Source of the DNA: Capitulum mitella
Taxonomy: Eukaryota > Arthropoda > Thecostraca > Pollicipedomorpha > Pollicipedidae
Direction of reading: 5' to 3'
Length of the DNA: 64,000 nt
Assembly (NCBI GenBank): GCA_030062745.1
Contig: CP099839.1
Location: forward strand, 37,900,816 to 37,964,815
Shown here: piece by piece, positions 1-64,000 of the stretch
How positions within the stretch are numbered: position 1 is the stretch's first letter
How the letters are laid out: each line of letters starts with the position of its first letter
Made by a program: the position numbers and the translations under genes
Notes under the pieces: generated by a model
What the model saw: the letters and a program-made list of their open reading frames with translations, nothing else
Told to the model about the DNA's origin: nothing
Databases searched by the model: none

Positions 1-1089
1 TCGAGCATTAGGTTTCAAAAATCGATTCAGGAAAAGCTTGTCCAGAAGGTGAGCACTGCCCATCCCGGAAACCACTGCCTCGGAAAAACGGTTGATTTGC
101 CGCAACAGCCCGAACCTTTACGGCGACTAGTCGAATAAACGCTGTCCTTTGAGGGCTGCGGGTATGATCACTTCTCCGTATTCCCGGTAACGCACAGCCG
201 ACGGCAATCACCCAGAGGGGGTTTTCCCCCCCTGGCCTCGTATAAATGTTGGGAAACTGATTGACCGAATTGTACAACGGAGCAATATTGTTGGCAGCGG
301 GGTACCTCGCTGCGGATCAAAGGTTGATAGAAATGTTGGGTTTTTAATTTTTTTTTACATGTAACGCCCATAGACCCAGCGGTCAGTTTCAATAAAGTTG
401 AGGGTGGGGGGGGGGGGACGTGAGTCCTCTCCGTCTCTGGTGAAGCCGATGGCTGGCGACCGTTCTGCCAAGTCACGATCTCGCGCCATCCCGTATTTCA
501 AAATGTTTGATTATGAGCGTAGTAAAAACGAAAAAAACGAACAAGATTTTGCGGATAAGATCGTGACACCACATTATGAGGTTTTCCTCAAGAAGACAAG
601 CGAAGAGCATCGCATTGTTTTAAATCTGCTTTTTGCTCACCTAATTTAATACGATTCAGCACTCAACAAGCATACGTTGTCAAGCATTGTTCAGTTCACA
701 TAACTGTGAACAATCCCGCAACTTTTATGCGTACCGGTTAAGCCTTTGTGGGCATTCGAACACCCTCAGAGGCTCTACCTTTGTGCATGATACAACATGA
801 GCTCAGTTGGACTGGATGGCCGGCTTGGCGGTGGGAACACTGTTTGATGGTGCCGTGCTGCGAAACGTCACAATGAACGCCGATCCGCAAAGACGCCGCG
901 CAACAGCAGCGACCGGGCACCCCCGCCGTTTTCAGCGACGAGAGCCGGTAAAGCTCTGTCGGCCTGAAAAACTTGGCATGGCAGCACTCCGGAGCCGACT
1001 TCCGCAGAACGGTCAGAGCAGCTAAGGAAGTAGCAGTAGGCCTATAACAGTCTCGACGTTGCACTGTGTGTCTGTGTGTGTGCGTGTGT
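1..1089. other. No gene seen at left edge
   Basis: I see no exon, RNA gene or conserved protein here. The short open frames on both strands have no recognisable product. A run of about sixteen G lies near 402-417 and a TG-rich patch at 1064-1092 borders the inverted repeat that follows. Confidence 0.5.
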
Positions 1090-2212
1090 GTGTTTGCCAA
1101 ACTGCGAACTGAGTCATTCCGCGTAATATCGCACAAGAACTGACCCGATCTCTTCCGCTTTGGATGAAATTTGGTATGCTCATAGTACCTATCGAAAAAT
1201 GGCCAGCCCTGAGTTTTTAGCACTGGGTGACCTCTGAAATAAAAGTTAAATGTCATGAAAAGTCACCGATTTTTACGGACATTGCGTGATTCAAATGCCC
1301 GTAGCTCTGTGATGGATTGCCACCGAAAGGTGCAATTAGCGCCATTTGTGGAAAAAATGTTCCAACTGTCATAAAGAAGTTCCAAGTCATAAAAAATAAG
1401 TCATAAATAAGTAAGCCTCGGCATGACCTTTGACCTGACTAGGTCATATGGAACATTTTCGGTTTCAGTTACGTTTGCCTACCGCGATCGTCACGAAAAT
1501 GTAGCGTAATACCTTCCAATTATCTAGAAAAGTGCGACAAAAAACATTCCTTGGCAAACTGGAACTTTTTCAGATATCTGGACTTACGTGCTGCCAAGTG
1601 ACGCTTGGCACAGAAATATAGCAGAAGACTATCTGACGAATAGTGATTGATTTCGTGCCTTTCGTTGGTCCGATTGTTCTACATTCTGGTGTGAGCAATG
1701 TCCTGTGTGATGCTACACATCACCTGAGTTTTGAATTGCTTGGCCAGGAAGGTGAAAGGTCATGACAACCCACCATCCAAATCTGACTTATCCATTCATT
1801 ACATTTTCACGAAAATGAGTTTGTCGGATGTTCTTGGGCCAAAAGCCAACTGAGATAATCCTAGTCTTGTATCGGGGTCTTTAAATGTCAACCGAGTGAC
1901 ATCGTCTGACCTTGAATTGCCTACTCTGACCTCGGCTCGCATATGGGTTTTGGGCGCTGGCTTCGAATTTCAAATCCATTTTGCACGCATTGAATTATTT
2001 GTGTTCGTTCCATGTCCTTGATTTACGCTGATTTTCCTATTTTTTTGGCATGTATCTCAGTCATCACTTCTATGTGCTTGTTCATGACAAAAAGTCATCG
2101 TTCTCTAGCTGACATGGAATCTTCGATACGTGCAGATTCCGAGACATGAACAATATATGTGAAATTCAGAATCAGTGCCCTGAAAAACCATGAATGGTAT
2201 ACACAGACACAG

Positions 2213-2280
<68 letters not shown>

Positions 2281-3130
2281 GCTTACGTATGTGTATTACG
2301 TATGACGCTTACGTTAGTACGCTTGATCTTCAAAAGACCCCGGTGCTCGAGTAAGATTGTCTCGGTTGGCTTGAAGGACTAAGAACACTCGACAGACTCA
2401 CTTCTGTGGAGATGTGTAGAACGGGTATGTCAGATCTGGATGGCAGGGATGTATGGCACGAATGATGGTGGGGTGTCATGTACTTTGACGTTTCTGGTCT
2501 CGCAATTTATAACTAAGTTGATGTACAGCAGACACGCAGGGCATTGTTTAAACTAAATTGCAGAACAGCCGGACAAACCAAAGCACGAAATCAATCAATT
2601 TTCGTCAAATATCCTCAGTACATATTTCTCAAGTGCCACTTGGCAACACTAAATGCAACATATCTGGGAGCGTTTCAATTTGCCCAGAAACCATTTTTTT
2701 TGCTTCCGTTACTTGAAGACACATTAGGCCATATTTTTCGAAGGTAACGGCGGGCAAACATAGTTGGAACTGAAAATGTCCCTTGTGGCCTGGTTTGGTC
2801 AAAGGTCATCCTGAGACCACCAAAAAATGAACACATTTATGAATATTTATGAAGGCTGAAACATTTATCTTTCGAATGGCGCTAATTGCACATTTCTGTG
2901 ACAATGTTATGAACATTTGAATCATGCAATGTCCATAAAAATCGGTGACTTTTCATGACGAACAGACCTCAGCAGCCACCCTGGGCTAAAGATTTCTGGC
3001 TGGCCATTTTTCGATAGGTACTATGAGCGTAACGAATTCCATCAAAATGGGAAGGGGTCGGGTAAATTCTTGGGCGATCTGATGTGGAATAACCCAACTG
3101 CCACGTACCGCCGTGACGCATATATTGTTG
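1090..3130. repeat. Large diverged inverted repeat (foldback), arms about 700 bp
   Basis: The left arm, about 1090-1800, reappears in reverse complement at about 2420-3130. Landmarks that pair are the stretch around 1178-1215 with 2985-3030, the GTCACCGATTTTTA region at 1262 with its complement near 2945, the TGACCTTTGACC region at 1424 with 2796, and the GCAAACTGGAAC region near 1553 with about 2680. By eye the arms are roughly three-quarters identical with small indels. The loop of about 600 bp holds a CA/TA microsatellite. No transposase is visible. It could be an old inverted duplication, a foldback element, or two inverted copies of one dispersed repeat. Confidence 0.75.
2201..2280. repeat. 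Compound (CA)n(TA)n microsatellite
   Basis: An uninterrupted CA tract (about 2210-2241) passes directly into a TA tract (about 2242-2279). It lies in the loop of the foldback repeat. Confidence 0.95.
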
Positions 3131-5247
3131 ATCGCAGCTATTGCTTCAATCTCTTGCTTCTTCATTAGGTTTGTGGAAAATTTACGTCCAAGATGTAGAA
3201 ATCCCATGTATTCATTGATGGAAGCGATCACGTTTTTTAGGGAAGGGCGTCAACCTGAGACCTGTGGGTGGTCAGGCAGCCACTGACAGGTATGAAACTG
3301 TGAGCTGGGGGTCGTTTCGATGGTCCAAAGTACCAGTCGCCGCCCTGGCCGGCTGGACCAGGTGCCAGCAGCCCCGGGCTCAGAGCAGACGTCCGGTATG
3401 CAGAACTCTAGAACGCCTCCCTCCTGGCAGGCAGCTGAGGCCGTTTTCAGTGTGTTCTCTCAAAACTTGTTTTCAACACATGGGAATCGACAGGTACGCG
3501 TACCGGCTCACATATCAGGTCGAGCGGCGGCCCCATCAACCTCGAATAATTTAACAGAAGCCTCGCGGTGTTGCCTAACAATAGCCTCAAAACGGCTCTC
3601 GCCCTCCGAACTCTAACCGCACTCCTGAACCCTTGCACTCCTTCAAAGGCTTCCCGCCATCACGCAATGCTCAACTTCGACGTTTGCAGTAACAGGGAAA
3701 CAGAACGAGTATTTGGAACAGTCTATTAAGATTACAAACAATAATATACCACTTAATATCGTCCTCACAAATACACACGCGACAGGCGACGCGAAGCAGT
3801 ATGCTCGCACCGACGGAGGGGTAGAAAACGCACGACTGACTAGCATTGAAAGGAGAAGGTAGAAACAAAGCGTGTATCAAGATAGACGCAGAAAACCGCC
3901 CTGATGGAAACAACTGTTGGCCCCGCCCGCGTGGGGCGCCGCCGATTTCTCGAACAATGATATGTTCCATCCGTTATGATATAATAATGATACGTCCCTG
4001 TTTTCTACGAGAGCTGATAATGCCCGCTGGACCGCTGCGCACGGGCGTGATATGCGGACGCCCCTAAGGACAGAGCCGGGACAAGCAAGCGCCGACGGAC
4101 TGCAGCCCGCCCCGGCGCCGCCTCGACGAGCTGGGACCGGACCCACGTGGGCGCGCCGGCCGCGCCACCGGCGGCCGGGCGGGCTATTCACAACGTGGCA
4201 GGAAGACACCGTGTACAGACCTGGTCGGGCGCGGCGGGCCGCGTATAAATACAGATATAAAAGTCGGCCGGCGCGACGGCCGCCGGGCGCCGGGGAGCGA
4301 CAAGACGCGCTCGACGCCACCCGAGCCGCGCGGAGATCCTTCCACTTGGCACATGGAACACACGGCACAGAGAACAGCGGGCGGCGGCCGGCCGCGGGCC
4401 GCGCGCCGCACACCGAACACAGAGCGCTGCTGGCGCCGCATGTCCCCGGCACGCGCCGCAGAATTTGGATGCGACGCGGTCAAGGCACGTGCAACAGTTT
4501 GGATAATGATGCGCGCGATCCTCGGTGACTCCGGCGGACGTCCGCCGGTCAACTGATAGGTCTGAATGATATGCGCTACGTTTCACGTCCGATACTCTTG
4601 TCTAGTATAAATAACACTACGCACAGGCTATTTCGCTGCTTCTACCGCAATGAGTTGATTCGCGATCACATACCTTGACTAGGCGATCGATCAACGGATG
4701 AATTGCACACAGGAAATGTCTTTGGAATGGCATCAGCTCTCGGGAATGGTGGATCCTGTTCCATCAACACGTCCATGCATTGCGCGTCTGTGATGAAGAC
4801 GGTGAAAAAATAGCACGTGACTCTCGTCAAACATCACACTACATCGATATGCCATAAAACACACAACGGGGGCACCTCGGCGGGCGCCCGGATTCGGCTG
4901 GCACGCTGAGATCGAGCCTCCAGTGAGCAAAAATCACAGAGACCGGGCGCGGACGCCCTCACAAACATCGAGATCATCGAGCGTCGTACGAGGGAGGATG
5001 GCTGGGGTGGAGTGTGGTGTTTGGGGAGCGGAGGGCCATGGGAGCACCCGCAGCCCCGCCTCCGCCGCGGCACCCCCGCGGCTCGGCACCGGCTACCCTG
5101 TCAGGGCTCGGAGCGCACCGTGGCGCGTCCCGTAGCGCCACTCGAGCCCGGCCAGTGACGCCGGTGGCGCGCGGCCGGCGACAGAGTGCAGCAGCCGAGC
5201 TGCAGGCGGCGGACCCGGCAGCCGGCCGGCGCCGCGCGGCCGCCCGC
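3131..5247. other. Spacer downstream of E93, with a GC-rich island at 4050-4560
   Basis: No exon can be supported. The stretch 4050-4560 is strongly GC- and CpG-rich, with long frames open on both strands, which is what such composition produces by chance. TATA-like AT words occur inside it near 4243-4260 but no transcript can be tied to them. The E93 3' UTR should lie just below 5248; I found no clear polyadenylation signal on the minus strand in the first 400 bases. Confidence 0.4.
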
Positions 5248-8200
5248 CTAGGAGCTCTGCGTGGTCTGCAGGAGCTGGCCGCCGGCCGTGTGCGCCCGGT
5301 TGGTGATGCCCGAGATGGACAGGCCGCCGGCGAGCCGATCGCCGAGCAGGCGCGCCAGAGACGCCTTGTCGAGCAGGCCGGCCTCTGGCTCGGCGTCCAG
5401 CTGGCAGGCGCCCTCCTGCAGCCGGCACAGCACGTCGGTCGGCAGGAGCGGGCCGGCGACGGTCGCCGGCGGCGGCGAGCTCGACCCGCTGTAGGTCATC
5501 ACGCCGCCCGACGTGGCCACCTTGTCGGTGGGCGCCGGCGAGACGGCCGCCTCCGGGCGCGCCTCGGCCGCCCGCTCGCGCCGGCCCGGCCGGTCCAGGT
5601 GGCGCTGCTTCACCTTGTACTCCAGCGTCGAGTGCGGCACGCCGTAGAAGTTGCCGGCGCGGTGCACGCTCATCTCGCCCGACTGCACGGCGCGCACTGC
5701 CTCCGCCAGATGGGTGCGGTTGTAGTTGCGGTACTTGCCACGCTTCGGCCGCGAGCCCTTGGCAGACGGCTTGGCGCTCTTGGCCGGCGGCCCGGTCACC
5801 GTGTTGTTGTTGTTTTCGGCCAACTCCAACTTGCGTTTCTTGGCGGCGGTCGGCGGCGGAAGCGGCTGGCCGCACAGGTCGTCGCCGCTCCTGCTGTCGC
5901 TCAGCTCGGCCGCCGTGTCGGCCGACCGCGGCGGCGGCGGCTCGTCCTCCGAGACGGCGCCGTCGCCGGGCGCGCGCAGCTGCGCCAGCACCTCGCGGAA
6001 CCGCTCGTGCGACATGCGGCGCACGAAGTCGTCCCACACGGGTGGCTGGTCGGCGCGCGGCCCGGCCGGCTCGCGTGCCTGCAGCGCCCGCTGCAGCACG
6101 CCGCTGTACATCCAGCTCATGACGGCGCGGATCGGCTCGGCCGGCGCCTCGGCCGGCGTCGACTGCGTCAGACGCGCCTGCAGCAGCTGGCAGGCCGGGC
6201 CCGGCTCGGCCGGCGCCGCGGGGACGGCGGCCGCCTCCTCCGGCGGTGGCAGCGGCGGCGGCGGTGGTGGTGGTGGCGGCGGGGGCGGGGGCGGGGTCTC
6301 CTTGGCGGCGCCCGGCCGCTCCCCACGTTTCTCCTGCGCGGCCAGACGGTACACCTTGTTGCGCAGCGTGGAGCGCGGGATGCCGTAAACGGCGGCGGCG
6401 CGGCGTGTGCCCAGCCTGCCCGACTGGATGTCCCGCAGCGCCGCCTGGAGCTCCTCCTCCGTGTACGGCTTCTTGCCGGGCAGCGGCGCCTCCGCTCTCC
6501 GCGCCGGTCGGCTGCAAACGGAGTACGCGGTGTGAGGGTGAGTCGCCGATCGGCGACCGAGCTGCGCCAGCTTGCCGGAACAGCGGCCAGGCAGATACCG
6601 TCCCTCCCGGCATCGTCACCACAGCGGCAGAAGCTTCCTAACTGTGTCCCGCGGCTCTCTTTCCAGTGCTGTTCTAGTATTCACTGTACCGAAACATGAG
6701 AAAGGCGAGACTGCAAAACACTCGTCAACGCGCCATGGTCACGTAAACAAACAAGTGCCGCGCGGTTCGGCACTCTACTGCTGTACTGACCTGCTGGCCG
6801 AGGGTGGACGGGACGGACGGGAGCAGCTCAGGTCCAGCGGCTGGTCGTCCGGCGCGCCGGCCGACGCCGCCGACTCCTGGTCAGCGCCGATCGCCATCTG
6901 CCGCCAGACGGACCGCCCGTCACATAAAGGCGCGCCCATAGCGGCTACCATTCGCAAAACCCGCCGGCCGAGGCCGTCTCAAACGTCTCCACGACCACCG
7001 CGAAATCGCCACATTTTTTTCGGACGACGACGGCTGACCCCATAAAAACAGCACGAACTGGGACACAAGCCGTCCCTCGAACTTCGACCAAGAACAGCGG
7101 ACAGGTGACGTGACCAGCCTGCGCCCGCTGTCAGACAACCGACACTGGCCGGCGTCCCTACCTTGCTGGCCAGCAGCGTCTGGTACAGGGAGAAGGTCTC
7201 CGTCCAGGAGAGCAGGTCGGGCACGCCTGAGCGGTGCTGGGCGGCCAGCTGCTGCAGGCCGGCGGCCGCCGACACGGCCGACACCACTGTCGGCACGACG
7301 GCCGCCTCCGGGGGCGGCGCGGCGCAGCGGTTGGCCGGCATCGTCCAGCTCTGCAGGAGGACGGGCGCCATCACGATCACGGAAGTCACAACACAATACA
7401 CCGTTTGGCCGGCATCGTCCACCTCTGCAGGAGGTCGGACGCCGTCACGATCACGGACGCCACAATATAACATTCATCAATAGTAAAAATGTGCCAATGA
7501 CAGATCACGTGATTGGCCCAAACTTATTGGCATCTCGATTTCTGATGCTGAATACCGTCAAAAGACAGTGACAAATGGCACTTAGATTTTAAGGATGTAC
7601 TCTGAAAGAGTAATTTCAAAGTCCTGATCGCCGTCTACGCGTTTTCTTTTGTACCATGGCTAAAAGAGGGGGTACATGCTTCTTCTTTTAATAACAGCCA
7701 ACGTGGATATTTTCATGCGAACATTTAAAATGACATTTCACCAAAAGCCCAAATTTCGGCAGTTGACAGCCCGACCTAGAAAGGCATGGCACAAAACATT
7801 AGCAGCTGTCAGTACGGTACCAACTCGGATAACAATGACGGACTTTGCATTTGCAAACTGAACTTCTTCCTCAGGCCGGGCTAATTCGATGGAGCTGGGA
7901 CTGAGACCAAGTTCCCGAAGTTCCGTGTCGACGGCAGCCACCACAAAGACGTGCCAACACTTGGCGTCCCGATCCGTCACCTCACCAGCGCACGACAGAT
8001 TCCCGCCTGTCACAGACGGCCGCTCTCCGACCCACAGTGGCGGCCCGGTGCCCAGGCCGGCACTCGCTATCATCGCACACAAACAGCCACAGAGCGCGCG
8101 GCTGCGGCGCAGCGCGGCGCGGACAGCTCCGCCGCGCCCTGGCGGACGCGCTCCGGCCCACTTGCCTCTCGGTCGTACACTGGCGCCATGCGCAAGTTCA

Positions 8201-8832
8201 CCATTCGCACGGACCGCTCTGCTTCCGGCAATATTTGAGCGCCACCTCCGGCCGCGCGTCGCAGCCGTCCCGCTCGCGTGCACGAGTCTAATGAGCGGCG
8301 GCCGGCGGCGGCGGCGGCGGGCGGGCGGCCGTGCCCCGTCCCCCGTCCCCCGGCGCCGTTTCGTCATAACCGGTCGCCCACTTCCCGGAATCGTGCACGC
8401 CGGCTGACACACTTCGTGGGGCGGCGGGCGGCCGCCGGACGCGCCGGACGTGCCGGCGCTGCTCGCCGGCCCGGACAGGGCAGCGGCGGACGGTGGCTCG
8501 CTCCGGACTTACCGCGTCTGAGGGCGGCCGTCGCTCCGGCGCGGCGTCGCTCAGCGCTTCTCTCCGCCCGGCGCGGCGTCGCGGCGCCCAGTGCCGAGTG
8601 CTCACCTGGTCGGTGGGCCCACCGCCGCCGGCGGCGGCGGCGGTGGCGGCGGCGGCGGCCGGCTCCGAGTCGGGCGGCGCGGCGCACAGGCAGGGCCGGC
8701 CGCCGGCGGCCGGCGCGTCGGCCGGCGGCCGCCAGTCCTCCGGCTGGACGGCCGGCTCGGCGGCGCCCAGGTAGTGTCGCAGGCGATGCCAGCGGCCGCG
8801 GCCCAGCAGCTCGGCCAGCACGCACTCGAGAC
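5248..8832 (-). CDS. Eip93F: Ecdysone-induced protein 93F (E93/Mblk-1, LCOR family), four 3' coding exons
   Basis: This is a nuclear transcription factor that in insects acts as the adult specifier and as a steroid-response gene in metamorphosis. Minus-strand exons: 8832-8606, 7350-7162, 6897-6791, 6511-5248 (TAG at 5248). Each is bounded by AG and GT. The phases chain exactly: two leading bases, then 0, 0, and a split Ser codon, giving 595 codons. Exon 3 carries PLDLS, a CtBP-binding type motif also found in LCOR. Exon 4 holds the first psq helix-turn-helix (about 6475-6340; key words GRLGTRRAAAVYGIPRSTLR), a poly-Pro run, the basic KKRK stretch, and the second psq domain (about 5745-5598; GEMSVHRAGNFYGVPHSTLE), which matches LCOR and E93. 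The identity rests on the two psq domains and PLDLS; the two upstream exons rest mainly on splice phase. The start codon and 5' exons are not found: the first exon shown needs one base from upstream. A tandem duplication spans the acceptor of the 7350 exon. Confidence 0.85.
7331..7450 (-). repeat. Tandem duplication spanning an E93 splice acceptor (about 74-bp unit)
   Basis: The word TTGGCCGGCATCGTCCA occurs at 7331 and again at 7405. Each copy is followed by CTCTGCAGGAGG, which on the minus strand is the CCTCCTGCAG acceptor, and then by a similar ATCACGATCACGGA segment. The proximal copy is the acceptor plus the first bases of exon 7350-7162. The distal copy lies in the intron and still has an intact AG. 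Confidence 0.8.
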
Positions 8833-11800
8833 CTGCCGGGGACAGAACAACGTTACCGTGCAGTCCCTCAGTCTCCGGGGTACGATGAACACTGCCAGGG
8901 GCGGCAGGACACGGTGCAGCGGGAGCGGCTGGAACGCCCGTCCATCGGACACTGATCGTACCGTCAGGTGGCACCAGTGCCGGTTTGCCGGCACATGCGG
9001 GCTCAAGTGTGCCGCTGTCGGAGCGATCTCCGACAAAAAAGCGCCAAATATCAACTTTAAATGGCGACCAATGGAGCTTTTCCGACAGCGTGCGGCACTC
9101 TCAGCAGAAACAGCGCTCACCTGCGCGTCAAATATCCCTGAACAGAAATGCCGCATGAAGCTTGTTCAGAAATGGAAAAGTGAAGCAAGCCGCCGCCGAT
9201 TTGGGGCGTCGAGAACGTTGCTCATCGTCGGCACGTGCGAGGAGACGTATCAATACACGAACATCGCTCAGTGCTTTAAATGGTGGAGGTCACTTCTTTC
9301 CCCGGACTTTCATCACCAGCCCATAACGTCAGTCACCCGGTTATTCTTGGTCCTAGCAGGCTTCACTGTCGCCACGTCACCACCCACACTCTCCAGCGCA
9401 CGTCAGTCCGACACGCATCTGAGGCTGACTCACCGACATCTAAACGAAAACGATGAATTTGACCGCCTTGTGATCATCGAAAGTACCGAAAGGTACTATC
9501 AGTGGATGATTCCATAGGCACTTTTTCTTCTTTTTTTGATGCACTTCCTTCGCGGCGCAAAACAGCTGGCAAGAATATTTAAAAATGATAAATGTGAAGG
9601 ACACAACGGGACTGCTTTGAAACAGGGCCGACAATAAAATACTTCACTTTCCTTTTGACGCAGCTTGTGCACTTTTGTCTTCCCATCAGCCATTCCGCCA
9701 CGTCAGATCAAACAAATACAACGGAAGCAAAAGATAGAAAAACCAGAACAAAGTTGGGATTTTACTCCGGGAGAGTGGCGGGCCAAAAAAGGCCTGTCTT
9801 TTAGCAAACGGTCCCCGACTCTGGTGGAGACACACTTCTCAAGCACGACATTAAGACATTAAATTTCGCTTTTTTACACGACGCAAACTGAACGTCTGAC
9901 ACGGTCCCACGCCAAGTAAGATTTTACTTTTGACGGGCATCGGATCTAAAATTTTAAGAGACAGAGTCTGTCTCTTGCGTCTGAGTTTTTACGTTTCACA
10001 TGTTAGTGTGTCACCCGCTTGAGACTTCAAAATCACACAAGAACGCTCCTGTAAACATCTAGTCATCTTACGGGACGTAGAAACTTTTATCCCCCTTTGC
10101 TGAGTGTTTATTCTGCGAAGTGCGTTGTGTTTTACGTGGCAGTTTCCTACGCTACCAAATATACACGACTAACATGTTTTCTTTCGACAACGTTATAAAC
10201 GCTATGTACGTTTCTGAACGGCCGAGTCTTCCGAATCCCTTTAACTTACACGCAAGGATCAGCCGCCATCCACGCATCAAAGAGCGCGGCTGCGCCAGGT
10301 CACCGGAAGCGAGCATCTCCGGCGAGGCCCGCGTTCCGCCCCGTCAGCTCGCGACCGAGCATCCATCAGATGTCTGTGACAGGTACCGGCAGCGGCAGAC
10401 CTGGCGCCCCGGTACGCCGGATCGATCTGGCGCCGGCCGTCGGCCCGGCCCGGCTCGGATCTCCCCCGGTTTTCGGAGCGCGGTCCGCGCGGCGGCCGGC
10501 CGGCATGGTTTCGTCAGCCGCCTGCGCCGCCCGATACCGGCTCCGGGAAGGCCCAGCAAAGGAGAGGCCGGCCTCGGCGCGGTTAGTCAACCGAAAACGG
10601 CCGGCCCGCGCCGCGGTGAGCTCAGCCCGGGCGGCGGCGCCCGCGGGTGGCGCCCCCGCGACGCGTCACGAGCGCGGAATGCCGCGCCGCGCCGGACCGC
10701 CGCCGGACGGTAGCGCCTCCCAGCGGAGCCAGCGGAGGCGGAGGCGGCGGCGGCGGCGGCGGCGCCGGCAAGCCGGACGAGTCCCGCCTTCCCGGAAGCG
10801 GTTGGCGTCATGCACTCCCACCGAGTGCCGATCGGCGCGGATCCGGCACGAGGTCGGGCCGGGGTCAGCTCCGGCCGAAAACGCGACCGACACCGGCGAC
10901 GGCGCCGCCGTCGGGGCAGCTCCAGCCGCCGTTGTCGCCGCCGCCGCTGCCGAAACCCCCGAATTCGGCCGCCGGTCCGGGAGGTAGCGATCAATACGGC
11001 GGGCCGGTCCGGGCCGGGCCGGGCCGCGGCCGCCGGCCAGCAGGCCGGGGCAGCGCCTGCACCGTCGACAGGCACACACACACACACACACAAGCCGGGG
11101 GAGGGTGCGGCCAGTGCGCAGCCGGCCCGGACGGGCGGCCGTCGGAAACGTCTTCCAGAACGCCGGTATTCCCCTTCCTGGACACGCCAGGAGGTTTTCA
11201 GGTTCGGCGGAACGCAACCGCGCGCATCGCCCGGCAGTCCCTCGTCAGGATGAAACGCTGAGTGAACGCTCGTCAAGTTAATCCACAAGTAAACCACGCT
11301 ATAACCTTTCCGGACACGGCATTATCATTAGCATTCCAGAAGACGGCATTATCACGGGAATATGATGCATAACGCAATCCATGGTTAGCGTGCATGTTTG
11401 GCCCAGTCCCACCAATCTTCATGTTGTTAATGCACAAGCCAGAGTTCACACGATTGGCGGCCGCCACGCTCATTCAGTTCCAGAGTGCCCCCGAAAAAAC
11501 CTATACGGCCAGTATCCAGACGGTAACTAATCCTCTAAAATTTCCAAATGACCTCTCACGGAAAGGCTGAGAGCCGGGCAGAGCACTTCGAAAACAAGGG
11601 CAGCATCGCCTCAGATCCGTATTTTGTGATGTGCGCGGAACTCAGGCCGAGCGGCCATAACGAAGTCATTGATTCTCCCTCGATAACGCGGATGTAATGT
11701 GGAAAATCCGAGTCTGACCGTCTCCGAATAGCCGCAGAGCCCCCGCCGCAGAGGGGCGGCCACGTCATCCGAACTCTGTTTCATCACGGGCACTTCCGGG

Positions 11801-12239
11801 ACCGACTTTCATCACCGAATCTCCGTCAAACGGGCCTCCGTATCAAGGCCACGTCCTGTACGCACCTAGTGCGATCCACAGCCCTGACATACAAACAATA
11901 TCACATCTTCGATCCTCTGTTTCGAGAAGTGGTCTGTTTTTTGGACAAAAAAAACCGTACTGCTCTCGGTAAACTTCGCATCCAGACGATTAAGCGCAAT
12001 GTGCGCTAAAAAAGGCACCGGTTCGATGTTCCTGCGCTACGTGTTTGCAGCTCACGACCAAATATTGCACACTATTGGTCAGTTTGATCTAAACTTAACA
12101 TCTCAAACTCGGATATTTTATGGGCATTTGTAATGGAACCTCGCTCAGTATTCCAACCAGGAAGTAGCTTACACGGATACGTGCGTACACCGCCCGCTGT
12201 GAGCGGGATCGAAACGTTCTTACGGAGTGCTTGGTGAGC
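8833..12239. other. Region 5' of the known E93 exons; no exon supported
   Basis: This should contain upstream E93 intron and possibly 5' exons. GC-rich islands lie at about 10320-11240, where arginine-, proline- and glycine-rich frames are open on both strands. I treat these as composition artefacts because none shows a conserved domain with fitting splice phase. A (CA)n run occupies about 11071-11092. The stretch 9000-10300 and 11250-12240 shows nothing I can name. Confidence 0.4.
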
Positions 12240-12599
12240 TGTCTTGTCGCTTAGTGGGTGGTCTTCCCTTCCCCTTTCTGACGCTCACTGTCGAGCATTT
12301 GACGCCGTCGTGGCTGCAGTGGCGCCGAGCAGCAGTTCCGGCCGCCGGCTCCGCACCCGGCGTGACGGCGATGGGCCCCGGCTGATCGGCCAGGCGGCTG
12401 CCGTCCGCAGTCGGAGTGTGACGCCGCGCCGCCCGGGCTGTTTTTCAGGCGTCCGAGCCCGCCGGACCAGCCGACCGAGCTCGGGCCACCGCCGGCCGGC
12501 GCGGACCGCGACCACCCGACCGCCTCATCGCCGGCCGAGCCAGGCCGGCCTCCGGACGCGGGCAGAGGCCACAGGCACCGCCTCCGGTTCGGCAGCCGA

Positions 12600-13085
12600 T
12601 TCTGGCCGGGCAGGTCGGATGCGGTCAGATAAGGCCAGGTCGGGTCGGGTCGGATCAGGTCTGGTGCGGCCGGCCGGGAGGGTAGGATCAGTTCAGATCA
12701 CACGGGACGGGCGGTAGGGTCAGGTTAGGTCAAGTCATTTTGAGTCAAGCCAGGTGGGACGGGTCGGGTCGGGTCAGGTCAGGCCAGGCCAGGCCAGGCC
12801 AGGTCAGATCAGGTCAGGTCAGGCCAGGTCGGACCGGGTTTGGCTGGGTCAAATCAGTTTAGAACGGGCAGGTCGGATCAGGTCCAGTCGGGTATAGTCT
12901 GGACATGTGCTGTCAGGTCACTTCAGGTCGGAGGTCGCGCCCATGTGCCGGATGGTCCGGACGGGTCCTCTCCGGTCCACTCCGGTCCAGTCCGATCAGG
13001 TCAGGCCAGGTCATTTCGGGTCAAGGATCGCGTCGGTGTGCCGGCTGGTCCGGACGTAGGCGGCAGCCGGCAGCACCTGACCGGC
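12600..13085 (+). repeat. Degenerate AGGTC pentamer array
   Basis: The stretch is built from a short repeat close to AGGTC, with variants GGCCA, GGTCG and GGTCT. It is densest at 12715-12835, where units such as AGGTCAGGTC run head to tail. AGGTCA is the half-site of nuclear receptors including EcR/USP partners, so the array amounts to many overlapping half-sites upstream of an ecdysone-class gene. The repeat itself is seen directly; any regulatory role is inference, and simple slippage would also explain it. Confidence 0.75.
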
Positions 13086-13094
13086 TGCGATCAA

Positions 13095-14060
13095 TCAACA
13101 GGTGAGCACCGCGGTGGGGACGGGGCGCGGGGGAGGGGCGCATGCCGGCCCGGCCCGGGGGCGGCTATCGACCGAGCTCGGCTCCCGACGGGCCGCCGCC
13201 GCCGCCGCCGCCTCCGGACCGGGCCGGCTCCGAGGAGGACGCCGGCCGCAGCGCCCTCCGGCGGCGCGTGACGTCAGCGCCAGGGATTTCTGTGACGTCA
13301 GCCGACTCCCGCCGGGCAGTCTGCGGCCGGCCGGTCCGGCTCCGCCCGCGGCTCCGACCCGGCCCGGCCAACCGCTGCGGACCGGAGCCGACCGCGGACG
13401 GCGCCGGCCGCCGGTCGCAGGTCGCAGGAACCGGCCCTGCCCGGCCCGCTGAGTCAGAGCCGCCGCCGCCGCCCCGCCCGGGCCGCAGGAAATAACGGCG
13501 GCCGAGGCCCGGCCTGGCCTCTCGGCCGCAGGCGTCTGCCGGAACCGGCAGCGACCCGCGCCCGCCCGCCGACCACGCGCCGTCCTCCGACACGCACACT
13601 CGAGCAGCGCCGCTGCGTCAGCGACCGCGGCGTCGCCGTGCTGGCGACTGGGCGACGCCGCAGAAGCCTCCATCGTTCACGCGTGCACCAGCAGGTTTCC
13701 CGCTCTGCACCCTCGGCGGGCGTCCGACGGGAGGGCGGGATCAGGGTTGGGGGAGGGGGTAGAGCAGCAGAGCAGGCGCTGTACCAGCCCGAGCAGCTGG
13801 CCTCGCTCGGTTCTCCGCCTGTCCCGGCCCCGGGAAGGACCCCGGCACCCCGTGCAAACTCCCCGCCGACGGCAATTATTCAGTCGGCCGGCCCGTTCCC
13901 GGAATGCTGGCGTCGGCCGGGCCGAGCGGCGGCGCCGGGCTGCGCCGACGACCGCAGGCCTCACGGGTCCAGCCGCGTGACCACGCCGCCGAGCCGCCCG
14001 GCGAGTCCCGGCTAGCCGCGCCGCGCGCTCCTCGCCGAGCACGGCGGGAGACAGGTGGGG
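13095..14060. promoter_or_regulatory. CpG-rich island with paired CRE sites
   Basis: The stretch is extremely GC- and CpG-rich. Two perfect TGACGTCA palindromes sit at 13269-13276 and 13293-13300, 24 bp apart. It lies on the 5' side of E93 as transcribed, so an E93 promoter is one possibility, but the distance (over 4 kb from the first recognised exon) and the lack of a found first exon leave this open. Long open frames here are arginine-rich and unconvincing. Confidence 0.4.
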
Positions 14061-16999
14061 CTCGCTCGGAACGATGGAGGCATTCGAGATGCAGCACAGA
14101 AGCTTTCTGCGGCATGTTCCAAAGTCAGGCCGACCGCAATGTGCTGGCATTTCCGTGTGACGCAGTCTAGCAACTGCTTCAGTGTACGAAGCACTAGCCG
14201 AAAGGACTCTGGTTTTTCTCTCCACATTGGTTGCTGTGATACCAAAGCTTTTTGACAAAACATTACATAATCAAAAGTATCATTCACTCCATTTCATTTC
14301 ATCACGGGCTCCATTTCATCGTTCTCCCACGGCGTTGGCTTCGTAACAATACCTCCAACGGAGGTATTCCACGTTGAGCACGGCATTCCATATTCAAGTA
14401 ATGCTAAAAAACGAACACGCTTCCAGCGATAGGCACAGAACGAACAACAAATATATCAATATGTTTACCGTCGCGGAAACGAACTGAAGGACTGTGATCC
14501 CTCACATAAGGCGAATAAAACATCTAGGACGAAAGTACATGCATCAGACAATCCCACAAGGTCAGCAAGACGTAAAGATGCACGCCAGGGGTATAACGTT
14601 AACAACATGTAATGACATTAGTATCTTTGGATTGCTCTAAGTAAAACGTTCGGTACAGAAACGAATATTTCGACCTATATTGCTAGGCCTTGGTTCCTGG
14701 TTCCCATTCCTTATGTGAAAGGGGTCACTACGACCATTGCTATGCTCCTAAAGTCCAGTGACGACGGTCTACCAATATCGATCGAAAGATGTATTTTTTA
14801 ACACGCGTTTTACTCATGACAGTCCGAACAGATGACTATTATCTATACCTGAGGAAAATAATCATTGACAATGAGTCAGCATTTCATGGGTGTTATCTAT
14901 ACGGGGGCTGCGAGGGACATATCCCCCGAAGTTTTCCAGAAGTGATGATTTGTCGCCCCTAATTTTTAAGGTATCAGTTAGCTACTTCCCAGTGGCAACA
15001 CAATATCCTGAACTCTGAAATCTCACAAAAGGGATTTTAACCGTAGTTTGTCATGCAACGCCCGAAAACGCATTTTTTGTTCCCCTCCCTACCTAGCCTC
15101 GTTGGATCACATTCAGCTTGTCCCCGCCCCCAATACTTCAAACGTGGCTGCATCCATGCAGCACTTACCACGTAATGCAGCAGTTCGAGGAACCTACCAC
15201 AAGACACGCCACCGAGCAAGACTCGGCAAAGAGCGGCGACAACTACAATGCATGACCACCACGTAGTCACCTTCTACTGCATATCACGCGTCAATCTGTT
15301 ACATAAGCGTTACCAAAGCCCAACTGCGAGTCTTCATTAAGCTCGCTTGAATCTGTTCGCTCGACTATTTCTGACACGCACCTTCGAAAAAAAACCGCTC
15401 ATGCAAGACGCAATCCGCCGGTGACGCGCCTCCCAGGCCTGTCATTGCCTCGCTCAGCGATTGCCGGCTGCAGTACCGCTCCTGCGGCGGCCGCCACTGA
15501 GCGTCGCTAGTCAGGCGGGATACGCGTGCCAGAAAATGGCGTCGGCGTCGCACGGCTGGGTTCCCGGTAGCGCCGAGGCCGGTGCGCGGACAACAAACAG
15601 TGCGCAGAACTGGCGGCACCGCCTCTCCATATGCGGGCCGCCGCCGGAGACCACCATACCCGCCCTAGCGGCAATGGCGGGATGGTCAGCAAACACATCG
15701 CGACGGCGTTTTTTGTGACGTTAGAGGAATCAGCCGTGCTGTGGCGCAGGGCGCGGCGGCTGGCGGAACAGTCCACCGTTCTTAACCGCTGGCAACGTCT
15801 TATAAGCTTACGATTTTCGCCCTCTCGAGTTTGCTGAGTTTTAGGTCCTCTCACGCTAGCAATTCCGTTTTGTCGCCCCAACCGGCTGTCTTTTTCCGGA
15901 TTCCGCCGTTGGTGTTTTTGACGCAGAAAACAAAATCGCGCACCTTTGCCAGAAACATGATCAAATCCAATAAGTTGTACGACGGCACATATATCGCTCG
16001 CACGCAGATCGAACACGGTCATCCCTTCGCAATGTCGGAGATACGTCACCAACCAAACGGACCAAACATCAGAGTCTAATGCACCTCACGTCGTCGTCTC
16101 ACGCCCAAAACGCGAGGGCATCTAAGCGGATTAAATGCTTACAAGGTACAACACAGCCCCTTGAGATAAAAGGTTCTTATCTATCTTTAAGCTTGTCCAG
16201 GTTTTCGACTGGTAGTGGATATTGCTTTTCCTGTCTGAAGTGTTTTTGTCACGAAATGCACGAATGTGTCGAAATGTCACCTCCCTTCCGGGGAACGTTA
16301 CATAACTATGAAGTGCGTTCCTACCAAGATTTCGAGATTGACAACTTTTATGTTATTTAGACATCCGAATACCACGGTGTCACTATTAAACGTTCACCTG
16401 TGCCTTCTGGGCAAATGGCGTTTCCTTTTCATAATAAAGTCTCCTTAAAGTGCTTCGATTCCGTGCAATAAATATTAAAAGCTGAATTGTATCAAAATTT
16501 CACAATTCATCAGAAAAAGGGTCTTGAATAACCTGTCAGATACACAAGAATCGTCTTGTCGGAAAATAGCAATGTACAAATCGATACGATGGCCCCTGTA
16601 GTCTTGTCGACGAAGTCTCTACAAATGGCATCAAATAAATTTTGTACAAGTTTTGTCGAAACTTGATGTTTGCGCTTTCTCATCGTGCCAAGACGCTGGC
16701 TGGAAGCCTGAGAACGCTCGCGAGAAGAAGAATCTAGGCTTCAGGACGTACATCAGCACCGTTTTACCGTTGATTTCAACGGAAGAGGGCGTCGTCTCTT
16801 CTTGCGCGATGAAAAATGAACCGGAGAGCACGATACCTCTCCACAGCCGCGGGACAGCTCTGCATCAGCCCATAAATGCCAGGGAATTAATGTGCAGTTA
16901 AGGGTCCCGCTCCATAACGGCCTGGCACGTAAACAATCGTTCCTCATTATCTAGAGTCATCAACAAACTTAACTCCTTTCTCGAAGCACTTTTTGCTTG
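14061..16999. other. Spacer, nothing recognised
   Basis: I see no exons, RNA genes or clear repeats here. Open frames are short and give no recognisable product. Composition is mixed, with a mildly GC-rich patch at about 15440-15660. Confidence 0.4.
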
Positions 17000-19600
17000 C
17001 ATCTGGTTAGCCTTCAACACACGGCTGCATTGTTCCTGAAATGTTTTCCGATCTCTCTGGCAGTGTCGGGCTCTTTAATCAGATTTACCCCTCTGTACCA
17101 AACCAGCATTTCCCTATAAAACAGTGGAATTTGAAGATTTCTTTGTCCACCATAAGTTACACAAACTGCCTCTTCCAGCGGAATCCAAATCCTGGTATTA
17201 AACACCCTCACGAAAGGCATTTCACTTAACGCCATCATTCTCCCTACCTACGCAATTCTGACTGACAAGTACCATAAATATAAATCTGACGCTTTTAAAC
17301 CGCCTTTGTCAACAGGCAAGCAGAATGTGTGATTAGATATCTTTGGTGGTCGACCCACCCAAAGGAACTTTACAACTTTACTTTGAATCATGTCAAGGTA
17401 TTTTGCGTCAATCTGAGAGGCTGCTAGCATATAGATGTCGTCAAACATCCTGAGACTTTGCCGCCATTATCCTGGCTTTTCCGACTTTAGATCCCTCTGT
17501 GGCTAATGGTCTAAATCCCGGACAAACCTTAAATGCTAATTCTAAATCCCGGGAATCTTTACCATATCTATTGGTAAGCAGCCACATACAGGCTCTCTCT
17601 GTTTCCTTTTACCTCACCAGATTAAAACACATTTATCCATGTTTCGTTCTGGACCAGAAACCGCTCCACGCTTTTACGATTTCAATCGTTTTCTGCACTA
17701 ATGTTATGCCTTTAACAAATCGTATATAATAAAAAATAAAACATAAATACATATACATACATAAACGTAATACATAAATACATAAATACATAAACGTAAA
17801 AAAATAAAACATCGCAGTAACCCGATGTTTTAAATGATTTGCTACATACAGGAACAGGGCTGGAAATTTGCTTTCTGTTCTTAGTCTCGGAGAATAATTC
17901 TTGTTTTGGAGTACAAAATTTTCGCAAAGCGACTGAATCGAGACAGAGTCATTTTCTTGCAAAGTACGAAATTCGTCAACATCTTATAATGTAACTTTTT
18001 GATGTATGCATGACATCAAACTTTTGGAGTATAAAAGGTTTCTGGAGCGAACATCTTCTGGTGTTCTTCAACACCAAAAAACATCATTTCCAATCTTGGA
18101 CATGAATGCCATGTACGTCTTTTCAACTGCAAATCCTTATGGCCATAATTTCAACAACCAGGACAAATAACAGAGCTGATACTGGACAGCCCTGCTGAAG
18201 GCCTCTCAACAGACAAAACCAGTCGGAAGTGTAACCGTCGTTTATGACAGCCAATCATGTTCACCTATACAAAAGCTAACCCAACTTATGAAGATTTGGC
18301 CAAAATTTAAATGTTCCAAGGTGTTGCTCCACAGAAATAAGCGCGTTTTTTTTTTATCTAAAACCATCCACAGTCCTCACTCAGTTTGGTCACAGTAATT
18401 ATGACGTCAGTGATTATGCGCTGATTGGTACCGATGTACCTTGTTTCGTTCAGAGGCCGTTTGGTCAACTGTGGCAATCCTATAATCTTCATAAACCCGA
18501 CACGACTTTAACGATACTTCTACACACGATATCCAACAAGTAAATTTTGCGTTCATTCTTCGGTAACTTTTGGTCTCCGTTCTCTGACATCAAAGTAATG
18601 AATCCTCGACGTTGGGTTACAAAAAGGCGCCCAGTTTCTTTACCCTGATTTCTAAATCCTACCACCAAATTACCAAGGTCAGGCCAAAAGGAGAAAAAGA
18701 AATGCTTAGGAAATCCTGACAATGAAGCAATTTTGTTGTTCATTAATGCTATTTAATGCTGCCTTACATTCCTGGCTGGCGATGGGTCAGTCACATGACG
18801 CTTTACCTTCGTGGGTCAGCTTTTAACATTCCATGGATCCTAAAAAGGTGTTCAGGGAAGTCGAAGCAGATTTTTCTATCCTCGTCTTTGCTAAATGCAT
18901 ATTCTCAAAAAACTGCCTACAGTAGTTGGGAATTTCTGTTTCCTGCAACGAATTCATCATCGGGAACCTGTTACACATTTATACCTTTCTTCACGTTCAT
19001 TCTAGAGAACCTATTGAAGAAATATACGCCAGTCTCAGTTTCACATTGCGCCAGGCTATCAAGACGAGTTTTGGTGTCTTCTTTTCTTTGTCTAGCTTTT
19101 TGTTTAGCTTCCTTTGTACTTTGCACACGTATCTGAGTAAGAAGCATTTCTAACTTTAGCCACAAACTTTGCACTTCAGCACAATACCATGATTTTGCCT
19201 AGCCTTTTCTATCTCAAGTCGGATGCGTACTGTCGACTCGCCATAGCCCTGGTTCTTTATCGCAAGCAAACAAGATGATATAAACAAACTGTGACCGCCA
19301 CAAATACATCGACTTCTTTCAACACATTTCACTGCATCATTTCCAAGCAACAGTTGGTTAGCAAGGACATAACCAATCCTAAATTGTTGTGAAGGCACTG
19401 ATCTCCGACACGTGAATCGTTTTAATTTGAGGTGCTTATGGCACCAAACATCGGCCAAGTTAATGTCGCGAAGCACCTTTGTCACGGAGGCAACTGCTCG
19501 GGAACGACAAACACACGTTTATCGGTGTCTAATTCAATTAGCCGAATACTTGAATCTCCGCATATCAAGATGTGATTGCGATCATCCGTAATGAGATGAT
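17000..19600 (-). mobile_element. Degenerate L1-type non-LTR retrotransposon (endonuclease and reverse transcriptase remnants)
   Basis: Broken minus-strand fragments appear in the order expected for an L1-like ORF2. An endonuclease end lies at about 19485-19330 (INLADVWCHKH, then RIGYVLANQLL). A basic coiled linker lies at 19174-18980. The reverse transcriptase start is at 18670-18500 (TQRRGFITLMSENGD). The RT core is at about 18215-18130 (LRGLQQGCPVSALLFVLVVE). The C-terminal part is at about 17450-17250 (KFLWVGRPPKI, KGGLKASDLYL). Frames change and stops intervene, so the copy is dead. No target-site duplication or poly(A) tail was identified, so the ends are approximate. Clade assignment to L1/Tx1-like is from motif similarity only. 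Confidence 0.8.
17725..17810. repeat. AT-rich microsatellite (ATACATAA-type)
   Basis: Short words such as ACATAAATACATA repeat irregularly within the LINE remnant. Confidence 0.8.
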
Positions 19601-22239
19601 CTAACTTTTGCCTTGCCTTTTGAAAGCAACCAAGCTACTGTGCTTGGGCGGGAGAGCACACAGCACAGAGTTATTTTTCCCCTCTCCTAAACCAGTTTCA
19701 GACCCAACAGACGACCACTGTAATCAGTACGTGATACGGACACTTTGCATGCTTGTCTTAATGACTGCGGCAGTAACACTGCTGAACACCACCCACTGGT
19801 GTGGGTATGCCACCCATTGTAACATCTGTCAACAAACAACATCTGTCATCAAACAACATCAAACAACATCTGTGCCACCAATTCAGCCTGCAAATACTTT
19901 TCATCGCGCAAAGATGGATGTGTTTCTTGAGGTACAATTATACAAGAAGGATAACGCTGATGAGAGAATATGAATAGAGATCTTTGCTACAAGTCGTATT
20001 CCCCTTGTGTTAAATGTTTCCATATTTGCCTCAATCAACGTATCAGATTACAAAATCTCTTTGCACTCAAACGCCTATATACTGGACTTGAGCAAACACT
20101 ATAAGTCTCAGGTGCTGTCAATCCACAAAACACTTCGCTGTATACATGTCTGACGGAAGGGTTTTCTGGTTTTCTTTGATTCTGTTGCCGGGCCCCAGTC
20201 TGACTTCGTGTTTTGCAGCAAACAAGCGACGACAATAAAAAAATGGTTACATCTGACTAACATTAGTATGCGCGACATTCGCCACTTTCCAATAAACACA
20301 TGACTATGCACGACACGTATGCAACAAACATACAGCGTTCTCGAGAAAAAACGCAACAAAACGACCTGGCGTGCGTTGCCCGCACGTTAGCGCGGGCCGC
20401 CCGCGATGAATGATGAGGAATGGACCCACTGGCACACCGCATTTTTTCTCCCACTGTCCCCATCGAATTCCCTGCACTATTTAAGGACCCCAAAATACTC
20501 AACGAAAAGAACTCGCTGATGACGTAAAAACACGAACCTACCAGGCATCAAAATAAGAAGAACTGGACCGTGAGAACTCGAAGCTACCATGAACAGTGCT
20601 TCAACCTCAAACACCAGAAAGGGCCAGACGCGGCAAAGAAGCCCAGGATTACGAAATACTATGCAGACGACTAACTACGCTTCCTTACGCCGGACTTTTT
20701 CCAACTGTTCGTCTCCGCACTCAACGCCGGAACGGAAGCGGATCCAGGCGGCCGGTTACCGGGAGCGGCGGCGGCTCCGGTCATCGATGAGCCAGAGGGC
20801 GGCGTCCGTCCGGGTGACATCTGGTCCTGACGGCAGGCTGCCGCGGGGCCGGGGCCCAGTCGGCGGCCAGGCAACGGGCAGCGGCTCGGCCGGCTGGGCC
20901 GCCGCCATCAGACGCCCGGGCAGCCCGCTGGTGACGCCAGGCCAGCCGGCTGGCCGGTCGGCGGGAAGGGGAAGGCCGCGGGAATCCTTCCAGCCTGCCG
21001 TGCGGGGCAGGCCGGCGATCGAGCAGCCGCGGCCGAGGAAGGAGCTGGGCACGCCCCGGCCCTCGCAGGGCGAATCCCAACTGCTCCACACCGTCAACTC
21101 GTGTTGCCGGCAGTCCTCGTGGAGTTTGGAGCACGGCACCCCGCCCTTAGTGAACGTGGCCCAGATGCTATTTTGCTTCTTTAATTAGAGCAGCCTCGTG
21201 AATATCTCTTTTACCGCAGACAAGGATCTGTTAACACAAATCTTATTCTTACCTCCGTCACCTTTCTGACTGGTCTGAGGCGATCTTAATGGACGACATG
21301 CCAAAGTGATCTCTCGTTGGAAACACTGTGTTTCCACTCTGCAGCCGGTGTATGGCAGAGAAGTCCGCTTTTGCTGCTGACCATTCAGAGAAGCTCGTTG
21401 ATCAGCGCCACAGCCAGTGTGTCAAAGTTCTCCATCTCTGCACCTGCTGAACCGCTCGCTTCAGAAAATCATGCACAACAAACGGCTGTAATGTTCAACA
21501 CAGTCGAGCCTATCCTCTAGGGCTTCGACAACACGTTGCCCTAACCCAGTTTCTTTTCCGATTTTTCAATACGCTGGTCTCTGTCAAATATTTCACATTC
21601 CAGCTTTTCAATTCTGTTCTCACAAGACTTTAGCTTTCGGTTAATTATGCCCAATAAGCGGGAAACAGCACCCTCGATCGGTGTCTCGGTCATGACCCCG
21701 ATCTCGGAGAGCATGTCCGCGCTCGCCAGACCCATGCTCTTGGGGGAGCTGATCTTCTTCTTCCTCCCTCCTGCGTCTTGGTCATCTGCCCGACTGATCG
21801 CTGTCGTTTTCTTTCGATCTGGTCCGACTGCCGGATGGGTGGGGCTTCCTCGGCGTGCGAGAAGGCAGACCGCGAGGCAGACCCGAGCTCCCCGCGGTGC
21901 ACCGTGACGCTGACTGGGTCACGCCAGCAGCTCCAGACTCAATCGCGTTCAGTCACTACTCACACCGCCCTGCAACGCCAAATGGTTCGAACGATTTGGC
22001 TCCCACTATGCTCATTCCGCGGGCGGTCGTTCCACACGACCAGGCATACCGCACACCATCTCGAGCCGTTCGGAGCCAGCCTATGGGCAAGTCCTCACCG
22101 GCCGCAGCCCGCGAATATCTCGTCCTGAGGCACCCTGCTGTGAAGCGCCCGTCATTTCGCACTGTGGAAATGAATCGCTATAAACAGCGTGGGACTTTTT
22201 GCCATGGCGAGGGCCGGATATGAACAGCACCTGTCATTT
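19601..22239. other. Spacer with a GC-rich patch at 20740-21140
   Basis: No gene can be confirmed. At 20740-21140 frames are open on both strands. The minus-strand frame has high GC at third positions and several cysteines, including the word VWSSWDSPCEGRG, so an unrecognised exon is possible, but no fitting splice partners or family were found. Confidence 0.3.
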
Positions 22240-23110
22240 CGCGTTACACCGAGGCCGGCGGGATGGGCGTCTGCCGGCTACCGCTGCACCGGAGCAAACG
22301 GGGACAGCGGCCGTCCTTTGACGCTGCGCCGGGGAGCGGGTGGCGGTGTCGATCAATACGCCGTATCTCGCCGTCCAGGTCGTAATCACGGCATACCTGG
22401 GGCGCCGCGGGGCCAGGCACACCCCTCCGGCGCGGCGCGTCCCAGTCCGAGGCACCAGCGCCGCGACAGCGGCGGCCGCGGCGACGGCGCCCGGCCGCCG
22501 CGCCCGCCAGCACGTCGTATTATTACGCACCAATTCACCAGTTTATAGATCTCGGTAACCATAGCTACGTGACGCAGAAACAAAAAGCTGGTTAGCGCGA
22601 GAGCGTGGCGCCGGCGGCCGGCGAGGTGTCCCGGCGGCCGGGCCGGCCCGCCGCCGGCCAGCGCGTATTGATTGGTCCGGCGAGCCGCTCCCGGCCCGGC
22701 GCCCATGCACGCGGGCCGCGGCGGCGCCCGGCCGGCCGGCGAATTCGGGGCCCAGCCGACGAGAGGCCGGCCGATCGAAGAAACCCCGCCGGCGGCCAGC
22801 GGCAGCGCCGCCCCCGGCTCGGCTGCCGGGATCGACGACGGGGCCCAACGGCGCCGGGCCGGGCCGGGGCCGGGCAGACCGGCCGCCCAGGCCGTCCGCC
22901 AGCGGACATGGCCTACCGCACTGACCGTCCGCCGACGGCCGGTTCGGCGGCGGCATGCGTCGCCATGGCAACCGGCGACTGCCGCCGCCGTCCACTTGTT
23001 GCACGTCGGGCCCCCGGGGAACGCGGCGGCCATATTTTAGAGCGCCGCCAACGGCGAACGGGCGGCCGGCCGCACCGCCACAGGGGGACACCAGCGAAGA
23101 TGTACGGAGA
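22240..23110. promoter_or_regulatory. CpG island with CCAAT, RFX X-box and YY1-like motifs
   Basis: This GC-rich block carries an inverted CCAAT box (ATTGG at 22671-22675), a perfect X-box palindrome GTCGCCATGGCAAC at 22959-22972 (RFX-type site), and GCGGCCATATT at 23026-23036, a YY1/Pho-type word. Together these resemble a housekeeping promoter. No first exon with a recognisable product was found on either side. Confidence 0.4.
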
Positions 23111-26100
23111 CACAGTGACCAGCGAGGACTGCAGGGCAGGGCAGGCAGGCACAGGGCTTCCACGCCGAACACACAAGTTCGTTGAAAGCAACGAAAACAA
23201 CCACAGGGTACCCGGACCCATGTATGGACTATGGCTTTTCTTTTGCCCAAAAATGGAGCAAAACTCAGCGTTACGTCAAAACCCTGTCTTGTTCGGCCCT
23301 TATAACAAATTGTTCAAAGCATCTCCAAGAAGACAGAAAAACAAGGGAGACGCAAACTCGAAACGGAGCATCAACACAAGTAGCAGGCCGTTAAAACACT
23401 GATCAACGCTATCTATTATTATTATTCTCTGCTCATTTTCGCGCCCCCCCCAAAAAAAAATGGTGCACAATATGTCCGTATCTTTCTAACTCCACAATGC
23501 AACGAAAGACCATAATGCACTCACCCTAGCCGGAGAAATATCAGTAACTGCAGTACGCAATTCATTCGAGAGTACATTCAGATCAATAATACGGAAACTG
23601 ACAGCACGCAAGGTACCTCACACATCTTCTGCTCGAGGGGTTGGGGGGACACACAGAAAACGAATGGACCAAAATTAGGTTTCGGGCTTCTGACGCCAAT
23701 ATTTCGCAACGGACGCCACAGACGTACCACTAAATGACCGACACAATGCAGGGGTCCGAAAAAAAACTGCCATTTCCTGCCAAAAACACGATCACGGACA
23801 TTTCCTACCACGACATTCCGTGCCAGTTGTTATGGGGCTGCGGATTCACAGGCAAGGCCAACTCTAGCTGGAGACCTTTCGGCCCGGGAAGAACAAGCCA
23901 GCTACAGGACCACACTTTCCAACACCTTCAAAACACCACTCCACATTTCAGGGTGCGCATAGTCCGAGTTAACTTTGGAAGCTCTGTCAAATGCAACTAA
24001 TTACAAAACAGTGCAAAAATCACCGGCGAATGCAAACTTTATGAAAAGCGGGGATGCATCTCCGAAACAGGCCACAAAAAGAGCCTCCCGAATCCGACAT
24101 TTCCCGTAAAATTAAACAACTTCCCGGAAATGTTGATCACTTCCGCCACAAAAATGAAAAACACTAAAACGGAGGAAGTATCTCCCCCCTCCCGATCTGT
24201 ATCAGCACTCCAAACAGAACGAGTTTTAAAATCGGAGCATCAGCATTGCAACGAAACTAGGAAGAATATTCAAAGACATGCCTGGTGACGACGAATATTT
24301 GGAGTACTTTCATGCACGCGACGCTTCCGAACCGCGTTTTATCTGGGGAGACTGCGGCAGTCTATGTGTACATCGGACAGCGCGGGTCTTGTACGGGGTT
24401 TCCGCCGCATGGCTCGGATCCCGCGGCGTTATCGGTCCGTCCGCAGCGCCGGGGAAACACCTGCGGCTTCACCCGAGTCCCCACTTCCTTCCCCGACAGA
24501 TACAGCCGAATACGGCCCCGCAGAGGTCGGCGGCATCGCGGCCGGCGGCCGACCAAGTGCGGGCTAAACGGTGGCCTGTCTGATTCACGTTAGTGTCACC
24601 GCGCCACTGTCCACACCAGTTAATCCGCACTGATACACGTGAGGATTAGGAAACATGGTCATGACGTGTGCCGTGAGGGGGAAATGGTCACCACGTTGCC
24701 CATAACACTTTGGTACGTTCCGTCCCGCAACGGCCATTTCTTTGTACGTGCAGGTTGTCTAGCTTCAACCCTTGCAGTCATAACGTCTCACGCCGTTCGG
24801 TTCCGAAATCAGGTCATGTCATCGGCGGATTTTTGCGCAATAAATCTTTTAATGGTCAGCGCGCAGCCATAGCCGTTCAAGATGGCACAGACTTCGAAAG
24901 CGTCGGAATATTTCCAGAAAAGTCGATCGATCCAAGACGTTCTGCAATTCAAACATCATCATAACATCATCATTCAATAACATAAACATCATAAACGTCA
25001 TTGGCTGCACCTCTGACTGCATCTGCGTGGCAGCGTTTTCAAAACTTTTGCGCAAGAGGTTGTTTGACATGTTTTTCTGTGCAACACCGGAAGGATAACG
25101 TTATGATTTTTATTTATTTTACTGAATTACCGATAAGTTGGTAGGGGCGTCGCCAAGTTGGTTGGGCCCCTACTCTCCCTGCCCTTTGGGCTACTACACA
25201 AGTCTGACAGCAATGATCTCGTATCTATAGTGGTTCAACTCAACTCTGGCGCTCTGCCAACCGATCCGTTTACTGGAGAACTGGCAAGCCGCACAGAGCG
25301 CGACAGGGTGACAAAACAACTTAATTGAGCCTTGCATGCCATTTTTTCTTTGGCCAACTTTCTGTTACTCTATCGGATACGGATATACCGGAACGTGCAA
25401 AGAAAATACAGAATCAAAGTCCCTCGCCAATTTTACTGGAGGTTAAAAACAGAAGGATGCATTTTTATCGACGATATGCCCCTCAAAAATTGTGTCTGGA
25501 CTGGATATTATCTGAATTACCTATCCACCCAAATAGATTCCACAGGCCAATAGATCAACCCGCCACGGACGGGGGGAGGGGGTTAAACGGCCCTCTGGCG
25601 TATGTTTTTAGATATCTCTCAAACGAATCGACACAGCGTCCTGAAACTTTCAGTACCTTTTCTTATATTAACTGTGCATACATTGACAATAATTTGGAAA
25701 CAAGGTCATCTTAGGTCATGGCTTAATGACGTCATAACGGCGACCATATGTTGCGATTCGACGCTTAATTTTATTTCACAGTCGTAATGTCCGTGCTTTT
25801 ACAAAGCATGGTGACTGGCTTGCGCTGCATATCAGCATGGTCTAAGAGTCCAATATGGAGCTCCCATGACCTCATGTTAGATCGTCCTCGGTCATATATG
25901 CATTTTCATTTTCCAGGTCCAGCAAGAATGCATTTTAAAAATGGGACTGCGTACACATATTTTGGGATACGGCCAGACGGATTATCGAATCTTCTTGCAA
26001 GATGCTGCACGTACAATTAACACAGCAGTTTCTTGCGATACTACAATATTTTTTTCGCAGTTTGACATTTGGTTGTTTCACACAGATTTCATTGATCACA

Positions 26101-27839
26101 GATTTCACAGATTTCGAGAAACTGGTGGCGTCTGTCGAACGTTGCGGATGACCGGCGTGGAGATATCGACCTTTGCAATGTTGTGTAACATTCCGTTGAA
26201 ATGTGCAACATGGGACAAAAAATTGGCAAAAAACAAAAAATAGCTTATAGGGCCGTCCAGAACTGTCAAATGGAGGTAACTAGCGCCCTCGTGGTATTCC
26301 GAGTTTGAAACTACGAAATGGTGCGACGTTGCATGTGCATGACAACTGGGGCCATTTCAAAGCTTTTGTTGTGCCCAAGACTGTTCCAAAATGTCTTTAT
26401 TAGAATCCCCGTGTCAAGTGAACCAGGAAATATGTAACATGTATCAGCATGACACCTTAAACGGATGTCAAATTTAACCCAGGCTGTGACCTTGACCTTG
26501 CACGACCTTGGGACAGACGACACAGCATGACATAAAGCTGCCAGGAACAAATTGCCACGCAAACTTCAAGCTCGGTCTGTTTTCATTTCGCTTGGGCTTC
26601 TCTGGAGAAAAAGACCATTTTTCGTCTCTGACTTGACCTTAACGTCATCAGTGACCCGAAAGTAAAAAACTGCATATCACGGGACCACGAGGTTCAGCAC
26701 TGCCAATTGGCGTTTGAATCGGCCGAATCAAACAAAATCGAGCCGGACGATTGGTTCTCGAGATGGGCAGGGGAGCCAACCACCACCCTCCCTCCCCCCC
26801 CACCCCGGTCAAAGGATATTATCCGTCAATGTTGGGTTAAGAGGAAGGACGCACCAGCAGCAGTTGCAGCAGGATACGCAGGGCCTACACAATTTCAAAA
26901 CATAAGCAGTGAATCTGACAGCACCAACGGTTTTGTGCGGGGTGGCAAAACGGAGCCCAACGCATCCTAAGACGACAAGCGTTTCAGCACGAACCAAGAA
27001 GCCTGTTTCTTGGTCCGACATAGGAATAAATATTGCCAGTGCTAAAAATAAAACATTTTATCGCAAGAAACAGATTCAAAATATTCCGCACACGTCATAA
27101 CCAGACATGTGCCGAGATCCCAATGGAATGCAGGTTATCCTCGATTTGCGTCGGATCCTACGCTGGCCAGGTAAGTGTTGCGTCACCCGGGCTCCGCTTT
27201 GATCCGGAGGGACTTGGGCCGAAATGACGTGAAGACCCTCCCAAATCAACAAGGAGTTGCATACAACATGGGGATAACCTAAAGTGCACCGGAATCCAGA
27301 CACATATATGGTCATAACCTATTCAAAGCTTGCGAAATCCATCCCAACATCTCCCCCTCTCCCCCCCTTACAGCGGTTGGGCACCTCCCGATGGATGGAT
27401 GGATGGATCATACTCGGATGGACACGCCCGTGACTGAAAGGCCAATCGAAACACGAAATCATCGCTCAGAATTTCTCGGCAGTTCACGTGGCCATACCAC
27501 GCATGGCCAGACAGCGCATTTGACGGATCGTCCAAGCATACACTGACTGATGGTAGAAGTGCACATATAGATACACATTAGACTGAGCAACAGTCAAACG
27601 CACCTTGATCCCAAACATCACCCTTTAAAACCATCTGGGTCCAATTTTTCAAGAAATTACCATAACCGGATATTTTCTAATACCAGAAACGGCAAAGATC
27701 GTTTGTGACAAGGGACGGTGGCCAACGTCCTCGCACGAGGTACCGCGAGTAAGAGAAAAACGGCAAGCACTTCCAGTTGTCAGCGGCAGAACATGACACA
27801 TATGCAAAAATGTTCCCTGTTTCTTCAAAACAAGTAGTA
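23111..27839. other. Spacer, nothing recognised
   Basis: No exon or RNA gene is supported. Several patches contain scattered TGACCT/AGGTCA words (for example 26480-26515), as do the foldback repeat at 1-3 kb and the stretch at 28.8-29.2 kb, which hints at a shared dispersed repeat family. A short GGAT run occurs at about 27390-27410. Confidence 0.35.
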
Positions 27840-27849
27840 AATTACAGAC

Positions 27850-30720
27850 TTGTGCTCTAGTCCATCGGAATCAGAATCAACTCCGGAATCGATTTAATTT
27901 CAGTCCGAGTCATAGACGCCGGAATCAGAGTCGGGGCTGAATCGCACGGTTGCCTACGAAATCAGAATTGGAATGGCTCTCGACTTTTTTTAGAAAAACA
28001 AAAATCGGTACCAAGACCCCATGACAACTACAAGGGTTAAGACATTTAGGTACATCAGGTTTCTTTCCATGGATATTAATGTAACTAAAGCTCAGGTAGC
28101 ATGCTGTGGCAATGCGTTCACTTTCTGTCTGCTTCCTACTTATTACTGATAGCATCATTTAACATTAACCCTATGACGTTGCATGGAAAGAAACGAGGTA
28201 AAAATTATGTTTGCCCCACCCCGCCCATCTCCACAGAGGTTCCACTGCACCTGAAAGAATGAATGCAAAACACAACCGAATGATTACTGCGCATGGAACA
28301 TTCAGATGTATTTTTGCAGAAATATGCCGATATGTTTATTTACACCGCAAGTTTTCTGGAAAGTTAACGCGCCTCGCAAACAGTTTCGTCAGTTCAAGCG
28401 AGACTGGATCGGAATGGGGAGGCCCATTTTCCTGACATTTTCTGAAATGAACAGCCAGAAGGGCTGCTGGATGTTACAAACCGCGTTGGCAGAATGCTTT
28501 CCAAACATGCCTCCTCTCCTTCTCGAACCTCATACTTATCCTTGTTATACAGCAACAAGAATTCCTGATTGAAGCTAGCCACTCGGAACTCAGCATCAAA
28601 TAAAAAGAAATAAAAGTAAAACTACGAACAAGACCTGCTCCGCCTAAGTCAGGGCCATTCTGTGACTTCGAAGAGAACGACATCTAGGACGGAAACTTTA
28701 ACCCGTCCCCGACTGGGGGGGGCAGCTGACCCCCCTGAGGTTTTTCTGGGACTGCGAGAGAACGAACAAACACAGAGCCACGAAACCTTGTGTACGTTTT
28801 GCTTCATCAATTTTACATCTCATGTCAAAATTTTGACCTCAGGTCAGGTCAGGTGCCTGACCTAGCTAGGGTCAAACAGACCTATATCCAAAAAAGTTTA
28901 GCGCCCTCTAACTTTTTCGCAAAACAAGATATTTCGGTAATACTTTCAGGGATTAGTGATCCTGATAGATGCAACAAATCTCCTATCTCAGATTTTTCGG
29001 AATTTTCAGGGTCATTGACCTAAGGTCAAGCCCATTTTTAAGGCATGTCGTTTTTTCGGAAACTGACGGAATATTTCATAACGTTTTTAACGTGAAGTGA
29101 AGCACACATCTCGTTATCGTCATTGGGCAAAGCATCAATGACTTCCCGCCATTGACCTGAGGTCAGGTCACGAATAACTGTAGTGAGCCAAAATGTACCA
29201 CCGTCAAAATCGACGATGAATTACTCAGAATGGGTAGAAGATGGCAGAACTAGCTTGCACAGACGTAAATAATACCAAGAACCTCAAAAAGTTTGAAAAA
29301 TTGCATATTTTGGAAATAAACAGGCTCTCGCGAATAAAGCTCCGCCAATTGTGTAGATTGGTAACTAATTAATTTTTCCAGAATTTAAGCACGAAAAACC
29401 ATCACAAGAACCACGAAGATCAATCAAACTTACATAGATCGTCTTTTTTCGCGAAAATAAAGGAACGCTAAAATTAGTTCCCGTCAATTTGTTACCGCAT
29501 ACGGCTGCGGCGCACGTCAACAGCTGGCGCGAGAATTGCCGTGTCTTTAACTCAACGTTTCGGCGTATATATTGAACAAATCTGGGAAACTAGACGTGTA
29601 TCGGCATCCGCGGACTTTTACTTGTGCGCTGCTGCCTTTACCTATGGGTTATTAGTCACAGCCATTGAGATTCAGGCCATTTCTCGGTCTCATGCAGTCG
29701 GCTATGAGAAAACATATATAGGGCGTAAATTGCTTACATATTATCTAAAACTAAAAATGAGACCAGTTTCGAGCTCTACTCGTCACAAGCTTTCCAACGG
29801 TATGCTTATTTTTATCGTGCGACCAACCGTTCGTGAGTTAGAGGGGGCGGCCAACTGCCCCACCCCAGTCGCGCATGTTCGAAACGGACCGACGGTTGTG
29901 CGCGGGTTAACACCCAGGTCCATTATCGCACTTCACATGAAATGCTAGCTGACGAAATCTACAACTCTTCAAACTTTGGGTTTCCCTCGGCTGACCGTCG
30001 CAGGAAAACAGACGAACGCGGGGATTTCTCGTCTGTAATCCAAGTGACATCAGCGTCGTATCGGCCGGCTCTCGAGGGCAGTCAAGCCACATCTTACAGG
30101 GCTTCACATCCCACGACCACGCAGTCAGCAGGCGTCAGACAGCATTCACCGTCCGGCAGGTCTCCGAGACCACGGAATCAGCAGGCGTCAGACAGCATCC
30201 AACGTCCGACAGATCTTCGACGCCATATTAGAGGGCGTCAGACGTCCTCCACCGGGCAGTGGGTCCGCGCTCCGCTCAAACTCGGACATTTCGCAACGCA
30301 ATAGTTCTAGTGGGAAGGCAATCAAGAGCCAGCCGTCGGCGTAGGAAGCCGTACCACAACGCTGCCCACCGACAGGTTCTTCCGAGTGGTGGACAAAACC
30401 TTTCTGACGCCAGACTTCTGCTTGATGCCACTTCGGGGGAATCAATTCAAATCCGATTCATGGCTTGCCGAATCGATTTTGATTCTGACTCGACACCATT
30501 TTCCAAAGCTGAATTGATTCCGATTCCGACTCCAAAAGAAAATGATTCAATTCCGGAGTCGATTACACTAAGATCCATTGTACTGAATGAAGCCAACTGA
30601 ATCGATTCCAGCTCTGATTCCGTAGACAACCGTGAGATTTAACTCCGACTCTGATCCCAGCACTTATCAGTGGAACCGAAACGGAACTGATTGCAGAGTC
30701 GATTTTGATCCGGATGGAAA
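27850..30720. mobile_element. Possible non-autonomous DNA element with GATTCCGA subterminal repeats
   Basis: The left side (27855-27945) is rich in GGAATCAGAATC-like words. The right side (about 30430-30720) carries the reverse-complement words GATTCCGATTCC and GAGTCGATT many times. Opposed clusters of the same short motif are typical of hAT-like subterminal regions. I cannot define terminal inverted repeats or target duplications, and no transposase is visible between. The two clusters could also be unrelated low-complexity repeats. Confidence 0.3.
30118..30290 (+). repeat. Short tandem repeat, about three degenerate copies
   Basis: The word CAGCAGGCGTCAGACAGCAT occurs at about 30126 and 30179, and a third related GGGCGTCAGACG copy at about 30232. 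Each is followed by a similar CCGTCCGRCAG stretch, giving a period of about 53 bp. Confidence 0.7.
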
Positions 30721-31212
30721 CGAAGCATACATCTACATGACGCAGGCGACTTTTCCACCGGGTGCTACTTACAAATCGCGGAACAAGCATAATAAAACCA
30801 AAATATATGTCGAAGTTTCCATGCGATCAAGGAAAACTAGATCCAGCTGGAACCAGGCTGTCCAAAACACGGACAACCGCAAACTACCATTTAACCAATA
30901 CGCAGCTTGTTTTCTCCAGGAAGGATTCAATCACTGCGGTCGGCACACACGTGTGTCCTCGCACAAAGTCCTCGCAATAAACGCCGCATCCGGTTGACAC
31001 ACACGTTGCTGTGGTCCGACTTTGAGGGCTGGCCCACAAACAAACGAAATACCGACCGACCAGCCGTCAAGAGCAGGGCTCCAAAAGGCGGCGGGGCGAG
31101 GGCAGGAGGTGGCAGCCACCAACCATTACATTAACCAATTCCTGCCGACCGGCTGATGCCCCTTCTCAACGAGACCGACTCCTGGGCCGGCGTTCGCACG
31201 TGGTGCGGCCGA

Positions 31213-31262
31213 GTGACATCACGCCCCGGCGCCGCTATCGAGGCGCCCGGGCGTGATGTCAC
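31213..31262. other. Near-perfect 50-bp hairpin with TGACATCA arms
   Basis: Arms of about 20 bp, beginning GTGACATCACGCCC and ending with its complement GGGCGTGATGTCAC, flank a loop of about nine bases. Each arm contains a CRE-like TGACATCA. It sits in a GC-rich island (31160-31610). Confidence 0.8.
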
Positions 31263-33700
31263 GAGGCCAGTCGATATGTCGAGTCACATGTCGAGGCCGG
31301 TCCGACGCCGCCGGCGCAGCGCCGGGCCGGCCGGCGAAGGGCCGCTCCGGCCCGCCGCCGCCGCGCGGTGTTTCCCCGTGACTGACGCGCCACGCAGCGC
31401 CGTCGTGAGTCAGCGGCGCCCCACCCTCGGCGGAGGCCCTCCAGCGCGGCGGCGGCACCGGACGGGCCCCATTCGGTCACCGCCTGATCGGCACCGGCGG
31501 CCTCCTTCCAGACCTGTCACGGCACGAGCCGTCGAGTGGGCGCGGGCCGCCGACGGCGGACACCGGCGGCTGCTCCCTGCACTATCCCGGCCGTGACCGG
31601 GGCAGACGTCCCCTCCGTGAGGAGTCATTAGCGCTGATCCCTTGCTGTCGTCCCCTTCGAAATGTGCATTTCGTAATGTCCCTCCAGGCTGTTTCCAACT
31701 GTTGTCCCTCTACAAGACGCTCTTAGGGCCGACAGCCCTGCGCCCTGTCCTGGGCTGCTTCCCTTGGGGGTGACCCGTACCACGTACCGCCGGCTCCTCT
31801 GGTAGGGTCCGCCTGGTGGCGTCATCACTCCGAGCCGTCCCGGACTGGGACCGGTCGCACCCGGCGGCCAGACGGCGGCTGGACGCCGGGCAGGGCCGCC
31901 GCTCCTGGTCCAGGCCCCACAGCCTCGGGCAGCGCTGGAGCGGCCGCCCGCCGCCCGTCGACTGAATCACACCGCTGACGTCACGGCCTCCGGGCCGGCC
32001 GCGCCGGGTCACGACGCAGTTGCCGAAACAGGGGGGGGGGGGACCGGTCCGGAGGGTGCGCACGTCACTGGCGCCGGCGCCACGGAACAGGCGGCCCGAG
32101 AGGCGCCGGCCGCATGACGGGGGCCCCGGAGGAGGCGCAGATCGATGTGTAAGACGGGGAAGGTGCTACACGGGGCCACATTCCAGGCCGCTTGATGACG
32201 CAGTTTCACTCGCTGGAATGACGAGGGAGAACCAAGGCCACCTGCCGCTGCACTTCCACGAACCACGAGTGATTCAGCGAAGATCTGCGGGCCGTGCCGC
32301 ACGTTCTTGGTGTCGGCGCGCGAACGCGTGCAGAGAAGATCGGCAGAATGGCGCCGGGATTGAAGACATGAAAGCCAATTACCGTTTGTCTGACGAGACA
32401 TCCATTCGCTAATACCACAAACGCATTCCAGTGTCGGGTGAAAGTGGCCACTGCCACCGCGTCGCAGCAACTTTTAACTAGGCCAGCCGACGTCGCACGT
32501 GACGCGCAAGTCAGCTGAAATGGACCGGCGGCGCTCACGCTCACGGACCGGCCGGGCGGCGTCCACTCGGCGCCGGAAGCTCTCCCGCGGCGCCGGCCGG
32601 CGTCCGGAGAGCTCGCCTGACGGCACCGGAGGCGCCTGAGCTCCGGCCCGGCCACTGGCCGCCGCGGGCACGCAGGCTCCGACCCTCGGCCAGAGCGAGC
32701 CGCCGGGGTCAGGGGACGGCCCGCGCCCGGCCCAGGGGCGGGGCGCCGGCGCCGGCGCTGAACCGCTGATGTCAGCCGTGGCGTGATCGACAACTGAGCC
32801 GCGTATATCTTCCGGGTGCGGACGTGTCAACAGGAGCCAATTCAAATGAAGTGCGCGATAGCAGACCCTCGTCCGGTGGCATCAACTCTGGTGATTTTGT
32901 AACCACTCAGGCATGCATAAATTATTACGGCTGCGTACCTCCTCCACAAAGACAAAACTGCCCATCCCTTTGATCTTGCAGCACGTAATGCGGTGTTGGT
33001 GCGAAACCTCCGGCATTCTGTTTTCCCAAGCCGGGATGATGAAATTAAACGCAGTGACCATATTCGCGAACATGGATGCCAGGCTCCGTTCAGAGAAACT
33101 GTCGGCAGCCCACCGTTGGTGACGTCATCTTTACCAACGACCATCCTTGCGTCCACTTTCCTTGTTGGACAGGCTGATGTCATTGATGCACCAGGATAAT
33201 GTACGCCTGAGCCGCCGGGAACCGAAAATAGTAACACTACGTCAAACCTTTGCTCCCCATCCCACCGTTTGCCTGCCTGGATTATATCACGCGGTTTTTT
33301 TACGTCCGCGCCGGCGTAAAAATGGCCTTACGAACGACAAAGGACGGTGCGCGGGGGAAGAAAGCACTCAAAACGTGCCAGCGTTTCTCGGTGTCAACCC
33401 TGTTTCATACACTGGTCAGACTACGGCACAGTCGAGCTTACGAGAATTCTTAGTAGTCTGCATTCATACATCATGTACTCGGATACGTGATCCTATGGCA
33501 AGCGATACATCAGACACTGGTACAATCCACAAAGCCCTATTTAACCCTCGCCAGTATTCGCCACTTGGCCACCATCGTCGGTACGGGGGGGTTAGACTGG
33601 TGAGACCCTCAAGCCATTTCCAATCCTAAAATGATGAGCGATAAAAAAACAAGTGTGCTTTAGTCTAAGCTTCACAACGATATCCAGTCTGACCCTTTAA
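31263..33700. other. GC-rich islands at 31.2-32.8 kb, then a plain spacer
   Basis: Islands lie at about 31160-31610, 31800-32160 and 32520-32770, each with frames open on both strands and no recognisable protein. The interval 32800-33700 shows nothing I can support. Confidence 0.35.
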
Positions 33701-36390
33701 GTCAATGGCCTTACAGAATACAGGGAACCTAAAAGGATGCCATGTCAGTGGAGTCTGGTTCCCACTGGACCCAATGTGAAGTAACCAACAGGGCATTTCT
33801 GAAAAAAAGCCATAACAATTTATGACAATGACGAGAGACTGAAACTGTTATTACTGTGCAAATCCGCGTTTCCGATTGTTCCATAACCACTCCGTAATAA
33901 ATAAAAGGCAAAAAAAGGTCTGTGACCTCAAAACAAGATTTGATCTGGAACGACATTGACCCAAGTTAGGATCCAGGCGCAGATGCCACTAATACCATGG
34001 AAGGCACTGGTGTATAGGATTAATTAAGACTGAGTACCATAAACTACTTGAAACATTTGTTATACGATGACCGCCACATTATCATGGCCTCCAAAAGGCA
34101 GTTAGAGGTCAGTGACCTGTCCAAGGACCTGACCTGACCTGACCTGAGTGACCTGACCTTTAACTGCCATGTGGTACCCAGATAGATTCCCAGCTCAGCT
34201 ACAGAAAATTTAAGAGCCATTCCAGGGCAACTCATCAAAAATTTTCAGGGGACTACAATGACCCTTCCATACTGGCCACAGTCAAACCTGCCTTTGTAGC
34301 ACAAAGCCTCAACTCTCTGCATGTTTTCTTTTCCAGAATCCACTGGGAGAATGAAAAGAACTTGAATCAACTATAAATTATACTTATGCTGCATTTTTGA
34401 AAGGAAAGCATTAAATCAAAATATAATGTACCATTAAGCATAAAATAACATGTGAATAATGCAAAAATGGTATAATGCAAGGTAAATGAGTTATATGCAT
34501 CACTGCAAAATCAAAGTCAAAGTTCCATAAAAAAAGAAAAGGAAAATTAGATGAGACAGGACAAGACTGCACCACATCTAACAGATTACTAAACTGTGTT
34601 ATGAGCATAAAGACAATAATTTAGGAAACCTCAAAGGAATTTTGACATGGACAACTTAAAAGCAGTTTTCTTTCAACATCCATGCATGGCACCTTTCATT
34701 CCTTTTCATGTTTTCCCAACACTCCACAGAAAAATCACGTTCAGTTCCTTTCTTAAACACTGGCCAAAGCAAGAACATACAATATTCCTGCCAATACCAG
34801 CACTATCAAGGCAGACAAGTCCCAGAATTAATTCACATGGCTGAGAAGGAATGTGAAGCAATGAATGGCATGAAACACCTTTCACACACTTCTTGACTGG
34901 CAAAGGAACAGCTTTCTAGCCTTCCTACAAAGCTATTGTAAAGATGTACAGCTATGCTATGCAATTCTGAACAGCTAAATCACATACATATTTCATGACT
35001 GATTCCAAATTCAGGGTAATACCACATGTGTTGAGCTTAGGCAGGTACTGAAAACATGGTCATATAGAGGGATGTAGCCAAGGGAGCCATAGCGACCATG
35101 CCCCCTCCCCCTTAGCCAAGCAGTCTACATTAAATATATAGCAATTTTGTGCAAAAATGGAGCAATGATCATATATATGCTGCAAAAGCAAACATTGCAT
35201 GAATTCCCTGTGGGTTAAAAATAAGGCTAGTTACATAAAATTTCTGCTTTTTCATATAAATTTCTTCATATGCCAGTCACAGTTGACAAAAGTTGACATT
35301 TGGCCCTTGCATGAGGCCAATCTTCACTACAAGCCTGGACTATATATATATATCCAAATGTTTTGAAAATCACTGCCAAATTCATTTTTGACCCAAAGAA
35401 TATGCATGAAACTAAAAAATTCTCATATTCCAGTAGTTAATATGCATGAAACTAAAAAAATCTCATATTCCAGTACTTCTTTCTTATCAAGTTCTTTTAC
35501 AGATCATCAAAAGATATGTGGATGCATGTATCATGTTATTAGTGTGAATTTCTGTTCAATGCAACATCATACAATACAGTTCCTTCCCACAAAATTCCAT
35601 TAAACCCCAAATTTGTGTCATAGCATGCATTTTCAAATATTATGTACTTGAATGTGCACATTTAAAATCATGTATATGCATCATCTATATTGGGAAGTAT
35701 ATGTGTGCAAAATACCAGACCAACCACACCACAGATTAATCTGTATACAGTGTAGAATAAACCAGTACACTAAAAGTGTACCACTGTAAGACAAAAGAAC
35801 ACATGGTCAACAAGAAGTATGGCAGATCTGAAGTCTGGTAAAAAACGAATTTCATACATTCTTCTCTAATTACCAACACAGTAAAGAATATTGAATGTTC
35901 TTTCTTGTGGTACCCAACCATCATTCCTCCAACAATACCAACAAAATTATAACAACACATGCCATACTCTGCCACCATGGTGGTTGACTGATAAAGAACA
36001 ACAGTGTTCCACAGCAAAAAAATGTAGTGTTTCCAAAGTTAGCATTTTTCATGCTGGCCATTCAAAGCTATAATGCACATATATTAAAAATGTAAATGAC
36101 ATCATATACATGTAACATATTCGATAGCTATACTTTGCTTGTAACAAAATTTCTGAAATATATGCAACCAGGTGCTTTTTAATGACCATTCCTTCAAAAT
36201 ATCACACATTTTTATTCATGTCACCTGTTTAACAGGTACCTAGTCAATAAACCAAATTGTTGTTAACATGCCAAACCTGAGGTCAATACAAAAGCTAATG
36301 TCGAATTCTGCAAAAAAATCTGTTTTAAAAATGCTGCCGTTATTTTCACCATTTTTAAAACATCCATGCACGAAATAAGGAGGTACTCAC
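33701..36390 (-). other. AT-rich stretch, probably first intron of the gene starting at 36526
   Basis: Composition drops sharply compared with the neighbouring islands and open frames are short, as expected of intron. A short TGACC array (about 34129-34160) is present. A two-copy tandem repeat occurs at about 35400-35480 (ATATGCATGAAACTAAAAAA words). The assignment as intron follows from the donor site at 36389-36390 and is an inference. Confidence 0.35.
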
Positions 36391-36526
36391 CTAACTGTGA
36401 TGGGAAGGTCCGACCCCATCTCTGAAGTTGCCTCTTAATCTGTTTTCCTTCATGAGCACACGCCCCTTTGCAGTCCTCCATAAATGATATGACAAGCTGT
36501 GATATGTCCGGCTCCACGCTTTCCAT
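36391..36526 (-). CDS. Putative first coding exon of an unrecognised gene (45 codons)
   Basis: On the minus strand an ATG at 36526 opens a frame of 45 codons plus one base. It ends at a strong donor, AG followed by GTGAGT (intron begins 36390). An in-frame stop lies twelve bases upstream of the ATG, so this would be a true first coding exon. A GC-rich, promoter-like stretch (36540-36700) precedes it. The peptide starts MESVEPDISQLVISF and contains a Cys-containing, basic segment ending RWGRTFPSQL. I do not recognise the family and cannot find the next exon in the AT-rich stretch below. The COG8 poly(A) signal is only about 550 bp upstream, so the two genes would be tandem on the same strand. 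Confidence 0.4.
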
Positions 36527-37078
36527 ACAGGACCCCTAACTTGTGACTAACCCGACCCGGCGGGACCGGGAGCCACTTCCCCCTCCACCCTCACCCGCCG
36601 GCCGCGATTTCGCAGAAATTTTAGCAATCGACCTCCGGATTTGTCGCAGGTGAGTCACATTGTGTTGAAAATCCAAATATGGCGCCATCTTGCGTTGACG
36701 ACTTGAATGTTTAGTGTCAGTCATCTCCACAATGTGCCACTTGGCGAAATACCATGTAATTGCTGTACGTTGTTGATATGCCCATTTTCATGACCGACTT
36801 GAGAACTGTACATTTCGTATATTCAAAGCTGAACGTTTTGCATTTACGTGAAAAGACTGGGATGTGCCTGCAATGGCATCCACCTGACAACTTTCCTTGA
36901 CTACTGAAATGAACTTTAAGAGAGTACTTACAACCAAGCTCAAGGAGCACATCTGAAACGGTTTCCTCAGTATGATCAAGGGCATGGATCATAAGTTTCT
37001 ATTTCATATACAGAAAGTCCACTTTAGAGTCGCTGATGTTCCAACAGTTAAAAACACTCAAAAAATGCTTCAAATGAC

Positions 37079-37084
37079 TTTATT
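37079..37084 (-). terminator. COG8: Candidate COG8 polyadenylation signal (AATAAA)
   Basis: TTTATT on the plus strand is AATAAA on the minus strand. It lies about 375 bases downstream of the COG8 stop codon, with no better signal seen closer. Confidence 0.45.
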
Positions 37085-37460
37085 ACCAATGTATTTTTAC
37101 AAAGGTTTCAGTGAAAATTTCCTTAAACATCACAATCACGAAACAAGGCATAACATCATGCAAGCAGTGTTCCAGCGATGGAAAGTTGGAAAAATCGACA
37201 CCAAATTACCTTGGGACCGAACTGATACACCATATCATCGTCGTACCACCCAAACACGTTGGGCGATTATCAAAACAAATAACAATCGCCTACGACGGCT
37301 CAACACATCACCAGTGCTCCAACCAACCAGCGTCACGTTGCCGACACACAGCAAACTCGCCCAAACACCCCAGCGCGGCCGACTTCCGCCCTCTCGGGCG
37401 GCCGCTGTCGGCCGCTCTGGCCCGCTCTCGGAGCCGCCGCAGCCGCCCGGGCCGGACCGG

Positions 37461-40400
37461 CTACGGCAGGTCCAGCCGAGGCGGCGCCGTCATCACCAGG
37501 CCCTGGTCGTCGTCGTCGAGCGCCTCGTGCAGCAACGAGGTGTCGGCGTGGCCCTCGCCCGGCCCGGCGCCGCCGGAGGACTCGGTCCGTCCCGGCGCCG
37601 CCGCACCGCCGGCGGAGGTCGCGTTCTCTCCGGACTCGTCCGGCGCCGTCCCCGCCGGGACAGCCTCCGTGACGGTCTCCGCAGGCTCTGCAGTCGTCTC
37701 CGCGCCTCCCGCCGGCACGGTCTCAGCGGAGAGCCCCGGCGTGATCTCGGAGACCGCTTCCGACGAGCTGCCGGCCCCTGTTTCCGGCGCGTTTCCCAAT
37801 GTCGGGCCTCGGAGGGAGCGTCAGCGCCGGCAGCCCCGACGGGCGTCCCGGGCGCCACCTCGGGCTGAGCGGCGGTCGTGACCGGCCCGGCGGCTGCCGC
37901 TCCCCGTGGGGCCGCCGCTGCCGCCGCCGCGCCCGCCGGCTCCGGCTCCGGCTGGCTGTCCTGCAGGAACTCCTGCAGCGGCGTCACCAGCGTCTGCACG
38001 TCCAGCGTGGCGATACCCTGCCGACGCCAGACAGAACGTCACTTCTGTATCTCCAGCTGGCATTCTCCTCAAGATGGTGCCAATGGACGCATCAACGAGC
38101 CGAGTCCGCATGAACACCAAACGCCAGCGGCAGTGAGCGGTGCATGAACGCGGAGGCCAGGCTCATACAGCACGAGACGTCCCTGAAAGTATTCTATCCA
38201 CTAGTGACTTCCAAACACTTCACTAGCAGAAAACCGTCGCATCAACCACCTCTACAAATAAGGCAGAGCGCGACAAAAGGAGTTTTAAAGCGCTGTGGAG
38301 CACTTCCAGATTACAGATAAACCACGGTAGAGCTAGGCGCTCGAGGCCGGGGGAGGGGACAGAGGGGAGACGAAGGCGGCGCTGTCGGAGCGGGCCCGGG
38401 CACCACGTACCCGTTTTTGCGCGGCGGAGACGGAGAGGCCGAGCGCTGGCGCCAGCTGATCGGCCGGGAACACGGCCGCCAGACAGCGGCTCAGGTAAGG
38501 CACCAGGTCACGCGCCAGGCACCGGCAGAACCGGCTGTAGCTGCGCCTCTCGGCCTCCGTCAGACCCTGGCTGTCCTGCGGGGGGGGGGGACGGGGAGGC
38601 GTCAGTCACCGCACCTCAACGTAGGCGGGTACGGACTCCGAACATCGGAATGTTTATGTCGGCTGCACATGACGTGAGCCGCGACAGGCCGGAGGAGGCT
38701 ACTGAGAGACTTGGTCCTTCGGCAAAAAAAGCAGTTATTTTTAGACATGGTGCGCCTGATATCATTCCGCTACATGAAATGCAGTGCACAGCGCTCTAAC
38801 GTGATCTGTCTCGCATCATGACACTTGTTTATCCCTAAATGGTAAACCCCAGTCCATCCCGTACATCGCCTTCATTTTCAGGGACATACCCGTATTTCCG
38901 CTCCAACTGGTCGACGAGCGGCGACCCACTCGCGCTACGATTAAGCGTTGCCTTGCCTTCCATGCAGTGTGGTACAAGGCAAAGGCCTTTCCCCGTCATG
39001 CATTAGGAGTTAAGTAAAACTACCTTCAGCAATACGAGGTCGACGGGGCAGGCGGCCCATGTACAGTTCTGTACGGCAGACGTGGGCAGCCACCTCGTAA
39101 CGTACACAAGACGCCAGAATTCCGTCCTTATCATGTGACCGATGCTGACCACCCGTCCGTTCCTTGGAGCGTGTCCAACTGTCCGTACCGTGTGCTGGAT
39201 GTCTACAACTCGTTCGTACCGTGTGAAAGAGGTCCATAACTGGTTCGTACCGTGTGGCTGAGGTGTATAATTCGTTTGCACCGCATGTTAGAGGTCGATG
39301 ACCCGTCTGTGCCGGGTGGTAGAGGCCTATCACCCTTCCGTGACGTTTGGCAGAGGTCTATAACTTGCCCGTGCCGTGTGGCGGAGGTATATAACACGTT
39401 TGTACCGTGTGGTTCACGTCTATAACCTGTCTGTATCGTGTGCCAAAGGTCTATAACCCGTCCATACCGTAAGGTAGAGGTGTGCAATCCGTCCGTAACG
39501 TGTGGTGGAGGTCTACAACCAGTCCGTAACGTGCAATGGTCTATAAACAGTCCGTGCCGTGTGCTAGATGCCTATAACCCCTCTGCAACGTGTGGTAGAG
39601 GTCTATAACGCGTCCGCACCGAGTGACAGAGGTCTACAACCCGTCCGCACCGTAAGGCAGAGGTCTATAACCCGTCCGTGCTGTGTAGTGGAGGTCTATA
39701 ACCCGTCCGTGCCGTGTAGTGGAGGTCTATAATCCGTCCGTGCCGTGTAGTGGAGGTCTATAACCCGTCCGTGCCGTGTGGTGGTCTGTAACCCGCCCGT
39801 GCCGTGTAGCAGAGGTCTATAACCCGTCCGTGCCGTGTGATAGAGGCCTACAATCCGTCCGTGCCGTGTGATGGAGGTCTATAAACAGTCCGTGCCGTGT
39901 GGTGGAGGTCTATAACCTGTCCGTTGCGTAAGGTAGAGGCCTATAACCCGTCCGTACCGTGTGGTGGAGGTCTATAACCAGTCCGTAACGTGTGGTGGTC
40001 TATAAACAGTCCATGCCGTGTGCAAGATGCCTATAACCCATCTGTAACGCGTGGTAGAGGTCTATAAGCCGTCCGTACCGTGTGGTAGAGGTCTTTAACC
40101 CGTTCGCACCGTGTGGCAGAGGTCTATAACGCGCCCGCACCGAGTGACAGAGGTCTACAACCCGTCCGCACTGTAAGGCAGAGGTCTATAACCCGTGCGT
40201 GCTGTGTAGTGGAGGTCTACAACCCGTCCGTGCCGTGTAGTGGAGGTCTATAACCAGTCCATGCCGTGTGGTGGAGGTCTATAACCCGTCCGTACCGTGC
40301 GGTGGAAGTATATAACCTGTCCGTACCGTGCGGTGGAGGTACACCCTTGTGCAAATTAATCGACTCAGTACAGTTTTTCCATGTTTTTCGAAGATACTGT

Positions 40401-43400
40401 TTTGTTATACAATCACACAATGATTTCCACTATCACAGTCATGTTTTTTAACAATGTTTGTTCGTAGGCTTTTATAAGAGCTTTTTCAAAGTGAGTTTGG
40501 AACCAGTGTGTACTGCGCATGCGCGAACTTTGGTTGGCTGATGCGTCAGCGGCATTGATTCACTGAGCATTCATCGTACACACACAACAGCTCTAACACA
40601 ATAGACATCACGCCTAGGCAGCCGACGAAGATTTTTACTTTATTCGAACATTCTGAGAAGTCACAAAAAGAGATCGCTAAGATAACTGGTGTCAGTCAGC
40701 ACTCAGTCTCACGGATTATAAAACAAGGAGTTACTACTGGATCTCTGTCACCAAAACGAAAAGGGAATTGTGGAAGAAAACGAAAAACGACGCCGAGAGA
40801 TGATCTGTATTTGATACGTCAAAGCAAATTTGCACCACGAAAGACTAATGATGATCTGCAAAAAGATCTAGCCGGATCTGGAATTAGTGTAAGTTCGAGC
40901 ACTGTTCGAAGGAGGCTTCTAGAGACCGGTCGGAGGGCTCACAGACCACTAAAAAACAACTTCTTACAGAGAAAATGAAGGCTAAACGTTTGTTATGGGC
41001 AAAAAAGTACCGGCACTGGACAAAGGAAGACTGGCGGGAAGGTCATGTTTTCGGACAAAAGCCATTTTTTCGTTCAGGGACAAAGGAGTCAACATATCCG
41101 ACGCTCTCCTGCTGAGAAAGTCCGTGAAGGTCACATCAACCAAACCGTGAAACACCCCGAAAAGAAAATGTTTTGGGGTTGTCTCAGTTTCCGTGGCGCG
41201 GGATCACTTCATCCTGTCGAAGGAATGATGAAATCTGCCCAGTACATCGACGTGATTCGGAGAAAGGCGATTCCAGACATGCAGAAGGCGTTTCCAGATG
41301 GTTCAGGGGTTTTTCAACAGGACCTGGCTCCTTGCCATATGTCGAAGATTGTGACCAATTTTTTTTCAAAACAAACAAGATAAATGTTTTGGACTGGCCG
41401 GGAAACTCGCCGGATTTAAATCCTATAGAAAATTTATGGTCTATCATAAAGACTCGTCTCCGCAAAAAGGATTGTACAACCAAAACCAAGCTGATACAAG
41501 CCATAATTCGGGTCTGGTACCACGACGAACAAATAAAAGAAAACTGCGAAAACTTGATAGATTTCATGCCCAAGCGGGTTTCTTAAGTGCCAGACAATAA
41601 AGGTGGTCATACTACGTATTAAAATGTGAAAAATAAGAAGAAATTACGTGAATAAATCATTATTTTAACAAAAACTATAATTTTTATTGTTTTGAGTGTT
41701 TGAGTCAATTAATATGCACAAGGGTGTATATAACCCGTCCGTACCGTGTGGTAGAGGTCGACGACGCGGCCGACGACGGCCGTCAGACTGTCTCGGAGCC
41801 GTCCGGCCACCTGGTGGACCAGCCCCAGCGCCGGACACAGCCGCAACTCGTTGAAGGCAGACAGCAGGCCGTTGCAGTAGTGGGCCAGCGGCAGGTAGTC
41901 CAGCAGCGAGAGCGGCGGTAGCAGAGCGTCCTAGGGAGGTGAGCACGGCTACAGTGACCACAAGCTCCAGGGACCACACGCTCGCAGCCAACTGAACAGC
42001 GGTGAAGGCGGCGGCAGGCGGCCCTCCGTAATGAATGGCTACAGCGGACAGTCGACTCAACGCAGAACGCAATCAATATATTCGCAGACTTACGGCGGGG
42101 GTAACAGAGGGAGGTCTTAGGTCGAGATTCTCGTTTGTAGGCAAGCAACAGGTGGAACAGAATTGTAGGCAAGCAACAGGTGGAACAGTCATTTCAACAC
42201 TGGCTATAACATTCCCTTCATAAACGATGCAAGCCTTCGACGAGACTCACTCAGGATCTTCCTCTCTGATTGAGCAAACTAAAATATCGTTTGGCAGGCG
42301 TCTGGCGACCACCACACAACCCTTCATCAGCTACATTCTTCTGAGACTAAACAACAACGTCATGAAGTCACTATGATGCAACAGCTGCCCACTTTATTGT
42401 TGGCTTTGGACCACCCCTCTGGCTTATAACCCCCATCCACCGCAGTTTCTCTCTCACCACAACTACGATCCCTCTCCGAAGTTTCCCGGTTCCCTAGAAC
42501 CCGTGACCGGTTCTCTCACCTGCGACGAGCCTGCGTCCGGGACGGAGACGCCCGCGGGCACGACACGGGCCTTCATGCAGGTGAAGGCGTCCATGTTCTG
42601 CCTGAACCGGGCCGTGGCGGCGTCCACGGCGCGCTCGAACTGCGCCAGCGCCGCGCTCTGGAAGAGCGGCGCCGCCAGCGGCCGCAAGGTCGGCGCCGAT
42701 CCGCGCCAGGCTCAGGCCGAAGTACATGGTCTGCGAGAGCAGCGAGTCCAGCCGGCCGCCGACGCCGCGCGCCAGGTCCTGGCGCAGCGTGTTCAGAAAC
42801 TGGTCCACCTGTGGGAGCGGACGGACTGTCAGCCTCTTCAGTACAGCGGTACAGCGTGTTCGGAAACTGGTCCACCTATCGGGAGGGCGGAAGGTCAGCT
42901 CATGTACCCGCACGGCGTGTTCAGAAACTGTCAAGTCCACCACAAGGGAGGAAAGGAAAGAACAGACAACAGTCAGACTGCTTTAGCCAAAGCCACACAA
43001 TGACCTAACAAGACCTCGGACCACGATGGCAGAAAAACGTTCATGGCAAACTACCAGCCAGAGGCGCTGGAAAATTCGATAAACTACTGAAACAGAGCCT
43101 ATCTATAGAGCAGTTCACTCCCGCAAGACAAGTCATATTTAACCCAGATCGACTAAAGTCCACCACCTCGTGCAATGCAGTTAGTGTGACCAGCTCTGAC
43201 AGCAGTCGTCTCAGACAAGCGGTGCGGCCCACCTTGAGGTTGATCCACTCGTAGAAGATGGCGGGCGCGGCCTCGTCGGTACCGGCCTGCAGCAGCGCGC
43301 TCTCGTCGCTGAATACGGCCCGGTACTGGGTGACGATGTCGAACAGGCCCACCCGGCTCACCTCGATCGTCTTCGATATGTGGTGGTACGCTGCCGGCAC

Positions 43401-46400
43401 AATTACAGAAGTGGTGATATGCTGACGCCACAGTTACAGTACTGGTGGCAAGCTGTCGGCACTACTGCTGGCGTGGCGGTATGTTGACGGCACAATGACA
43501 TTAGTGGTGGTACATTTTCGAGACAATTACAGTAGTGGTGGCACGCTGTTGACACAAGGAAAGAAGTGATGGTACAATGTCGTCACAATGACGGTAATGA
43601 TCGCACGTTGTTGGCACAATTACAGTACTGAAGGTACGCTGTCGGCACAATTACCGGTAGTGGTGGTACGCTGTCGGCACAATTACACTAATGGTGGTAA
43701 GCTGTCGGCACAATAACAGACGTGTTTGTACACTGTCAGCACCATTTCAGTTGTGGAGGTACGCTGTCGAGACAGAGAAGTGGTGTCAGACTGTCGGCAT
43801 AATTACAGTAGTGGGGTACGCTGTCGCCTTAGTTACAGTAGCAGTCGCATTTTACAACACTGCCTTACACAAAATTACAACAGTGCATGCAGTCCAGCTG
43901 GCGACCGGTCCACTGTCGGCACCCTCCCGCTCCCCCCCCCCCGACGGGGGGCACCAGTTAGTGACCAGTTCACGGTCAGATTCCGCCCACCACCACTCAC
44001 GGTCGTCACGGCTGATGTTGGCCAGCTGGTCGTCCAGCCAGGCGTTGCGGGCCTGGAGAAACTTCAGCCGCAACTCGAACTCCGTGTACACCTCCATACG
44101 GCGCAGGTGGCCTGACGAAAGAGCGCGCGTGTCACAGACGGCGAGCAACGCGGACCGCACGGGGATGAACCGACACGGACGGCGGACGCGGACCTCGAAA
44201 GCAGGGGTCCGTGTGGCGAGCCGTCACTAATAACGAGCGGCTCCCCCGCTAACAGCGACACGTAAGATCCTATCAGAGAAGAGTCGACTAGCTTGTTCGT
44301 TCAATTCGAGGCGAGGCTGTCAAATCCAGGCCTGTCCGGGTTTACATCCACAAGTGCGGTCACATACCGATAACCTTCAGACACTGCGGCAGCTGGATGT
44401 TGGTGCGGAGCTGGGACACCAGCTGGGACAGCATCAGACGGTATGCCATCTGGACGTCACTGACGATACTCTGAAACAACAACGACATGTGGTTTACACC
44501 ACGGCGTCTGACTTATACTAGCTAGGAAACCATCACACGATGCGCTATCAGTACGTCACTGACGATACCCTTTGGTAACACCACCGCGATCACATCACAA
44601 GCCTGGAATGATGTCAGGCGGGACAAAATCACACGTTCGTCCACCGGCGTGTGCGCGTGTGTCTGCGTCACCGGCGATACCATTCAGCACCATCGACTGA
44701 ATAATTCCCCTAGATGTCACGAAAACTGCCGCACGGCTTCGGTACACGCCGGCACACATTCAACGGCGCTAGATTCGGTCACGCGGGCGAACTAGAGAGC
44801 TTCGGCGGACCGGTTTTCCCGTTCTCTGCGCGTCCGCCGGAGCAGAGGGCGGCCGGCGCAGCCCTCGGTGCCGACCGGCGGCGCCTCCGACCGGTCCAAC
44901 TCACCTCCACCAGCTTAATGTTGCCGTGCTTCTTCTCCAGCCCGCGCACGTGCGTCACCAGCTCCATGGCCTGGTCGTAGTAGCCGTTGCGGACGCCGGT
45001 GTCCATGAGCTGCGGCAGCTCGAGCACCTCGAGCAGCTCGGTGTGCTTGGTGAGCGTGGACGTGTTGAGTCGGCGCCGGGCGTGGATATCGGCGCCGCGG
45101 CGGCCGAACTCGGCGCAGCGGGCCGAGAACTCCGGCAGCTCGGCCAGCAGGTGGTCCAGCCGCTCCTCCACGGCGGTAAACTGCAGCACCCGCAGGAGGG
45201 CCGTCACAGGGTGTCCTACACGGACAGATGGTCCAGCCGTCCCTCCACAGAAGACAGTTATCGGGGAGGAGGGTCAGAGTAGGTGCAACAAAGACAGGAC
45301 GCTCAGCTGCTGTTCCTCCACAACAAGCAACAGGGGAAGGGGTCCGTGCAAAAGCATAGGTACGTGGATGATTCAGGCGCTGTGACATCGAGATGAGACA
45401 GCTGCCACAAAAAGGCACAAAAGAACAATTGCCTTCTCGGTAAGAAACGAGCCCAAACACATTTACCATTCCGGAAAAAAAAACAGCCCAGTCCACCTTT
45501 CTCCTGACAACGACACGGCGCCAGGCATTGGTCACACTACAACGCCATCCACGTCCGTGAGCCGGGTATTCCTCCCACATATAACGGCGTCGGGGTGGCA
45601 GACTCCAGGCAGCCCTCTCCCAAACGCCCTGCGTTCGCCGTCCGCCGTCCGCCACCCTACACGGCACGGTCACTCACCTCCCGCAGCACGGTCACTCACC
45701 TCCACGGCACGGTCACTCACCTCCACGGCACGGTCACTCACCTCCCGCAGCACGGCCACTCACCTCCACGGCACGGTCACTCACCTCACGCAGCACGGCC
45801 GACGAACACTCGGCCGTCTCCACGAACGTCTTGTAGTTCTGGAACGCCAAGTCCTGGGTCTGCTGCAGCGTGTGCGCCATCTCCTCCTGGATGCGGGCCC
45901 CCTCGGTGCCTGATGGCAGGGCGGGATGACGTCACAGCCAGGCAGAAGCAGACTGCAACACGGCTGGCGCATCTAGACGCATGTGGCTTCGTGCGCGCGG
46001 GGAGGAAGGCGTCGACTGGGCTGGACGTCAATCCAGCCTGGCATCGACTGTCCTTTCCGTCCTGAATGCGTCAGTTTCAAAGGCTGAAGAACACAGTTCT
46101 TTGCGACACATTGCGTCCCCGATTTTTGAGTGTCTTTTATCGGACATCGACAAAAGATCAAGATATTTGGCTGTAGTGGCTTGATATATCCAACACACAC
46201 TGAGACATCCTGATGTCAACATCCACAGAATTCATGTTCTTTTGTACCACTGTCATGGCTAAATTAGGACTCTTCACGATGACAACAGGCCAATTCATTT
46301 GCTGCCGCCGACTGAGCAGGCTCGTACAAAACCACAGATGGTTTTATTATGATCTATGAAAATGAGCATTGCTGCACGATGGCATTTTATGCTCCTTATT

Positions 46401-49400
46401 TCAATTACGTTGTATATCTAATCTTTCAGAGACCAATAAGCTAGGAGCACAATGAGGAATTCGCCCTGCGCTGGAACATGCAGGGCGAATCTACACCACA
46501 GAAGACGAAAATGACGTTTCAAGCCATGATGGAGGAAAGTAGAAATATAGCACAAAGCAATTTAATATCATCGGTTTGGATCGCACGAGCTTACTCATTA
46601 CAAACAACATGTCACAAAATGAGACCTTTCAAGATCAGGCCACAATCCAATGCAAGCTGTAATTCTTTTGAAACCTTGTACAGTGTAATTTTAAAGTAAA
46701 CTTGCACTTATTTGAATATGCACACCAATATTGCAGAAATTTGTCTTCACAATGAGGGGGAGGCCCAACAGCTGGCTGATGGCCGACCAGCCTGAGGACT
46801 GGACCATGTGACCAGCCCTGAGACTGGACAGCTGGATCTGGACCACATGACCAGCTCCAAGACTGGACAGCTCACTGGCATCTAGACCACATGACCAGCT
46901 TCGGGGCCAGACAGCTGACTGACACCTGGACCACATGATCAGCCCTGAGACTGAACAGCAGACCAGTGTCTGGACCACGTGATCGGCCGAGACTGGGCAA
47001 CTGAAAGGCATCCAGATCATGTGACCAGCTTTAAGGCCAGACAGCTGAATGGCATCTGGACCATGTGACCAGCCACCACCATGCTGACCAGCGTTTGGAC
47101 CACATGACCAGCCCTGAGGCTGGACAGCTCACCAGCAACATTGCCACATGACCAGCACTGAGACTAGACAGTTGTCTGGCATCTGGACCATGTGACTAGT
47201 CCTAAGACTGGACAGCTGACCAATGACATAGCCTGAAGTCTGGACCATGTAAACAGCTCTCGGACTAGACAGCTAAACATGTGGCTGAGATCCTCCAAAA
47301 GAAATAGGCAGAATGCACAAACAGAAACCACCAACAGCAGAAAGGTTGGGTAGAGGTAAGACAGCCAATGCATACTCACGCAGCTTTTCCACCCCAAAGG
47401 TGCTGATTTGCGCCAAATAGTTGTTGACCTCAACATCATTTTCCAGCTCTGAAACGGTCAGGGCAGTAAGCGTACCTCATTACTGCAGTTCCCACATAAA
47501 TACTCAGCATAAATTCTATCTTTTGCAACTGTCACGACAATTTCTAATATTAACTTACTTTACAGTTACAGGTGCAGGTCAACCCAAAGACTTACTGGAC
47601 CTGGCGGTCACACAACACATTTTCACAGAGCACTTATTTTCCGGCAAAAATAGCATAAATAGCATAAAAATCATACAACATATGGTTTTAAGGCAACTCA
47701 TTGTGATCCAGCACTGCATAGTGAGGATGCACCGGATATCCAGTCCGGCCGGATCTCCGGCCGGATATTTGAGATTATCCGGTATCCGGTATCCGAGATA
47801 TTTCCGTGATCCGGCTGGATATTGCCGGATATTTGGCATTGCGGTGTATGACTGAGATTGAAATGTTCACCAATAAAACCGTTTCAGAAGAAACATGCCT
47901 TGTTCCATCAAACTGTCGATGTGCCTGACAGTTCCAAGGTCTGTATAGAGCACTACTTTTTCTTCTTAGTTCGGAAGGGTTGAGACATTATTTGCAAGGG
48001 TTGTACTCAAGCTCCATGTAGTGTAACAACAGCCAACATATGCTCGGTCGTCCATTTCGCATCATCTTCCTATTTTCCAAACATTTTTATTTGTCTCAAA
48101 TACTTTTGTCCAAATTCATTAACCCTCGCCCATTACAGGAGGGGCGGGGGCCTGGTGCAACCACTGCTGAGGTTTTCCGAGGGTCAAGAGCTTATGTCAT
48201 GTGGTCATGAGCTACGACGGGAAACATTATTTTCTCTCTTTGGGGATTCCATAGGAAACAGGTATTCCAAAACAACCTAGATATTCGGACTGGTCTAGTT
48301 GTATGGAATCACATGGTACACATTTCGTGCAGTTTATCTTTTATTTCATCTAAACAGGACACAATGCAGCGAATGCCTGACTTTTGCTCCGACGGGCGGA
48401 GCGGTGTCGGCTGCGGAGAGATGAGTCTGTAGTGCGAAGGCATGCCTAAAACTCGACTTTGTACACTCTTAAGGTATCTAAGTTACGATTTTCAGCCAAA
48501 TCGCGGTCACCCTAGGTCAATGGCTTCAGATGACCGCGGATGACCTAAGATGACCCTTACATATTATTTGACAACAGCGTTTGATAACTGAGATGGTACA
48601 TTTGATTTCAGCATTTATCATTGTTTACAAAAAATGCTTCTACAGCTCCGAGAACGCATTTAAGCCGACGACCCCGCTTGACAAGCATTGACCTAGCATG
48701 ACCCGGATCGGACTCCGTGGGTGAAATACAATCATGTGATGTACAGATAGATTCATAATTGATTGACGAACAATATGATATCCGTTCCGTTTCATCATCA
48801 TTTACTCTTTGACGTTCATTTGCACTTAAACTCAGAAAAGTGCAATTTTCTGTCAATCTTTGACATTTGACCCGATCTGGAAGGTCATCCGTTGACCTAA
48901 GAGCTTAAAAAGGGATGCCAGTCGCGAGATATCGTCACGTGCAACACGCTGTTTTTCCGCGACGCTCTAGAACGCAAGGTGCTGAAATGGCTGGGGGGTC
49001 GTACCAACCTCCCTCCCCCTACAAGTCCGCCTTGGGCAGAAAGCCCTATACGGGCAAGGGTTAACGGCCTTGGCGCGGCCAAGGGGGGGGGGGCCTGGGA
49101 GCCCGGGCTTCCTCCTTAGGCCCACAATTTCTGTGAAAACCATTGCACATCGTCTTCCCAGCACGCGGTTTTCGTATCATTTCGGTTCGCACCGGGCTCC
49201 GGTCCCCCTTCTCAAGAAATCCCTGGTTGCGATCCTGGTTAAGGAACAATATACCTCAGTGGACATACCTTACTATTTGTACAGATTGCTTATCAAGCCA
49301 GCTATTTGAGGTCAACCTGGGCGCTATCATGGCATTCTGCACACTCTGCAGCCGTAGCCCTTTGCATTCAGCCAGAGACGGTGACCGGTGGTCCACGCTA

Positions 49401-52016
49401 TGATCGCTGTGTTCCTTATTTATTCTTTTTTTACAATGAAACATGCTTAAACCTCGCAGTAACTCTAAGCGCCAGGTGGAATGATTCACAAACTGTTAGT
49501 ATTCCTTTTTATTTAATATTTTCCAGCTTTTCAGACCTTCCTTTTTCAGCACATCCTTTTCGTCTCATTTTCCAGCAACAAACAGCAAATAAAAATAGTT
49601 ATCCATAATATCCGGTATCCGGCCGGAAATCCGGCCGGATATCCGGCACCCCGATCCGGCACATCCGGTATCAGGCCGGATATCCGGCACCACGATCCGG
49701 CATATCCGGTATCCGGCCGGATCGCACAAATCCCGATCCGGTGGGTCCCTGCTGCATGGTATCATTCCAAGCTGAAGAAAGTGAAAAAATACGAAATAAT
49801 ATAGTCACTCCATTCGTCGCTGACCGCCGTGACACTTGTCCGACTGGTTTCTGCTGGGATTCCCCAGAAACAAATTCAAAAAGGGCAATTTCCAAGGTTG
49901 AGGTATTTGGATCTTATGATGTCATCAGTAAATGCTAAATGAATAATCAACAAGATTACCAAATACCTAACCTAAATCAACCTAGCCTAACCTAACCTAA
50001 CCTAGCCTAACCTAACCTAACCTAATCTAATCTAATCTAATCTAACCTAACCTAACCTAATCTAACCAAATGCAACCTAACCTGTTTAGACATGCAACCT
50101 AACCTCTGTTACACACAGCCAAGTCCGATCGCACCCTTTATCGATCCGGGTCTCTAGCTTCCTATACCATGCTTCCGGCGCGGGGTTGCGTCTTCGGCCC
50201 AATATTACGCCCGTGAATGTCCCTTTATCAGCCTGTGGCCTCTAGTATCATTTATGATGGCGTCATCAAACGTTATGCCGTACAAAGGCGTCCGAGGAGC
50301 AAAGGCAGTATAAACACGACAGCACCGCCGTTTCCGGTCGCGTTTGCTTACAGTGAAATACAACTCCATTTCCTTTGGAAACCATACCAGAAGTGTCATC
50401 ATTTCTTTCTGGTATTCTAGGTGCAGGCCTCCCACTTCTCATATTTCAGAAAATCCGTGTAGTTACCAAGCCATACAAGCGTCAAAACATGCACAGTAAA
50501 AACGAGGCCAGTTGCAGATGTTGTCACCATCACCACCTCCTCAAAATAATGTCTTGAAGTGATTCAGCCACCCACCACCCAAATACCTCAGTCAATGCCA
50601 GGATAACAGTCTTGTCCAATATCCCATCACTGCACCAGTCCCGCTTCTGTCCGTATCTACTTCTATCACATGATCCTTGTTCCCATCCTTTCTGCCCCTC
50701 CCCCTTGCAGTCCCATCCCAATCTACTCCTTGTCTCATTACAGTCCCCTTTCCTCGGTCCTATTCCACATTGTTTGCAAGAGGGATGAGACTGGGAGAAG
50801 GAGATGTGCAAAGAGGGAACAAGGATCATGGGATAGAACCAAATACACACTGGAACAGAACTGGTGCAATGATGGGATATTGGATGGGACCATTATCCCA
50901 GCACTGACCAGGGTATTTCATCACCTTCCACAGAACAAGGGAGCCTTTAACAACCCAGCTCTATTTATCTGGAGAACCAGCCACACAATTTGGCCCTTCA
51001 AACACCAGTTGATAGCCCCATCCCCATTACTTGTCCCTGTCCCATCCCCACTTCCTTACTTATCCCTTTCCAAGCCCAGTCCTTTTTCATCATTCTGTCC
51101 TAATACCCTTCCAAGCCCATTCCATTAGTCCTCATTTCCCTCCTAACCTCTTCCAGGTCAGGTCCTCCATATCTCTGTACTGTCCCAGTTCCCTTGTCTG
51201 TCCCTGTTCCCTCTGAGACACTCATGCCCTTGTTCAGTCTCAATCTACCTCCCTGTCCCATTCCAGTATTGTGAGACAGCCACATTTTGACAGGTCTTTC
51301 AGTGATGTCATATTTTCTCTTGTCAACTGCCAATGCTTAAAAGCTGATGTTGATCTGTCTTGCAGAGATACTCCATGCTTTGAACTCTTGCAAGTTGTTG
51401 AGGTGGTGGATGGATGAATCACTTCAAGAGATTATTTTGGGAAGGTGGTGATGGTGACAAGGCACTAAATGCCTCTGACTGGGTTATTTTTTAAATGTGC
51501 ATCTTTTGGTACCCATATGGCTTGGTAACTACATGGATTTTTCCAGTCATGAGAAGCAGGAGGCCTATGCCTAGAATACCTTCTTTCTTTCATGGGATTT
51601 TTTACGTGTTCTTCTGCATCTTAAATATAGCAAAAGTGTCTGTAAAAAGATAAATATGTGAAGCATTGCAAACCTGATTCTGTCCACAAAACTTATAGAT
51701 GTAAAGGACTGCATTCTTCTCAGCTATCAGTGCTACCCAAAGAATACTTTTTAGGACACAATGAGGTGCTCCATTTCCATACTGCTTCAAACTCTTCAGG
51801 TGACAGCAAAGCCTCTAAAAATAACTGCATACAACTCCCAGTGGAGTCAAAGTATCTTTGTTAAGACATCCACATATGAACACAGATCTATAAAGTAAGG
51901 TGTAAAGACATCTATGTAAAAAACAAGGTGTAAAGACATCTATCATGACCTTTATACTTACCTTTCTCCTGTCCAGGAAAGAGTCTATTTAAAAGTTCTC
52001 TGTTACTCTCATCCAT
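37461..52016 (-). CDS. COG8: Conserved oligomeric Golgi complex subunit 8 (COG8), 11 coding exons
   Basis: COG8 (Dor1 family) belongs to lobe B of the COG tether, which captures retrograde vesicles at the Golgi. Minus-strand exons: 52016-51962 (ATG), 47448-47380, 45909-45785, 45180-44905, 44470-44368, 44111-44001, 43390-43233, 42808-42520, 41930-41745, 38575-38411, 38017-37461 (TAG). All junctions are AG/GT and all phases agree. Conserved words include [66 protein letters not shown] (across a junction), [19 protein letters not shown] and [12 protein letters not shown]. The predicted length is about 695 residues against roughly 610 in human; the excess is a low-complexity acidic, Ala/Pro-rich tail. 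Exon 8 has one extra base at 42686-42687, and exon 11 changes frame near 37800-37830. Intron 1 is 4.5 kb and full of repeats. Several splice junctions are tandemly duplicated into the introns. Confidence 0.93.
39170..40340 (-). repeat. 31-bp minisatellite derived from the COG8 exon 9 / intron 9 donor junction
   Basis: About 37 head-to-tail units of roughly 31 bp fill intron 9 next to exon 9. On the minus strand a unit is the last 15 bases of exon 9, GACCTCTACCACACG, followed by 16 intronic bases, GTACGGACGGGTTATA. The first unit is the real exon end itself (41759-41745) plus the intron start. A Tc1 element at 40342-41726 separates it from the rest. Many units keep the GT of the donor; others have GC or TT there. 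Some units are shortened. Confidence 0.92.
40342..41726 (+). mobile_element. Tc1-family DNA transposon, inserted in the minisatellite
   Basis: A 1385-bp element is flanked by TA on both sides (40340-40341 and 41727-41728). Its terminal inverted repeats are about 25 bp; the left one starts CACCCTTGTGCAA and the right one ends with the complement. They differ at only a few positions. It interrupts a single minisatellite unit at that unit's TATA word, which shows that the array is older than the insertion. The short TIRs and the DD34E transposase place it in the Tc1/mariner superfamily, Tc1-like. Confidence 0.95.
40601..41586 (+). pseudogene. Tc1-like DD34E transposase, inactivated
   Basis: Frame pieces encode the N-terminal helix-turn-helix ([18 protein letters not shown]) and a GRKRK linker. 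The catalytic domain follows: first Asp in MFSDKSHFF, second Asp in FQQDLAPCH, and Glu in [11 protein letters not shown], 34 residues after the second Asp. The expected start codon is ATA at 40601. The frame breaks three times: a lost A in the A run at 40951-40956, an extra base near 41041, and an off-length T run at 41359-41366. The stop is at 41584. Two of the three breaks are in homopolymers, so some could be sequencing errors, but the missing start codon suggests a truly dead copy. Confidence 0.9.
42801..42935 (-). repeat. Duplicated COG8 exon 8 acceptor, three degenerate copies
   Basis: The exon 8 start, read on the plus strand as GTTCAGAAACTGGTCCACCT, reappears at about 42860 (GTTCGGAAACTGGTCCACCT) and, decayed, at about 42920. 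Spacing is 60-68 bp. Each copy carries the first exon bases plus adjacent intron; the middle copy retains an AG at the acceptor position. Confidence 0.8.
43379..43850 (-). repeat. 31-bp minisatellite derived from the COG8 intron 6 / exon 7 acceptor junction
   Basis: About 15 units of roughly 31 bp lie in intron 6 directly upstream of exon 7 (exon start 43390). On the minus strand a unit is about twenty intronic bases ending GTGCCGACAG followed by the first bases of exon 7, CGTACCACCAC. The real junction is the proximal unit. Units diverge moderately and a few are truncated. Many keep the AG, so they look like repeated acceptor sites. Confidence 0.9.
45160..45250 (-). repeat. Duplicated COG8 exon 4 acceptor region
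   Basis: Exonic GTGGTCCAGCCGCTCCTCCA (plus strand, from 45151) recurs as ATGGTCCAGCCGTCCCTCCA at about 45227-45246 inside intron 3. The copy is about 75 bp further out than the exon itself. Confidence 0.75.
45658..45795 (-). repeat. Six tandem copies of the COG8 exon 3 splice donor (21-22 bp unit)
   Basis: Exon 3 ends GAG (45785) and is followed by GTGAGTGACCGTGC. This GAG/GTGAGTGACC donor repeats about six times at 21-22 bp spacing, alternating between GCCGTG and GCTGCGG linkers. Every copy keeps a near-consensus GTGAGT. Use of a 21-bp-spaced donor would keep frame and add seven residues per unit (VSDRAVE type). Confidence 0.92.
46780..47280. repeat. Minisatellite of about 45-50 bp in COG8 intron 2
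   Basis: Degenerate units contain CTGGACCACATGACCAGC, then CTGAGACTGGACAGCTG. About eleven copies lie head to tail. Each unit has an E-box-like CACATG or CACGTG. I found no match to a nearby exon end, unlike the other COG8 arrays. Confidence 0.85.
47721..49751. mobile_element. Putative non-autonomous hAT-like element in COG8 intron 1
   Basis: Opposed clusters of CCGGATATCC-type words lie at 47730-47840 and 49607-49745. The ends match as imperfect inverted repeats: GAGGATGCACCGGAT on the left, and the complement of CAGGGACCCACCGGAT on the right. CTGCAT flanks both sides, compatible with part of an 8-bp target duplication. No transposase is readable inside; the core holds ordinary AT-rich sequence with scattered TGACC words. 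The superfamily call rests on end structure only. Confidence 0.45.
49963..50107 (-). repeat. Interstitial arthropod telomere-type repeat (TTAGG/CCTAA)
   Basis: CCTAA units run nearly head to tail with scattered TCTAA and GCCTAA variants, then decay after about 50060. TTAGG is the ancestral arthropod telomere repeat. Here it lies inside COG8 intron 1, so it is interstitial rather than a chromosome end. Confidence 0.85.
50385..51600. repeat. Second diverged inverted repeat (foldback) in COG8 intron 1
   Basis: The left arm, about 50385-50700, pairs in reverse complement with about 50810-50930 (inner part, around GGGAACAAGGATCATG) and about 51395-51600 (outer part, around GGCTTGGTAACTACA and GAATCACTTCAAGA). 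The right arm is interrupted by about 460 bp of CT-rich sequence (about 50935-51390) absent from the left arm. Confidence 0.75.
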
Positions 52017-53806
52017 TATAACCATTTTTGCTTGCTAAACTTAGCTATCTTGAACCTGCATTCCTGTAAAAACATGTTTCCATTACTGTCAAGCAAAAAT
52101 ATATCTCTGAATGCGGCTTCGAACTGGATAAGGCAAAATGGGGCCAACTCAGCATGCATTAATATCTTTGAAGTTGGGAAGAGGATGGAACAATTCGAGG
52201 ACGTTGACACGTGATACGTTCGTAACAACTGCCTGAGACTTATGACATGAGAAGCAATGGCGTTCAGAATTATTTTCCCCAAAAAAGTCGAAAGCGAACC
52301 TTCCAGTTCCCAGCTCCCATCCAAGGCCTTAAATCCCTCACTTATAGCAACCTGGAGCCCCACGAATAGGTGGCGTTGACGTTCACTTTCCGAACTGCAG
52401 TATTATTTTTTTGTTTGTTGTGGGTTAGGACGCACAGCCTCTTGGGCTCAAGCGTCCGTGTCTTAAGTCAAGTCTTGTGTCCCGTCGGGCGTCAGTCAGT
52501 CGTCTGCCCGAACTGCAGTAGTCCAACGTAAGCAAAGCTATATGTCATGTCTGCGCTACATTAGCTCCCAAAAATAAACGAATGTTGCTGCCATATTAGA
52601 AGTAAATAAATGATACCGAATCACATCTTGGAGAAACCTTCGCATTAAGCCTCCATGTTCCTATTTTTGAACAATCTCAATGATTTCAGTGCTAAAAAAC
52701 AAATTTAACGTGGAAAAGCCTGAGCTCTCACGGCGGTCAACCCACGATGAAATGAATGGACGACAATGAATACCAGGATAATGGCAAACCTTGGTTACCA
52801 CAACTAGCTAAGCCTCCCGATCACCGCCCTGTGACTGAAAGACCCAGGGGCCGCAGGATCGATGGCTGTCCCGCCAGCTGCAGAAGTGTCAACGAATAAC
52901 CTATGCTCTTTAGAATGTTGATGCGAATTTAAAATATGCATGGGAGGCCAGAAATCAACGTGTGTTTGAAGCCAATGAAACGTTTTTTTTTCGCCCTCCT
53001 CAAATCCAAGACTGGAGATTTCCAAGAATTACTGAGGGAGGGGGTCCACATAGGACTTCACGACAGTTTTTCCAGTCGTAGCCAAAGGCCGGATGTTAAA
53101 ATCCCTGAATATGGAGAATCCGGATCTCCTCAGCCCCCTCCCCCTACCGAATCGCCAGCCATGCTCCAACCGTCCAGCTAGATTTGCCAGTGAGCTCGGT
53201 TTGAGGAGATTTTTGGCTGTGGGGTTGATGAATGGGACTGGCGTGACTCCCCCCCCCCCGCCCGCCTTTTTTCCTGCACCCGGATCCATCAAGTCGCGGA
53301 TCGACAGTCGGAATCATTTATTTCAACTGCCAAAAAAGCAAAGAGCTGTCATTTTGTATTACAAATCCCATATCAACAAGTTTCAGGAGCTTTGGACAAT
53401 CGCATACGCGATAAACTAAAATAACCACAACCATGGTATCTAATCGTATGCACCGCCAATGGAATACGACACAATGGTCCGCGAAAATTCCAGAGAGCAG
53501 GACGGGTAGGCAGTATGTCATTCCGTGCCATCGTCACAGCAGGACCATCAGCTGGTGCAAACGGCAGCAGCCCCACGCAGAGGCCGCACTTCACACGTCA
53601 TCGCCACAAGTTCGGACACAGCTGTTTGATTCTATTGTCTGAATTAAGTTATGCGATTGTAGTCAGAAAACATCTGCCAAGCCGTGATGGAACGCAGGTT
53701 TCCCAAACGTGCTTTGGCATTCCGCAAAGTGACGATATTCAAACACGGTTTCTGCACGGTTCCGTCCGCCGTCAATCGGTGACGTCATCTCCATACACGG
53801 GTGACG
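52017..53806. other. Spacer between P5CS stop and COG8 start
   Basis: This 1.8-kb interval should contain the P5CS 3' UTR and COG8 promoter and 5' UTR, both read on the minus strand. An AATAAA word on the minus strand lies at about 53313-53318. No other gene is supported. A C run of ten lies at about 53251-53260. Confidence 0.4.
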
Positions 53807-53809
53807 TCA
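53780..53809. promoter_or_regulatory. Two perfect CRE palindromes at the P5CS stop codon
   Basis: TGACGTCA occurs at 53780-53787 and 53802-53809. The second overlaps the P5CS TGA stop (53809-53807). The pair resembles the pair at 13269-13300, but function here is unknown. Confidence 0.35.
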
Positions 53810-56800
53810 TTCCAGAACGGACTCGATCTTGGCGGGACCGCCGCAGGCCGAGCCTGCCGGCTCCGCCTCCAGCTGCAGCGGCTCGTGCACGAAAGTGTTG
53901 CGGCCAGTCTTGAAGTCCTCGACCGTGTTGCCGGAGCCGTGCAGCACCCACTTGGTGGTGAGCAGGCCCTCCACGCCGACTGGGCCGCGCGCGTGGATCC
54001 GGCCCGTGCTGATGCCCACCTCAGCGCCCAGCCCGAACCGGTAAGCCGTCGGCGAAGCGCGTGCTGGCGTTGTGGAAGACGCAGGCGCTGTCGACGCCTT
54101 CCAGGAAGCGGGCCGCCTCGGCCGCGTTCTCGGTCACGATCGCGTCGGTGTGGGCCGAGCCGTGCTGGTGAATGTGCTCTATGGCGTCGGCGGTATCGTC
54201 TACCATCTCGATGCAGCACTCGAGGTCGCCGTACTCGGCGCGCAGCGAACCGGCCAGCGGCGGCCCGAACGTCAGCTGCGCGTGCAGCCGTGGCCCCGAG
54301 TGCAGTTTCACGCCGTTCGACTGCAGCAGGTGGCAGATGGTGTCGAACAGATTGGGCACCTTCATCAGGTCTTTGTGCAGCAGCAGCGTCTCCATGGCGT
54401 TGCAGGCCGCCGGGTAGTCGCACTTGCTGTCTTTCACTGCAAAGAGGACACGCAAGATACGTTTTAAAGAGCATTACGGATTATGCTGCCTGGATTTCAA
54501 CAAGATTTCGTTGATCGCGATCACAGCTGTATTAATCTCGTAGTGCCTTGACTGTACCAAACAACAATCGTCGTTGGAGTACACTGGCGTATGCATTACG
54601 ATGACGTCTAATGCATGCACATACGTACACCCGGACACGTAGCCAGGATTTTCCTCACGGGGGGGGGGGCAAATGTGAAATTTCGTCACATGCCACCATC
54701 ATATGGCGAAATGTATTGGCAAAACAGCAATTTTATGTAACTTACCTCGTATTTAACGCACAGGAAAACATACAATATTTGCTGTTGCAACATATATATA
54801 ATCACTATTTTGTATTCGTGCGAAACCGCCGTATATTTAGTGAGGACCGCTTAGCTCAGGGGGGCCATGGCCCCCATGGCCCCCCCCTCTCATTGGCTAC
54901 GTCCCTGCGTACACCACACAATTTAGTTTTGTGTCGTACCGATCTGCATGGCCTTCTCCATGTCGGCATCCTTGTCGATGTAAACGTGACAGACTCCTTC
55001 GCTATGTCCGAGCACGGGGATGTGCCGGCTCTGGCTCTGAATGTGGCGCACCAGCTCGCCGCTGCCGCGCGGGATCACCAGGTCGATGCAGTCGTCCATC
55101 TGCAGCAGGTCACTGATCTCCTCCCTGCCGCTGACCTGGGATCAAACCGGCGTTGTCAGGTACAGCCATCTCCGACAGGTCATTGATCTCCTCCCGGCCG
55201 CTATCCTGGGGTCAGAGAGGGGTTATCATGAGGCCTTCTCCATGTCTGAAGCACGGCACCGGTTACCTGCTGAGGACTCGCTGATACCTGCTGAGAGATA
55301 CCAGCCCGCCATCACTGACTGCAAACCCACGGACACGGCGACAGATCTCCAGCTTAAACAAATGATCGCACAAGAAAAGCAGACACGGGCTCTGCCGGCC
55401 TCAGGACGCCGTCGCCGTCCGCGGAGCAGACGAAGCAGATATGCGGCGGCGGTACGTACCAGACCGACGGCGCTGGTGGCTCCGACGGTGGACAGCGCCT
55501 CCTTGACCAGGGTCATCAGGAACTCGTTGCTGTGCCTGGCTTCCCGGCCTCCCTTCAGCAGCAGACCGTTGCCGGTGCTGATGGCCAGTGAAGCCACCTG
55601 CCGGATGGCGCGGCTGCAGTGTCACCGCCGTCCAACAATTCAGTACGATGGTCCGTCTGTGTGCCGTTCTTACAACACTTCCATTACGACCAAATGTGAT
55701 CTGAGGCTCTCAGAATCGATCATTGCTCGGCGCAAATAAAGGATAACTGAGGCACTAATCATCACAGCTTAACATGTTTCTTCGCACTGCGCTACGGCAA
55801 AATGAACTCTGAGCTTCTCAGAATGCAGTTCACAGTACTACTCAAGGCTAACAGGGCGACTAGTGACAATCGCTCAGGGCTTTTTCTCGAAAGCGGCTGA
55901 CAATACAACAATGCATTTGGACTGGCTGGCCTGCAAAATCCAAAACCTCCAGATATTCCCTCAGCCGCCCGGCGGCCGGTTCGTCCACGCCCACCGAGCG
56001 GCGGCGGCGGCGGCCGGGCGCTCACCTGCGGCAGACAGTCGGGCCGCGACTCAAAGATGACCATCAGCACGCCCAGCGGCACGGTCACCTGGCGCAGCTC
56101 CATGCCGGCCGCCAGCTGGGTGCGGCGCAGCACGCGGCCCAGCTGGCGGCGGCCGTCGGCCGCGATCTGACGCAGCCCGCTGGCCAGGTCGGCCAGCTTC
56201 TCGGGCGTCAGCCGCAGCCGCGACTGCAGCGCCGGCGGCAGCCGCTCCTTGGCCGCCTCGCGCAGGTCCTTGTCGTTGGCGGCCAGGATGTCCTGGCAGC
56301 GGGTCTCCAGCAGGCCGGCCAGCGTGGTGATGACGCCGGCGCGCTCCTGCCAGCTCAGCGACTGCAGCACCCGGCTGCCGCGCCGCGCTGCCGGCCACAC
56401 GGGCCCGTCAGACGGCCGCCCAGACGGCTGGACGTGACGTCACAACAGTCGGAGCGGCACACAATCGAACCGAAACCAGAAAAACCCTCTCTCTCTGATG
56501 AGGACGGCTAACCAGTTTTGACGTTTCTTGAGTTTCGACAAGGTCTGGTGCGGAAGATCAGCTGGAGAAGGGCAGAGCTCCCAGCACAAAAAAAAATCAA
56601 CGGCCTACTTTTGTGGCAACCTCATCAATCGTTTTCAGTGCACCTCTGTACAGGCGTAATTTTACCAACAAATGGGCACAAAACAGCGAGCGCGACTATC
56701 ACCGGACGGCGCATGCCATAAAGACACTGACGAAAAACTCACCGCCCTTGGCCAGAACCTCGACGGCCGCGCCTCCGGGGTTCTGCTTGGCGATGAAGGT

Positions 56801-59800
56801 GCCGACGCGGCGGCCGGCCACGATATCCTTGATGGCCTTGTCCTGCAGGCCGTTGCAGATGACGACCGAGACGCCGTGGTCCAGCGCCCAGGTGGCCGCC
56901 TTCGCCTTGGAGTCCATGCCGCCGGTGCCGACACGCGACTTGCCGCCGAACTGCACCTCGTCGCCGGCGACGCTGGGCACGTAGGTGTCGATGAGGCGGG
57001 CGCCGTCCTGGTCCGGCGGGCGCGTGTACAGGCCGTCCACGTCCGTCATCAGGATCAGCAGGTCGGCGTGGATGTGCGCCGCCAGCCGCGCCGCCAGGCT
57101 GTCGTTGTCCTTGACGCTGATCACCTGGAACGCAGGGCCCTGTCAGTCGACCTGAACTGTGTGTGGGGGGGAGCATTGAGAATGCTCCTTAGCAACGGGA
57201 GAGCTTGCGGGTATCATCGGGCGTGGAAAGCCAATAGTGTGTCTGTTATTTGGCATGAATGTTGTTCAAATGTGATGCAGAGCATCTGGTCCAGGCATTC
57301 GGCATGCACTGATTTCATGGCGATGAAAGTTATGGTAATATATTTTTCGGTTAATACTGTTGGCCGCGAGGAAGTTTGTTCATCTTAAGGGAGGCGCCAA
57401 TAAAATGCCGCTATGTTCACCATCAGTGACAATCTTGATAAAATAAAAGGAAGAATAGATACCTTGGAGGTGTTGTCTGGTGATGTGGCAAGTAAAAAGA
57501 TCATGTACAGCACAGAGGGAAAGCGAAGGTCGCGCATGCTGACACTGAAATTGCATGTTAAATGCATGTTGGATACAGACTATAGAAGAACGTCGGGCTC
57601 GTTAGGTCACATAATGAGGCTGTCGGCTGCTGCTGCTGCTATCGCTGTAAACAAGAAGGGCGCATACTTCCGTCACCCATGCTGATCTAGACACAAGACT
57701 GCAGTTCAAACCGCCACCACCGAGTAAACCTAGTCTATATTCAGGAGAATGTGAAACTGTCGCGAAAATACAACATCATTATCACGCCAGCACTGGGGAC
57801 CACAATTTTGCAGAGTAGTCACCAATGACCAAGCGATGAATTTGAACGCCAAAACGAAACGTACTTAATAGCACTATATTTAACATTGCTATGTTTTTCC
57901 TCATAGCGGAACTGAGCAAGGCTTGTACTACGCGTGGCTAAGAAATCCGGATACGATTTCCTCAGCCCGGCACTGTGATGGCGCTAATGAATCCGGCGTT
58001 AGTTCGGGTGCAGTAAGGTTTGCGTTATAACCACAAACAGGTGGGAACCATAACCATTCATTAGAGAGGAAGCCACAATAATACAGCCGGTGAGCGTTCG
58101 GATGTGTTTTGGGACTGCGTCCATTTAATACATTTGTTTACGTATGTTCATGAGACTATTTAATCTCGTGAGAACTTTGGGGCACATTAGGGTCCTTTTT
58201 TCGCACCACGCGCCATTTCCAAAATCCTAGCTCCATGCTTGCATTGCAGCACCATGGTTATCAGTCAGCTGCAAGGAAACAACAGTCACTAGAGCGGGCC
58301 TTCAGAGTTTTGCCGTAATATTACTCGACAGAGGGATAATCTAAACATCCGAACGTCAGGTCAGAACGCCTTCACCGCTCCCTTTCTACGTCTCCCGGCA
58401 TGCCTCTTTATTTTAAGGTTATATGGCAACAGATAATATGAGGCCCAAGGATCCATTGATGAAGGTTCCTATTCAACGGATTCGTGGAATATACTGCCCC
58501 TGTCATGCATGTCCTAACTATGTCTCGTAAACAGCCGATGGAGGCATAAACCAGCATTCTAACGCCAGGTCGAACGGCCACCACCACGCATCTTCTGCGC
58601 TCCCGAACATGCCTCCTGCTCTAAGGGTCCAAGACTGCGGTTAGGGGGGCTCGAACACAAGACTGGAACTGATGTCGCCGCCTGCACTCACTGGGCCCTT
58701 GTTTTGGTGCAGATGGTGACGCTGAAAAGAGAATACGGTAAACAGCGACTGCCTCGGCAGTCTGGACCTCAGGAGCTCGCCAAACGACATAGTCGCATGC
58801 GGATCAGCAAACAAACCGACTTCTAGTCTCGACGTCATGTACGACCAGGCGTGGAAACACAACGGAACTGGTGAATAAAACAACGCAAGAAAACGGGACT
58901 GCACAACCGCACAAAGTTTCTGATGGGAGACATTTTCCTCGCATTATCAAAGTAATCTGTAAAAGCGTTGGCGCTCCAGAGCCATCAGCAGAAAAGTTAT
59001 GAGGAGTAACCAAAGCAAAATACGAACCTGACGTGCGGCAAATGACCTGGTGCGATGGGCTCATAAAGTACCTGCTCTACGGTATTCCTTACGGGTTTCA
59101 CACACACTCAAATAATCTAAGTGGATCTCGCATGCAAAGCCTGAGTACGGGCAGTAAGTGCTGACCTGAGCCCCTCACTCTCGTGAGAACCCCAGGGGTC
59201 AGGGCCGGAGACGGCGGTCGGGGAAGGAAACAGAGGGGGACTCACGCCGGCCAGGTCCTCGTCAATCTGGGGCGGCGGGGCCACCGCGTCGTTGGTGTTG
59301 ACGATCGGCACGATATTGAGCGAGATCAGCTCCGACATGGTCTCAAACAGGTTCTGTTTGATCTCTTCCGAGTAAAAGTCGGACCGCGTGATCAGGATCT
59401 GCAACAGACGGGGACGACACATTATGCGAAATGCGCTGTCTTTTGCACACGCAGTCTTCGGCACAGGAGTGCGTTCTGTGTGTCCAAAACATCCAGCATA
59501 CAGCTCATAAATAAATTCCAGAAAGCGATTAAATCAAGTGTTCAAGAAATGTTTGCACTCTAAACCAGATATGCTGATGGGCTACGAAAGAATAACCAGA
59601 ATAATTCTTAGCCTAGATTTCTTCGCCTTCTGCAAACTAAAACATCGTGGTCATCAACGAATGTTCCACATTGTGATTTCATACGCTTGAAAATCCCCTA
59701 GTCGGAAACCCGTAGAACGCGCAAAAAATAGGACATGTTTGTCATCACTGTTTTCAGCACGGTGGGCTGTTTGCGTGTAGCCTTCCCATAGTGCGCAAGC

Positions 59801-62129
59801 CGCCTACCCGCGTACTATCTCAGACAACATTTCAGTCTGAAGGCCGCCCTGGCCAGGATGGCAGCGGAATCGTCAAGGCCGACGCGTTTCGGACCGCCTT
59901 CTGCAGCGGCCGAGTGGGCCGCACCGGCTCGGCCGCTCCACATCAGACGTCACGTCACAGCCGTCAGCACTCGGCCGCTCCAGATCACAGGTCACAGCCG
60001 TCACCACTCGACCACTCCAGATCACAGGTCACAGCCGTCACCACTCGGCCGCTCCAGATCACACGTCACAGCCGTCACCACTCGGCCGCTCCAGATCACA
60101 CGTCACAGCCGTCACCACTCGGCCGCTCCAGATCACACGTCACAGCCGTCACCACTCGGCCGCTCCAGATCACACGTCACAGCCGTCACCACTCGGCCGC
60201 TCCAGATCACACGTCACAGCCGTCACCACTACGAGAAGGCGGCGACAACGTCTGATCATCATTTCGGTTAGCGCAGCGGGGCTTTACTACCCTTGCCCCC
60301 TCCAACTTACGATATGCAAGCTGCCGGGCACATCATAACGACATACCTGTGTGGTACATATAAGCTGCTACACGAGCATTCCCAGTTCCACCATACTCCA
60401 CCGTCGACGTTTTCTTTTTTTAAGAACTGCAGGCAATCACTGAACTACAGGCAACTACAGGCTATCACTGAACTATATTAAGAACTGCAGGCAATCGCTG
60501 CGTTAATCTGAAGCCGATAACACACCGAAAGCCATTTTAATAAACTGGCGCCGAAAAAGCATATATCAACGAGACCTATGCCTCTGAGCAGCGGCAAGGA
60601 GTGCGAGCCCTGCGACGGGCGTATGCAGAATCACGGCCCGTGACCCAGTCCGCCCGGCGCCGTGTTACGTCAGATACCGGCTGCGGCGCGCGTTACAACA
60701 CGGACGCAGGTTACGACGCCGCCGGCCGGCGCGCTGGCCGTGGGCGTGGCCGCCCCGCGAACGCGGCCGTCTGAAGGGTTCGGGCCGAGGGCCGGCCGTG
60801 GCCGTGACGCGGGCCCCGGCCGCCGGCCTCACCTGGGCTATCCGGACGCCGTACTGGGCGAACATGGCGTCGTAGAGCGACATGAGGCCCGACTGGCCCA
60901 CGGCGGCCGCCGCTCTCGGCTCCAGCGTGTGGATGCCGCTCTTCTGAAAGCGTACACCGACTCGCTTTATGGCGAGCTTGCTTTTGTTCAAGCCATGCGA
61001 GTGGATCAACGGCACCAAAATATCATTAAAAGAAAGTTCTCGTGTATGGAACTTCTCTCACGCGGGACACTGGCGTGTGTTTTAATCTCACGGGCAATTC
61101 TACGTAGATGAGATATCATGGGCTGTCCAAATGTTCTCCAAAAGATATAAAATTGGGATTTCTTTAACGATATAAAGCAACCGAAAGTCTTGGCACGCTG
61201 ACATAGTTCAACAAAATCTCACCTTCATGGCCATCAGTTATAACCTCCTACCGACGAATTTAAGGAAATAGAAAAATAGTTTGTTAGTAACAGCAGTACC
61301 AGTCACTGCGATCAAGTCAAAACAGTGTGATGACGCAAGCGTGAAGCGTAAGCACCGTTCATCGTTTCTACCTTGGCTTTAATCTGGTTGTTGCCCGATA
61401 TGGTCTCCCTCATGCTGAGGAGACATAATGAGCTCTTCTGTCAGCTTCTGCTTGCCGAACGCTACCGAGCCTGACGTCACCATCAGGCATTCGCGGCCTT
61501 CATTCTGCAGTTCCGCCACCTGTCGTAAGGCCACATCAGCCGAACATCAGTGCTCTTACGAGGAACGGACACCGATCTCAAGCGTTACGACTATTGCAAT
61601 ACGCCATCGCGTAGTCAGTCGTTACACACGGATAGTTAATTACGTTTATGACTAAGAGGCAAACGAAAAACAGTGCTGCCTACCTTTGGATGTGGCCGTA
61701 GGTCAGGCAGACGTGTCCTGAACAATAGCGGAACAGAACGTTTTTCTTCCGAATCAGCAGTACGCCTACAAAAGAGCCGAGAACATTGCTATTCCGGTCG
61801 GGCAGGTTCGATTGGCCGCTGAGAACGTATGCGACAGATCTCCGACCAAATCTCTGTCGAATCACTGCGCACCGGCGTCCCACTCGACCCAATGGCGAGG
61901 GACGCCGCGCGTCGTGAGGCCCGCCCGCAGCCGGACCGCGCCGTCCCACCTGTTCCACGATGGAGGCCAGCCGCCCCAGCGCCAGACCACACTCGTCCTC
62001 GCGCGTGATGACGGCAGAGCCCATCTTGACGACGATCCGGCGCGAGTTCTTCAGCTGGCTGCGCTCTTTGAAGGGGACCAGGCTGGAGTCCGAGGTCAGG
62101 ATTGTCCGGCCGCCCGGCTGACCGCCATT
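53807..62129 (-). CDS. ALDH18A1: Delta-1-pyrroline-5-carboxylate synthase (P5CS, ALDH18A1), nine exons, N-terminal exon missing
   Basis: This bifunctional mitochondrial enzyme makes P5C from glutamate with ATP and NADPH, for proline and ornithine synthesis. Minus-strand exons: 62129-61950, 61519-61372, 60943-60833, 59398-59246, 57124-56743, 56387-56026, 55597-55460, 55135-54940, 54436-53807 (TGA). All junctions are AG/GT and phases agree, giving 765 residues. Glutamate kinase domain (about 30-318): [76 protein letters not shown]. Reductase domain (about 325-760): [42 protein letters not shown], the presumed catalytic Cys in [12 protein letters not shown] (about residue 568), and STRF with [20 protein letters not shown] near the end. 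One extra base breaks exon 2 (about 61421) and another breaks exon 9 (about 54043). The presequence exon was not found. Confidence 0.96.
55085..55215 (-). repeat. Duplicated P5CS exon 8 acceptor (70-bp offset)
   Basis: The exon 8 start, read on the plus strand as GGTCACTGATCTCCTCCCTG at 55108 and ending CTGACCTGGG, recurs at about 55178 as GGTCATTGATCTCCTCCCGG ending CTATCCTGGG. The outer copy lies in the intron and keeps a CCAG acceptor-like end. Confidence 0.85.
57125..59245 (-). other. P5CS intron 4, nothing recognised
   Basis: This is the longest P5CS intron. I see no coding exon, RNA gene or clear repeat in it. One tRNA-like TTCGA word near 58650 does not fold into a T-arm. Confidence 0.5.
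59925..60240. repeat. 37-bp minisatellite in P5CS intron 3
   Basis: About eight units of 37 bp run head to tail. Each reads CACTCGGCCGCTCCAGATCA followed by CACGTCACAGCCGTCAC. The inner units are nearly identical, which implies recent expansion; the first ones (59925-60010) are more diverged. Each unit has CACGTCAC, a CRE/E-box-like word. No match to the flanking exon ends was seen. Confidence 0.95.
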
Positions 62130-64000
62130 CTGCAGGAAATCCTTCGTATCAGCACCAGCAGCGCATCATGGCCCATCAGCCGAGACTGCACATATCACTA
62201 ATGAGGTTTGCAATAGCAAGCCACACGTTGACCGCATTGATTTCAGTGGACTCTGCCACCTGTCCGATGGCCGGGTGTCGATTTTTTGGTTTCTTATGTG
62301 GCAACCACAGGTGTAATGTCCAATTCACCTTCCGCCATGAGGCCGAGCCCTGTCCATCCATGCATCCCTTCAGCAGTCATATGAGTTATAGAAGAATCGT
62401 GTATCTCCTGGCCGGTCATCTGTGTATAAACCTTTTTGTCTGCTACATTTCTAATGATGCTAACGATTGAAATTAATTGCCATAAAGCACCATTGTTGAA
62501 TATTTTCATCCCCAGCGTATTAAAAACGATCATTTTGAGCTCACAATTATCACAGAGATCAGGGGCTCACGGACCCGTTTGATGTCGCCCCTAAAATGTA
62601 AAAAACCGCCCAATCAAGTGACTGCACGAAAAGTCTGTTTCAATGTCACCAATCTTTTTCTACCCGGCAAAAACTGCGGAACTTCATTATGGTGCAGTCA
62701 AGAGGTAAAGCGGGCCTGGACCCATCTGAACTTATTTGGGAATCTCCTTGCAGAAACGTAACCGAGATCTCCGGCCCGCACTGCCCACGGCCTCCACTGA
62801 GCGGCGTGACCGAAGTCGGCTCAGGCCGATCGCAGCTCCGGACAGTAAGTTAAAGCCAACCGTCCGGCCGTCACGGCCGCCACGGCCGCGGCCGGACAGC
62901 TCACCTGTCACGGCTGACGGCTGAGCCGGGGTGAGGGAGACCGCACCCCCCCGCCCCCGACACCGGCCGGCCAAGCAGCGTCCCGGACCGCGGCGCGCCC
63001 CGGCAGGTGAAGCCAAGGGTGTGGCGCGCAACTGACCTTACCGAGTAACGGTCACATGAACGATGAGCTCAAGGAGGCAGGAGACTGTCCGACTGCAGGG
63101 CGTCTTAGTGCTGTACGCAAAATGTATTTAACCGGGAGAAACAAACGATGGGCGTCAAGGATCTCCCCGCCTCCTATGTCGATTACCTTAAGCTATCATA
63201 ACGACAAATTTTTAATCATGCATTCCCAACATTATAACAGTTACAATACGGTTCGCGTTATTTCTGCTATTAGTCCCAGTTCCATGCCTTCAGACCCAGT
63301 TCTGATCACGCTCTGTGCACGTGAATCAGCGCGCCACCTGAACTAATGGCGTCAAAACTGAACCTCATGGCGCGCGCCCTGCAGTCGCAGCTCTAACACA
63401 GAATAACGACTGGATTTCAGGGCGGCCTTGGGCTTCCCCTCACACTTTCACAGCTGTTGCTGGGGAAAAGCCGTCGGCACTCGCACACCGCAGCGCCGGT
63501 TCATGACGGCCTTGTTGCGAAACGCAGTTTGAACTGAGAGAAGGGATTTTATGAGCGATCTGATGCGTATGGGTAACCGAATGGGCTGGTAAACCGGCGT
63601 CTGTCCACGGAGCAAGTCTGACTAGATGAGTACCGCATTACGACGAGATAATGATCCCTGTATTCCTTCCTAACCTTACATTTCCCGATCATTCCGGCTG
63701 GAGAAGGGACCGGAAACTGAATGCCGTCTGCCGCGGCCGGTCGACTGTGGGACTGTCGGAACCTGCAGCCTTATTTGGCCGGCGTGGCCACGTGGCGCCG
63801 ACGCCGGTCCCCCGGCCCCGGCCCACAGGCGGTACATCGGCCGCTGGCAGCCGTTCCCACGCACAACCCTGCGGCCAAAAATACCCACCGACCCCGGCCG
63901 CGTGAGACGAGCGCAGCCAAGGTCTGCAGGTATGTGGGCCACGCGGTGCCGGGTCGGGCCGTTGGGGATTGAGGCAGGAGTACTGCGGCGGCCGCCGCCG
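62130..64000. other. Upstream of P5CS; first exon not found
   Basis: The P5CS promoter and the presequence exon should lie here or beyond the window. GC-rich patches at 62760-63030 and 63720-64000 contain donor-like CAG/GTGAGC (minus strand, about 62900), but the phase does not fit the 62129 exon as coding, so it could at most be untranslated. Nothing else is supported. Confidence 0.35.

Follow-up and report, generated by a model that had tools for sequence, protein, structure and literature searches.

Tandem copies of splice junctions in the introns of COG8, P5CS and chaperonin genes of a crustacean-like genome

Tandem repeats that span exon-intron boundaries have been described from amphioxus, where they are termed "mirages" (PMC3087553, PMC3902484). 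A related form occurs in human genes within segmental duplications, which carry internal tandem repeats at exon-intron boundaries (PMC2812944), and intron gain has been attributed to tandem genomic duplication of exon segments that carry AGGT, as reviewed in PMC3443670 and with Drosophila cases in PMC2891723. The structures described below resemble the amphioxus mirages in that the units span the splice junction, either border of the intron can be copied, AG or GT lies within the units and the copies are intronic; they differ in coming from another animal group, in reaching up to 39 units and in the clustering of five or six cases in a single gene. In amphioxus the tests extended to regular splicing and to polymorphism in length, whereas the present cases are known from the sequence of one assembly. 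The human repeats share minisatellite units of about 30 bp placed at exon-intron boundaries, but many of them are exonic and alter splicing (PMC2812944), while in the present genes the coding frame seems to be unaltered. When introns are gained by tandem duplication, exonic sequence is likewise copied together with splice signals (PMC3443670, PMC2891723), but a new intron is created with both borders from one segment, whereas here introns already in place become longer, with a copy of just one border. Among open-access titles and abstract openings no boundary-spanning repeats were found for an arthropod, only the amphioxus and related human forms, and priority is unproven.

In the window, a stretch of 64,000 nucleotides, the minus strand encodes a homologue of COG8 (Dor1 in Pfam, E 2.3e-105, the match covering residues 34-367 of 536), a P5CS (match to structure 7f5t, the fly enzyme, E 1.1e-282) and, at the left end, a Psq-domain exon that the original prediction named E93. 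Ten introns were placed in COG8 and eight in P5CS, where exon numbering starts from a partial first exon, and all 18 are GT-AG. Apparent single-base frameshifts lie in COG8 exon 8 (about 42690), P5CS exon 2 (about 61418) and the last P5CS exon (about 54044), and are perhaps consensus errors; no P5CS was found in viral contigs. COG8 intron 1 holds interstitial CCTAA repeats (49965-50083) of the TTAGG type, the arthropod telomere repeat, and two stretches rich in ATCCGGCCGGAT palindromes (47730-47840 and 49608-49741). Minisatellites in COG8 intron 2 (46799-47274, 44-bp units) and P5CS intron 3 (59928-60230, 37-bp units) touch no junction and were counted as intron-only. The genome comprises 16 contigs and 477 Mb, and 16 chromosomes have been reported for barnacles (PMC8416341, PMC11331182); this number and the CCTAA repeats suggest a barnacle.

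Each 40-bp splice-junction window was aligned to its own intron, and 24.6 kb were compared with themselves without gaps at a score of at least 14. This self-comparison returned 140 matches against a mean of 0.2 in dinucleotide-keeping shuffles, so the copies are not due to chance. In COG8, exon-edge sequence is tandemly copied into the adjoining intron at six of 20 splice junctions, the donors of exons 3 and 9 and the acceptors of exons 4, 5, 7 and 8 (Table 1); the other 14 COG8 junctions and 15 P5CS junctions yielded no copy by the junction-window or self-comparison measure. Five of the six, together with the edge of P5CS exon 8, had been named beforehand from inspection of the DNA, and copies are indeed present at all of these, although at exon 4 in part only; the acceptor of exon 5, with its copy upstream, was absent from that list. 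The exon 4 match does not itself cross the junction, and in the 40-bp window test this acceptor reached z 4.9 in one run, where it matched the exon 3 donor array, and at most z 4 in another. An E93 exon had also been cited as copied likewise, and a copy is seen upstream of the E93-like exon, alike at 23 of that exon's opening 26 nucleotides and with the CTCCTGCAG acceptor duplicated; the case is graded as probable, the borders of this exon having been set by GT/AG and open frame only.

Table 1. Junction-linked copies and an inserted element in the window
Feature	Position	Strand	Exon nt copied (outer array edge inside exon)	Details
E93-like exon acceptor (probable case)	7325..7465	-	about 26	exon start 7350; two copies 74 bp apart
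COG8 exon 9 donor array	39180..41759	-	15, in junction copy (15)	exon 9 = 41745-41930
Tc1/mariner-like element	40340..41728	+		inverted ends 28 nt with 26 matches; HTH_Tnp_Tc3_2 and DDE_3
COG8 exon 8 acceptor	42785..42930	-	24 (24)	67-bp unit, 2.3 copies; exon 8 = 42520-42808
COG8 exon 7 acceptor array	43380..43841	-	11 (11)	31-bp unit, 15 units; exon 7 = 43233-43390
COG8 exon 5 acceptor	44418..44571	-	53 (53)	two copies 99 bp apart; exon 5 = 44368-44470
COG8 exon 4 acceptor side	45148..45248	-	nt 10-33 only (33)	copied 77 bp upstream; exon 4 = 44905-45180
COG8 exon 3 donor array	45656..45800	-	16 (16)	steps 21/43/64 bp; exon 3 = 45785-45909
P5CS exon 8 acceptor	55096..55228	-	40 (40)	two copies 70 bp apart; exon 8 = 54940-55135

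The cases fall into stages, from two copies (exons 4 and 5, P5CS exon 8) through two to three (exon 8) and a short array with six exact GAG/GTGAGTG donors (exon 3) to the long arrays of exons 7 and 9, the last with 39 units of about 31 bp when the junction copy is included and a Tc1/mariner-like insert is set aside. This element, whose open frames are broken, splits the exon 9 array and is no part of the duplication mechanism. A 1-kb query containing part of it matched at least 39 other genomic places at 92-96% identity among the matches listed, which makes the family a recent one; the array unit itself was found nowhere else in the genome among the matches listed for the 39180-40341 part.

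The repeats had been described as starting exactly at the splice junctions. They do not: between 11 and 53 exon nucleotides are copied too, which places the outer edge of every array inside the exon. The exon edges involved belong to conserved coding sequence (the P5CS exon 8 edge against 7f5t, those of COG8 in Dor1), so the exon was the source of the copies and the intron their recipient. In the four old cases (exons 4, 5 and 8 of COG8 and exon 8 of P5CS) the exon-derived part is identical at 122 of 150 positions (81%) and the intron-derived part at 102 of 159 (p=9e-4), the latter equal to the 64% that random pairs gave under the same alignment procedure. Selection freezes the exon copy while both intron copies drift, which would by itself account for the apparent start at the junction; a mechanism in which similarity begins there was rejected on the extent of exon copied and the faster decay on the intron side. 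In the three arrays exon and intron parts are both alike, as in homogenised minisatellites, and the units of the two long arrays, at exons 7 and 9, differ from their consensus at about 16-17% of positions. Copies had also been noted to spread into introns and never into exons, an outcome that selection on coding sequence would produce in any event. The copy nearest the exon is probably the functional splice site, judging from the reading frame and the conservation of the protein.

Whether junctions are hit more often than other sequence depends on what is counted. By windows there is no excess over random positions in the same introns (6/36 against 263/1442 at z>=4, p=0.66), while junction windows exceed exon interiors, of which 3/239 reach z>=4 (p=2e-4) and 0/239 reach z>=5 (p=3e-6). 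With the junction-linked arrays removed from the intron windows, which were drawn with the Tc1-like transposon still in place, the 6/36 stand against 116/1390, 98/1390 and 88/1390 at z>=4, 5 and 6 (p = 0.08, 0.04 and 0.03). Counting events instead, that is 16 of 17 clusters once a match of low complexity within exon 11 of COG8 had been dropped, seven of the 16 tandem duplications in COG8 and P5CS cross a junction, and simple models of uniform placement expect 1.2 gene-wide (P=4e-5) or 2.1 within the same introns (P=6e-4). Leaving out exon 4 and two weak events gives 6/13 (P=3e-5 and 4e-4), and a two-fold detection bonus, granted where selection keeps the exon side of an event from changing, takes P to 0.002 and 0.014; all of these P values derive from the very window that prompted the idea.

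Replication was sought in two further families, with introns accepted where neighbouring exons could be joined by a GT-AG solution; pairs lacking one were omitted, which may bias the outcome either way. For the chaperonins (PF00118) 59 of 61 rows were used, the exceptions being C2:23572307, with an open frame of 1796 aa, and the long hit C7:19461942; the set excludes loci L009-L010 and L011-L040, and introns were resolved for 36 of 49 exon pairs. For the adaptins (PF01602) 37 of 39 rows were used, two on C1 having been dropped, and 14 of 29 pairs were resolved. The 36 chaperonin introns hold 17 events, six of which cross a junction by at least 8 nt where 2.6 (P=0.03) or 3.0 (P=0.05) would be expected, with P rising to 0.2-0.3 under the detection bonus; two of the six are weak, one being an exon-interior match and one lying at threshold, and at a score of at least 17 the figure is 4/13 against 1.7-2.1. 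Two more arrays touch the donor by 5 and 7 exon nucleotides and were excluded from the count. In L048 an intron array of more than 1 kb (5039-6146, oriented) has a unit that repeats the donor with an exon overlap of only 5 nt. An acceptor array in L043 has a unit of about 55 bp that occurs 12 times, with AG kept in 11 and 34 exon nucleotides included; in a donor array of L048 the unit measures about 35 bp and occurs 15 times, with GT kept in 14 and 24 exon nucleotides included. The chaperonin examples match those of COG8 in clarity, so that COG8 is not alone.

The 14 adaptin introns gave three events, none of which crosses a junction, and copies at 0/28 junctions. Pooled with the chaperonins, 6/20 events cross against about 3.5 expected (P about 0.1), and windows at z>=4 number 7/100 at junctions (5/100 at z>=5), 307/2062 in introns and 6/648 in exons. 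Across all sets together 13/36 events cross against 4.7-5.6 expected (P 1e-4 and 7e-4; the detection bonus raises these to 0.018 and 0.054), and there may be a modest excess of junction-crossing events. The statement in the original prediction that such copies are far more frequent than expected thus fails by windows, holds by events in the discovery window and is weak in other genes; that they mark a genome-wide mode of intron growth is supported in part, the same structures being present in chaperonins on other contigs but at none of the adaptin junctions.

Set against the features reported for mirages, the unit lies over the exon-intron boundary at COG8 exons 3, 5, 7, 8 and 9 and P5CS exon 8, in part at exon 4, and in the chaperonin loci L042, L043, L044 and L048. 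Both 5' and 3' borders are involved, with two donors and four acceptors in COG8 and both kinds in the chaperonins; unit lengths, 21-99 bp in COG8 and P5CS and 35-71 bp in unambiguous chaperonin examples, fall within the 10-160 bp of amphioxus; and splice signals recur in many copies (exons 3 and 7, chaperonin arrays). We favour, at a probability of about three in four, the reading that these are mirage-type minisatellites, ordinary tandem duplications that happened to lie over junctions and were tolerated there, with lengthening of the introns. Slippage, end-joining or unequal exchange would generate short tandem duplications, mostly of 20-100 bp, along genes. Selection would purge those within coding sequence, while intronic and junction-crossing ones survive, the latter presumably because the exon-proximal splice site still yields a normal mRNA. 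The anatomy shows the outcome: copied exon edges with their splice sites are now intronic, and some have grown into arrays (six or so donors at exon 3, 15 units at exon 7, 39 at exon 9, 12 and 15 in two chaperonin introns). In the old cases the intron part has since decayed to chance, while the exon part stays 81% alike, so that similarity seems to begin at the junction. Tandem duplications are dense in the introns of this genome, and junctions are often hit on that account.

A process targeted to exon-intron borders, through R-loops or a GC step for example, would instead make junctions mutational hot spots. The seven crossings among 16 events in COG8 and P5CS and the pooled 13/36 speak for it; on the other side stand the lack of any excess by windows in either data set, the drop of the event excess to 6/20 against about 3.5 outside a discovery window that was chosen for this very feature, the 0/3 in adaptins, and the slower exon-side decay that makes junction cases easier to detect. 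Targeting as originally proposed is accordingly unlikely, and so, to the same degree, is the corollary that junctions are true hot spots, about two- to three-fold over nearby intron, with introns growing inward from their splice sites. Birth of the introns by tandem duplication of an AGGT-bearing exon segment, the copies being remains of that birth, would leave donor and acceptor edges as copies of one segment. There is no such signal in 17 of 18 introns, which score 11-20, within the spread of mismatched pairs; the surroundings of donor and acceptor of COG8 intron 3 are somewhat alike (45165-45200 against 45720-45757, score 26-27), but this comparison was made post hoc, against a null that included overlapping windows from short exons. 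In each case, moreover, a single border is copied, and we regard this origin as very improbable. Taken by itself, the likeness of exon 4's acceptor side to the exon 3 donor unit gives a weak hint of birth by duplication for intron 3.

Another rival to the mirage reading is that selection maintains the copies as spare splice sites or decoys, an idea favoured by the six identical donors of exon 3 and the well-kept AG of L043 and GT of L048. Splice dinucleotides are, however, no better preserved than their neighbours: the donor GT is intact in 41% of the 39 exon 9 units, rank 28 of 30 dinucleotides and thus among the least conserved, AG is intact in 73% of exon 7 units (rank 6 of 30), and the chaperonin arrays rank 7 of 54 and 14 of 34. 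GC often replaces GT in neighbouring exon 9 units, so that few independent events lie behind that rank, and because array units are not independent the test is weak either way; even so, the proposal that copies are kept as spare sites finds no backing here and we give it very little credence. An assembly or consensus artefact, at which the apparent frameshifts, one in COG8 exon 8 and two in P5CS, might hint, is scarcely credible given units that diverge from their consensus, copies of different ages and recurrence of the pattern on other contigs.

If the mirage reading holds, boundary minisatellites of this type would extend from cephalochordates to a new animal group, represented by a crustacean-like genome, in which a copy at z>=4 at seven of 100 junctions in two housekeeping families indicates that they recur. 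Introns carrying 12-39 similar donors or acceptors amount to natural experiments on how the spliceosome chooses its sites, and the arrays illustrate an ordinary route by which introns become longer with the protein unchanged.
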